This document shows positions 1-41,735 of a stretch of DNA of 41,735 bases, piece after piece; within the stretch, counting starts at the first letter, position 1, and each line of letters begins with the position of its first letter. The stretch spans positions 1 through 41,735 of IMG/VR virus record IMGVR_UViG_3300006805_000054; one strand, given 5' to 3'. Under the pieces are notes generated by a model. That model saw only the letters and a program-made list of their open reading frames with translations. It had not been told where the DNA came from and ran no database searches. Position numbers and translations under genes: made by a program. The stretch comes from a virus.

Positions 1-1
1 C

Positions 2-628
2 GATGTGTCTGGCGACAATGCCGAGCCGTGGCATTCACCGATGTTCATGTGGCGAGAGATGTCCCGCATCACGCTCGAAGTAACCGGCGTTCGCGTCGAG
101 CGGTTGCAGGACATCAGCGAGGCGGATTGTGCGGCGGAAGGCATGACCACGGATTTGTGCGCCGACATTCTTGCGAAGGCGGCGGGGGTGGAGCCGGAAG
201 ACTCATACTACGTGCGGTACGCAAACGGATCGGAGTTCGACGGCCACCACTGCCTGCGATGCTGCGAGAAGGAGGCGAAGAAACGCAAGGGATCTTGCAT
301 CGTCGCCGAGCACTGCCCAGAAACGGACGGGCCAGCATACTGCGAAGAGTGCTACGTGCCGCTCCAAGTATCCCTGACCGAATACGGAATCGACCGCGAG
401 TTGTTTCTTGAAGACGACAGCGCCGAAAGTGTGCCGCACTTTGCGGCCACCGGCATGGACGCGGCCATCGCAGCCCAGTTTGCCGGAGGCATCGGCGACT
501 TGCAGGACCACCATCGGCCGCGCCTCAACAAGATCGGGTACGCGACGCTCTGGGACAGCATCAACGGCAAGGGATCGTGGGACGCGAACCCGTGGGTGTG
601 GGTCATCGAGTTCAGGAGGCTCCCGTGA
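2..628 (+). CDS. ASCH-like phage protein with Cys-rich insert (5' partial)
   Basis: The reading frame is already open at the left edge, so the N-terminus lies outside the window; the GTG at position 5 is probably internal. The segments SRITLEVTGVRVERLQDIS and, near the end, LWDSINGKGSWDANPWVWVI match a very common phage protein related to the ASCH fold, a beta-barrel RNA/nucleotide-binding domain. In the usual family these two blocks are close together. Here roughly 85 residues between them hold a Cys-rich patch (CLRCCEK, a Cys in KGSCIV, then a CEECY pair), which looks like a zinc-binding insert. Its C-terminal end overlaps the next gene at GTGA, so it is in the same operon. The molecular role of the family in phages is not established. 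Family call fairly sure; insert function unknown. Confidence 0.75.
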   Translation, partial: DVSGDNAEPWHSPMFMWREMSRITLEVTGVRVERLQDISEADCAAEGMTTDLCADILAKAAGVEPEDSYYVRYANGSEFDGHHCLRCCEKEAKKRKGSCIVAEHCPETDGPAYCEECYVPLQVSLTEYGIDRELFLEDDSAESVPHFAATGMDAAIAAQFAGGIGDLQDHHRPRLNKIGYATLWDSINGKGSWDANPWVWVIEFRRLP

Positions 629-1083
629 AGCACCGCAACGACCCCGACGCGCCCCTGTTCGCCCAGCCCAACCGCAAGGGGTTCGCCTTCCGAGAAATGG
701 CCCGCGACGTTCGACCCGAGGTTGCCGCCGTGATCGACAACCGCCAGCGGGTGCTGGACGCCGCCCGCGCGAAGGCGGAGCGCGACGCCGCGATCGCGGC
801 CGTCGAGCAGAACGCCGAGGTGCGGTACCTGGAAGCGGCGCAGCAGGCGATACGCGACTGCGCGGACAGGCTGCCCGAGTTCACGGTGGACGACGTTCAG
901 GCGTTGCTCGCCGAGCGGAAGGTCGCGCCGCCGCGCGAGGGCAGGGCGATCGGTGCGGCGATGAAGTGGGCGGTGCGGCGCGGGGTGATCGAATCAACCG
1001 GGGAGTGGCGGGCGTCGGCGCAGCCGCAGTGCCACGGGAACCCGAGGGCGGTGTGGAAGAAGAAGACGGGGGCGTCCGCATGA
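625..1083 (+). CDS. Hypothetical early protein
   Basis: 152 residues from a GTG start that overlaps the upstream stop (GTGA) with an AGGAGG ribosome site just before it; the longer in-frame extension to 577 lies inside the upstream gene and is not needed. The N-terminal 30 residues are polar (DPDAPLFAQPNRKGF), followed by an Ala/Arg/Glu-rich helical stretch at about 35-85. The C-terminal third (FTVDDVQALLAERKV, then AIGAAMKWAVRRGVIESTGEW) reads like a small winged-helix fold in which a recognition-type helix precedes a short strand pair. That would suit a DNA-binding or replication-accessory role, but no specific family is recognised. It sits between the ASCH-like gene and the DUF3268 gene, overlapping both by a few bases. 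Confidence 0.7.
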   Translation: MKHRNDPDAPLFAQPNRKGFAFREMARDVRPEVAAVIDNRQRVLDAARAKAERDAAIAAVEQNAEVRYLEAAQQAIRDCADRLPEFTVDDVQALLAERKVAPPREGRAIGAAMKWAVRRGVIESTGEWRASAQPQCHGNPRAVWKKKTGASA

Positions 1084-1508
1084 GCGCGTCCGGGGCGATT
1101 CATGTCCGGTGCGACTACTGCGGAAAGCCCGCGGAGCTGGTGGACGACACCCAGGTCTACCAGCAGTCCTACGGCGGGCGCGTGTGGCTGTGCCGCCCGT
1201 GCGGGGCATGGGTCGGATGCCACAAGAACAGCAAGCGGGCCATCCCGCTCGGACGTTTGGCGAACGCGGAGCTGCGAAAGGCCAAGATCGAGGCCCATGC
1301 AGCATTCGACCCGCTCTGGCAGGCTGTCGCTAGGCGGGACGGCATCAACCCGTGCCTCGCAAGGAATCGCGGGTATGCGTGGCTGGCGAAGGAAATGGGG
1401 ATGGAGATGGTGGCGTGTCACATCGGGAAGTTCAACGCGGAGCAGTGCCGCCGTGTGGTGGACCTATGCCGCGTGATCGCTAGGCCCAGCGGGGCCAGGA
1501 GCAACTAA
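1080..1508 (+). CDS. DUF3268-like zinc-finger protein
   Basis: 142 residues, starting at an ATG that overlaps the previous stop codon (ATGA). The N-terminal region has two Cys pairs, CDYC near residue 12 and CRPC near residue 38, followed by a WVGCHK segment. Then comes PLGRLANAELRKAKIEAHAAFDPLW, split here only by description; this block plus the C-terminal WLAKEMG...CHIGKFN region is characteristic of the DUF3268 family found in phages and prophages. The Cys pairs are expected to bind zinc. The family lacks an assigned biochemical function; co-occurrence with methyltransferases and resolvase here fits a DNA-metabolism block. The family call is confident, the role is not. Confidence 0.8.
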   Translation: MSASGAIHVRCDYCGKPAELVDDTQVYQQSYGGRVWLCRPCGAWVGCHKNSKRAIPLGRLANAELRKAKIEAHAAFDPLWQAVARRDGINPCLARNRGYAWLAKEMGMEMVACHIGKFNAEQCRRVVDLCRVIARPSGARSN

Positions 1509-1510
1509 GC

Positions 1511-2155
1511 ATGGCAACGGCAACGAAGAAGAAGGGCGGGACGAAGAGGATCATCAGTGGGCCGCCGAGGAAGGGCCCGGAGATGCCCGCGGACGGCAGT
1601 TGGGCACCGTCGGTGTGTCAGTACCTCCGCAAGCTGCGCGTTGGCTACGAGCGCAACACGCAACAACTCACCACGCTGGTCAACGACAGGAAGCGGTGCG
1701 AGAAGGACATTGAGGCGGCGATGGAGGCGAACCAGCCCAAGAAGCTCGCCGACCTCAAGATCGAGCACTACGACATCGTGGCCGACTTGTCCAAGGTGAG
1801 GGCGCAGGTGCGGTGGTACGGCGACAAGATCACGACGTCGATCGCCGAGGCCGACCAGGGCGAGCTGTTCGAGGGCGCGAGGACCAAGCCGACCGAGGCC
1901 GACCTGCTGTTCAAGCCGAGCAAGAACGCCTGGAAGGAGCAGCTCATCGAGGCGGCGTCTGGCCTGGAGGACCGCGTGCTCGCGGCGCTGAAGGCGGTGG
2001 AGATTACGACGTTCGGAGAACTGTCCAAGCACGACGGCCCCCTGGAGCGCATCGAAGGGTTGACGATCGCCGACATCGCGGCGGTGAACGCCGCGCTCGA
2101 GAAGGCGCAGCGTGGCGGCGTGGACCCGCTGGGCGACGACGAGGACGACGAGTAG
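1511..2155 (+). CDS. Hypothetical protein with a helix-hairpin-helix-like C-terminus
   Basis: 214 residues. The ATG lies two bases after the previous stop, with an AGGAG ribosome site inside the end of the upstream gene. The N-terminus is Lys-rich (TATKKKGGTKR). Residues about 35-120 are strongly helical and charged, probably coiled coil. Residues about 155-205 (LAALKAVEITTFGELSKH, then LERIEGLTIADIAAVNAAL) have the spacing of a helix-hairpin-helix module like that in the RNA polymerase alpha C-terminal domain. The tail is acidic (GDDEDDE). An acidic tail plus an HhH-like module suggests a nucleic-acid-associated accessory protein; this is inference and no named family is recognised. A terminator-like hairpin follows directly. 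Confidence 0.75.
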   Translation: MATATKKKGGTKRIISGPPRKGPEMPADGSWAPSVCQYLRKLRVGYERNTQQLTTLVNDRKRCEKDIEAAMEANQPKKLADLKIEHYDIVADLSKVRAQVRWYGDKITTSIAEADQGELFEGARTKPTEADLLFKPSKNAWKEQLIEAASGLEDRVLAALKAVEITTFGELSKHDGPLERIEGLTIADIAAVNAALEKAQRGGVDPLGDDEDDE

Positions 2156-2163
2156 GCCCCCTG

Positions 2164-2191
2164 TCCCACGCCGGCGACGGTCGGCGCGGGG
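2164..2191 (+). terminator. Hairpin terminator-like element A
   Basis: Follows the stop codon and a short C-run. CGCCG (2169-2173) pairs with CGGCG (2182-2186), and after one mismatch three or four more pairs extend the stem (CCC with GGG). The loop contains GGCGACGG. The 3' side runs into CATTTC, a weak T-stretch. The next ribosome site (AAGGAG) and the methyltransferase start lie immediately downstream. Layout and loop match element B near 19859. Confidence 0.5.
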
Positions 2192-2212
2192 CATTTCGGA
2201 CAAGGAGCGGGC

Positions 2213-3427
2213 ATGGTCGGATGGACCGTACATCACGGAGACTGCCGCGAAGTGCTAAAGACACTCGCCGACAGCAGCATCGACGCCGTGGTGACGGACC
2301 CTCCGTACCACCTGACATCGAACAAGGCTGGGGGCTCGGGCGCCAAGAGCCTCAACACCAGCTCCCCCGCTGGCCGAGCCCGGATCGGCACGGGGTTCAT
2401 GGGCAAGGCGTGGGATGGCGGCGACATCGCCCACGACCCGGAGTTGTGGGCCGAAGTGCTGCGGGTGGCCAAGCCCGGGGCGCACCTACTCGCGTTCGGT
2501 GGCACGCGGACGTATCACCGCCTGGCCTGCGCGATCGAGGACGCGGGGTGGGAGGTTCGGGACTGCATCGCATGGCTGTACGGGTCCGGATTCCCGAAGT
2601 CGCTCAACCTTGAAGGCCAGTGGGGCGGATGGGGCACGGCACTGAAGCCTGCGATGGAGCCGATCGTGGTGGCCCGCAAACCGCTGATTGGCACCGTCGC
2701 GGAGAACATGCAGGAGCATGGTGTCGGGGCGTTGAACATCGACGGGTGCCGGATTTCGACATGCGAGTCGCTGCAAGGAAGCACAGTAAGAAATGACATT
2801 CGCGGCGGCCGATACGCAAGTGGACACAAGGCCAACCAAGGGGACATTGGTGAATACCAGCAAAGCCCCAATGGCCGCTGGCCCGCGAACGTGATCCACG
2901 ACGGAAGCGCGGAGGTCGTCGATCATTTCCCTCTGACATCAAGCGGCAAGATGCGCCCGACGCATACTACGGCGGGCAGGACCGTCTTCGGGCAGAACAC
3001 AGACGGCGGCTACACCACGATGGAGACGTACGGCGATTCCGGGTCTGCGGCGCGGTTCTTCTACGTCCCTAAGGCGGACCGGGAAGACCGGGACGACGGC
3101 TTGCACGGCACCGCAAAGGAAGTGGCGTTGATTGGTGCGGCCGGGCACAAGATCAATCCAATGACCGGAAGGCCGGTGGTGGATATTCCTCGCTGTAACA
3201 GCCACCCGACGGTCAAGCCGACGGACCTGATGCGGTATCTGTGCCGACTCGTGACGCCGCCAGGCGGAATCGTCCTTGATCCATTCATGGGCTCAGGATC
3301 GACAGGACGCGGCGCGTCAATCGAAGGGTTGGGCTTCATCGGAATCGAGCAGGACGCCGGGTATTGCGAGATCGCCCGCAAGCGAATCGCGGCCGTCGGT
3401 TCACTGTGGACACGGGAGCAGGCATGA
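2213..3427 (+). CDS. Site-specific DNA methyltransferase, N6-adenine/N4-cytosine class
   Basis: 404 residues. The N-terminus opens with HHGDCREVL, and the catalytic DPPY sits at residues 29-32. A FGGTRTYH block near residue 100 and DPFMGSGSTG at about 356-365 (the AdoMet-binding loop) follow, so the catalytic motif precedes the cofactor motif as in the beta-type group. The long middle region (GFPKSLN, QEHGVGALNIDGCRI, GRWPANVIHD, STSHPTVKP-like HPTVKPTDLM) is typical of phage-borne members. DPPY favours adenine-N6 methylation; the target site cannot be read from sequence. ATG with AAGGAG ribosome site after terminator-like element A. It overlaps a second methyltransferase by ATGA. A likely role is protection from host restriction. 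Confidence 0.92.
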   Translation: MVGWTVHHGDCREVLKTLADSSIDAVVTDPPYHLTSNKAGGSGAKSLNTSSPAGRARIGTGFMGKAWDGGDIAHDPELWAEVLRVAKPGAHLLAFGGTRTYHRLACAIEDAGWEVRDCIAWLYGSGFPKSLNLEGQWGGWGTALKPAMEPIVVARKPLIGTVAENMQEHGVGALNIDGCRISTCESLQGSTVRNDIRGGRYASGHKANQGDIGEYQQSPNGRWPANVIHDGSAEVVDHFPLTSSGKMRPTHTTAGRTVFGQNTDGGYTTMETYGDSGSAARFFYVPKADREDRDDGLHGTAKEVALIGAAGHKINPMTGRPVVDIPRCNSHPTVKPTDLMRYLCRLVTPPGGIVLDPFMGSGSTGRGASIEGLGFIGIEQDAGYCEIARKRIAAVGSLWTREQA

Positions 3428-4578
3428 AGGTGGCGATGTACCAAGGCGATTGTCTCGAAGTGATGCGGGGGTTCCGCGCCGGCAGCGTGGACCTTGTGAT
3501 GACGTCGCCGCCCTACGAGGCGGCGAGAACGTACGGCATCGGGTTCAAGTTGCGTGGCCGCGAGTACGTCCACTGGGCGGCGGACCGATTCATGGAATGC
3601 CTGCGCGTGTCGCGGGGGTTGGTCGTCTGGGTCGTCGAAGGGCAGACGCGACGCAGAGAGTGGTCCGCGATGCCAATGGAACTGGCGGTAGAAATCAAGC
3701 GTCGCGGGGCGATTCTGCGAAAGCCGCCGATCTACTACCGCTTTAGCATCCCCGGCAGTGGCGGTCCCGACTACTTCCGCAACGACTACGAGTTCTGCAT
3801 CGTGGCTACAGCCCACAAAGGCAAACTCGCGTGGTCGGACAACACGGCCTGCGGGCACCCTCCGAAGTGGGGTCCGGGCGGGGAGATGAGCAACCGGCTC
3901 GGCAACGGGGCTCGCGTCAACCAGAGGGGACGAGTGGGATCGGCGAAGGGCATGGGGAACAAGAGCCCGGACGGCAAGCAGGAGAACCCGGAGCGGCCGA
4001 GCCACGAGACGGCGGTCCTCAACCCGTTCGGCAGCCAGCAGTCCAGCGTCGGCCGTCGGGCCAACGGCGAGAAGAAGAAGCCGTACTTCAACGGCAAGGG
4101 TCATGTCGGGGCACGGCTTGGAACGGGCCAAAACCTCAAAGGCTCAATCGCCGGCGATGGATGGAAGGCGCCGACCATGCGAGTCGCGGCCGGGATCAGC
4201 TCCACGGGCGAGCAACTGCCCAACCACACCAAGCCATTCCCGAAGATCGCAAACCCGGGTAACGTGATCCGATGCTCGGTCGGCGGCGGCTCAATGGGCG
4301 ACCGATACTGCCATGAGAACGAAGCCCCCTACCCAGAGGCGTTGGCCGAGCGGTTCATCCGGTCGTTCTGCCCGCCCGGTGGCGTGGTTTTGGACCCGTT
4401 CGGCGGGAGCGGTACAACGGCGAAGGTCGCGGTGATGCACGGGCGGAATGCGGTCCTGATCGACGTGCGCGACGGCAAGGGGGCGATGGACACAGCCCGC
4501 CGTCGGGTGGAAGCGTGGAACGAGGCGAACCCCGAGAAGGCGTGCCGGCTCGTGGTCAAGGGGGGCAAGACGCCATGA
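3424..4578 (+). CDS. DNA methyltransferase with SPPY motif (probable N4-cytosine type)
   Basis: 384 residues from the ATG that overlaps the previous stop; a longer frame starting at 3364 lies within the upstream gene. YQGDCLEVM is followed by TSPPY (S28-Y31), and DPFGGSGTT starts near D324. The SPPY variant is the form usually linked to N4-cytosine methylation, although some N6-adenine enzymes also carry it. Between the motifs are about 290 residues containing a WSDNT...GHPPKWGPGGEMSNRLG stretch and many Gly/Asn/Lys residues, probably the target-recognition region. It overlaps the following gene by four bases. Together with the neighbouring DPPY enzyme and the Dam-type enzyme at 7170 it suggests multi-base DNA modification. 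Confidence 0.9.
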   Translation: MKVAMYQGDCLEVMRGFRAGSVDLVMTSPPYEAARTYGIGFKLRGREYVHWAADRFMECLRVSRGLVVWVVEGQTRRREWSAMPMELAVEIKRRGAILRKPPIYYRFSIPGSGGPDYFRNDYEFCIVATAHKGKLAWSDNTACGHPPKWGPGGEMSNRLGNGARVNQRGRVGSAKGMGNKSPDGKQENPERPSHETAVLNPFGSQQSSVGRRANGEKKKPYFNGKGHVGARLGTGQNLKGSIAGDGWKAPTMRVAAGISSTGEQLPNHTKPFPKIANPGNVIRCSVGGGSMGDRYCHENEAPYPEALAERFIRSFCPPGGVVLDPFGGSGTTAKVAVMHGRNAVLIDVRDGKGAMDTARRRVEAWNEANPEKACRLVVKGGKTP

Positions 4579-4832
4579 TGCAGTTCCGCGTGAAGTCGCC
4601 ACCCTGCACCGAGCGGGCCATTCTCGAAGCACTCTCCGATGGCGGGTGGGCGAGCCTGCGGGCCCTTCGCGCGACCGCGTGGGGGCAGCGAGTCGATGCG
4701 TACGGCATCGTGCTCATCGCGCACGTCAAGAGCCTGATCGCAAGCGGCGTGCTGGAGTCCCGCGGCGGGATCGACTCACCGGGCCGGGCGACGTTCGAGG
4801 TGCGGCTCAAGCCGCGGGAGGTGAAGGCGTGA
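4575..4832 (+). CDS. Small winged-helix-like protein
   Basis: 85 residues starting at the first of two consecutive ATG codons, overlapping the methyltransferase stop. The order TERAILEALSDGGWASLRALRATAW, a second helix (VLIAHVKSLIASGVLESRGG) and a strand pair ending in TFEVRL reads like a winged helix-turn-helix, where the helix before SGVLE would be the recognition helix. Such small proteins in phage early operons often bind DNA as regulators, but no family is identified. It ends at the GTG start of the resolvase-like gene (GTGA). Confidence 0.7.
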   Translation: MMQFRVKSPPCTERAILEALSDGGWASLRALRATAWGQRVDAYGIVLIAHVKSLIASGVLESRGGIDSPGRATFEVRLKPREVKA

Positions 4833-5452
4833 TCCTCATGGCGTTTGACCCCAGCATGAGCTGCACGGGCGTTGCGGTGATCCGCGACGGGGAGCGTGCC
4901 AACGCGCCAAAGTTCGACAACTACCGCGAGTCGGGGACGCTCATCCAGGCGATGACCATCACGCCAGACGGCAGCACCAAGGACTACGCCGCCCGCCTCA
5001 CCAGCCTGTTCATGCAGTGCCGGGCGCTGCTGGACGAGTTCACGCCGTCGGTGGTGGTGGTGGAGCTGCCGTCAACCCACGCCCCGTCGCAGGCCCGTGG
5101 GATGCAGCGTGTGGGCCAGCCGATCTACGGGGCCGCGGTAGGCGCCGTGATCTCTGCCGCGGCGTGCCCGGCGAACCTCCAGACATGCGAGCGGATCACA
5201 CCCCCGAGGGTGCTGGCCTATCCGCCCGATGTATGGACGAGGAGCCTGCCACCGCTGGCAAGGCGGACCAGGGAGGACAAGTACAAGACGGAGCGGGTCA
5301 AGCTCGCGGCGGCGATGTACCTGCGGAGCCCGGAAGAGTTCGGCGCGAAGTCGAACGCGGGCGACGTGGCGGACGCGGTGCTGCTTGCGGAGTACGGGCT
5401 GCGCGAAGTGAAGCGTGGAGAGTTGGAGAGCAAGTGGAGGATGTTGGCATGA
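4829..5452 (+). CDS. RuvC-like Holliday junction resolvase
   Basis: 207 residues. The GTG start overlaps the previous stop and has a GGGAGG ribosome site; an in-frame ATG three codons later is the alternative. The RuvC/RNase H-like fold is recognisable: FDPSMSCTGVAV with Asp7, VVVVELPSTHA with Glu79, and NAGDVADAVLLAEYG with Asp179 and Asp182, matching the spaced acidic metal ligands of the family. Members cut four-way junctions or branched DNA during recombination and before packaging. It is slightly longer than the bacterial RuvC core because of a loop around residues 100-150. Adjacent HTH-like genes and methyltransferases place it in the DNA-metabolism block. Confidence 0.8.
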   Translation: MILMAFDPSMSCTGVAVIRDGERANAPKFDNYRESGTLIQAMTITPDGSTKDYAARLTSLFMQCRALLDEFTPSVVVVELPSTHAPSQARGMQRVGQPIYGAAVGAVISAAACPANLQTCERITPPRVLAYPPDVWTRSLPPLARRTREDKYKTERVKLAAAMYLRSPEEFGAKSNAGDVADAVLLAEYGLREVKRGELESKWRMLA

Positions 5453-5685
5453 ACCCCTACGAGGTCACACCGGATGCGTTCGCCGCGATGGTCAAGGGCG
5501 GCATGCTGCGGCACCTTCAATACTCGGAGTGGGCGGCGCTGGCGACGATCGCGCACGCCGGGGCGTCGGACCCAGTGAGCATCGCCACGCGGGCGGGGAT
5601 GCCGCTGGCGACGGTGTACGACGCCGTTCGGTCGCTGCGAACGAAACTGGCACGCGATGCCATGCGGCGGCTGGTGGCGGGATGA
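5449..5685 (+). CDS. Small helix-turn-helix protein
   Basis: 78 residues; ATG overlaps the upstream stop. After a short leader (NPYEVTPDAFAAMVKGGM) comes a plausible winged-helix DNA-binding unit: HLQYSEWAALATIAH, PVSIATRAGMPLATVYDAVRSL and a short basic tail. The segment SIATRAGMPLATVYDAVRSL has the helix-turn-helix pattern of MarR/IclR-like regulators. There is no dimerisation or ligand domain, so it may be a minimal repressor or accessory factor. Its stop overlaps the start of a 25-residue membrane miniprotein. Confidence 0.7.
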   Translation: MNPYEVTPDAFAAMVKGGMLRHLQYSEWAALATIAHAGASDPVSIATRAGMPLATVYDAVRSLRTKLARDAMRRLVAG

Positions 5686-5759
5686 CGTACTTCGTCGTGT
5701 TCGCGGGCGGGGTGGTGGTAGGCGTACTCGCGGCGTGGGCCGCGAAGGAGGCACCGTGA
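5682..5759 (+). CDS. 25-residue membrane miniprotein
   Basis: The frame reads MTYFVVFAGGVVVGVLAAW and then AKEAP before the stop. Almost the entire peptide is one hydrophobic helix with a Gly-rich face. It is linked on both sides by four-base overlaps (ATGA before, GTGA after), which is the junction style of every real gene in this operon and is the main reason to accept such a short gene. No family is known. It could insert in the inner membrane as an early-expressed modifier of host physiology; this is inference. Confidence 0.55.
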   Translation: MTYFVVFAGGVVVGVLAAWAAKEAP

Positions 5760-5974
5760 AGAAGAAGTCAACCCCTCGCCCACCCCGCAAGGCCGTCGAT
5801 CCCGGCCCGCACTTCCGCTGGGGCGTCCGCCACAAGGTGTCTGGCACGCTGGTCGCGGGGTTCCTTTACCAAGACATCGCCGATGCCTATATCCGACGAG
5901 GTGCGAACGCTGGCGGATGGTCGCCCAACGACCTCGAACTCATCGACCTCACCAAGCAGGAGCCCACGCCATGA
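5756..5974 (+). CDS. Small basic hypothetical protein
   Basis: 72 residues from a GTG overlapping the previous stop, with a GGAGG-like ribosome site inside the miniprotein gene. The first dozen residues are basic and Pro-rich (KKKSTPRPPRK), followed by a compact predicted alpha/beta segment (HFRWGVRHKVSGTLVAGFLYQDIADAYIRR). No catalytic or metal-binding pattern is seen and no family is recognised. It overlaps the next gene at ATGA. Confidence 0.65.
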   Translation: MKKKSTPRPPRKAVDPGPHFRWGVRHKVSGTLVAGFLYQDIADAYIRRGANAGGWSPNDLELIDLTKQEPTP

Positions 5975-6342
5975 CCATCGACCCCACGACCGCAACCATC
6001 GACGAGTGCCGAGACTGGCTGATAAAGCGCGCCGGATGGGCAAAGATCACAGACGGCAACAGTGGCCGGTGGTTCTGGCACATTCCGGGCGTGCCAACCG
6101 CGCTCGACTACTACGAGAGCCCCATCCCCGAAACCCTCGACGCCGCTGCCGAAGCGATGCCGAGTGGGTGGTTCTGGTGTGTCGAGTTCTACAAAGAAAC
6201 CTTTACGGTAAGGGCCGACACGCTTGGCCGCGTATGCGTAGTTCCGGCGTTCGATTGCGACAACGAACTTCTCGCCCGCTTCCGTCTCGCGGTGGCGTGC
6301 TGCATGATCGACGACGCGGCGAGGAAGGAGCGTGGGGAGTGA
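5971..6342 (+). CDS. Hypothetical phage protein, Trp-rich
   Basis: 123 residues, ATG overlapping the previous stop. It reads as a small alpha/beta protein: an N-terminal helix (TIDECRDWLIKRAGW), a Trp-rich beta region (GRWFWHIPGV, SGWFWCVEFY) and a C-terminal helix ending in CCMIDDAARKERGE. This arrangement is typical of small conserved phage ORFans that carry a sample-like WxxW region, but no named family is assigned. It is the last gene before a 57-base gap containing a tRNA-like 3' arm. Confidence 0.7.
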   Translation: MTIDPTTATIDECRDWLIKRAGWAKITDGNSGRWFWHIPGVPTALDYYESPIPETLDAAAEAMPSGWFWCVEFYKETFTVRADTLGRVCVVPAFDCDNELLARFRLAVACCMIDDAARKERGE

Positions 6343-6360
6343 CCGAGAAGCCAGCGCAAG

Positions 6361-6385
6361 GCGGGTTCGACTCCCGCCCGGACCA
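6361..6385 (+). other. tRNA T-arm/acceptor-like 3' fragment
   Basis: GCGGG (6361-6365), a seven-base loop TTCGACT (6366-6372) and CCCGC (6373-6377) form a perfect T-arm with the conserved TTCRA loop, followed by CCGGACCA, which has the form of an acceptor 3' strand and discriminator. No 5' acceptor strand (GGTCCGG) and no anticodon arm can be found upstream, so this is not a complete tRNA gene. It could be a tRNA remnant, an attachment-site core copied from a host tRNA 3' end, or chance. Confidence 0.35.
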
Positions 6386-6399
6386 TTGAAAGGAAGCCC

Positions 6400-6582
6400 A
6401 TGAACAAGCAAGCCATGTCCAGCCTCATCCTTGCCGCGGCGGCCCTCGGAGTTCCCGTCCCATCAGACGGCCCGCGTCGCGGCTATGGATGCCGCCCGTC
6501 CGTCGAGTCGATCCGCAATGGCGTCGCCCGTCGCCGCGCCAAGCAGTCGCAGAAGAAGTCGCGCAGGCGCAACCGAAAGTGA
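6400..6582 (+). CDS. Small protein with hydrophobic N-terminus and Arg/Lys-rich tail
   Basis: 60 residues; AAAGGAAG ribosome site before the ATG. Residues 5-18 (AMSSLILAAAALGV) are hydrophobic, and the last 20 are strongly basic (RRRAKQSQKKSRRRNRK). This could be a membrane-tethered or nucleic-acid-binding peptide; no family is recognised. It is separated from its upstream neighbour by the tRNA-like fragment and from the next gene by nine bases. Confidence 0.6.
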   Translation: MNKQAMSSLILAAAALGVPVPSDGPRRGYGCRPSVESIRNGVARRRAKQSQKKSRRRNRK

Positions 6583-6591
6583 GGACCGACC

Positions 6592-7101
6592 ATGCCGATC
6601 ACTAGTTGGGACTTCGAGAGCGTCGATGTTTCGAGCGGCCCCGTGAGTTCGTGGGTGCTGTCCGGCGAGTTCGCGGCCCGCGGCGTCATGGCGATCGGCT
6701 GGCCAGAGGGCTCCCCCGGCGTGTTCGTCGGGCCGTCGTTCGGGCCGTGGTCGGGTGGGAATGTGCTGTTCGCCTCCCCCGCCGGGGACGGGTCGAGCGT
6801 GCTGGCGGTGGTGCTGTACGAGCCGTCGATGCTCACGTTGGCGTTTCCCGCGACCACGAGCCCGTCTCCCGCGTTCGAGGTCACGGGGAGGCTCGGCAGC
6901 AGCGGTGAGGTGTTCCGGCTCGCCCTGGCTGGCTCTGACGGCCCGCTGGCGTCCCGCACGGTAGATCTTCCGATGGTGTCGTCGTTCCGGGTGGCGAGCG
7001 ATGGCGGCTCGATCCCGGTGGAGGGGTACACCCTGCCGTCGCCCGGCGCGGCTGTCCTCCTCGCGTTGGCCCTTGCGATGGGCAGGAGGTGGGCCATGTA
7101 G
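6592..7101 (+). CDS. Beta-rich protein with PEP-CTERM-like C-terminus
   Basis: 169 residues. Most of it (about 1-140) is Ser/Gly/Val-rich and reads as a beta-sandwich (SWDFESVDVSSGPVSSWVL, FEVTGRLGSSGEVFRLAL). The end has the three-part pattern of a PEP-CTERM sorting tail: LPSPGAA at about 148-154, a hydrophobic helix rich in Ala/Leu, then GRRWAM. PEP-CTERM signals direct host exosortase-linked surface proteins and a Pro-Ser/Ala-Pro-Gly-Ala variant is frequent in planctomycetes of the Phycisphaerae group. No N-terminal signal peptide is visible, which is odd for a sorted protein. Function unknown; it may be a captured host surface-protein end. Confidence 0.65.
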   Translation: MPITSWDFESVDVSSGPVSSWVLSGEFAARGVMAIGWPEGSPGVFVGPSFGPWSGGNVLFASPAGDGSSVLAVVLYEPSMLTLAFPATTSPSPAFEVTGRLGSSGEVFRLALAGSDGPLASRTVDLPMVSSFRVASDGGSIPVEGYTLPSPGAAVLLALALAMGRRWAM

Positions 7102-7130
7102 GGCATCCAATCGTCCGCACGACTCACGGC

Positions 7131-7152
7131 CCGGCGCTCGAAAGGGCGGCGG
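7131..7152 (+). terminator. GAAA-loop hairpin
   Basis: CGCTC (7135-7139), loop GAAA, GGGCG (7144-7148) with one G-T pair; past one mismatch three more pairs extend the stem (7131-7133 with 7150-7152). It lies 30 bases after the stop of the PEP-CTERM-like gene and is followed by CCCGTTTA and the ribosome site of the Dam-type gene. The T-stretch is short, so it is a weak terminator candidate. Confidence 0.35.
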
Positions 7153-7169
7153 CCCGTTTAGGAGACCCC

Positions 7170-8195
7170 ATGAGCGACCAGCCCGCACAGCCCGCCGACT
7201 TCGGCCCCCCGTTCCCGTACTTCGGCGGCAAGTCGATGGTTGCCCCGATCGTCTGGTCGGCGTTCGGTGACGTGGAGAACTACGTCGAGCCCTTCTTTGG
7301 GACCGGGGCGGTCCTGTTCCGCCGCCCCGGGGTTCGCGGCGTGGAGACGGTCAACGACGCGGACGGGCTGCTCGCAAACTTTTGGCGCGCGACCCAGCGC
7401 GACCCGGACGCGGTGGCGGAACACGCGGACAACCCGGTGAACGAGTGCGACCTGCACGCGCGGCACCTGTGGCTGAACGGCCAGCGTGACCGCATCACCG
7501 AGCGGCTCATGGGCGACCCGGACTTTTACGACGCGAAGGCGGCGGGGTGGTGGGTGTATGGCGCGTGCTGCTGGATCGGTGGCGGCTGGTGCAGCGAGAA
7601 AGGCCCGTGGGTGTCGGTTGACGGCGTGATGGTGCTGGGCGACGCGGGTAGTGGCGTGAAGCGCCAACGCCCGCACATGGGCACCGCGGGTACGGGCGTG
7701 AACCGCCAACTCCCGCACGTGTCCGGGTGCGACGGCAGGAGGGCGTACCTCAAAGCCATGCTCGCCGCGTACCGCGACCGCCTGCGGCACGTCCGGGTCG
7801 CGTGCGGCGACTGGTCCCGCGTCTGCGGGCCGTCCGTGACACACAAGCACGGCACGACCGGCGTATTTCTCGACCCGCCGTACTCCGCCGGGGCGGGGCG
7901 CGACATGAACTGCTACGCGGTCGATTGCGGGTCGGTCGCGCACCGCGTCCGCGAGTGGGCCGTCGAGGCCGGCAAGCGCAAGGACATGCGGATCATTCTC
8001 GCCGGGTACGAGGGGGAACACCCCATGCCGCCGGACTGGCGCGTGGTGGCGTGGAAGGCCAAAGGCGGGTACGGCAACCAGGCCGACGAGAACCCCAACG
8101 CGCACCGCGAGCGGCTGTGGATGAGCCCCGCGTGTGCCGCCGCAAACGACGACGGCTGCCTGTTCGCAAGCGCCAACGAAGGAGACCGCACATGA
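7170..8195 (+). CDS. D12-class DNA adenine methyltransferase (Dam-like)
   Basis: 341 residues; ATG preceded by TAGGAGA. The three family signatures are present in the D12 order: FPYFGGKS at residues 15-22 and VEPFFGTGA at 39-47 (AdoMet binding), then FLDPPYSAG with the catalytic DPPY at 235-238. The protein should methylate adenine N6; the recognition sequence cannot be read. Residues about 125-205 carry a Gly/Trp-rich insertion (WVYGACCWIGGGW, and two near-copies of a G-V-x-RQ-x-PH-type segment) seen in many phage-borne relatives. Overlaps the following gene by ATGA. It is the third methyltransferase in 6 kb. Confidence 0.9.
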   Translation: MSDQPAQPADFGPPFPYFGGKSMVAPIVWSAFGDVENYVEPFFGTGAVLFRRPGVRGVETVNDADGLLANFWRATQRDPDAVAEHADNPVNECDLHARHLWLNGQRDRITERLMGDPDFYDAKAAGWWVYGACCWIGGGWCSEKGPWVSVDGVMVLGDAGSGVKRQRPHMGTAGTGVNRQLPHVSGCDGRRAYLKAMLAAYRDRLRHVRVACGDWSRVCGPSVTHKHGTTGVFLDPPYSAGAGRDMNCYAVDCGSVAHRVREWAVEAGKRKDMRIILAGYEGEHPMPPDWRVVAWKAKGGYGNQADENPNAHRERLWMSPACAAANDDGCLFASANEGDRT

Positions 8196-8989
8196 TCGTT
8201 GACTCAACCATCCACATCGCCCACGTCGGCGCGCACGGCGCGAACCACTCGCCGTGGGTCCACCTCAACCTCCAAGACCTGAGCCCGCCCGGGCACGACC
8301 TGCTGACCGTCCTCCACGACCCCAAGGGCCGCAACGCCCGCATCGACGCCTGGGCCACCGCGCTCCGCACGTTCGACAAGGGCCTGCTTTACGTCAAGGG
8401 CCTCCGCAACGGGGCACCGCTCTCGGGCGTCTCGATCGAGGGCGAGCGGATGGTACCCGTGCCCCACGACACGAACATGATGCACAACTCCGACAGCATC
8501 CGCTCGCGCGGGCTGGCGATCGCGCGTGTGCTGTGGCAAATCGGCTGGGTCATGGGCGTTCCCCGCGTGATCCCCTACGGCTCGGCCCAGGTACTCGCGG
8601 CGTGGCTGAATAACCCAGACAACGTCCACGGCATTCAGTCTGTCACGTGGTATAGGTGGCACCGCACGTCCACGGGACATCTCCGCGGAGTGCCGCCGTG
8701 CCAGTCCTTCTACGGGTGGAACCAACCCTGGCTCATCGAAGCCGCACTCGATCGCCACGCGGCGTCGGGCCGCATCACGAAGTCCACGCCCCTCGTCGTG
8801 TTCATCGCTCCGACGGACACGAACGCGAGCATGCAGGCCGCTTCTGTCCGTAACCACCCCCTGCCGTGCCGCCTCGTCTCCTGGCACAAGGCCGACAAGG
8901 CGGACACCGCGACGGCCGGGGTTGACGCCGTGAAGAAGCTCGCGGCGGACACCGGCCTGACACTCGGGTGCGAGGTGGCCAATGGGTGA
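8192..8989 (+). CDS. Hypothetical protein
   Basis: 265 residues; ATG overlaps the previous stop with AGGAGA upstream. No family is recognised. The N-terminal part (DSTIHIAHVGAHGANHSPW) and a central GLAIARVLWQIGWVMGVPRVIPYG segment suggest a globular alpha/beta enzyme-like fold; SVTWYRWHRTSTGHLRG and a VVFIAPTDTNASM strand-turn are distinctive. Several His residues (H9, H13, H17 region and HDTNMMHNSD) could bind metal, but no canonical metallo-enzyme motif is complete. Codon use matches its neighbours. Confidence 0.7.
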   Translation: MIVDSTIHIAHVGAHGANHSPWVHLNLQDLSPPGHDLLTVLHDPKGRNARIDAWATALRTFDKGLLYVKGLRNGAPLSGVSIEGERMVPVPHDTNMMHNSDSIRSRGLAIARVLWQIGWVMGVPRVIPYGSAQVLAAWLNNPDNVHGIQSVTWYRWHRTSTGHLRGVPPCQSFYGWNQPWLIEAALDRHAASGRITKSTPLVVFIAPTDTNASMQAASVRNHPLPCRLVSWHKADKADTATAGVDAVKKLAADTGLTLGCEVANG

Positions 8990-9416
8990 TCCCAAAGTGA
9001 CGTTTCCGGGCGTGGTCGTGCTCCCGGGCGAGGAGGCGGCCATCGCCCGAGCCGTCGCCATCGGCGACGAGTGGGGGTACGGCAACCTGATCGTCAGGCT
9101 CCAGGAGGCTTGGGGCAGGCGCCTCAAGGACAAGTGGGGGGTAGGCGACGGGAGCCCCCACCCGTGGGGCGGGTACGCCTACGACGACTACAAGCGGGAG
9201 TTGAAGGCGCTCGAGGACAAACTGGCGGCGGCTGTCGTGGACGTCTCCACCCTCCATTCCGAGGTCCGCAGGCTTGCGGCAGAGCTGGCGGCCGGCAGCG
9301 TGCCCGCGGGGAAGTGGACGCCGGACTCATGGGAGGCAATGGTGAGCGAGGACGCACGCCCCGCGATGGGGATGGCCCCGCGTCCTAAACCGCAACCAAA
9401 GCGCAATCACAAGTGA
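8982..9416 (+). CDS. Hypothetical coiled-coil protein
   Basis: 144 residues; ATG eight bases before the end of the upstream gene, in another frame. The N-terminal 70 residues look globular (DEWGYGNLIVRLQEAWGRR, HPWGGYAYDDYKRE), followed by a clear helical coiled-coil stretch at about 70-105 (LKALEDKLAAAVV, TLHSEVRRLAAELA). The tail is Pro/Lys/Arg-rich (RPKPQPKRNHK). Similar phage proteins annotated only as hypothetical place the tyrosine/tryptophan segment before a coiled coil. It is the last gene of the early block and its stop lies inside a 9-bp inverted repeat. Confidence 0.7.
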   Translation: MGDPKVTFPGVVVLPGEEAAIARAVAIGDEWGYGNLIVRLQEAWGRRLKDKWGVGDGSPHPWGGYAYDDYKRELKALEDKLAAAVVDVSTLHSEVRRLAAELAAGSVPAGKWTPDSWEAMVSEDARPAMGMAPRPKPQPKRNHK

Positions 9417-9542
9417 AATCGGCACTTGTGAAGAACCTCCGCGCACGCACCCGAGGAGCCGAGCGTGGGTGACAGACAGGTGACACTAAGGGAAGAACGC
9501 AGGTGTCCCACGGAGCGGGACACGCGGGACAGGCGGGACACA
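9407..9542. promoter_or_regulatory. Repeat-rich junction between early and late blocks
   Basis: Three structures lie in a row in this gene-poor stretch. (1) A 9-bp inverted repeat, TCACAAGTG at 9407-9415 and CACTTGTGA at 9423-9431, overlaps the upstream stop. (2) The heptamer GGTGACA occurs at 9468-9474 and again at 9479-9485, 11 bp apart, about one helical turn. (3) GTGTCCC (9503-9509) and GGGACAC (9517-9523) form a 7-bp inverted repeat, and CGGGACA recurs three times at a 9-bp period (9516, 9525, 9534). These look like operator or iteron sites. The last set could instead encode a Gly/His-Ala repeat if the downstream gene starts at GTG 9503. Confidence 0.5.
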
Positions 9543-9604
9543 CGGCAGGAGGCCCGCACCAGGCGCACGGCGGCGCGGGGACCAAACGCACAGGACGCGA
9601 GAAC

Positions 9605-9934
9605 ATGGGATACAGAGGCGAGATGCTCAAAGGGGTGGACGCGAACCGGGAGGCGCAGGTGGCAGCGTTCCGGGAGATGCAGGAGGGCTCACGCAACATC
9701 GGGAGGGGTTCCCCGGTGGTGGTAGACCGTGGTATGGACGAGTCAGAGCACTTCGCGGGCTGGGTCATGGAGTCCAGGCGTGGGCTCGTGGACTCTCTGC
9801 TGGTCCTGCCGATCAGCGAGCCAAACCGGAGGGACCGCTACCGCCACATCTGCGCTGACCAGGCGAGGCGACCGACGGCAAGAGAGCTGGCCGGGTATGG
9901 GCTGGACAAAGCCCCACGCCCACGAAAGACTTAG
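9605..9934 (+). CDS. Hypothetical protein
   Basis: 109 residues from ATG 9605. An in-frame GTG at 9503 would add 34 residues of low-complexity Gly/His/Ala sequence encoded by the iteron-like repeats, so the later start is preferred, though neither has a strong ribosome site. The protein is charged and helical: EMLKGVDANREAQVAAFREM, then SEHFAGWVMESRRGLVDSLL and a basic tail (APRPRKT). No family recognised. It opens the second block and precedes the first promoter-hairpin element by about 150 bases. Confidence 0.6.
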   Translation: MGYRGEMLKGVDANREAQVAAFREMQEGSRNIGRGSPVVVDRGMDESEHFAGWVMESRRGLVDSLLVLPISEPNRRDRYRHICADQARRPTARELAGYGLDKAPRPRKT

Positions 9935-10083
9935 ACCAGGCATCCATCCTGTTAGGTATTCCCAAACGGCGAGGGGAAGTCGGGCAGTTCTATCTGCACA
10001 TCGGGCGCGTCGCAATGGCGGCGAGGCGGGGGTGCGCGAGGCGTGCGGTCCCACATCTGGCCGCGCGGTGGTCGGAGCAAGGC
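9935..10083 (+). other. Gap with an open frame lacking a normal start
   Basis: No gene is called here. One frame stays open from 9859 to a TAA at 10084-10086 with a GC-rich third position and sensible residues (GIPKRRGEVGQFYLHIGRVAM, described in parts), but the only standard start in the open part is ATG 10015, which has no ribosome site and gives 23 residues. It is the -1 frame relative to the gene ending at 9934. It may be a decayed gene, a frameshifted extension or chance. Confidence 0.3.
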
Positions 10084-10122
10084 TAATGTTCGCCGGTTGC
10101 ACGGGCGCCAAGGGGCGCCGCC
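10084..10122 (+). promoter_or_regulatory. Promoter-hairpin leader 1
   Basis: TAATGT (10084-10089) is a -10-like hexamer. Five bases later comes GGTTGCACGGGCGC, where the GG at 10095 would suit a transcription start. GGCGCC (10104-10109), loop AAGG, GGCGCC (10114-10119) forms a 6-bp hairpin whose loop and first stem bases give the ribosome site AAGGGG, seven bases before ATG 10123. No -35 box is evident. Same architecture as the elements before 11838, 16350 and 18228. Confidence 0.6.
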
Positions 10123-11793
10123 ATGCTGACCTACAACGATGTCGGAGACGTCTACCCCCCGCGTGGCGACCAGCGATGGGCGGTGATCGGTGCCCTGTTT
10201 CTCCGGGCCGCATCCGGCCAGGTGCATGTCGCCCTGATCGACGACAGCCAGGGGACGATCGGCGGCTCATACGGCGGCGGACCGTGCGCCCTGATGATGA
10301 TGCTGAACCAGGCGAGCGGGACCAAGATCCCCGGGACGCCGTGGATGCCGGCTCGCGCCCGCGGATCGACCGGGGGCTATTTCCCGGCGTCGCACACGGC
10401 GAGAAGCCCGAGCAACGTCGGGACGATCGACCAGAGCAAGTTCCCGCCGGGGTTCGCAGGGCCGATCAGCCCCGCGGCGCCGTACCCAGGAGATTTCGGC
10501 AGCGCGGACGCTGGCCTCGGCGTGTGCATGATGCCGGACTCGCTCCGCGTCGAGCACAACATCGACATGATCTGCCAGGGGCAGACCAGCCTGCTCACGA
10601 AGGACGACACGAACTGGTACATGGACGTGCTCGCCGTGGGGTGCAACGACGCGAATGTCCACGGCGGGACCGCCGGCGATGAGATCACGGTGAATGCGTG
10701 GAAGGGGTCGCAGCCCGCGATCTACTTCGGCGGCGGGTCGCCCGCTGGCACGCTCACGTTCAGCAACACCTCGACCGCCCTGGACCTCACGACGGTCGGC
10801 GTGGACGACCCCGCGGCTGTCCACACGGTCGGTCCCTTCCCGTTCGGTGCCGAGAACTACATCGGGGCGCGGGCAACGGGCGGGCAGGCGGGCAAGGTCC
10901 GCATCGGCGCCTTCCGGGTGTACCACCGCACCGAGCCGGGCTGGTTCGTGCATGTGTTCTCCGAGGGCGGCTACCGGATCATCGCGTCGTCGTCCTGGTA
11001 CACCGACCACGCCAACAGCGGCCCGTTCTTCCGCAAACTGTTCTCCGTGGCGCGGGATGAAAAGCCGGACCTGTCGATCTTCGGCCTTGGCACCAACGAC
11101 ATCTTCGGTGCTTCCCCCCGGTCGGCGGAGGAATACAAGGCGGAGATACGGCTGTTCTTCGACTGGTACTGGGGCGAGAGCGGGGGTTGGCACCCCACGA
11201 TCATCAAGGGCGAGCCGTGGCGGGGCGACTCGGCGACGTCGAACTACGCCACCTACATCGTCGAGTACGGCAAGATGGCGGGTGCGATCAAGGAGTTGAT
11301 CGACGAGGGCTACCCGATCCTGTTCTACAACGGGCTGCTGTCGAGCGTCCGCTACTCGGGCAGCCTGACGGCCGCGTACCTGAGCGAAACGATCTTCCTG
11401 GACGACTTCTCAACGCTGGTCAACGCCGCCGGTCCGGTGACGATCACACAGAACGTCCACTACGTCTCGCACCTGCGGCGCGGGCACTTTCAGCATTTCC
11501 TGTGGACCGGTGCAACGACGACCATCGGGACTGCCGGCGTCATCAGCTCGACGCGCCATGGCCCTGGTGGCGACCTGACGATCGGGGCGCCGGTCAGCGC
11601 GGCCCCGGTGGACTCATGGCAGCCGATCTTCCCGGAGGCTGGACGCCAGGGCAACGTGGGGGCCGGGGCGCCAAACGACTTCGTGCATCTGTGCTCGTCC
11701 GGCCAGCAGGAGGAGTGGGCCAGGTTCACGCGATCGGCGCTCGGCGCCGCCGCAGCGGTCAGGCCCGCACCGAACCGCATCTATCGCCGGTGA
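10123..11793 (+). CDS. SGNH/GDSL-hydrolase-like virion protein
   Basis: 556 residues. SGNH signatures: VALIDDSQGT with the candidate nucleophile Ser42, GLGTNDIFG with Asn325 (block III), and NDFVHLCSSGQQEEWARF with the Asp519-x-x-His522 pair (block V). SGNH enzymes deacetylate or de-esterify glycans, and in phages they occur on tail fibres and tailspikes where they trim host surface polysaccharide. About 280 residues between blocks I and III are beta-rich (ITVNAWKGSQPAIYFGGG, TLTFSNTSTALDLTTVG) and probably form a carbohydrate-binding or structural jelly roll. It is the first gene after promoter-hairpin leader 1. Enzyme class likely; substrate unknown. Confidence 0.75.
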   Translation: MLTYNDVGDVYPPRGDQRWAVIGALFLRAASGQVHVALIDDSQGTIGGSYGGGPCALMMMLNQASGTKIPGTPWMPARARGSTGGYFPASHTARSPSNVGTIDQSKFPPGFAGPISPAAPYPGDFGSADAGLGVCMMPDSLRVEHNIDMICQGQTSLLTKDDTNWYMDVLAVGCNDANVHGGTAGDEITVNAWKGSQPAIYFGGGSPAGTLTFSNTSTALDLTTVGVDDPAAVHTVGPFPFGAENYIGARATGGQAGKVRIGAFRVYHRTEPGWFVHVFSEGGYRIIASSSWYTDHANSGPFFRKLFSVARDEKPDLSIFGLGTNDIFGASPRSAEEYKAEIRLFFDWYWGESGGWHPTIIKGEPWRGDSATSNYATYIVEYGKMAGAIKELIDEGYPILFYNGLLSSVRYSGSLTAAYLSETIFLDDFSTLVNAAGPVTITQNVHYVSHLRRGHFQHFLWTGATTTIGTAGVISSTRHGPGGDLTIGAPVSAAPVDSWQPIFPEAGRQGNVGAGAPNDFVHLCSSGQQEEWARFTRSALGAAAAVRPAPNRIYRR

Positions 11794-11799
11794 GCCGGG

Positions 11800-11837
11800 T
11801 ATAGTTGCCCGGTTGCCCGGGCGCCAGGAGCGTCGCC
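11800..11837 (+). promoter_or_regulatory. Promoter-hairpin leader 2
   Basis: TATAGT (11800-11805), a good -10 hexamer, then five bases and GGTTGCCCGGGCGCC, nearly identical to leader 1. The hairpin is weaker: GGCG (11820-11823) with CGCC (11834-11837), with AGGAG in the loop, seven bases before GTG 11838. It begins within ten bases of the previous stop codon. Confidence 0.6.
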
Positions 11838-12461
11838 GTGGCACCCATCCTCACACACCCGTGTGCGCTCAACAAGACAGCCGTGGTCACGGTTCAGGAC
11901 CGCTGGGCGCCATGCTCGATCGACGAAAGCAACCAGAACGGGACGTGGACGACCAACAGCGGCGCCCTGAGCGCCGCGTCGTCGTACATCCACCAGACGG
12001 CGGCACCGTCCGGCGCGTCCGCCGCTACCAACGGTCGGTATGTGGTGACGAACATCGAGCCATGCAACCGGCTGGAGTTCCGGTTCGCGGTGAACGACTC
12101 CAGCGACCCGAACAACATGGTGGTTGTGGGTCGCCTGTGGCTGCTCGACGAGGCCGGGGTATCCAACGACGTCACGGAACTGCTCGGCGAGTACGCCGGC
12201 GACCTGACGATCACCAGCGGCAACACCGCGCTCGCCACGGGCTCGAAGATGCTCAACGCCACCGGCACCTCGAAGTGGGCCGACACCATCGCGTTCTCGC
12301 CCGACCGCACATACGGCGGCGCGCAGGTGGTGGGGAGCGTTGCCGATGACGCCGCGGCTGTTCTGAGTGTGGATTTCCGCGGCAAGCGCGGGTACGTTCT
12401 GGAGTTGAGTTCAACCGGCGGGAGCGCCGACGCGATCCTGCCCATGCACCGGCGAATCTGA
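11838..12461 (+). CDS. Putative beta-rich virion protein
   Basis: 207 residues from GTG 11838, chosen because the AGGAG ribosome site in the leader lies seven bases upstream; the frame can be extended to 11805 only by entering the leader. The composition (Ser/Thr/Asn/Val, few Lys) and segments such as RLEFRFAVNDSSDPNNMVVVGRL and GSKMLNATGTSKWADTIAFS point to a beta-sandwich typical of head decoration or fibre-associated proteins. No family is recognised. A similar flavour is seen in the products of 26360, 32449 and 37045. Confidence 0.65.
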   Translation: MAPILTHPCALNKTAVVTVQDRWAPCSIDESNQNGTWTTNSGALSAASSYIHQTAAPSGASAATNGRYVVTNIEPCNRLEFRFAVNDSSDPNNMVVVGRLWLLDEAGVSNDVTELLGEYAGDLTITSGNTALATGSKMLNATGTSKWADTIAFSPDRTYGGAQVVGSVADDAAAVLSVDFRGKRGYVLELSSTGGSADAILPMHRRI

Positions 12462-12487
12462 TCCGCACAGCCTGGAGGCCCCCCACG

Positions 12488-13201
12488 ATGTCCTGGTACG
12501 ACCCCGACGCCGTTCTGACCTACCCCTCCGACCTGACATGGGAAAAGGCGATGGTGCTCCTGCACCACTACGAGGTGGGCCGGAAGACCAACGACCGCAT
12601 GGTGCGGTGGCGCGAGATGATCGACGCCATTTACACCAAGCACGGTTTCCAGGCGTTCGACGCGGCGACGGAGCTGCGAGAGAACGACAGCCCCACACTC
12701 CTCCTGTTCGAGCCCGGCAAGCCGCACTCCGAGCGGCATCGGCTGCCCGAAACATGCTTCCGCGATCCGGTTCCCCTGTTCGCCGCGATCAACGACGCCG
12801 AGCGGCGGCACAACGAGAGGTACGAGGCGCTCCACGAGAAGTACCGCAACGACAAGGCCGCCGGCAAGAAGGTGTCCGAGCCGGCCATCAAGAAGGTGCT
12901 CCTCACGCAGATGCCCAGCCAGGAGGACACCGCCGGGCTCGGGCTCACCCAGGCCCAGCCTGCGACCGCGGCGATGCGCGAGGGCGATGTCGTGATGAAC
13001 GGGTCAACCCCCTGCGAGCTGGTGCGGGAGAACGGCCGCATGGTGCTCCGCCCGCTCGCGGTGATGCAGCCGCCCGAGGTCGCGGCCCCCGTTGGCGATG
13101 ATCGTGCCCAGCGTCCGGCCCGGCGCAAGGAGCCCAAGCGAAAGGCCGAGCCGCCACCCCCGCCGGCGAAGGCCCGCAAGAAAGGTCATCGGGTGGCCTA
13201 A
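12488..13201 (+). CDS. Hypothetical protein with Pro-rich basic tail
   Basis: 237 residues; TGGAGG ribosome site before the ATG. Residues 1-130 look globular and helical (DLTWEKAMVLLHHYEVGR, REMIDAIYTKHGFQAF, AAINDAERRHNERYEALHEK). The rest is linker-like, with a short beta-hairpin (GSTPCELVRENGRMVLRPL) and a disordered basic end (EPKRKAEPPPPPAKARKK). The tail suggests binding to DNA or to acidic partners. No family assigned. Its stop codon abuts the start of the LuxR-type gene. Confidence 0.65.
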   Translation: MSWYDPDAVLTYPSDLTWEKAMVLLHHYEVGRKTNDRMVRWREMIDAIYTKHGFQAFDAATELRENDSPTLLLFEPGKPHSERHRLPETCFRDPVPLFAAINDAERRHNERYEALHEKYRNDKAAGKKVSEPAIKKVLLTQMPSQEDTAGLGLTQAQPATAAMREGDVVMNGSTPCELVRENGRMVLRPLAVMQPPEVAAPVGDDRAQRPARRKEPKRKAEPPPPPAKARKKGHRVA

Positions 13202-13459
13202 ATGGTGATGGAGCCAACGCCCCCAAGGCTCCCCACCTTGTCGGAGATGAGCGCTCTGACGCGATGCGAGCGCGATGTACTCCGGCTTGTCGGGTTGTGC
13301 AAGTCAGACCGTGAGATCGCCAGGGCGTGCAGCCGAACCGTCGGCACCGTCAGGTTCCACCTCTACCACATCAGGGTCAAGCTCGGCGTGCGGCGCCGCG
13401 AGCACCTCGCGCTGGTGGCGGTTCTTCGCGGGCTGTCTCGGGCCCCTTCTGATCTGTGA
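13202..13459 (+). CDS. LuxR-type (GerE) helix-turn-helix protein
   Basis: 85 residues, almost nothing but a GerE DNA-binding domain: LTRCERDVLRLVGLCKSDREIA (about 19-40), then TVGTVRFHLYHIRVKLGV (47-63) with the recognition helix, then REHLALVAVLRGL. Stand-alone GerE domains dimerise on operator DNA; without a receiver or autoinducer domain, activity would be set by its level alone. It starts directly after the previous stop, and no strong ribosome site is visible, so it may be coupled. It lies inside the late region and its 3' end overlaps a convergent minus-strand gene, so it is a candidate regulator of late transcription. Confidence 0.8.
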   Translation: MVMEPTPPRLPTLSEMSALTRCERDVLRLVGLCKSDREIARACSRTVGTVRFHLYHIRVKLGVRRREHLALVAVLRGLSRAPSDL

Positions 13460-13760
13460 CATGGTCCATATCCACGACCAGCACGAGGAGCGATCGCCCG
13501 TCGGACGGGTCGGCCGTCAGTATGGCGGCGTTCCGCTCCGTGCCCTCCACGACGTCGAAGCGTCGCCCGGGGTACTGCTCGTGGCTCGGCAGCGTCAACC
13601 AGCAGATGCCGCGGTCGATCGGGGCGGCGTGGCCGCGCTCGAGGACGGCAAGCAGCCACGGGTCACTGGCCATCTTGGCGACCAGCGCCATGGCGGACTC
13701 GGGCGTGAGGCGTTCGAGGCGTTCCTTGGCTTCCTCTGCGCGGGGGTGCAGGCTGGGCAT
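13377..13760 (-). CDS. Sole minus-strand gene, hypothetical
   Basis: 127 residues from the ATG complementary to 13758-13760. The minus frame has a strongly GC-rich third position and a natural composition (RAEEAKERLERLTPESAMALVAK, then SDPWLLAVLERG and AAILTADPSDGRSLLVLVVD), whereas the opposite-strand frames read as Ser/Arg-rich noise. No ribosome site is apparent; a TTG at 13827-13829 is an alternative start. It converges on the LuxR-type gene with an 83-base overlap and diverges from the putative small terminase gene 17 bases away. No family is recognised. In an otherwise one-directional genome this looks like an inserted accessory gene or an antisense regulator gene. Confidence 0.65.
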   Translation of the reverse strand: MPSLHPRAEEAKERLERLTPESAMALVAKMASDPWLLAVLERGHAAPIDRGICWLTLPSHEQYPGRRFDVVEGTERNAAILTADPSDGRSLLVLVVDMDHVTDQKGPETAREEPPPARGARGAARRA

Positions 13761-13777
13761 GAAAGGACGGTAGGAGC

Positions 13778-14218
13778 ATGAGCCGATACCCAGGACGGCG
13801 CGGCAGGACGGGGAAACTGGTTCGGTCAACCGGGCCGATCGAGGTGAGGCCAGACGAGCCGCCCGCCAAACCAGACTTCGAGATCGGGCTCGGGATCACC
13901 AAGGCGCTGCGGTTCCTTGCGACCCGGCTGCGGGCTGGCAAGATGGCCACCGACGAGCTGGACAACACGATCAAGTTCGCGGTGAGGATCAGGGACAGCA
14001 AGAAGGCCAACCCGACGGCCCAGCTCGCGGCGGCGAACCTCATCCGGCTCATCAACGCCGACCTGGACCGCACCGCGGCAAGGCTCATCAGGGCCGAGGC
14101 CGACGTCACGATGGGCGGAGCCGGCAGCGGCGGGACCACTGTTGGGGCCACGGCGAGCGGCGACCCAAAGGCCGGTGGCGGAGTGACGGTCAACATCCTG
14201 ATCGCCGGGCGGCCTTGA
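13778..14218 (+). CDS. Putative small terminase subunit
   Basis: 146 residues; ATG with AAAGGA about nine bases upstream. The N-terminus is basic (RYPGRRGRTGK); residues 45-110 form helices (IGLGITKALRFLATRLRAGK, NTIKFAVRIRDSKK, AAANLIRLINADLDRTAARL); the tail is Gly/Thr-rich. The assignment rests on position immediately before the large terminase, size, and a helical core with a basic N-terminus that could recognise packaging DNA. No sequence signature of a known small-terminase family is obvious, so another role is possible. Confidence 0.5.
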   Translation: MSRYPGRRGRTGKLVRSTGPIEVRPDEPPAKPDFEIGLGITKALRFLATRLRAGKMATDELDNTIKFAVRIRDSKKANPTAQLAAANLIRLINADLDRTAARLIRAEADVTMGGAGSGGTTVGATASGDPKAGGGVTVNILIAGRP

Positions 14219-14233
14219 TGGGGGGGTGCTGGT

Positions 14234-16312
14234 GTGGGCTCCTCGATCAACTTCTATCTGGAGCCCAAGCAGATATCGTTCTTGCAGGCCGCCGATGACG
14301 AGGTGCTGTACTCGGGCGGGTTCGGCGGCGGCAAGACCCTGATGGTGTGCCTCAAGGCGTTTGTGCGTGCCCAGCACCCCAGGGCGGTCGAGGTCCTGTG
14401 CCGGGCGGTCGAGGCGGACGTGCATGACACGATCCTGCCCACGCTGTTTGAGGGCAACGGCGCCACGCCGGCAATCCTGCAACCGGGCTGCTACATCTGG
14501 AACAAGGCGCGGAAGTGGATTCGGCTGCTGGGGCCGGGGCAGATGCCGCTCGGCATAATCCGATACCGCGGGCTAGGCGCGCACAACCAGCACAACCTCG
14601 AAAAGATGGGGTTCCGCGGTCAGAACGTGACCGGGGTGGGGATAGATCAGGTCGAGGAGATCAGCAGCAAGCAGTACAACAACGTGCTGGGGCGCGTCCG
14701 CGTGACGGACGAGGGCTTGACGCGGCAGGTCTACGGATCTGCGAACCCGTCCGCGCCGTCACACTTCCTTGCCCAGCGGTTCGGGATCAGGTCGTCCCAC
14801 TCGCCGGAGGTGACGCCCGAGATCGTGACGACGCTGGAGGCCAACGGGCGCAAGAACACCCTGCGGGCCATCCTGACGTGCCCGGCGGAGAACCCGCACC
14901 TGCCCGCCGACTACCTCGCTCGCCTTGCGTCCTACACAGGCGTCGAACGCCTCCGCTATGTGCTCGGGCGGTGGGTGGCGTCCGAGGGCATCGTGTACGA
15001 CAACTTCCTGCGGGACACCCACGTCAAGGACCGGCCGGGCCCGTGGGCACGCGCCATCGTGGCGATCGACGACGGCACCTCGAAGCCCGCGGCGATGCTG
15101 CTGGTCCTGATCGACCACGACGGGAAGCGGCACTACGCCGAGGAGTGCCACCGGGCGGGCATGAGCGACCACGAGAAGGTCATGCGGGTGGAGGCGTGGA
15201 GCCACAAGTACGGGCCGCTCGACGCGGTGGTGGTGGACCCGGCAGCCGCGGCGCTGAAACTGTCGCTGTCCCGCGTCGGGCTCCCCGTGTTCGACGGCCG
15301 CAACGAGGTCAGGCCCGGCATCAGCGTTGTTCGTTCGGGGCTGGACCCGGGCGTGGACGGCGAGCCGGGGTGGACCATCGCGGAGCGGTGCGTGAAGACC
15401 ATCGGGGAGCTGGAGGGGTACATGTGGGACCCCAACAGCAAGGACGAGAAGCCGATCAAGAGGGACGACCACGGGCCGGACGCGATCCGGTACGCCGAGC
15501 AGCACCTCTACGCCCCGCCGGCGCTGGTCTTTGCGATCGACCCCGACATGGAGGCGGTGGCAAAGCACGCCCAGGCGGCATGGCGGGGAACACTGGTGCA
15601 TGAGCACCCGATCGGGCGCGAGATGGACATGAGCCTCGCGGCTGGTCGGTGGCGGGACATCACCCTCGAGCGCGACGCCAAGGGACCGCTGCGGCTGTGG
15701 CGGAAGCCGGTCCGCGACCTTACGGCAAAGATCAACATATTCGTCTCGGTCGGGCACGGGCAGAATCAGAGCCACCTGGTCATGGCGGACATGCGGACGA
15801 AGCAGATCACGGGCGAGTTCGTGGCACCCATCACGCCCGAGCGGCTTTCGCGGGTAGCGGCCATGCTGGCGCTGTACTTCGGCGACGAGGACGGGCAGGC
15901 GTCCGTCGGCGTCATGGCCAACACCCCGGGCAAGGTGTTCGCGCAGAGCCTTGGGCAGATCGGGTACGGGGCGGACCTGTGGGAGCCGGACCCCAAGGAG
16001 TTCGCCGAGGCGGTCGGGATGCTGCGGGCGGCGTGGGAGACGCGGGCGTTCGCCGAGCCGACCGCGCAGGCGATTGCAACCGCCCGGCAGTACGTCTACT
16101 CGGGCTCGACGATCATGCACGCGAGCCTGGTGGGCGACATGGAGCGCCGGGGCCAGTACGCCGACGGCATCATCGCCCGCGCGGGCCTGTGGCGGGCTAT
16201 CGCGGGCCAGGAATACAGCCACGACCCGGGGCTGGAGCACCTCCCCAGCACACTTGGCGACCTGCGGGAGCGGGCAAAGGCCGGTTTGATCCGCACGGGC
16301 ACGAGGCGCTAA
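14234..16312 (+). CDS. terL: Terminase large subunit with extra C-terminal domain
   Basis: 692 residues from GTG 14234. The ATPase motor has GGFGGGKT (28-35, Walker A) and VGIDQVEEI with Asp138 and Glu141/142 (Walker B and catalytic Glu). A complete nuclease domain follows: Asp279 in VAIDDGT, VVVDPAA near residue 335, and Asp416 in HGPDAIRYA, the metal ligands of the RNase H-like fold. It packages DNA into the prohead and cuts concatemers. The protein is unusually long. Residues about 495-665 look like another terminase-nuclease fold (NIFVSVGHGQNQSHLVMADM, EFVAPITPERLSRVAAML, VGVMANTPGKVFAQSLGQIGY, ADGIIARAGLWRAI), but the expected acidic ligands are missing. Confidence 0.92.
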   Translation: MGSSINFYLEPKQISFLQAADDEVLYSGGFGGGKTLMVCLKAFVRAQHPRAVEVLCRAVEADVHDTILPTLFEGNGATPAILQPGCYIWNKARKWIRLLGPGQMPLGIIRYRGLGAHNQHNLEKMGFRGQNVTGVGIDQVEEISSKQYNNVLGRVRVTDEGLTRQVYGSANPSAPSHFLAQRFGIRSSHSPEVTPEIVTTLEANGRKNTLRAILTCPAENPHLPADYLARLASYTGVERLRYVLGRWVASEGIVYDNFLRDTHVKDRPGPWARAIVAIDDGTSKPAAMLLVLIDHDGKRHYAEECHRAGMSDHEKVMRVEAWSHKYGPLDAVVVDPAAAALKLSLSRVGLPVFDGRNEVRPGISVVRSGLDPGVDGEPGWTIAERCVKTIGELEGYMWDPNSKDEKPIKRDDHGPDAIRYAEQHLYAPPALVFAIDPDMEAVAKHAQAAWRGTLVHEHPIGREMDMSLAAGRWRDITLERDAKGPLRLWRKPVRDLTAKINIFVSVGHGQNQSHLVMADMRTKQITGEFVAPITPERLSRVAAMLALYFGDEDGQASVGVMANTPGKVFAQSLGQIGYGADLWEPDPKEFAEAVGMLRAAWETRAFAEPTAQAIATARQYVYSGSTIMHASLVGDMERRGQYADGIIARAGLWRAIAGQEYSHDPGLEHLPSTLGDLRERAKAGLIRTGTRR

Positions 16313-16349
16313 GGTTCATGGGTTGCACGGGCGCTCAGAGAGCGCCGCG
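16310..16349 (+). promoter_or_regulatory. Promoter-hairpin leader 3
   Basis: TAAGGT (16310-16315) overlaps the terminase stop codon. After five bases comes GGTTGCACGGGCGC. GGCGCTC (16330-16336), loop AGA, GAGCGCC (16340-16346) is a perfect 7-bp hairpin, ending four bases before ATG 16350. The purine loop AGAGA is the only candidate ribosome site and is weak. Spacing from hexamer to stem is 20 bases, exactly as in leaders 1 and 2. Confidence 0.6.
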
Positions 16350-18170
16350 ATGCTGACCAACCGCTCCACGATGCCTGACGCCGCGAGACTCCTGCGGTTT
16401 ATCCGGGAGGCGAGGCGGTCCCCGGCGTCTCCGGTGCATCGGCTGTCCAGTTTTATCAAGATCGCGCACCGGCAGATCGGCGGGGCCTGGTGGGCTGGCG
16501 GGGCATCGGTTGGCGGACGGACGTTCTCAAACTCAGAGCCGTACTCGATGCTCGGTGAGACGGTCCGCACCTATCTCCCGCACCTGATGGGTGACGGGAT
16601 CATGCCCACGATCGACCCGCTGATGTCCCAGAACCGTGGCTGGGCGAAGATTCTGCAACTGCGGATGCGCAAGTGGGTGGACGACACCGGGTACGTCGGC
16701 ATCGACGAGGCGTGCCTCCTGGACGCCCTGTGCGGGATCAGCGTGCAGTACGTGATGCGCAACGTGGGCGGCCCGATGTTCTCCGACGGGGCCGACATGA
16801 TCGACACCGGCTCCCCCGTGGCGCTCCGCGTGCCGATCGAGCGGATGGTGGTGTCGCCAGATGCGGAATCGTGGGACACAGCGCCGGGCATCGGGCACTA
16901 CTACGAGGCGGATCGGTCGGCCATGCTCGAACGCGGCGTTGGAAATCCGGACGTGCTGATGAAGTGCCGGAACGTCTGGGACCAGAGCGATTCGGACATG
17001 GTGGCGCGGGAGGAGAAGTACGACGGCGACCGGACATCCGACCAGTACCTTGAGGACAAGATCAGGCTCTACGACCTGGTGTACACCTACGCCGGGCGTC
17101 GGTTCTGCTGCACGCTCCCGGCTGAGGAGGGGCACGAGGGCTTCGTTGTGGACCCATACGAGATCATCGACGAGCCCGAGGGGAGCCGGTACGTCGTCAC
17201 GGCGCTCAACACAATCCCCGGGAGCCTGACGCCGGTATCGCCGGCGATGGTCATCATGGACGCCCACCTTGCCAAGTCGCGGGCGCTGTCGAAGCTCATG
17301 GAGCAGATCGAGACGCTGAAGCGCAAGTTCGTGTTCAAGCCGGGCCAGCAACGGTTGGTCATGTCGCTGCTGGACCCCAACGGCGATGCGTGGGTGGCGG
17401 GTGACCCCGACTCGTTCAAGGAGACGGTCATCGGCGGGATGGTCAAGGAGCTGCTGGACGGGTACGGGTTCCTTGACGCCCTCGGCAAGCAGATCGGTCC
17501 GAACGTGCAGCTCGCGGGCGGGAGCGATGATCCGTCGGACACGGCGACGGGAACAAGCGTGCTCGCCGGCAACGCCGCGGTGGTGCTGGGGTACTGGAAG
17601 CGCAAGATCAACGATGGTCGCACGGCGGTCCTGCGCCGGGTGGCGTCGATGCTGACCAACTCCTACGAGCGGATGGAGTTCGAGATTCCCGCCGGCCCGG
17701 GAGTGTCGATCCCGGTCGTGTGGGAGCCGTCGAGGCACCAGCTCTCCTACGACATGTTCAAGTACGGGGTGAAGCCGTCGTCGAACATGGCGGGCATGGA
17801 CGCGCGGGCGAGGCTGCGGAGCATGGCCGAGCTGTTCACGGCCCTGCCGAACATGGTGCAGGTGGTTGTCGGGCTTGGCGGCGACCCGAGCAAGGTGGTC
17901 CGCGTCCTGTCCGACCTGGCGGAAGCCCCGGAACTGGACGAGATGCTGCCGACGCCGGATATGCGGTCGATCCAAATGCTGCTGCTCCAGAACCTTGGGC
18001 AGTCCGGGAGGTTGACCCCGGGCGGAATGCCGGGCATGGCCCCAGGAATGGCCCAGGGCATGGTGCCGGGCATGGCGCCGGGCATGGCCCAGGGTCAGTT
18101 ACCAGCCGCGGGCCCCATGACGCCCTTGGCGCAGGTGCAGTCTGACGCAGGCAGGTCGGTCCCGGCGTGA
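16350..18170 (+). CDS. Portal protein
   Basis: 606 residues from ATG 16350, placed by the hairpin leader; the extension to 16323 enters the leader. Assigned by position after the terminase, size and fold cues: an N-terminal helical/beta region (YSMLGETVRTYLPHLMGDGI), a long helical stem (AHLAKSRALSKLMEQIETLKRK), and a helix-rich end (GYWKRKINDGRTAVLRRVASML). Portals are dodecameric rings at one vertex through which DNA enters and leaves. The last 45 residues repeat PGM/AQGM units (GMPGMAPGMAQGM), a flexible Met/Gly/Pro tail seen in some short-tailed phages. No strong signature motif, so the call depends on context. Confidence 0.78.
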   Translation: MLTNRSTMPDAARLLRFIREARRSPASPVHRLSSFIKIAHRQIGGAWWAGGASVGGRTFSNSEPYSMLGETVRTYLPHLMGDGIMPTIDPLMSQNRGWAKILQLRMRKWVDDTGYVGIDEACLLDALCGISVQYVMRNVGGPMFSDGADMIDTGSPVALRVPIERMVVSPDAESWDTAPGIGHYYEADRSAMLERGVGNPDVLMKCRNVWDQSDSDMVAREEKYDGDRTSDQYLEDKIRLYDLVYTYAGRRFCCTLPAEEGHEGFVVDPYEIIDEPEGSRYVVTALNTIPGSLTPVSPAMVIMDAHLAKSRALSKLMEQIETLKRKFVFKPGQQRLVMSLLDPNGDAWVAGDPDSFKETVIGGMVKELLDGYGFLDALGKQIGPNVQLAGGSDDPSDTATGTSVLAGNAAVVLGYWKRKINDGRTAVLRRVASMLTNSYERMEFEIPAGPGVSIPVVWEPSRHQLSYDMFKYGVKPSSNMAGMDARARLRSMAELFTALPNMVQVVVGLGGDPSKVVRVLSDLAEAPELDEMLPTPDMRSIQMLLLQNLGQSGRLTPGGMPGMAPGMAQGMVPGMAPGMAQGQLPAAGPMTPLAQVQSDAGRSVPA

Positions 18171-18227
18171 CAGCGGGCGGGTTAGGCGATACGATGCCCG
18201 CGAGAGGTGGAGCTAAGGAGCTCCACT
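18167..18227 (+). promoter_or_regulatory. Promoter-hairpin leader 4 with sigma70-like boxes
   Basis: GTGACA (18167-18172) and TACGAT (18190-18195) are 17 bases apart, a good -35/-10 pair. GTGGAGCT (18207-18214), loop AAGG, AGCTCCAC (18219-18226) is a perfect 8-bp hairpin one base before GTG 18228. The loop and next two bases give AAGGAG, seven bases from the start. The GGTTGC block of leaders 1-3 is absent but hexamer, hairpin and start spacing are the same. Confidence 0.65.
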
Positions 18228-18737
18228 GTGCGGACGATCGACACCCACTGCAACAACCTGTGCAACCAGGCTATCCGTGTCGAGGCAATCGACGAGCCAG
18301 GGTGCGGCGGCGCGAACCACAAGTACAACATCATCGGACCGTCGCGGCAAATGCTCGGCGTCGGCGAGGTGCCGACGTTCGGCCTGAACATCCGCTTTCA
18401 GGATGGGCCGCTCAAGGAAGCGGGTGTCAACGGCGTCACGAACGAGGCGCTGCTGGCGGTGCTGATCGACCGGATGCGGGGATTCCAGCGCGGGCCGTTC
18501 GCGTGTGATGAGAACGCCGCGGTGCTGACGGCGCTCGAAACGGCGATGGCGATCCTGCACGCCAGAACGCAGAGGCGAGACAAGGCGGGCGTCGAGGGCA
18601 CGCACGGCAAGGCTCCGGGCGACGGGGCGTTTGTTGACCTGGAAGCCGACGCGATGCCGAACGAGGCGATCCGCGTTCCGATCAAGCAGACCGGAATCGT
18701 GGGTATGGGTGCCGACGCCGCGGAGGCCGGGGCATGA
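18228..18737 (+). CDS. Acb2/Tad1-like hairpin-domain protein (putative nucleotide sponge)
   Basis: 169 residues from GTG 18228; the earlier ATG at 18207 lies inside the hairpin. An N-terminal beta-type part (NHKYNIIG, LNIRFQDGPLKEAGVNG) leads into the conserved helical hairpin: TNEALLAVLIDRMRGFQRGP (71-90), FACDENAAVLTALETAMAIL (91-110), HARTQRRDKAGVEGTH (111-126). This ENA...RT..R..GVEGTH pattern is the one I associate with the Acb2/Tad1 family, phage proteins that bind cyclic nucleotide or gcADPR-type signals and so blunt CBASS or Thoeris defence. Members are widespread and most are untested, so ligand and activity here are inference. It heads an eight-gene cassette and has its own promoter-hairpin leader. 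Confidence 0.65.
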   Translation: MRTIDTHCNNLCNQAIRVEAIDEPGCGGANHKYNIIGPSRQMLGVGEVPTFGLNIRFQDGPLKEAGVNGVTNEALLAVLIDRMRGFQRGPFACDENAAVLTALETAMAILHARTQRRDKAGVEGTHGKAPGDGAFVDLEADAMPNEAIRVPIKQTGIVGMGADAAEAGA

Positions 18738-19018
18738 GCCCGGTGAACCCGAACGACAAGTACGTGGCCGTGTGCATGTCGAAGGTGCGCCGGAGCGAAG
18801 AGGGCGCCAAGGAGCACGCGGCGGCGTTCAGGAAGCGGCACCCCGGGAGCAAGGCGCACGAGTACGAGTGCCACGTGTGCGGCTACTGGCACGTGTCGTG
18901 CAACACCGCGACCGCCAAGTACATGCGCAAGAGCAGCGGCACACCGGCAAGGGCGAGGTACACGAAGCGGGTGCGGGCGCACGAGGAGCGGCTGCGGCGG
19001 GAGAGGGAGGGAGAATGA
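18734..19018 (+). CDS. Small basic zinc-ribbon-like protein
   Basis: 94 residues; ATG overlaps the previous stop. A single CHVC pair at about 50-53 followed by GYWHVSC, with a further Cys, resembles a minimal zinc ribbon of the type common in phage proteins (YxCxxCxxWH). The remainder is Arg/Lys-rich (KVRRSEEGAKEHAAAFRKRH, HEERLRREREGE), consistent with RNA or DNA binding. No named family. It overlaps the following gene at ATGA. Confidence 0.65.
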   Translation: MSPVNPNDKYVAVCMSKVRRSEEGAKEHAAAFRKRHPGSKAHEYECHVCGYWHVSCNTATAKYMRKSSGTPARARYTKRVRAHEERLRREREGE

Positions 19019-19848
19019 GGGTTCAGTGCCCAGATTGCGATCGGTTCTTTGACGACCTGTACCGATGGGCGGTGTGCCCCCACCGATCACTCGGCGAATC
19101 ACCTCACGGGGCGGAGACGAAGCACATGACGGACCCGCGAAGCGACGAGTTCAAGCACCCTGAGGGCGATGAGTCGAAGGCCATCGACGCCATCCCGGCC
19201 GGCGTAGACACGGCAAAGTCGCTGGCCGAAGAGGGCTTGCGGCCTGGTGACTTTCTGCGGACGGACACGGGCGGCACCATCCAGACCAGCAACGACACGC
19301 CACCCGACGTTTTCAGAAAGCCGCACAGCACTACCCGGGCATCGTGCGGGCGCGTGGTCCACGTCTACTCGAACCGCTGGGAGGGCCCACGCCCCGGAAT
19401 CGTGACGCAGGCGTGGGGCGTCGGTTACGGGCGTCAACTCATCAACGTGACCGTCATCCCCGACGGCTGCAACGACCGCGGCTGGGTCGAGAATCATGCC
19501 GCGACCGGGCAGGGCACCAGCCTGGGCAGTATCGGCCTGTACGACCCGATGACGCCGGAGGATCGCACGTCACTCCTGCATCCTCCCGCAACGGGGCAAG
19601 ACCGCCCCGCCCGTTACCACGCCGAGTGGATGCCGTTCCAGGCCGGGCAGGCGGCGAAGACCGAGGACGTCACGAAGACGCTGGCGGCACGGGTGGCCAA
19701 GGTCGAGGACAACACCAAGACCGTGGCTGGCGCCGCCGCGCTCCTGCGCGACGCGATTCTGCTCCTGATGAAGAGTCGGGCCCTGTCGCTGTCGCAGACC
19801 GACCCGGCCACATACAGCGCCGTTATGGAAGCCCTCGGCAAGAAGTGA
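19015..19848 (+). CDS. Phage protein with N-terminal zinc-knuckle and central beta domain
   Basis: 277 residues. Residues 1-30 (VQCPDCDRFFDDLYRWAVCPH, described in part: Cys5, Cys8, Cys21, His23) match a short stand-alone phage zinc peptide. A second potential start (MTDPRSDEF, residue 38) suggests two genes fused into one frame. Residues about 110-175 (NRWEGPRPGIVTQAWG, LINVTVIPDGCND) match a common small phage domain of unknown role. The C-terminal 75 residues are helical (KTLAARVAKVEDNTKTV), and may trimerise. Terminator-like element B follows its stop. Confidence 0.7.
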   Translation: MRVQCPDCDRFFDDLYRWAVCPHRSLGESPHGAETKHMTDPRSDEFKHPEGDESKAIDAIPAGVDTAKSLAEEGLRPGDFLRTDTGGTIQTSNDTPPDVFRKPHSTTRASCGRVVHVYSNRWEGPRPGIVTQAWGVGYGRQLINVTVIPDGCNDRGWVENHAATGQGTSLGSIGLYDPMTPEDRTSLLHPPATGQDRPARYHAEWMPFQAGQAAKTEDVTKTLAARVAKVEDNTKTVAGAAALLRDAILLLMKSRALSLSQTDPATYSAVMEALGKK

Positions 19849-19858
19849 CCCCCCAGTC

Positions 19859-19888
19859 CCGCTCGCGGCTGGCGACGGCCGCGGGTGG
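19859..19888 (+). terminator. Hairpin terminator-like element B
   Basis: After the stop and a C-run, CGCGGC (19864-19869) pairs with GCCGCG (19878-19883), loop TGGCGACG, and the stem can be extended outwards through G-T pairs to about 19859-19888. TTTG follows. The loop shares GGCGACGG with element A, and both have C-run plus GTCCC before the stem. Confidence 0.5.
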
Positions 19889-19906
19889 TTTGCGAGAGGA
19901 GTAGGC

Positions 19907-20443
19907 GTGAGCAACAGGCAAGACGACAACCCCGGATACCCGATCGTTCCAGGCGCTGTGGACCACATCGACGACGAAGCCCTCTTGGTTGAGTTGATAG
20001 AGATGCTGGAGTCGCCCGAGTTCATCAGAAAGCGCCTCGGTTATGACCACTGGCGGGTTGGATCGTTTGACGTACTTCGGGCGAGATTGTTTGAGGTGCG
20101 GCGTCGGGCGAGCCCCGAAGCGTCGCACACCCGCCGATTCCGGAAGAAGCCCGTCGAGGTCGAAGCGATCCAGTGGTGGCCACCTGGTCATGTCGGGCAC
20201 GTGCCCGTCATCGGCGTCGAAAGGGGGCCACGCGCGGACCAGCCGTGGGGCGTGCCGACGCTCGAAGGGTTCATGGTCGCCAACCCTGGCGACTGGATCA
20301 TCACGGACGTCAAGGGCGAGAAGTACCCGTGCAAGCCCGACATCTTCAAGGCGACGTACGAGCCGGTTGACCAGCCAAAGGGATTCTGGGGCGGCTTGGT
20401 CGAGAGGGTTTTTCGGCCGAACACCGTGCCGGCCAAACAGTGA
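19907..20443 (+). CDS. Conserved phage protein (RFRKKPVEVEAIQW family)
   Basis: 178 residues from GTG 19907 with AGGAG upstream. The C-terminal half carries a widespread phage module: RFRKKPVEVEAIQWW (about 80-94), GVPTLEGFMVANPGDWIITD, then KGEKYPCKPDIFKATYEPVD. It is small, probably beta-rich, and is usually annotated only as a phage protein; its function is not known to me. The N-terminal 75 residues (DDEALLVELIEMLES, VLRARLFEVRRRA) are helical and particular to this copy. It is flanked by terminator-like elements B and C, so it may be a single-gene unit. Confidence 0.75.
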   Translation: MSNRQDDNPGYPIVPGAVDHIDDEALLVELIEMLESPEFIRKRLGYDHWRVGSFDVLRARLFEVRRRASPEASHTRRFRKKPVEVEAIQWWPPGHVGHVPVIGVERGPRADQPWGVPTLEGFMVANPGDWIITDVKGEKYPCKPDIFKATYEPVDQPKGFWGGLVERVFRPNTVPAKQ

Positions 20444-20453
20444 CCCCCAACGG

Positions 20454-20488
20454 GCGCCGTGGCCGGTGTGTGCCGGCCCGGCGCTTTT
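20454..20488 (+). terminator. Rho-independent terminator C
   Basis: GGCCGG (20461-20466), loop TGTGTG, CCGGCC (20473-20478); past one bulged T, GCGCCG (20454-20459) pairs with CGGCGC (20479-20484). TTTTC follows directly. The best terminator in the window. It lies between the stop of the upstream gene and the ribosome site GAAGGAG of the DUF3307-like gene. Confidence 0.75.
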
Positions 20489-20503
20489 CACGAAGGAGCG
20501 ACC

Positions 20504-20869
20504 ATGCAGTACGGCTACATCCTGTTCCTCATGCTGATGGCCCACGCCGTCTGCGACTTCGCACTCCAGTCAGACTGGATGGCCAAGGCCAAGGCGTCGA
20601 TCGTGCAGTCCGCGGGCCTGCCGTGGTGGTACGTCATGGCGATGCACTGCCTCATCAACGCGGCGGGCGTCTACGCCGTGGCGGCGTATGTCGGCGTGTC
20701 GGCCCCGCTCTGCGCCATGATCGCCGCGATGGAGTACATCGCGCACTTCGCAACCGACGCGACCAAGAGGCGGCTCTACATCAGCGCCATTTCAGACCAG
20801 GCGTTTCATGTCGTTGCCAAGGCCGCGTGGGCGTGGGTGTGCGTTGTCGGCGTCGAGGGGGCGGCATGA
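20504..20869 (+). CDS. DUF3307-like membrane protein
   Basis: 121 residues; ATG with GAAGGAG ribosome site. Four hydrophobic segments: ILFLMLMAHAVCDFALQ, YVMAMHCLINAAGVYAV, PLCAMIAAMEYIAHF and FHVVAKAAWAWVCVV. The polar positions typical of DUF3307 are present: H14 and D18 in AHAVCDF, Q22SDW, HCLIN, EYIAH with TDATK, and SDQAFH. The family is small, four-helix and found in phages and prophages; function unproven, possibly membrane remodelling or superinfection-related. Overlaps the next gene at ATGA. Confidence 0.82.
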   Translation: MQYGYILFLMLMAHAVCDFALQSDWMAKAKASIVQSAGLPWWYVMAMHCLINAAGVYAVAAYVGVSAPLCAMIAAMEYIAHFATDATKRRLYISAISDQAFHVVAKAAWAWVCVVGVEGAA

Positions 20870-21123
20870 GCAATCCAGACCTAGACGACCGCGAGCGGCG
20901 CCGAATGCAGGACGTGCTGGAACAGGCGAGGAAGCTGGTGGAAGGCGCCGGGTTCGACGCCGCGATCATCATGGCGACGTACCAGACCGAAGAGGGCGAC
21001 ACCGCCTGCGTGCATGCCAACGCCGGCAACTGGTACGCGCAGCTCGGGATGGCAACGAGCCTGATAACGCGGCGGAAAGAACAGGACGCGCTCGAACAGC
21101 GTCAAAAAGAAGAGGAGGACTGA
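20866..21123 (+). CDS. Small conserved phage protein
   Basis: 85 residues; ATG overlaps the previous stop. N-terminal helix (DDRERRRMQDVLEQARKL), then GAGFDAAIIMATYQTEEGDT and GNWYAQLGMATSLITRR, a pattern shared by many small phage proteins in which a strand ending in T is followed by GNWYA. No biochemical function is known to me. The acidic/basic C-terminus (QRQKEEED) lies three bases before the next start. Confidence 0.65.
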   Translation: MSNPDLDDRERRRMQDVLEQARKLVEGAGFDAAIIMATYQTEEGDTACVHANAGNWYAQLGMATSLITRRKEQDALEQRQKEEED

Positions 21124-21125
21124 CG

Positions 21126-21512
21126 ATGCCGCTCTACCCAATCAAGTGCGGGTGTGGCTTTGCGGGCGACGTGTTCGCCAAGGTGGGGGAACTGGACTCT
21201 GGGGGACAACTCTGGTGCCCCTTGTGCGGCACCAGGGCGGAGCAGGACTACGCCCGCAAGGCCATCGGGGTCTTGCGGAACGAGCTCCACGGGCGCCGCC
21301 GCGAGAGCATCGAGATCGCGGCAAAGCCCCACGAGGTCGCGCGGCTGCGACGCATGTACGGCGACTCGGGCAAGTGCTGGCAGGATGACGGATCCGTGCG
21401 GTTCACCGACAAGAGCGACGCCGCGGCGTTCTTCCGCAAGGAGGAAGAGGTCAAGAAGCGTCTGCGTGAGAAGAAGGCCGCGCGTGACGCCAAGGCGAAG
21501 GGGAAGGTGTGA
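21126..21512 (+). CDS. Zinc-ribbon phage protein
   Basis: 128 residues; GAGGA ribosome site just upstream. The N-terminus has Cys8 and Cys10 (KCGCGF) and a CPLC pair near residue 32, the layout of an FmdB-like or zinc-ribbon head. The centre is helical (KAIGVLRNELHGRRRES), and GKCWQDDGSVRFTDKSDAAAF is a recurring phage motif. A long charged helix ends the protein (EEEVKKRLREKKAARD). Probably nucleic-acid associated, role unknown. GTG of the next gene overlaps its stop. Confidence 0.7.
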   Translation: MPLYPIKCGCGFAGDVFAKVGELDSGGQLWCPLCGTRAEQDYARKAIGVLRNELHGRRRESIEIAAKPHEVARLRRMYGDSGKCWQDDGSVRFTDKSDAAAFFRKEEEVKKRLREKKAARDAKAKGKV

Positions 21513-21973
21513 CGAGGCGGCGCAAGCCCCTGACCGAACCCGACTGGTCATCGCCCGAGATGATCGAGGCGATGCGGTGGGTACGGAGGGCCCCGAAGGA
21601 AGAATGGGGCGAGCGCGCCTTGGTCGCGGTGCGGTGCATGGCGTACTACGTGGCGGGCCGCGGGTCGAGCATCGCCACGTTCCTCAATCGCGGGTATCGG
21701 TACTACCGCGTCGATCGGCTCCGCCGCGAGTCTGGCTGGACGCGCAAGAACCGGACCAGGGTGCTGTGCTTCGCCAAGGTGTTCGAGGGGCTGACAGAGG
21801 ACGCGGAGATCAGGGAGCCGACCCCATCCTGCGAACTCGATGATGTCACCCGCCTGTGGCTGCGATGCGTCCCGCTCAACATGATCGCTGCCCAGTGCGG
21901 AATCCCAACCGGCACGGTCAAGAGCCGCCTGTATCGGTCCAGGGGGCTGCTGAGGCAGCAAGGCCAGCGCTAA
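21509..21973 (+). CDS. Sigma-factor-like protein
   Basis: 154 residues from a GTG overlapping the previous stop. The C-terminus is a clear sigma region-4 helix-turn-helix: LWLRCVPLNMIAAQCG (116-131), IPTGTVKSRLYRSRGLLRQQ (132-151), as in ECF factors. The N-terminal half has region-2-like sequence (VAVRCMAYYVAGRGSSIATF, then LNRGYRYYRVDRLRRES), where a run like sF-T-x-L followed by ...DRLRR is the usual signature. If correct, it would redirect host RNA polymerase to phage promoters, for example the four hairpin leaders. It could instead be a region-4-only anti- or co-factor. It closes the cassette just before the structured scaffold leader. Confidence 0.65.
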   Translation: MTRRRKPLTEPDWSSPEMIEAMRWVRRAPKEEWGERALVAVRCMAYYVAGRGSSIATFLNRGYRYYRVDRLRRESGWTRKNRTRVLCFAKVFEGLTEDAEIREPTPSCELDDVTRLWLRCVPLNMIAAQCGIPTGTVKSRLYRSRGLLRQQGQR

Positions 21974-22023
21974 CACCAGCCGGAACGGCATCTGGCGGGG
22001 CCACATCAATCGTTCATGCCAGT

Positions 22024-22099
22024 AGCGGGAGGCCGCTCCGTCGTCAGCATCTTGTGTGCCCAACTAGGGCGTGCAAGACGCGACGGAGATAGGCCCCCC
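22024..22099 (+). promoter_or_regulatory. Folded leader of the scaffold gene
   Basis: CTTGTGTGCCC (22051-22061) pairs with GGGCGTGCAAG (22067-22077) through 11 pairs, three of them G-U, closing a 5-base loop. CTCCGTCG (22036-22043) pairs with CGACGGAG (22081-22088), an 8-bp outer stem. GGAG in that stem is the ribosome-site candidate, 11 bases from ATG 22100, and so would be hidden when folded. A small AGCGG/CCGCT hairpin (22024-22037) shares two bases with the outer stem, so the two are mutually exclusive. Confidence 0.55.
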
Positions 22100-23137
22100 A
22101 TGAACCACCCTCTGCTGTCAATCCTGCGTTCTCCCGACCCCGACGGCGGCGCCGCGCCCGCACCGGATGCGCCCGTCACTCCCAAGACAACCCCAGAACC
22201 ATCCGGGGCCGCGACGAACGTACAGGGGGCGGGGGCCTCCGCTGGCGAAACGAGCGCCCCGGACCCTTCGATCGACCCGCTCGAAGCCGCCGTGAACAAG
22301 GCTCGCGGGATGACCGACACGGCGGACGAGCCCGGCGTGTCCGGCTCCGACCTGCTGGACGATGCCGAGTTTGACCGGATCGCGGCGTCGATCGGCGCCG
22401 AGGCCGACGATGCCCCGGAAGCCCCGAAGGCCCCGGCCGCGCCGGCACCCGTCGCCGAGACGCCAAAGCCGGAGCAGAAGCCGGAACCCAAGGCGGAGGC
22501 CAAGCCACCCGCTTCCGATGACGACATCGCCAAGGTGATCGCCGAGCAGTATCCGGACCTGGCGGACTTCACCGAGGTCCACGGCGTCGTCAAGGAACTC
22601 CTCGACATCAAGCGGCAGTACGCCGAACTGGCCGAGAAGGTGAACGGGGCGGTTGGCGCACCCCAGGCTGGCGTGACGGCGCAGCAGGCCCAGCAGCACG
22701 CGGCCTCGATCCACCAGGCCATCAACGCCATCCCCGGGCTCGACACCTCGAAGTTCGGCGAGTACGGGCGTCGCATGTCGCCCAAGCAGCAGCAGGCCCG
22801 CATCGAGCTCGACACGCTGGCGGCCAACTGGTATCGGCAGCTCTCCAAGGAATCCAACCTCGCGTCGCTCTCCGGCATCGAGCTCGCGGAGGCGCGGTAC
22901 GGTCTGGAGATCAAGGCGCTCGAGGCGGCCCACCGCCAGATGACGCGGAACGCGGCCAAGGCCAAGCCCGCGAGCGACGCCGACACGCTGAGCAGGTTGC
23001 GGCACACGTCCGCGACCAGATCGCCGGCAGCGATGAGCGCGGGCCGTCAGGCCCAGGTGCCGGCCATCACCGAAGACGACGACGGACCCACGGCCATCGG
23101 CAAGGTGCTGGCGGCTCATGGGATCAGGACCAGGTAG
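22100..23137 (+). CDS. Scaffolding protein
   Basis: 345 residues from ATG 22100; the frame open to 22016 overlaps the folded leader. It lies directly before the major capsid gene and has the look of a head scaffold: a disordered acidic, Pro/Ala-rich N-terminal half (PDPDGGAAPAPDAPVTP, KPEQKPEPKAEAKPP), then a helical stretch (LLDIKRQYAELAEKV, QQAQQHAASIHQAI) and a basic C-terminus (TRNAAKAKP, ending RTR). Scaffolds guide capsid assembly and leave before DNA packaging. Assignment is from position and composition, not a family match. Confidence 0.75.
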   Translation: MNHPLLSILRSPDPDGGAAPAPDAPVTPKTTPEPSGAATNVQGAGASAGETSAPDPSIDPLEAAVNKARGMTDTADEPGVSGSDLLDDAEFDRIAASIGAEADDAPEAPKAPAAPAPVAETPKPEQKPEPKAEAKPPASDDDIAKVIAEQYPDLADFTEVHGVVKELLDIKRQYAELAEKVNGAVGAPQAGVTAQQAQQHAASIHQAINAIPGLDTSKFGEYGRRMSPKQQQARIELDTLAANWYRQLSKESNLASLSGIELAEARYGLEIKALEAAHRQMTRNAAKAKPASDADTLSRLRHTSATRSPAAMSAGRQAQVPAITEDDDGPTAIGKVLAAHGIRTR

Positions 23138-23195
23138 TGAGTACGAGACGCGGCTGCGCGCCCCCCGCACGCCCCATGAATCAGGAGTCTGACAC

Positions 23196-24299
23196 ATGAG
23201 CGTGAACCAGGGCATCGACATCCAGACACTCCAGACCGAGGTAATCCAGGCGGCCCGGACCAAGTACGCCAAGAACTACCGAGAGACGCAGGGGTACCGC
23301 AAGCTCCCGCTTCACCGGCTGATCCTCGATCGCGCCGTCACGGAGAGCGAGGAGCACGGGTTCCAGTGGACGCTGCGCATCAAGCAGGCTCAGGGCTCGA
23401 CGCAGATGGTCGATGCCTTCGAGAAGCTCCAGTACCAGCGCGACGACTACGGCGTGCAGCTCAAGGCCACGCCCCGCACCATCGTCAGCCACAAGAACAT
23501 CGTCATCGACAAGCTGGCGGAGTGGATCAGCAAGGGCGCGAACGACAAGATTTACGACGCCTACAAGATGATGGGCTCCGCCGCGGAGGAGGAGCTTGCG
23601 ACGATTCTGGAGTCGAAGCTCACCAACGCCCCCTACACGGCGAGCGCGAAGGACGGCATCCTCGGCCTCCTGTACCACGCCCGGCGTTCGATGACCTCCG
23701 GCGGCGTGTTCGTCGCCCAGACGACCCCGGCCCGCAACGGCGTGTACTACCGCGACGGCTCCGGCGCTGTCGCGGCGGATATGTACACGGTGGCGGACAT
23801 CTCGGCCGCCGCCTACGCCCGTCTGCGAACGCTGGTGGCAACGCACGGCGGCGTGATGAACGACACCCTGCTGACCACCATCTACGAGTGCATCAAGCAG
23901 GGCCGGTTCGAGTACATCAAGATGCTGGAGGGCGACAAGTCCACCGTGGACTACGTGCTCCTGTGGGACGACGTGTTCGACAGCGCGTACGACCAGGTGT
24001 GTACCGCCCTGGGCGGCCCCCGCAAGCGTGACTACTTCGAGACCGGCGAGACGACCGTGAAGGGCGTGAGCACGATGGCGGTCCCGTACTGGAACGGGCA
24101 CTTCCTCCGCCCGATCATCGGCGCCAACCTGGCGGAGTTGAAGTTCCGCAAGTCCCCGAACAACTGGGGCAAGCAGTACATGGAGCAGGTGACGCACCGA
24201 TCCAGCGCGTTCCCGGTGGAGTGGACCGGCCAGCTCTGGGGCGAGAACCCGCAGAGCTCCGTGTTCATGGTCCACGGCTCGTTCACGACCGGCACGTAA
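23196..24299 (+). CDS. Major capsid protein
   Basis: 367 residues; CAGGAG ribosome site before ATG. It follows the scaffold gene. The N-terminal arm and E-loop-like region (TKYAKNYRETQGYRKLPLHRL, FEKLQYQRDDYGVQLKATP), a long helix (EEELATILESKLTNAPY), and a C-terminal region typical of HK97-fold proteins (VSTMAVPYWNGHFLRPIIGAN, FPVEWTGQLWGENPQSSVF) are consistent with a capsid shell subunit. No single diagnostic motif; the call rests on position, size and fold cues. A strong hairpin follows its stop. Confidence 0.78.
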   Translation: MSVNQGIDIQTLQTEVIQAARTKYAKNYRETQGYRKLPLHRLILDRAVTESEEHGFQWTLRIKQAQGSTQMVDAFEKLQYQRDDYGVQLKATPRTIVSHKNIVIDKLAEWISKGANDKIYDAYKMMGSAAEEELATILESKLTNAPYTASAKDGILGLLYHARRSMTSGGVFVAQTTPARNGVYYRDGSGAVAADMYTVADISAAAYARLRTLVATHGGVMNDTLLTTIYECIKQGRFEYIKMLEGDKSTVDYVLLWDDVFDSAYDQVCTALGGPRKRDYFETGETTVKGVSTMAVPYWNGHFLRPIIGANLAELKFRKSPNNWGKQYMEQVTHRSSAFPVEWTGQLWGENPQSSVFMVHGSFTTGT

Positions 24300-24304
24300 T
24301 CGAC

Positions 24305-24326
24305 GGCCGGGCGCGGTCGCCTGGCC
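24305..24326 (+). terminator. Hairpin after the major capsid gene
   Basis: GGCCGGGCG (24305-24313), loop CGGT, CGCCTGGCC (24318-24326): nine pairs with one G-U, starting six bases after the capsid stop. No T-run follows, so it may be a processing or mRNA-stabilising hairpin rather than a terminator. A C7G8 self-complementary run (24378-24392) lies shortly before the next ribosome site. Confidence 0.5.
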
Positions 24327-24377
24327 ACAGACAGCGAAGGACAGGGCCCGCAGGGGCGTTTCAGAAGCACAAACCAA

Positions 24378-24392
24378 CCCCCCCGGGGGGGG
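24378..24392. repeat. C7G8 self-complementary run
   Basis: Seven C followed by eight G, 18 bases before ATG 24411. It can form a hairpin only with a tiny loop or act as a slippage-prone tract; the ribosome site (ACAAGGG) lies just downstream. Its purpose is unknown. Confidence 0.4.
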
Positions 24393-24410
24393 ACCACAAG
24401 GGCAAGAACC

Positions 24411-25418
24411 ATGATTCAGACACCAGGCATCGCGTACCAGCTTCCCCGGCAGGGCACCTACACCGGCTACGAGCTGGATGGCAGCACTGTCGTCAACGCC
24501 GACCTCAAGCCCGGCGCCGTGTTGCAGCTCGCCGGCGTGGCCCCGTCAGGCGCCACCGCCGCCGTCGGCAACCTGTTCGGCCGTCCCACTGAGGGCTACG
24601 CAACGCCGTTCGCGGTGGTGTCCGAGGACTGGGACGCCGCGAACAAGACGTACAGCAACACCCAGGACGGCATCGTGGCGAACCTTCGCCGCGGCGGCTC
24701 GGTCCCGCTGACCTTCGGGTACACGCGGGCGCTGGTGAAGCACGGCGTCGTGCTGGTCGCCGGCGTCACGCTCCTGTGCCCGACCGACGATGCGTTCCAT
24801 CTGACGCCGTTCCTGGCCAACGGCCTTCTCTATGCCAGCACCGCCGCGTCCGCTGAGCACGAGAACACGACCGACGCCGCGGACTTCGACAAGTCCTACA
24901 CGATCCCGGCCAACTCGCTCCGGCCCGGCGACACGATCCGCATCCGGGCACTGGTCACGGTCAACGACAACAACTCGACGGACACCATCACCGTCCTGCT
25001 GAAGTTCGGCTCCGTGACGCTCCAGACGCAGGCGGCGGTCGATTCCGAGGATGCGGACATCGCGGTCATCGACACGGTGGTCAAGGTCCGCTCGATCGGG
25101 GCAACCGGCAAGATCGTGTGCAGCAACATGGCCACGGTGGACGTGGACGCAACGGCCGGGCCAATCGTGGCAAGTTCGGTCTCGACGGAGCAGTCCGTGG
25201 ACACCACGGCCACCATCAAGATCGCTCTCAACGCCGACTGGTCGGTGGCGCACGCCGACAACGAGGTTGAGTTGACCGACCTGTCGATCTGGCTCGATCG
25301 GCTCGCCACCTCCATCGCGGCCCGCCCGGTCGCGGTGGCGATGGAGTCCACCACCATCAACGACAGCACCAACGGGGAGGCGCTCGCCAAGGTCGCGCTC
25401 CTCGGGCCCCTGCTCTGA
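24411..25418 (+). CDS. Putative head decoration or structural protein
   Basis: 335 residues. The N-terminal 140 residues (TPGIAYQLPRQGTYTGYELD, GAVLQLAGVAPSGATAAVGN, YTRALVKHGVVLVAGVTLL) are beta-rich. A second domain (about 160-310) is a jelly-roll or beta-sandwich: SLRPGDTIRIRALVTVNDNN, TITVLLKFGSVTLQTQ, TATIKIALNADWSVAHADNE. Such two-domain proteins downstream of capsid genes often decorate the head. No specific family is recognised. A GC hairpin follows the stop. Confidence 0.65.
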   Translation: MIQTPGIAYQLPRQGTYTGYELDGSTVVNADLKPGAVLQLAGVAPSGATAAVGNLFGRPTEGYATPFAVVSEDWDAANKTYSNTQDGIVANLRRGGSVPLTFGYTRALVKHGVVLVAGVTLLCPTDDAFHLTPFLANGLLYASTAASAEHENTTDAADFDKSYTIPANSLRPGDTIRIRALVTVNDNNSTDTITVLLKFGSVTLQTQAAVDSEDADIAVIDTVVKVRSIGATGKIVCSNMATVDVDATAGPIVASSVSTEQSVDTTATIKIALNADWSVAHADNEVELTDLSIWLDRLATSIAARPVAVAMESTTINDSTNGEALAKVALLGPLL

Positions 25419-25423
25419 TCCCC

Positions 25424-25439
25424 GCGGGGGACACCCCGC
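25424..25439 (+). terminator. GC hairpin
   Basis: GCGGGG (25424-25429), loop GACA, CCCCGC (25434-25439), six base pairs right after the stop of the decoration-like gene; an overlapping palindrome CCCCGCGGGG is at 25420-25429. No T-run, so its activity as a terminator is doubtful. Confidence 0.4.
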
Positions 25440-25505
25440 CCCACCCTGAACTTCGCCGGTGTGGAACAGGCTCAATGCCCGTGCAACCACCCACGCCGGT
25501 TTTCC

Positions 25506-26348
25506 ATGATGACGGCGGCCTCCATGACGCTCGCGGATATTCGCCTCCGCGTGGCGATGCGCGCCCAGAAGATCATGCAGGACGCGACAGGGGCGATGGC
25601 CGCGGACACAACCGAGCCCGTCGCCAGCCAGATCGACCAGGCTATCCGCGACGGCATCGACTCATTCTGGTCCGACCACGATTGGAGCTTCGCGTCCCAG
25701 TTCGTGCAGTTCGACATTGACCCCGACGGCACGGCGATGAGCATCGACGGCGACGCCGGGCGATACCTGCTCCCAGACCTGGTCCGCAGCCAGCCCCTCA
25801 ACCCCAGGGTGTTCATCCGGGGTTCCGACGGCGGCGGCGGGATGCCTCCCATCCCCGTGGTGAGCATGGACCAGGTGGTCGAGCGGCAGTTCCTCGAACC
25901 GGACACGTCCGGCGTGCCGATCGCGTGCGCGGTGGAGTGGTCGAGCACGCTCCGGCCCGGGATGTCCCAGCGCGGCGGGCTTGAGTTCCGGGTGTTCCCC
26001 GATCCGGGCGACAGGTACACGGTGTCGTTCCGGGCGCTGGTTGGCGCGGTCCCGCTCGTGCAGGAGACCCAGCGCGGCAACTGGCCCGCGGCCCACGACC
26101 TGTCCATCGTCGCCTTCGCCGTCCGGGAGCTGTTCCGGCACGACCAGAAGGCAGACAGCCCGGCCCGCAAGGTGGCCGAGGCCGAGGCAGCCGAAGCCCT
26201 GGCACGCAGCACCCGCCACGACAACGAGTTTTACAAGGCCGCGACGCTCGGCTCGATGGCGGACCAGGCCACGACGCGCGGGCGCGTGGTCGAGTTCGTG
26301 GACCTGACCAACGGCAACACGATCCTGTCCGTCACGACTTTCTCCTGA
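25506..26348 (+). CDS. Putative head-tail adaptor protein
   Basis: 280 residues from ATG 25506 (a second ATG follows at once, and another at 25524; none has a good ribosome site). N-terminal helices (TLADIRLRVAMRAQKIMQD, ASQIDQAIRDGIDSFWSDHD) resemble short-tailed-phage adaptor proteins (T7 gp11 / P22 gp4 type) that dock under the portal. The middle is beta-rich (GLEFRVFPDPGDRYTVSFRA). The C-terminal helix is Ala/Glu-rich (AEAEAAEALARSTRHDN). Position between capsid and tail/nozzle genes fits. No family signature is certain. Confidence 0.55.
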   Translation: MMTAASMTLADIRLRVAMRAQKIMQDATGAMAADTTEPVASQIDQAIRDGIDSFWSDHDWSFASQFVQFDIDPDGTAMSIDGDAGRYLLPDLVRSQPLNPRVFIRGSDGGGGMPPIPVVSMDQVVERQFLEPDTSGVPIACAVEWSSTLRPGMSQRGGLEFRVFPDPGDRYTVSFRALVGAVPLVQETQRGNWPAAHDLSIVAFAVRELFRHDQKADSPARKVAEAEAAEALARSTRHDNEFYKAATLGSMADQATTRGRVVEFVDLTNGNTILSVTTFS

Positions 26349-26359
26349 GGAGACCGGCA

Positions 26360-27094
26360 ATGTCTGAACGCAACCAGTTTGACGCCTTCCTTCGCATGGA
26401 CTACCGCGGGGAGAAGGGCTTTCTCGGACGCCAGCCCATCTCGATCGGCGATTTCGTCCACAACGACAACGGCACGCTGGGCAACATGCCCGTCGTCGCC
26501 AGCGGCAAGGTGGGGCTCGCGTTCGCGTCCACAACCCAGCTCTGCCTCCAGTGGGACGACACCGCCGATGCCACACAGGCGGCGGTTCTCGGGCTCGCCG
26601 TCCCGTCCGACTTCCGGCGAGACTCCGGCATCACGGGCGAGCGGTCGGCTCTGTTCCTCGTGGCGAGGGTCCGCAAGCTCGACGGCACCGGCTCGGCCAC
26701 CGACAACACTGATCTCGCGCTCAACGCGACGATGGCGTGGCACAACCCCTCGATCACCGACGCGGGCGTTGAGTCCGACGGTGACACCGCCATGAACGCC
26801 CTGACGACCACGGCGGTGTTCACCGACCTGGCGGGCAGCGCGGTCCTGCCGGCAAAGGCCGCGGCTGGCTCTGAGGAGAAGTTCCGCACGTTCATTGCCG
26901 ACCTCTCGGCGGGCATGAGCTCGGCCCAGCTCGCGGCACTCCGGCAGGGCGCCGCCCTCACGATCTCGCTGGCGCCCAATGAGACGGTCGGCACCGACCT
27001 CTACATCGAGGCGTGCGGCTTCGAGCTGCTCTACAGCCGCCACATGACCCCCGTTGAGCGGTTCCTGCGCGACCGTGCCCTGCGCTCCGCCTGA
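26360..27094 (+). CDS. Putative beta-rich virion protein
   Basis: 244 residues; GAGGAGA ribosome site before ATG. It reads as a beta-sandwich structural protein: VVASGKVGLAFASTTQLCLQ, ALFLVARVRKLDGTGSA, ALTISLAPNETVGTDLYIEA. The domain resembles those in the products of 24411 and 32449 in style (Thr/Ala/Gly-rich strands ending in short acidic turns). No enzyme motif. Most likely part of the connector or tail. Confidence 0.6.
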   Translation: MSERNQFDAFLRMDYRGEKGFLGRQPISIGDFVHNDNGTLGNMPVVASGKVGLAFASTTQLCLQWDDTADATQAAVLGLAVPSDFRRDSGITGERSALFLVARVRKLDGTGSATDNTDLALNATMAWHNPSITDAGVESDGDTAMNALTTTAVFTDLAGSAVLPAKAAAGSEEKFRTFIADLSAGMSSAQLAALRQGAALTISLAPNETVGTDLYIEACGFELLYSRHMTPVERFLRDRALRSA

Positions 27095-27118
27095 GCCACG
27101 TAGACCAAGGCCCGAAAT

Positions 27119-28996
27119 GTGGAAGATCGAGTCAAGCTCCAACCCCCGCTCCTGGGCGTCTCCGACGGGACGCCCCGAATCGACCAGCCGGGCCTCGTCA
27201 CGGTCCCGGATGGTCTGAGGAACGTCGTGCCCGAAGACGGGCCGACCGGCGTTGGTCGGATAGCCACGCGGGCGAAGGCCGCCCCGGAGTTCTCCGGGGC
27301 TCGGTTCATGGGGCCGGTCCAGTTCATCGGGTCAATCTCGCGGGCCTCAGGCGCGAGCGGGACCAACGTAGTAGGGATCGACACGGACAGCTCCGGGGAA
27401 TCCCGCAACGCGGGGTCGTTCCGCGGGCAGGCCGTGGTGCTGGAGCCCGACGGAAGCGTCCGAAACCGCATCCACGACACAAGGGGGACAGGGTGGGCGG
27501 TCGCGGCCCCGGCCTCCGGGTTCGGTGGCTGGGGCGGCTTCTACAACTCGTGGGACTTCCTCGACCCCACCATCGCGTTCTCCGCCACGATCGCCCGGGA
27601 TACGGCCGCGAGCAATCAGGACGTGGTGGTCGTCGGCATCACCCGGTACAACACGGTCACGGGCGCCGCAACGCACCAGACCTACGCGCTCGACACCGAC
27701 ACCGCCTACGCGGCCGGCACCTACCCATCCATGCCCGGGAGCGGGCAGGTTGACCTGTTCCCAAACCAAATCCTCTGCTACGGCACCTACCTCTTCGTCG
27801 CCGTCTCCAGGTACGTCTACGTCTTCCGCGCCGACACGCTGGCCTACATCGCCAGGTACACGGTGCCGTTCTCCGAGGAGGTTCAGGGGTTCGCCGGCGT
27901 CACCAAGGGCGGAGAGGACTTCCTGCTCGTGCTCAGCACCGGGCACGTCTCGACCGACGGCCCGATCGAAGCCGACAGCGGCGGGGCGCCGGAGGAGAGA
28001 TACGGCGAGTTCTACCGCTGCCATGTCCGCAAGCTCAGGCTCAACTACACCAACTTCGCGGCCCGCACCCCGGTCGCCGGCGGCGGAACGCCATTGACCA
28101 GCCTCTACATGCCCCAGGGCACGCAGAGCGGTGACGACGGGTACGAGGACCACCTGACGTTCAGGTTCGCCGAGTGGTCGTTCGCCCGGCCCCGCGGGTG
28201 CCTGGCGTACTCGATCGCCGCCGAGATCGACGCGGACGGGATGATCGCCGTCTACGTCGCACGGACCAACCAGGGGTTCGGCTACGACGGCAATCAGTCG
28301 GACCAGCGCCCCGACGGACAGGCCCCGTACATCACGTGCTGCAAGGCCGTGTTGACGCGGGCTTTCGAGGTCGGCGCCCCGACGTACATGAGCCCGAGCG
28401 TTCCGGTGCGATACGGGCTCTCTGTCGATGCCGGCGGGTGGGAGCGGGACAGTGGGCGGTCTCTGCGTCGCGCGTTCTCGCACGGGTCGAACACCTACCA
28501 GAACGACATCCCGGCGATCAGCGGCGGGGTTCGCAACCCGCACGACACCGACAACGAGCCGAGCGTGTGGGCGGTCGCGCTGGACACGACGAATCGGAGG
28601 GTGTTCTTTGCCGGGCGCCGCCCGTCGCTTGCGGGCGCCGGCGCCAACGTCTACTGCATGGACGCCGACAACGGCGACCTGCTCTGGACGCTGGATACCA
28701 AGGGCATCGTGCAGCAGAACGCCCTCGCGGTGGACCCGACGACCGGAAACCTTGTGGTGGGGATGTCCCGCACCTCTGGGTGGGAGATGCCGGACGGCAC
28801 CACCAACTCGCCGAAGGCCGAGATGCTGACGGTGGACGGCGCGACCGGGCTTGTGCTGAGGCACTTCGACCTCACCGACACCATCAACTACAACGGGATT
28901 CTCAGCGAGAGCATCACGACCGGCTGTTACGCCGTGTCGGTCAACTCGCTCGGGCAGTCGCTCATCTCGCTCAACCCGTGCAGGTACGACACATGA
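27119..28996 (+). CDS. Large beta-propeller tail/nozzle protein
   Basis: 625 residues from GTG 27119 with AAGG upstream (an ATG two bases earlier is in a frame that closes quickly). Propeller-like repeats are visible near the end: VYCMDADNGDLLWTLDTKG, then ALAVDPTTGNLVVGMSR, with PQQ-type blade spacing, and earlier VSRYVYVFRADTLAYIARY. In T7-like phages a large propeller protein (gp12 nozzle) forms the tail tip; this gene and the one at 30216 are the candidates. The N-terminus begins with QPPLLGVSDGTPRIDQPGLV, as in nozzle-type proteins. Overlaps the lipoprotein-like gene. Confidence 0.65.
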   Translation: MEDRVKLQPPLLGVSDGTPRIDQPGLVTVPDGLRNVVPEDGPTGVGRIATRAKAAPEFSGARFMGPVQFIGSISRASGASGTNVVGIDTDSSGESRNAGSFRGQAVVLEPDGSVRNRIHDTRGTGWAVAAPASGFGGWGGFYNSWDFLDPTIAFSATIARDTAASNQDVVVVGITRYNTVTGAATHQTYALDTDTAYAAGTYPSMPGSGQVDLFPNQILCYGTYLFVAVSRYVYVFRADTLAYIARYTVPFSEEVQGFAGVTKGGEDFLLVLSTGHVSTDGPIEADSGGAPEERYGEFYRCHVRKLRLNYTNFAARTPVAGGGTPLTSLYMPQGTQSGDDGYEDHLTFRFAEWSFARPRGCLAYSIAAEIDADGMIAVYVARTNQGFGYDGNQSDQRPDGQAPYITCCKAVLTRAFEVGAPTYMSPSVPVRYGLSVDAGGWERDSGRSLRRAFSHGSNTYQNDIPAISGGVRNPHDTDNEPSVWAVALDTTNRRVFFAGRRPSLAGAGANVYCMDADNGDLLWTLDTKGIVQQNALAVDPTTGNLVVGMSRTSGWEMPDGTTNSPKAEMLTVDGATGLVLRHFDLTDTINYNGILSESITTGCYAVSVNSLGQSLISLNPCRYDT

Positions 28997-29811
28997 GAAG
29001 GGACCAGACCATGACCAAGGCAGAGACATCCAGAATGTACCTCAACGCCGAGAGCCTGTGCGCCGCCGTGCTGGCCGTGTTCGCGCTGGTGGCGGTGTTC
29101 TTTATCATCGGGTGCTCGGAGCGGGCGCTGGCGGATCACGGGCCGGACACCGGGGCGGCGGTGACGACCGTTGCCGACGGGATCGGCGACTCTGCGGCGA
29201 AGATCGACGTGGCGCGTGAGGACGCGGTGGCGAAGGCCCCGCAGGTCCAGCCCGAGAGCGACAGGATCGGCACAGAGACGGCCCGGCTAAGGCAGTATCA
29301 GGCTGACCTGGCACTCGCCGTGAAGGACGTGAACCAGCTCCGCAAGGAGAACGCCAGTCTGGCCGAGTCTCTTCGGAAGGCCAAGGAGCAGGCGGAGCGA
29401 GAGCGCACCGGCATCTTCCGGTGGGTGTTCGGCGTGATGGCTGGCCTGGCCCTGCTCGGGGCCGTCGCGGCCGTCCTGTGGCTGCGGAACATGCCCCTGG
29501 CGATCACATGCGGCGCCGTGGTCGCGGCGTGCATCGGGGCGACGTATCTGCTCGCGTGGGCCAAGTGGCTCGCGGTCGGAATGCTGGTGCTGCTGGCGAT
29601 GGCGACGGCCTACGCGGTCTGGCGTCAGTGGAGGACCGGCAAGGAGCTGGTCCTGACCGCCGAGGCGTTCAAGAAGTCGGACCCGAACGACAACGCTGCG
29701 ATCGAGCGTGCCGCCGAGCAGATTCAGACCGAGGCGACCAAGGCGTTCGTCAGGCTGGTGCGCGACCCCATCAAAAAGAAGCTCGCCGAGCGGCAGGCGT
29801 TTGGGAAGTAA
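28993..29811 (+). CDS. Lipobox-bearing coiled-coil membrane protein (lysis candidate)
   Basis: 272 residues; ATG overlaps the previous stop. Residues 20-40 are hydrophobic and end in a lipobox-like FIIGC with Cys41, so the protein may be lipidated. A long coiled coil follows (LRQYQADLALAVKDVNQLRKENASL region, about 90-135), then two or three transmembrane segments at about 143-215 (VFGVMAGLALLGAVAAVLW and others) and a basic helical tail. A lipobox plus internal membrane helices is unusual: a spanin has one or the other. It precedes a holin-like gene, so a lysis role is plausible but unproven. Confidence 0.55.
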   Translation: MRRDQTMTKAETSRMYLNAESLCAAVLAVFALVAVFFIIGCSERALADHGPDTGAAVTTVADGIGDSAAKIDVAREDAVAKAPQVQPESDRIGTETARLRQYQADLALAVKDVNQLRKENASLAESLRKAKEQAERERTGIFRWVFGVMAGLALLGAVAAVLWLRNMPLAITCGAVVAACIGATYLLAWAKWLAVGMLVLLAMATAYAVWRQWRTGKELVLTAEAFKKSDPNDNAAIERAAEQIQTEATKAFVRLVRDPIKKKLAERQAFGK

Positions 29812-29826
29812 CGCCGGGAGGTCTAC

Positions 29827-30216
29827 ATGACCCGCATCGGCCCACTACAGGAGTTCCAGATGTCGAGCCCAAGAACAGAAGACCCCTCCAACGCCGACCT
29901 TGCGAGGATGATCCAGACCAACCACGAGGACACGTCGCGCAAGCTCGACGAGGCCAGCGGACGTTTGCGGGTGCTTGAACACCACCTCATCAACCCAACG
30001 TCGCCGGAAGAAACGCTCCCGATCCGGACGCGCGACCTTGAGGCCAAAGTCAAGTCCATCGACCGGCGGCACGAACGACTGAGCAAGACGGCGGTAGCCA
30101 TGATCGTGACATTCATCGGCTCGATGCTCGCCGCGGCCGGGTCGTGGCTCTGGAGCCGCATCGAGGGCCGCGATCCATCCCAAAGAGAGACAGCGGAAAG
30201 ACGCACGGATCGCTGA
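29827..30216 (+). CDS. Coiled-coil protein with C-terminal TM helix (holin/XhlA-like)
   Basis: 129 residues; GGGAGG ribosome site upstream. A charged helical region (SRKLDEASGRLRVLEHHL, and LEAKVKSIDRRHERLSK at 71-87) leads to one transmembrane helix at about 88-109 (TAVAMIVTFIGSMLAAAGSW). This is the organisation of XhlA-type haemolysin/holin-associated proteins. No endolysin gene is recognised next to it. The stop overlaps the next start by one base (TGATG). Confidence 0.6.
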   Translation: MTRIGPLQEFQMSSPRTEDPSNADLARMIQTNHEDTSRKLDEASGRLRVLEHHLINPTSPEETLPIRTRDLEAKVKSIDRRHERLSKTAVAMIVTFIGSMLAAAGSWLWSRIEGRDPSQRETAERRTDR

Positions 30217-32438
30217 TGGCATGGACCCGCAACAGCATCACGGGGGCACTCACACACTCCGGCACCAGCACGGAGTTCTGGGAGATCACCACCGATGCGC
30301 CGTTGCGGCCCGAGTTCATCGCCGGCCTGACCAGCACGGCCGGCAACGTCAAGGTCGCGGTGCGGGCGTCTGCCGACGGCGCAACGGGGTTCTGGTGCGG
30401 GATCGAGGGCGCGGACCTTGTGATCCTCGAAGTGGCATTCGGGGCCCTGGTGACAACGCACGCCGCGATACCGCACGGGATCAGCGCCGGCAACCCGATC
30501 CGGCTTCGGGTGCGGATCAACGGGGACACGATCACGGCCTACGTCGGCCAGACCGACGACGACGAGGTGGAGTGCGAGCACACCTCCACGTCGCTCCGCT
30601 CTTACTCGGGAAGGGCCGGGGTGGTGTCGGCGGTGGACGGCGCGGTGGTGTCCTACTGGCAGGTCGGCACCGTCGAGGACCGGATTCTCACGCTGGACGA
30701 GGTTGGCGTCACGGTCATCGGTGGGGCGCTGTACCGCTCGCTGCGTGAGGGCCAGTGGGAGCTGGTCGCTGAGGACGTGTTCCCGCGGGTCGGAAGCGTC
30801 TCCGGAGCCGCCCTGCTCGGCGATATGTACCTCATCGGCGGGGGGCTGGCAAAGGTCTACGACGCCATCGACAACACGGTGGGCAACTACACCCCGACGG
30901 TGGGGGCGCTGCCCGGTCAGACGGCCCCGGGGACCACGACGGCCACGATGGTTGTTGAGCACCTGGGCGGGCTGGTCTTCGCGGGGATGCCGGAGGAGTC
31001 GCTGACGATCTACGGCACCCGCCTGAATGACCCGATGGACATCGAGGTTCCAGCGGTGCAGCTCGCCGGGTCTCCATACGTCACCGGCGTGGGCAACAAC
31101 GTGACGGTCGGCGACCCGATCAGGTGCCTGGCGAGCGGCACAAACTCATCCCTGTTCATCGGCTGCACGAACTCGCTCAACTTCATGCTGGGGAATCCGT
31201 ACCTGGCAACGGACTCGATCGAGACCATCGACCGAACGGTGGGCCCGAGCGGGCCGGATTCGGCCCTGAGGATCACGTCGCCCAACGGTGGGCAGGCCGT
31301 CCTCATGCACTCGATGCACGGGCTCTACTACATCGGCCTGGCCGGGTCGCCCGTCAAACTGAACGAGAACGTGCTGGACGAGTACCTGACCTACCCGTCC
31401 GACGCGCAATCCGGCCGCGACGTGGTGCTGATCCGCGACCCGGCCCGCCAGTGGCTCCATGTGTTCATTGACGACGGATCGGCGGACACCAGCGTTCACC
31501 TGATCTACCACGAGGCCACGGGAAAGTACCGGCGCGGTGCGCCGGGGTACTACCCGATCACGCTTCCATTCCGCGTGACGGCGGCCGGGCTTGTTCGCGG
31601 CGTCCCGATCATCGGAACGCACGACGGCAGGCTTGTCCGGTTCTCGGAGAGCGCCACCAGCGACCTTGGCGAGCCGGTCGAAAGCCTCATCACGATGCAA
31701 CTCATCGACGAGCCCTCGATGGACAACGACGTGATCGTGTCCAGGCCGCACGTGCAGCTCGGGGCCAACTCGTCCGAGGCGACCATGAGGCTCTACGGGG
31801 GCGCGACGGCGGAGGACGCCTTCGACCCAGACGTGCGCCGCCAGCTCTGGCAGGAAACGGTGTCGGTGCGGCGGTTTCCATCGTCGGCCCGCGCCCGCGC
31901 CCCGTTCATCACGATGGCGCTCGAGGTCGCGTCCGCGGCTGGTAGGCTCGTCCTCGAGCGCGTGGAGCTGACGCTGGGAGAGGCCGCGAGGTCGATCGCT
32001 TCCGGCTGGGTCAGCCGCCCGTCCCCAGCGTCGATCTGCACGCCACCGGCCAGCACCACCCCGCCCGATGGGCCTTCGGGTGGCGGCACCGGGAGCGGCG
32101 GGCCAGGCGGCGGAGCGTCGCCACCACCGCCACCACCGCCACCACCACCGCCGCCGCCGACGACGCCGACGGCGCCGAGCGGCATCGACGACGGCGGCAC
32201 CACGCTTGGCGGCTCGGCCTACGGGCAGTGGCATTACCTCAACGCCGCGAGCGACTTCCCGGGCCCGTTCTTCACCGGCTATCCGGGTGGCTCAGACACG
32301 ATCCTTTCCGGCGATGCGATGCGAAAGAGCAACCCGGGCGGTATCGGTCGCAACAGAGACAGCGGCGGCGGACCAGACACGAACAACAACCCGGTCGGAG
32401 TTACCTCGGTCGGAGACGCCGAAATCACAGTCTTCTGA
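30216..32438 (+). CDS. Large tail/nozzle protein with polyproline linker
   Basis: 740 residues from ATG 30216 (TGATG junction; an upstream in-frame start lies in the previous gene). An N-terminal concanavalin-like beta domain (SITGALTHSGTSTEFWEITT, VRINGDTITAYVGQT) is followed by propeller-like blades (YLIGGGLAKVYDAIDN, GGLVFAGMPEESLTIYG, GLYYIGLAGSPVKL) in a region like phage nozzle proteins. Residues 636-648 are 13 consecutive prolines after a Gly/Ser/Pro-rich stretch, a rigid linker to a short Gly-rich C-terminal domain. Nozzle or tail-hub role inferred from fold cues and position. Confidence 0.62.
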   Translation: MAWTRNSITGALTHSGTSTEFWEITTDAPLRPEFIAGLTSTAGNVKVAVRASADGATGFWCGIEGADLVILEVAFGALVTTHAAIPHGISAGNPIRLRVRINGDTITAYVGQTDDDEVECEHTSTSLRSYSGRAGVVSAVDGAVVSYWQVGTVEDRILTLDEVGVTVIGGALYRSLREGQWELVAEDVFPRVGSVSGAALLGDMYLIGGGLAKVYDAIDNTVGNYTPTVGALPGQTAPGTTTATMVVEHLGGLVFAGMPEESLTIYGTRLNDPMDIEVPAVQLAGSPYVTGVGNNVTVGDPIRCLASGTNSSLFIGCTNSLNFMLGNPYLATDSIETIDRTVGPSGPDSALRITSPNGGQAVLMHSMHGLYYIGLAGSPVKLNENVLDEYLTYPSDAQSGRDVVLIRDPARQWLHVFIDDGSADTSVHLIYHEATGKYRRGAPGYYPITLPFRVTAAGLVRGVPIIGTHDGRLVRFSESATSDLGEPVESLITMQLIDEPSMDNDVIVSRPHVQLGANSSEATMRLYGGATAEDAFDPDVRRQLWQETVSVRRFPSSARARAPFITMALEVASAAGRLVLERVELTLGEAARSIASGWVSRPSPASICTPPASTTPPDGPSGGGTGSGGPGGGASPPPPPPPPPPPPPTTPTAPSGIDDGGTTLGGSAYGQWHYLNAASDFPGPFFTGYPGGSDTILSGDAMRKSNPGGIGRNRDSGGGPDTNNNPVGVTSVGDAEITVF

Positions 32439-32448
32439 AAGGGAACCC

Positions 32449-32874
32449 ATGTCGAACCTCATTGCCACGTACACACACACGATCACGCCGGAAGCGTCCA
32501 CGCGGTCTCACTTCCGGGTGACGGCACCGGCCAACCACAAGGTCTGGGTCAAGGTCACGGTGTTCTACACCCGCGCATCGTCGAACGCGGCGGTCGCGGT
32601 CGATCTCCGCAACGGGTCAACCAGCGGCACGCTCGGCTCGGCAATCACCTGGGTCAAGCGAAATCCGGACGACGGCGAGACGGTGCAGACCACCGGGCAG
32701 GCCGTCACGGGTTCTCCGTCCGGCGGCGATTCGGTGTCCAAGGCCGGCCTGCTCGACAACGGCGCGATCGCGTTCGAGCCGATCCGCCTCAACGGCGGGG
32801 AGACGCTGGACGTGTGGCTGACCGCCGGAGACACCAGCGGCACCGGGTTCATCCGGATCGACATCGACGAGTAG
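32449..32874 (+). CDS. Small beta-sandwich virion protein
   Basis: 141 residues; AAAGGGA ribosome site before ATG. Strand pattern (HKVWVKVTVFYTRAS, NAAVAVDLRNGSTSG, GETLDVWLTAGDTSGTGFIR) fits a compact jelly-roll accessory protein, like small fibre-associated or decoration proteins. No family assigned. Three bases separate it from the next gene. Confidence 0.6.
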   Translation: MSNLIATYTHTITPEASTRSHFRVTAPANHKVWVKVTVFYTRASSNAAVAVDLRNGSTSGTLGSAITWVKRNPDDGETVQTTGQAVTGSPSGGDSVSKAGLLDNGAIAFEPIRLNGGETLDVWLTAGDTSGTGFIRIDIDE

Positions 32875-32877
32875 CAC

Positions 32878-34287
32878 ATGACCAGGACCGTCATTGACGC
32901 CACGATCTACACCGACAAGCCCACCCCGACGGGTGGGACGGTGTACGACCGGACAGACTTCGGGCTCATGCCCGGCTTCACGCTCTGCCACTACGAGAGC
33001 CGGTACTGGCTCACCCCGGGCAGCCCGAACCACCCCGACAACTTCGACGCCACCAGGTTCGCCGCGTGGGCCGCGACGGTGCCGAGCGGCGTGGTGAGGC
33101 TTCTGGACTTCGAGGGCCTGTTCCAGCGGTGCGACCCGCGGTACAACGCCGACGGCCCGGCGTACGCGCAGTCGCACCCGTTCTGGGCGGCGCTGGCGGC
33201 GGCGCGGACGGCCCAGCCGGGCGAGACGTGGATGATCTACGGGTCGGTCTACGGGATGAACTACCCCTGGCTCAACCCGGGCGACCCGGCGATGGCGAGG
33301 CAGATTCGGCGGTGCTGGGGGCCCCTCAGCGGGGCGACCGACACGGGGGTTCTCGCCGGCGAGGTGCCGGAAGAGGACATGGACTACCCCGCGGCGGATC
33401 TGCTCACAACCACCATCACCTCCATCGGTGTTCGACCAATCGACCTGATTGATGCGGTCGTGGTGAGCTGCTACGTCGAACTTCCGCAGTCCCATGTGGC
33501 CGAGCATCCAACTCACCCGGGCGTGATCGTGCGGTCGGAGATGGCGGCGGCGGCCCGATACGGCAAGCCGCTGGCACCGATCTTTCTCGATCGCTTCTCG
33601 CCGTCAGGCTCGCAGTATGTGCCCCTGTCCGCGTTGGAGGATGTGTTCCGCGCCGGGATGCTGTCCTCGGGGGCAACGGGCATCCCGATCATGTGGAGCG
33701 GTCCGGGGAGGCTGTACGTCAACGACGCCCAGCGGTGGCGCCCGGCGTGGGACGCCGCGTACCAGGCGTGGCTCGGCGAGGGTGCGGACGGGGATGTGCC
33801 GGTCCCGTACTTCATCCCGCCCGCCCTGAACGAGCGAGACGACGCCAGGATCATCGCCCGCGTCGTGGGGCAGTACCCGGCCCGTGTGGCGCTGTCGCGG
33901 GTTGTGGTCGGCAACACGGCCACGGTGACGGCGAGGGTTGTGAACTTCAACGGGAAGCGGTGCGCCGGCCTGTTCTCGCTCCGCGCCGTGCTCGGGTCAA
34001 CCCCGGACGGAGGGCCCGGCGGGGACCAGGCGGTCACGATCGAGAAGGGCGCGTTGGTCGCGGAGGTGGCCCCCGGCACCGTGTACGACTTCCTGACGGC
34101 CAGCGACGGCGAGGCGTCGCTCGTGGTGACATCGACGGGCGAGGGGGGAACGTGGTTCAGGTGCGAGGTCAGGGCCGTTGTGGAGGGCATCGAGATTGAG
34201 GCCGACGGCGACCCGCTCGGAGGCGTGACGGTCGGCGGCAGCTCAGACGACGGATCAGAGTTCGGGCAGGACTTCATGCTCATGTAG
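32878..34287 (+). CDS. TIM-barrel hydrolase-like tail protein with Ig-like C-terminus
   Basis: 469 residues. Barrel-like strands and acidic residues suggest a glycoside-hydrolase fold: VVRLLDFEGLFQRCD with Asp77 and Glu79, PGETWMIYGSVYGMNYPWL, IDAVVVSCYVELPQ, KPLAPIFLDRFSPSG, TGIPIMWSG. The D-x-E on strand 2 recalls GH25-type enzymes, but the family cannot be fixed. Residues about 345-440 form an Ig-like beta domain (VVVGNTATVTARVVNFNGKR). Position among tail genes suggests a glycan-degrading or receptor-binding protein. Confidence 0.6.
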   Translation: MTRTVIDATIYTDKPTPTGGTVYDRTDFGLMPGFTLCHYESRYWLTPGSPNHPDNFDATRFAAWAATVPSGVVRLLDFEGLFQRCDPRYNADGPAYAQSHPFWAALAAARTAQPGETWMIYGSVYGMNYPWLNPGDPAMARQIRRCWGPLSGATDTGVLAGEVPEEDMDYPAADLLTTTITSIGVRPIDLIDAVVVSCYVELPQSHVAEHPTHPGVIVRSEMAAAARYGKPLAPIFLDRFSPSGSQYVPLSALEDVFRAGMLSSGATGIPIMWSGPGRLYVNDAQRWRPAWDAAYQAWLGEGADGDVPVPYFIPPALNERDDARIIARVVGQYPARVALSRVVVGNTATVTARVVNFNGKRCAGLFSLRAVLGSTPDGGPGGDQAVTIEKGALVAEVAPGTVYDFLTASDGEASLVVTSTGEGGTWFRCEVRAVVEGIEIEADGDPLGGVTVGGSSDDGSEFGQDFMLM

Positions 34288-34295
34288 GAGGACGC

Positions 34296-34625
34296 TTGGC
34301 GACGACACGAAAGATTCTCGGCCAGGTCGCCCCGTCGGCCACAAGCGAGACCGTCCTGTACACGGTCCCGGCCTCGACGAGCTGCGTGGTGTCATCCCTG
34401 AGCGTGTGCAACCGCGCCGGCACGGCGGGCACGTTCCGCGTGAGCGTTTCGGCGGGTGGTGTGGCCACGGCGAACAAAGACTATCTCGCGTACGGCTTCG
34501 CCATTGCCGCGAACGACGCCCTGACGGTGACGCGCGGCCTCACGCTGGCGGCTGGCGACGTGGTGCGGGTCTACGCGAGCAGTGCGGATATGTCGTTCTC
34601 GATCTTCGGAGAGGAGCGGGTCTGA
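34296..34625 (+). CDS. Small beta-rich tail protein
   Basis: 109 residues from TTG 34296, supported by an AGGAGG ribosome site a few bases upstream and by the one-base overlap of its stop with the next start. Strand-rich sequence (VLYTVPASTSCVVSSLSVCN, TFRVSVSAGGVATANK, GDVVRVYASSADMSFSIFG) matches a frequent small phage tail-associated protein seen next to fibre genes. Function unknown; probably a fibre base or accessory subunit. Confidence 0.65.
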   Translation: MATTRKILGQVAPSATSETVLYTVPASTSCVVSSLSVCNRAGTAGTFRVSVSAGGVATANKDYLAYGFAIAANDALTVTRGLTLAAGDVVRVYASSADMSFSIFGEERV

Positions 34626-35713
34626 TGGAGCCGTTTGCCAACGACATCCTGAGCCGGCTTGCCGGGAAGGCGGCGGCGGTACACACCCATTCCGCGTCGG
34701 ACATCACCTCCGGCACACTCGACGACGGCCTCCTGTCGTCGAACGTCATGCTGCTCGACTCGTCGCAGGACGTTTCCGGCGTCAAGAGGTTCGACCAAAG
34801 CGCCCTCATCGTCCGCAGCACGACGCCGGCGGACACGGTGTTCCAGTCCGACGCCACAAGCAACCAGATCATCACGTTCCCAGACGCGAGCGGAACGGTC
34901 AGCCTCGACGGGCACGAGCACGCCCTGGCGGACATCGACATCGCGGGGGCGACGGAGCAGAACGCCCTCCAGGGTCTCTCCGACCTGGTGCCGTTCTACG
35001 ACACGTCCGCCGCGGCCAATCGGTTCTGCCGCCCTCTGGACCTCACGCGGGCGGGGCTTCGTAAGAGACTCATCCTGTACCACGACCGCGCGGAGATCGC
35101 CGCTGGATGGGCCAACAACGGCACCAGCGGGTCTGGTGCCTCGATCCAGAACGCCAGCAACTACGTCGGCGCGGCGGTGGGTCAGATCATCACGCTCCTG
35201 GCTGGATCAACCACGACGGGCCGGGCCGGTCGGCTCTCCAGCTCGGTGGCCTGCGTGTTCGGGACGAACCCGTGGCGGTTCGAGACGACCGTTGGGCTCG
35301 ACATCCTCAGCGACGGCACGAACACCTACACCAGCCGGTTCGGGTTCATGGATTCGCAGGCCGGTGAGCCAACCGACGGCGCGTACTTCCGGTACACGCA
35401 CGGGACAAACGGCGGGCGCTGGGAGTGCGTGACGCGATCGAACAACGTGGAGACTGCTTCGGCGCTCGACAGTGGGATCACCGTTGACACGGCCCTGCAC
35501 AACTACTCGATCGACGTGAACGCGGCGGCATCGTCGGTGGTGTTCCAGATCGACGGCGTGACCGTGGCGACGGGCACGGCCAACATCCCCAGCGGCACAA
35601 GCCGCGCTACCGGGTTCGGGTACTCCATCATCAAGTCCGCCGGTGGAACGAACCGCAACCTCAACTACACCTACACCACCGTCTACAGCGAGCTCTCGAC
35701 GCCCGCGACGTAA
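34625..35713 (+). CDS. Tail fibre protein
   Basis: 362 residues; TGATG junction. HTHSASDITSGTLDDGLLSS at about 21-40 is the repeat signature of phage tail fibres, and GTVSLDGHEHALADIDI is a second copy-like block. After a linker, the C-terminal 200 residues form a lectin/concanavalin-like domain (RFETTVGLDILSDGTNTYTS, HNYSIDVNAAASSVVFQIDG) that would bind host surface glycans. No chaperone gene follows, so it probably folds by itself. Confidence 0.78.
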   Translation: MEPFANDILSRLAGKAAAVHTHSASDITSGTLDDGLLSSNVMLLDSSQDVSGVKRFDQSALIVRSTTPADTVFQSDATSNQIITFPDASGTVSLDGHEHALADIDIAGATEQNALQGLSDLVPFYDTSAAANRFCRPLDLTRAGLRKRLILYHDRAEIAAGWANNGTSGSGASIQNASNYVGAAVGQIITLLAGSTTTGRAGRLSSSVACVFGTNPWRFETTVGLDILSDGTNTYTSRFGFMDSQAGEPTDGAYFRYTHGTNGGRWECVTRSNNVETASALDSGITVDTALHNYSIDVNAAASSVVFQIDGVTVATGTANIPSGTSRATGFGYSIIKSAGGTNRNLNYTYTTVYSELSTPAT

Positions 35714-35723
35714 GGAGTGGAGC

Positions 35724-35807
35724 ATGGAACTGGATCAGGTGATGGATCAGATTGGCACCGATTCGCCGGCTGACGCGGGCGAAAGTTGTGTCGGCGCGTG
35801 GGATTGA
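35724..35807 (+). CDS. 27-residue acidic miniprotein
   Basis: Reads MELDQVMDQIGTDSPADAG followed by ESCVGAWD. The AAGGAG ribosome site seven bases from the ATG is better than that of many accepted genes, and the peptide sits snugly between the tail fibre gene and the next gene, whose ribosome site overlaps its stop. No family. May be a genuine microprotein or a translational-coupling leader for the ejection protein. Confidence 0.4.
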   Translation: MELDQVMDQIGTDSPADAGESCVGAWD

Positions 35808-35817
35808 GGAGGAACGC

Positions 35818-37032
35818 ATGTCGGCGATACCAGCAATCATCGGACTTGGCAGCACGCTTCTTGGCGGCCTTTTCGGCGCATCGTCCGCGTCAAAGCAGGC
35901 GAAGGCACAGCAGAACGCGGACCGCGAGCAGCGGGCCTACGCCGAAAAGACGTTCGGCCTTGGCTCACTCAGCCAGCTCGCCGCGATGCTCGGGCCAGAG
36001 GGCGTCCAGCGGTGGCTCGCCCAGACCGACCCGGCCCTGGTGCAGCAGCTCATCCGGCAGGAGGCCAGGAGCCCTACGTTCAGCGCGGAACAGCAGGCCA
36101 GGTATGAGCAGATCGAACGCGAACTCCAGAAGCCGGTCCTCACCACGGCGTCAGGGCAGTCCCCGGGCGCGGTGGCGTCGCGGATTCTCGGGAACCGTGG
36201 GGCGTCGATCACCCCCCAGCAGCGGGACGCGCTCGAGGCCGAAAAGGCAGCCCTGTGGTCGGCCGCCGGTGGGTCGGTGGGCAAGACCGGCATCGACATC
36301 GAAGCCCTCAAGGCGCTGGGGCCGGGGCTTGTCGGGAAGTACCGGCAAGAGGCGGACCGCACCGAGCAGCAGGGGCGTGAGAACCTGTCACGGTTCGACG
36401 CCGGGACGTTCGAGCTTGGGCGGCTGGCGAGCGACATCGAGCGGGGCGCGTCGCGGTTCGGCCAGCAGCAGACCGAGCGTGCCCGCAGGGACGCGGCGGA
36501 CGCCCTTGCCAACAACAACGCGATGGCGACGTCGGCGCTGATGGGGCGGGGCCTGGGCGCCTCCACGGCCATGACGGGGGCTCTCCGCGGGAACGCCACC
36601 CAGAACCAGCGGGCACTGGCCGACACGCTCGGCGGCATCGAGGACCAGCAGATCAGGCTCAGGACCGGCCTCCAGGGCAACCGGCTTGGGCTCCTGTCGG
36701 GCCGGGACTCGGGCCGCAACGCGATGATGCTCGGCGGGCAGGACGCGGCCCGCGGCACCCGCCTTGGTGCCCTCAACGTCGAGCAGGCGGCGATTGCGGG
36801 CTCGGACGCCAGCCGCCAGCTCGGGTCGATGGCCCCGACGTTCTTCTCGGGCGCAAGCCCGTCCGGGCAGTACCTCGGCGTGCTGGGCGGAAGCCTTGCA
36901 GGCGCTGGGTCGTCCGTGCTCGGGTATGGGATGGGGGGCTTGTTCGGTGGCGGCGGCGCCAGCGGCGGCGGCAATGCGTCCATCGAGCAGATGCGTCAGT
37001 GGGCACAGCAGTACGGCGGGATGCCCGGCTAA
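35818..37032 (+). CDS. DNA-ejection (internal virion) protein, gp14-like
   Basis: 404 residues from ATG 35818 (the frame open to 35752 overlaps the miniprotein). An N-terminal Gly-rich hydrophobic helix (AIIGLGSTLLGGLFGASSAS) followed by a charged helical region (KQAKAQQNADREQRAYAEK) is typical of the small ejection proteins of T7-like phages, which enter the host envelope first. The rest is Ala/Gln/Arg-rich and helical, with a Gly-rich end (GYGMGGLFGGGGASGGG). No sequence motif is decisive. Confidence 0.62.
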   Translation: MSAIPAIIGLGSTLLGGLFGASSASKQAKAQQNADREQRAYAEKTFGLGSLSQLAAMLGPEGVQRWLAQTDPALVQQLIRQEARSPTFSAEQQARYEQIERELQKPVLTTASGQSPGAVASRILGNRGASITPQQRDALEAEKAALWSAAGGSVGKTGIDIEALKALGPGLVGKYRQEADRTEQQGRENLSRFDAGTFELGRLASDIERGASRFGQQQTERARRDAADALANNNAMATSALMGRGLGASTAMTGALRGNATQNQRALADTLGGIEDQQIRLRTGLQGNRLGLLSGRDSGRNAMMLGGQDAARGTRLGALNVEQAAIAGSDASRQLGSMAPTFFSGASPSGQYLGVLGGSLAGAGSSVLGYGMGGLFGGGGASGGGNASIEQMRQWAQQYGGMPG

Positions 37033-37044
37033 CGGAGGTGGGTC

Positions 37045-37572
37045 ATGGCAGCGGAAATCGTCGTCTACAACAGCGTCGTCCTCACCGTCAACGGCGAGGC
37101 GTTCCCCGACTTCGGGAGCCTCGTGGTCCCGGTGAAGGGCGAAGTGGCCTCCATCACCGACGGCGAGGGGGCGATTCTGCGCCGGGTCCGCGTCCTCGCG
37201 GGCGAGAGCGTGACCCCGTGGGAGTGGGCCGACACCGAGGGGTTCACCCTGATGGCGATCAAGGTCGAGGGCGGCGAGGGGTTCGTCCAGGTGGCACTGC
37301 GCTACAACGCCCCGACGTCCACCGATGACCTCACCCCGACGGGCTCGATCAACCACTGGAAGGACAGGAGCCTGTCGTGCGTGGGCGTTGCGATGTGGGA
37401 TACCGAGCGGGCGTACATCCACGCGACGGCCGCGACCGCCGTGGGCGAAACCAGCGACATCCCGACCGTGTGGGGCAACGGATCAAAGGTACTCGGCGTC
37501 GCCGACCGGCTCGCCATTCTCAACGAGGGCGACGAGGATGTTGTCGTCACGATGCTGGTCGTCCCGAAGTGA
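37045..37572 (+). CDS. Small beta-rich hypothetical virion protein
   Basis: 175 residues; CGGAGG ribosome site before ATG. Beta-rich with acidic turns (EIVVYNSVVLTVNGEAF, GFTLMAIKVEGGEGFVQVAL, KVLGVADRLAILNEGDEDVV). It lies between two ejection proteins, so may be a virion component. No family recognised. Codon use is like that of its neighbours. Confidence 0.6.
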   Translation: MAAEIVVYNSVVLTVNGEAFPDFGSLVVPVKGEVASITDGEGAILRRVRVLAGESVTPWEWADTEGFTLMAIKVEGGEGFVQVALRYNAPTSTDDLTPTGSINHWKDRSLSCVGVAMWDTERAYIHATAATAVGETSDIPTVWGNGSKVLGVADRLAILNEGDEDVVVTMLVVPK

Positions 37573-37598
37573 GATGAGTACGTTCTACCGGAGGGCGT

Positions 37599-39047
37599 AT
37601 GACACAGATCGGACTCGGCTTTGGGCAGTTGATCCAGCAGGGCATCGGTCGCGGGTGGGACAACTACCGCGCCGATCAGCAGATGGCGATGCAGCGTCAG
37701 GCGATGGAGGAGCAGCGCCCCATGCAGGCGCTGCGGATGCAGGCTCTCCAGCAGGAGTTGGAGCAGCGCCGTCTGGCGGCCCAGCAGTTTCTGGAGCAGG
37801 AGGACGCGGACCGTCAGGTCTTTGAGCAGGACTGGACAACGGGCGTCGCCGCTACCGCGGCGTCGCGCGCATCCCCCCGCGTGCAGGACATGCTGGTCCG
37901 GTACAAGAGCGACCGGATGGCGTACGTGAACAGGAGGGGCGAGCTGGCCAAAACGCTTGCTGCGGCGAAGGCTGCGGGGCTTTCCAAGGCCCTTCCAGAA
38001 GGGTTTTGGGACGACGCACTGGAGTACGGCATCGAAGGATTGAGCCCTGACGACATGCCCGACAGCATCCGCGAGCGGATGACCAACCGCAGTGAGAACA
38101 CGAAGCTCGCGCAGGTCGACCTGATGACCATCGCCGAGTCGGATGGTTCGGTCGGGCCGCCGATGGTCGATGTTGACCGGCGCGAATGGCTCGCGTCCAA
38201 GCCAGCCGAAGTTGTGGACATGATCTTTCGGCAGCAGTGGCTTCCGGAGCAGAAGGCGCGGCGCGAGCAGCAGGCCGCGGAAGCCCAGCAGAAGGCTCTC
38301 GCGCAGGCGTACCGGGTGATGAACGACCCCAACGCCACGCCGGAACAGCGTTCACAGGCGCAGGCGATGCTTGCCCAGATGAACGCCCCGATGGGTGGGG
38401 CGGGACGGGCGACGGGCAATCCAAGCATGGCGAATGACCGGGCGGTGCAGGCGTTCAAGGTCTACATGGAGTCGGTCAACGACAACACCAAGGACGACAA
38501 TGGGCGGCTGGACCAGGGCGAATCTGCCAAGAGAAGGCGGGTTCTCGCGGCGGAGGCATACCAGGCGGCCATCAATGGCCATGTCACGCCTGACGGGTGG
38601 GCAATCGTGAACGGTGGGCGAAAGTCTGCCGACGGGACGTACCAAATCGTGTCGCCAGACGGTGCCGTTGGGTGGATCACGGAGGACGCGCTCCGGGCGA
38701 AGATGTCTGGTGGTGGCGAAGCTCAGGGCGGCGTGCCGAACTCGGCGCAGCCAGCCCCGCCGTCGTCGCAGCGCCCGTCGCCATCGTTCCCGGCGGCAAC
38801 GTACGGCACGGCCGCCAACGATCCGGCACCGGGAGGCGAGACGCCGCGAGACTTCGGCGAGGCGTACTCATCCGTCGCGGACGGCACAGCGGAAGGCCCT
38901 GACGCGATGGTGGATCGGTTCCTGTCCGAGAACCAGAGCGCAAACAACCAGTACGACCTTGATCCGCTGATCGAGAAGATGCTGGACGCCGGGGTGAGCG
39001 GTGACGAGATCAAGCGAGCCTTGACAGCCAAGGGGTTCCAGCCATGA
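37599..39047 (+). CDS. Putative ejection protein with Gln-rich coiled coil, gp15-like
   Basis: 482 residues; GGAGGG ribosome site. The first 90 residues are a Gln/Met/Glu-rich coiled coil (MAMQRQAMEEQRPMQALRM, LQQELEQRRLAAQQFLEQ). The middle is helical with charged and Ala-rich stretches, followed by a Pro/Ser linker (AQPAPPSSQRPSPSFP) and a small C-terminal helical domain (LDPLIEKMLDAGVSGDEIK). Size, composition and place next to the giant downstream gene fit the middle ejection protein of a short-tailed phage. Overlaps the next gene at ATGA. Confidence 0.6.
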   Translation: MTQIGLGFGQLIQQGIGRGWDNYRADQQMAMQRQAMEEQRPMQALRMQALQQELEQRRLAAQQFLEQEDADRQVFEQDWTTGVAATAASRASPRVQDMLVRYKSDRMAYVNRRGELAKTLAAAKAAGLSKALPEGFWDDALEYGIEGLSPDDMPDSIRERMTNRSENTKLAQVDLMTIAESDGSVGPPMVDVDRREWLASKPAEVVDMIFRQQWLPEQKARREQQAAEAQQKALAQAYRVMNDPNATPEQRSQAQAMLAQMNAPMGGAGRATGNPSMANDRAVQAFKVYMESVNDNTKDDNGRLDQGESAKRRRVLAAEAYQAAINGHVTPDGWAIVNGGRKSADGTYQIVSPDGAVGWITEDALRAKMSGGGEAQGGVPNSAQPAPPSSQRPSPSFPAATYGTAANDPAPGGETPRDFGEAYSSVADGTAEGPDAMVDRFLSENQSANNQYDLDPLIEKMLDAGVSGDEIKRALTAKGFQP

Positions 39048-41735
39048 GTCAGGTCGGCATCAACGCTCTGGTGGACTCCATCGTGAACAGGCGGAATGCG
39101 GCCAGCGGCGGCGGCGCGGCGTCAGGGGTTGGCTCGCGTGTGGACGCCATTGTCGCCAGGCGGGAGAAGTTCGGGCGCACGAGGGCTCTGCCGACTCCGC
39201 AGCCGCTTGAAGAAAACCGCGCGGCAGACACCGTGCGATCGGCGGTATTGGCCGGGGTTGAGCAGATACCGAGCATGGCGGCTGGCCTTTCGCGCTTTGT
39301 GCAGTCCGGGCTGGCGTTCAAGCAGAACCCGCATGTTGGGTTGACGGTGGCCGCTGGCCAGGCCGCGGATGCGGCGACGGCCGACATGCGGCGAACAAAT
39401 CCCGTGTTCTCCAGAATGCCCGCCCCATCAGAGATGGCGATGAGCGCCGTGCAGGCGATGCCGCGGGTTGTCCAGTCTCCCACCGACAGGATGGTGTCTG
39501 GCGTCATGGGCGGCACGGCGAGCGCTGCCGACGCCACCGCGCGGAACGTCTCGGCCTTCATGCCCGAGCGTGCCAACGAACTCGGGTCGCCGGAGTGGTT
39601 CGGCCGGATTATCGGCGGCGTTGCCCCGCAAGTGGGGGTGCAGGCGGCGACCGCTGTTGCCACGGGCGGCGCCTCGGTCCCGTCGATGGCGCCGATGTTC
39701 CTCATGGAAGCGGGGGACTCCACCCAGACCTTCTACGAGGCGCTGAAAGAGCGCGGGTACAGCGACGAGGACGCGCTGGCCGGTGCGTTCGTCCCCGCCG
39801 TCGGCGCGGCGCTGGGCAAGAGCGCCATCGAGCAGTTTGGCGGCAAAGAAGAGGTCATTCGCCGCGTCGCGTCCGACATGGCAAAGGGCGTGCTTCGTGA
39901 CGCCCGCGGAATCGCAGGAACGATGGTGAGGTCGGCGGGCACGGGCTCGCTGGAAGAACTCTCCCAGGGTGAGATTGACCGGGCGACCGCCGCCGTGCTG
40001 TCGGGAAACTACGCGGCATTGGCCGGTCCGGAGGCAATGCGGGCCCGGCTGGAAGAAGCCGTTGGCGGGGCGATGGGCGAGTCGGTCGCTGCCGGTGGGG
40101 CTGAGTCTGTCGGCTCGCTCAACAACAGGCTCGATGCACGCCCCACCCGCGAAGGGGCTCCGCCCACACAGCGCCGAAACACCGCGCCAAGGCAGGCCCC
40201 GGGCACGGCACCGAGCCATGGCACCCAATCGGCACCGAGCTCGCCGGGGGTTCCCGTCGAGGACTACGCGAAGCTCTCCGCGTTGGAGCGGTTTGCGATC
40301 GACCGGCTCCGCGGCAGGAACGCAGACCCCAGCGACGCCGCGGCCGTCGGGCCGGAGGCCATCGCGGCGATCAACGCCCGCGTGGCGGCGATGAGCGCGG
40401 ACGAGCGGGCCGCCCTGCTCCGCCAGGTCGGCATTGTCGGTCCCGACGCGGGCGACGGCGGCGGTGCGGCGCAGGCCACAACGCCACCAAACGGCGGATC
40501 AACGCTGGACGAGTTGCTTGCGATCGACCCAGCCGAACAGGCGTTGATCGACGCCGACCCGACCACGCTCACCACCGAGGGCCGCGTGCGGCAGGCCGAG
40601 GCGACGGAGCGGGCGGTGCGACGAAGGGCGGAGGCGACCACCAACAACCCGCGTTTCCAAGAAGAGGAGGCGTGGAAGGCTGAAATGCTCCGGCGTGCCG
40701 GGGAGGGACAAGATGGCAGAGGGGACCGTCGAGGTGATTCCGACGAAGGCGGGGTCATGGCGTCCGGTCTGGGTGGCCCCAAGCCGGGCGGGGTGCCCGG
40801 AATCGGCCCGATGGATCAGCCCGAGGCGGCACGCGGCGTGGAGCCGGGCGTGGGCGGTGTGGTGGCGGGCCAAGGGGCGGCGGCTGTCGATCAGCCCGGA
40901 AATGTGGGAGGGGGGCAACCCGACGCCGAGGTAGCCAACTGGTTCGGTATGTCCGAACAGCAGATCCGCGAGGACCTGAACGACCGAATCACCAACCACA
41001 TGCAGTCTGGACAGACACGCGAAGAGGCGTTCAAGTCTGCGCAGAACGAACTCGAATCGGCTGCTATGGCCCTGCTTGGGCAGGATGGAGCCGTTCTCGA
41101 AGACGAGTATGGCGACCGCTACCAGGTCGAACACAAGTCGAGCACGCGTGGAGGCCCAAAGGATCAGTGGTCACTCTCGCAGTTGACACAAGATGGCAAG
41201 CCGATCGAGAACCCCAACGAACGACCGTGGATCGGACCCAAAGACGCCAAGTTGAGGGCGCGGAGTCTCCGGCGTGTGTCACCCAAGCAGTCCGGTAGCG
41301 TGCAGCCTTTGGGGACCGGCCAGGACTACGACACCCCGGAAGCACTGAGGAACGTCGGCATCGGACGCGAGTACGCAGGTCGTCGCGTTGCCGCGTCGAT
41401 GTCGGTTCGTGGCGAGCCAACATCAGACCTACGGGCGTTACAGGCGGCCGAGGATTACCGGAGCCGCGGACTTGACGTGCTTGTCCGTCGAGACGGTGAG
41501 GGATTCGGATACGTCATTGGAGTTGAACCCCAGCGGCCGGGGGCAGTGTCGGCCGCGCCACAGACCAAGGAGACCACCAATGAAGAAGGGCAAGAAGAAG
41601 GGCGGCAAGAAAGGCTGCTGACGAACCAAACGAGCGCCGCCCCACAGGCCGCGCCCGTTGTCTCTCCCCCTCCAGCGCCGGGCGCGGCTTCGGCCGCCCC
41701 GGCGTCTTTGCCCGACCTGGACGCGATGACGCACG
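39044..41735 (+). CDS. Giant internal virion/polyvalent protein (3' partial)
   Basis: ATG overlaps the previous stop. The frame is open for all 897 codons to the right edge, so the gene continues beyond it. The N-terminus carries two related short helices (INALVDSIVNRRN and GSRVDAIVARREK). Residues about 150-340 are Ala/Gly/Thr-rich and hydrophobic in places (IIGGVAPQVGVQAATAVATG, ALAGAFVPAVGAALGKSA), as in the large ejection proteins of podoviruses or large polyvalent proteins. Further on are helical and linker regions, a segment with alpha/beta character (ALLGQDGAVLEDEYGDRYQV) and a Pro/Ala-rich stretch near the edge. Enzymatic domains, if any, lie outside the window. Confidence 0.75.
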   Translation, partial: MSQVGINALVDSIVNRRNAASGGGAASGVGSRVDAIVARREKFGRTRALPTPQPLEENRAADTVRSAVLAGVEQIPSMAAGLSRFVQSGLAFKQNPHVGLTVAAGQAADAATADMRRTNPVFSRMPAPSEMAMSAVQAMPRVVQSPTDRMVSGVMGGTASAADATARNVSAFMPERANELGSPEWFGRIIGGVAPQVGVQAATAVATGGASVPSMAPMFLMEAGDSTQTFYEALKERGYSDEDALAGAFVPAVGAALGKSAIEQFGGKEEVIRRVASDMAKGVLRDARGIAGTMVRSAGTGSLEELSQGEIDRATAAVLSGNYAALAGPEAMRARLEEAVGGAMGESVAAGGAESVGSLNNRLDARPTREGAPPTQRRNTAPRQAPGTAPSHGTQSAPSSPGVPVEDYAKLSALERFAIDRLRGRNADPSDAAAVGPEAIAAINARVAAMSADERAALLRQVGIVGPDAGDGGGAAQATTPPNGGSTLDELLAIDPAEQALIDADPTTLTTEGRVRQAEATERAVRRRAEATTNNPRFQEEEAWKAEMLRRAGEGQDGRGDRRGDSDEGGVMASGLGGPKPGGVPGIGPMDQPEAARGVEPGVGGVVAGQGAAAVDQPGNVGGGQPDAEVANWFGMSEQQIREDLNDRITNHMQSGQTREEAFKSAQNELESAAMALLGQDGAVLEDEYGDRYQVEHKSSTRGGPKDQWSLSQLTQDGKPIENPNERPWIGPKDAKLRARSLRRVSPKQSGSVQPLGTGQDYDTPEALRNVGIGREYAGRRVAASMSVRGEPTSDLRALQAAEDYRSRGLDVLVRRDGEGFGYVIGVEPQRPGAVSAAPQTKETTNEEGQEEGRQERLLTNQTSAAPQAAPVVSPPPAPGAASAAPASLPDLDAMTH
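41580..41621 (+). CDS. Nested Lys-rich micro-ORF
   Basis: A 13-residue peptide, MKKGKKKGGKKGC, in another frame inside the giant gene. AAGGAG (41567-41572) lies seven bases before the ATG, an ideal ribosome site. The containing frame stays open and has normal codon use, so this is either a true nested peptide or a chance product of an A/G-rich stretch. Tiny Lys/Gly-rich peptides are found near virion genes in some phages. Confidence 0.3.
   Translation: MKKGKKKGGKKGC

Follow-up and report, generated by a model that had tools for sequence, protein, structure and literature searches.

This locus raises the question of what is repeated in front of four genes of an uncultured, GC-rich phage, and how it could act on their expression. 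In the window, the 41,735 nucleotides of IMG/VR record IMGVR_UViG_3300006805_000054 that were analysed, the gene starts at 10123, 11838, 16350 and 18228 have one compact layout in common. We conclude that each element probably makes its gene a separate transcription unit with a folded start. The overall reading that we favor, and consider moderately likely, is that every one of these genes has its own promoter together with a folded, restrained start site.

One layout at four gene starts

At all four genes a TAnnnT hexamer is followed by a stem-loop whose end lies 0–3 nt before the start codon, and the distances from hexamer to start are 39, 38, 40 and 38 nt for ATG 10123, GTG 11838, ATG 16350 and GTG 18228, respectively. 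The sequence-only reading had pointed out this recurrence and these distances; both were found again on re-reading the sequence and go beyond the chance expectation. TAnnnT would be expected 36–42 nt before 0.12 genes and is seen before four, and on the minus strand, taken as a control, a stem of ≥5 bp is present in none of the nine TAnnnT/start-codon pairs at the element spacing. The layout is thus not due to chance, and the four-copy arrangement of promoter-like box plus hairpin at gene starts is confirmed as real.

All parts of the elements lie on the + strand. Copy 1 consists of the −10-like hexamer TAATGT (10084–10089), GGTTGCA in the predicted transcript start region (10095–10101) and the hairpin GGCGCC-aagg-GGCGCC (10104–10119), 3 nt before the ATG of a 556-aa gene (10123–11793) with a very weak GDSL-lipase-like match. 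In copy 2, TATAGT (11800–11805), the only TATAnT of the + strand, precedes GGTTGCC (11811–11817), which is the predicted transcript start region and possible 5′ arm of an outer helix, and the hairpin GGCGC-cagga-GCGTC (11820–11834), 3 nt before the GTG of a 207-aa gene of no family (11838–12461). Copy 3 has TAAGGT (16310–16315), the TAA of which is the terminase stop codon, GGTTGCA (16321–16327; again predicted start region and possible 5′ arm) and GGCGCTC-aga-GAGCGCC (16330–16346), 3 nt before the ATG of a portal-like gene (16350–18170), so called from its position after TerL and a weak SU10_portal match (E 3e-4, under the curated cut-off). These three copies make up a direct-repeat family (D5) of 30 nt with 77–80% identity, and a genome-wide search for their motif, as the sequence-only reading had suggested, finds GGTTGCNCGGGCGC exactly three times.

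Copy 4 differs in sequence but has the same layout. Its promoter, GTGACA-17-TACGAT (18167–18195, with the hexamer at 18190), overlaps the portal stop codon with its −35, and its hairpin, GGTGGAGCT-aagg-AGCTCCACT (18206–18227), adjoins the GTG of a 169-aa gene (18228–18737). The product is Tad1-like (Thoeris anti-defence 1; PDB 8kbb, E 1e-15; 8y6v, E 5e-16; PHROG 2428, E 3e-30). The exact 20-nt spacing from hexamer to stem reported earlier holds for copies 1–3 only, the value for copy 4 being 16–17 nt. Because copies 1–3 are homologous, the independent events number only two. One could take copies 1–3 for a simple duplication of an intergenic fragment and copy 4 for a coincidence, since copies 1 and 3 are alike even in their first codons, ATGCTGACC; however, a stem together with the hexamer spacing, as in copy 4, is rarely found, and none was seen in the minus-strand control, which leaves this explanation scarcely credible.

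The TAnnnT hexamer as a probable promoter element

On the + strand 16 TAnnnT were observed as against about 74 expected, and four of the 16 are those of the elements, 38–40 nt before starts. Inside genes there are 9, compared with 55 ± 7 under synonymous-codon shuffling. Among 576 gapped trinucleotides TAnnnT has the lowest observed/expected ratio (0.16), whereas other gaps are scarcely depleted (TAnnT, 0.89; TAnnnnT, 0.83), so that the depletion is specific to the exact 3-nt gap. It is seen on both strands, and depletion on both strands with an exact gap is expected of a live −10 box. It should be mentioned that other GC-rich phage contigs commonly avoid TAnnnT as well, and the depletion therefore supports the hexamer generally and not these four sites alone.

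A sigma-70-like site was defined as a TAnnnT −10 (TATAAT-like) with a −35 TTGACA at 16–18 nt. Copy 4 shows both parts in full, with 9 of 12 matches, and is the only such site in 40 kb (it lies in 1–20000, and 20001–40000 has none). Copies 1–3 have the −10 only; a −35 was sought in them and none was evident. That the hexamer is probably a host-type promoter −10 box is well supported by these sequence comparisons, and it looks like an ordinary, generic sigma-70 box. A dedicated late promoter had been proposed before. The promoter part is upheld by the hexamer avoidance and the copy 4 site; the dedicated late part finds no support, because the hexamer is of the generic sigma-70 type, copy 4 has −35 matches and one gene of the four is Tad1-like.

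Predicted hairpins and burial of the start sites

Strong stems are predicted in copies 1, 3 and 4 only. The hairpin of copy 1 has −13.2 kcal/mol (z −2.4), that of copy 3 also −13.2 kcal/mol (whole leader z −3.3), and that of copy 4 −14.1 kcal/mol (z −4.8, with none of 200 shuffles as stable). The copy 2 stem, 5 bp with one G·U pair, is weak (−6.7 kcal/mol) and not significant alone (z −0.6). The copy 4 stem is unrelated in sequence to the others, as the sequence-only reading stated, but instead of a perfect 8-bp stem it has 9 bp with one G·U. From copy 1 to copy 3 the sixth stem pair changes from C-G to U-A with pairing retained; this change and the comparison of copy 4 with copies 1–3 suggest that structure is kept over sequence within this genome. 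A compensation of AUG/GUG by the A/C in GGTTGC[AC] was considered and dropped, the predicted pairing register being one base off between copies. An Rfam scan of the window gave no leader family at gathering score, a tRNA scan was negative, and the four stems have no terminator-like match (GC stem plus T run).

The palindrome could instead be a DNA operator, or a binding site for a phage protein, just downstream of the promoter, and not an RNA element. Sequence conservation in copies 1–3 does extend past the stem, and the inverted repeats of the ESAS elements of mycobacteriophages were believed to be sites of DNA–protein contact (PMC3203893). However, the copy 4 stem occupies the same place with an unrelated sequence, and pairing is retained where the stem differs between copies 1 and 3, both of which make an operator very improbable.

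In predicted whole-leader folds the start codon is paired, with energies of −19.8, −18.1, −23.5 and, for the read-through form of copy 4, −22.9 kcal/mol. The predicted opening energies of the four starts rank 3, 5, 6 and 8 of 44, among the most buried of the genome, and an exact rank test sets them apart from the remaining starts as more deeply buried (p = 0.001). This runs against the earlier suggestion that the hairpin presents the ribosome site in its loop, by which it would raise or equalise translation or protect the mRNA. The loops AAGG, CAGGA and AAGG of copies 1, 2 and 4 are indeed purine-rich, copies 2 and 4 form good Shine-Dalgarno (SD) duplexes, and the known SAS motifs hold an SD core between GGG and CCC (PMC3203893). 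However, loops of 3–5 nt leave too little room for an SD:anti-SD helix, the start regions are unusually closed, and a usable SD is found in three copies and not in copy 3, whose AGA loop has none (best anti-SD duplex −2.9 kcal/mol; genome median −7.3 kcal/mol). Presentation of the SD in the loop is thus quite improbable.

Comparison with known phage systems

SAS and ESAS elements have been known since 2011, and to our knowledge their function is not settled. The closest known things to the present elements are the cluster K SAS/ESAS and the sequestered starts of the T4 gene e type. In cluster K, a promoter with a TAnnnT −10 lies mostly 23–29 nt before a short conserved element repeated before several genes, in which the SD core stands between complementary ends, GGG-ATAGGAG-CCC, 3–7 nt before the start (PMC3203893, PMC11373665). 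As in the present elements, these parts follow one another as promoter, a gap of about 25 nt, SD element and start codon (PMC11373665). The sequence is unrelated, however. SAS has only three potential pairs, and its 13-bp GGGATAGGAGCCC consensus is found in none of the four leaders at ≤2 mismatches. The present elements lie 0–3 nt before the start, three copies with a usable SD and copy 3 without one. ESAS is defined by SigA-like −35 and −10 hexamers with 17–18 bp spacing upstream of SAS; here the −10 is present in all copies and the −35 in copy 4 only. TTGACA is a further mark of ESAS, as is an imperfect 17-bp inverted repeat that surrounds the promoter; by inspection, the four upstream regions have no such repeat in common. 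SAS occurs outside structural genes, 11–19 per genome, in contrast to four elements around terminase and portal.

In Microbacterium cluster EF, a repeated SD motif with complementary ends (GGGAAAGGACCCC) stands directly before starts, with a conserved block further upstream (PMC7302621); it differs in sequence and host, and its ten copies have a weak potential stem. Another IMG/VR contig (L022), whose phage has a related terminase (34%), carries four copies of the hairpin family AATTC-nnnGAAAG-GAATT before ATG. These resemble the present elements in that short stems, each with an SD-like loop rich in purines, recur directly before starts, but L022 is AT-rich, the sequence is unrelated and TAnnnT has no fixed distance.

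In T4 genes e, soc, 49 and I-TevI the SD and/or AUG is sequestered in an RNA helix, and at gene e promoters just upstream, inside the 5′ strand of the structure, give late transcripts without its 5′ part (PMC3014915). The present starts are alike in that a stable helix, here by prediction only, takes up the SD and/or start codon. With this precedent, the elements could act as read-through locks: the start would be fully buried in read-through RNA, by pairing of GGUUGC (the possible 5′ arm GGTTGCA of copy 1, weakly supported) with the start codon and codons 2–3, and in copy 4 of CCGCG with UGCGG, while RNA from the own promoter would begin inside the 5′ arm, lose the outer helix and be translated. 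Trimming the leaders to the predicted +1 does remove the outer pairs that whole leaders form. On the other hand, compared with random coding tails the outer helix has weak support (p 0.12, 0.07, 0.06 and 0.30), and the strong inner stem is retained whether the RNA is read-through or promoter-initiated, whereas the gene e promoter transcript sheds the inhibitory structure. T4 late promoters are TATAAATA with gp55, unlike the host-type hexamer here. We consider such a lock rather unlikely. Somewhat less likely still is its extended form, a portable promoter-plus-lock cassette, closed in read-through RNA and opened only by its own promoter, that arose at least twice from unrelated sequences.

Proposed working of the element

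In the reading that we favor, with own promoters and restrained starts, each element would be self-sufficient as a gene start. Its promoter, of the host sigma-70 type with TAnnnT as the −10, would start the transcript 6–8 nt downstream, and the resulting 5′ leader of about 26–28 nt would consist mostly of one stable hairpin that reaches the start codon. The promoters, which are fitted into preceding stop codons or lie tight against them, would turn the four genes into transcription units of their own within a co-directional array. With the SD and start region kept folded and poorly accessible by the hairpin, translation would be restrained, or would depend on something that opens the fold, such as a binding protein or a ribosome that terminates on the upstream gene. 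Protection of the 5′ end from decay, with the hairpin as a cap, may be a further effect.

The order of host-type −10, short folded SD element and start recurs here with a much stronger stem, in a phage that has no detectable close relatives. This shared order suggests that phages repeatedly use such a design to insulate genes, for which the present elements may be a cleaner system for testing. The avoidance result also suggests a way of finding promoters in GC-rich uncultured phages, by listing the few surviving TAnnnT outside genes.

Search for related elements

Terminase, portal and capsid-candidate proteins were used to look for relatives among viral contigs, and terminase also among genome contigs; none close enough was found. 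An alignment-based terminase search gave relatives at 31–39% identity that share neither the portal nor the element. One candidate relative, L016, was rejected as a spurious low-complexity match. Scans of viral and genome contigs with the element pattern gave chance-level matches only, none with the hairpin-plus-start layout. At other GC-rich loci, TAnnnT plus hairpin is not clearly enriched. A single look-alike was observed before a short ORF at one locus (L090).

The repeat element and its stems

Each of the four elements, located before the predicted gene starts at 10123, 11838, 16350 and 18228, consists of a TAnnnT hexamer (TAATGT at 10084, TATAGT at 11800, TAAGGT at 16310 and TACGAT at 18190 for copies 1–4) followed by a hairpin ending 0–3 nt before the start. 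These coordinates and spacings confirm an earlier sequence-only reading; for 11838, 16350 and 18228, alternative start codons also lie further upstream in frame. Alignment identifies copies 1–3 as a genuine three-member direct-repeat family (D5) extending from TAnnGTT to the start codon, with ATGCTGACC common to copies 1 and 3. Copy 4 has the same layout without clear sequence similarity. The predicted stem energies of copies 1–4 are −13.2, −6.7, −13.2 and −14.1 kcal/mol, with z-scores of −2.4, −0.6, −2.7 and −4.8, so that the stem of copy 2 is weak taken alone. Stems of copy 4 grade (score of at least 8) ending within 4 nt are found at 0.2% of window positions; every statistic given here is drawn from a single genome, with two independent kinds of element and features chosen post hoc.

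A −10-type hexamer

TAnnnT is found 16 times on the + strand against 73–74 expected from Markov models, and 9 times inside genes against 55 ± 7 under shuffling of synonymous codons. Its reverse complement is likewise depleted (15 versus 63 expected). Of the 576 patterns XY-n(0–8)-Z, ranked by observed/expected ratio where the expected count reached 20, TAnnnT stands lowest at 0.16; the neighbouring gaps do not resemble it (TAnnT, 0.89; TAnnnnT, 0.83). Across the whole window, the avoidance is approximately 4-fold on both strands. Known selection against misplaced −10 boxes (PMC1939733) fits this depletion. The avoidance is common to many GC-rich phage contigs (ratios 0.12–0.9), which marks the hexamer as a live host-type −10 box rather than this phage as special. 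Such avoidance could be used to find promoters.

The four elements account for 4 of the 16 surviving + strand hexamers; the number expected 36–42 nt ahead of the 45 gene starts is 0.12. In the minus-strand control, nine TAnnnT have a start-codon triplet at equal distance, none with a stem of at least 5 bp. In GTGACA-17-TACGAT, copy 4 has a complete sigma-70-like promoter; the 40 kb scanned gave no other, but shuffles of a 20-kb region also yield one such match. No clear −35 box was found in copies 1–3. Of the dedicated late promoter proposed earlier, the −10-type box is upheld by avoidance and spacing, while "late" is unclear, the hexamer being of the general sigma-70 type. Copy 4 also makes "late" doubtful: its gene (18228–18737, + strand), immediately 3′ of the portal-like gene and with its own predicted promoter, encodes a Tad1-like (Thoeris anti-defence 1) protein, also resembling phage gp184 (PDB 8y6v), and a protein of this anti-defence kind would be useful early. 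The stretch between copies 2 and 3 includes a gene (13202–13459, + strand) for a small DNA-binding protein of LuxR/GerE type (sigma region 4-like), a candidate regulator of the four promoters.

Accessibility of the start sites

Presentation of the Shine-Dalgarno (SD) sequence in the hairpin loop, as first suggested, is doubtful. The loops are 3–5 nt, too small for anti-SD pairing unless opened, and the SD of copy 3 is very poor (best duplex −2.9 kcal/mol versus a median of −7.3). By the opening cost of positions −15 to +6, the four starts rank 3, 5, 6 and 8 among 44 (exact rank-sum probability 0.001). Taken together, small loops, the poor copy 3 SD and closed ranks predict a closed start rather than a presented one. 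Random positions are less open than the remaining gene starts; of random positions in this GC-rich genome, 6–32% are as closed as the four starts, none of which is extreme individually.

In whole-leader folds, GGUUGC of copies 1–3, at the expected transcript beginning, is predicted to be able to form pairs with the first three codons, start codon included; in copy 4, CCGCG could do so with UGCGG. Against random coding tails (p = 0.12, 0.07, 0.06 and 0.30), the predicted pairing is no more than suggestive of an outer helix. If the outer helix is real, the leaders would resemble T4 gene e, at which RNA reading through from upstream is locked but RNA begun at the promoter is free (PMC3014915). 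Here, however, the inner stem would persist in both RNA kinds.

The phage and its relatives

The window, a single IMG/VR virus record of 41,735 bases, is 67% GC, and its predicted genes all lie on the + strand. These include three DNA methyltransferase-like genes in the left third (2213–3427, 3406–4578 and 7089–8195; two N6_N4, one D12), the terminase large subunit (14234–16312), a weakly SU10-portal-like protein (16350–18170) and an SU10-type adaptor (25461–26348). Residues about 450–692 of the terminase form a C-terminal extension of ~240 residues absent from the four phage terminases aligned. Megablast against phages gave no match, and searches of collections with terminase, portal and capsid-candidate proteins gave no close relative. 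Terminase relatives exist only at a distance (31–39% identity) and share neither portal nor element with this phage.

Comparison with other start-associated elements

Cluster K mycobacteriophages carry the SAS, GGGATAGGAGCCC, 3–7 bp before starts, with an ESAS at about half (PMC3203893), later described with a SigA-like promoter (PMC11373665); the SAS of Microbacterium cluster EF is GGGAAAGGACCCC (PMC7302621). For SAS copies accompanied by an ESAS in Anaya and Pixie, TAnnnT is upstream of the SAS, mostly by 23–29 nt; the order is the same as here and the spacing similar. However, this phage differs in sequence and copy number and shows no counterpart of the 17-bp inverted repeat of the ESAS, and for this reason it is not assigned to SAS/ESAS. 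By analogy, its element appears to work like SAS/ESAS, with a stronger stem.

Contig L022, from a phage of 45% GC whose terminase is related, has an independent hairpin repeat, AATTC-nnnGAAAG-GAATT, directly before ATG start codons (four copies at 45–79, 321–355, 1525–1559 and 6644–6678); this is another putative SD-in-hairpin repeat. An isolated look-alike is present in a 71% GC contig (L090, 8988–9026), where TAGGCT is followed by TGCACGCC-AAGT-GGCGTGCA, which stops 1 nt short of a GTG that opens an ORF of only about 75 aa.
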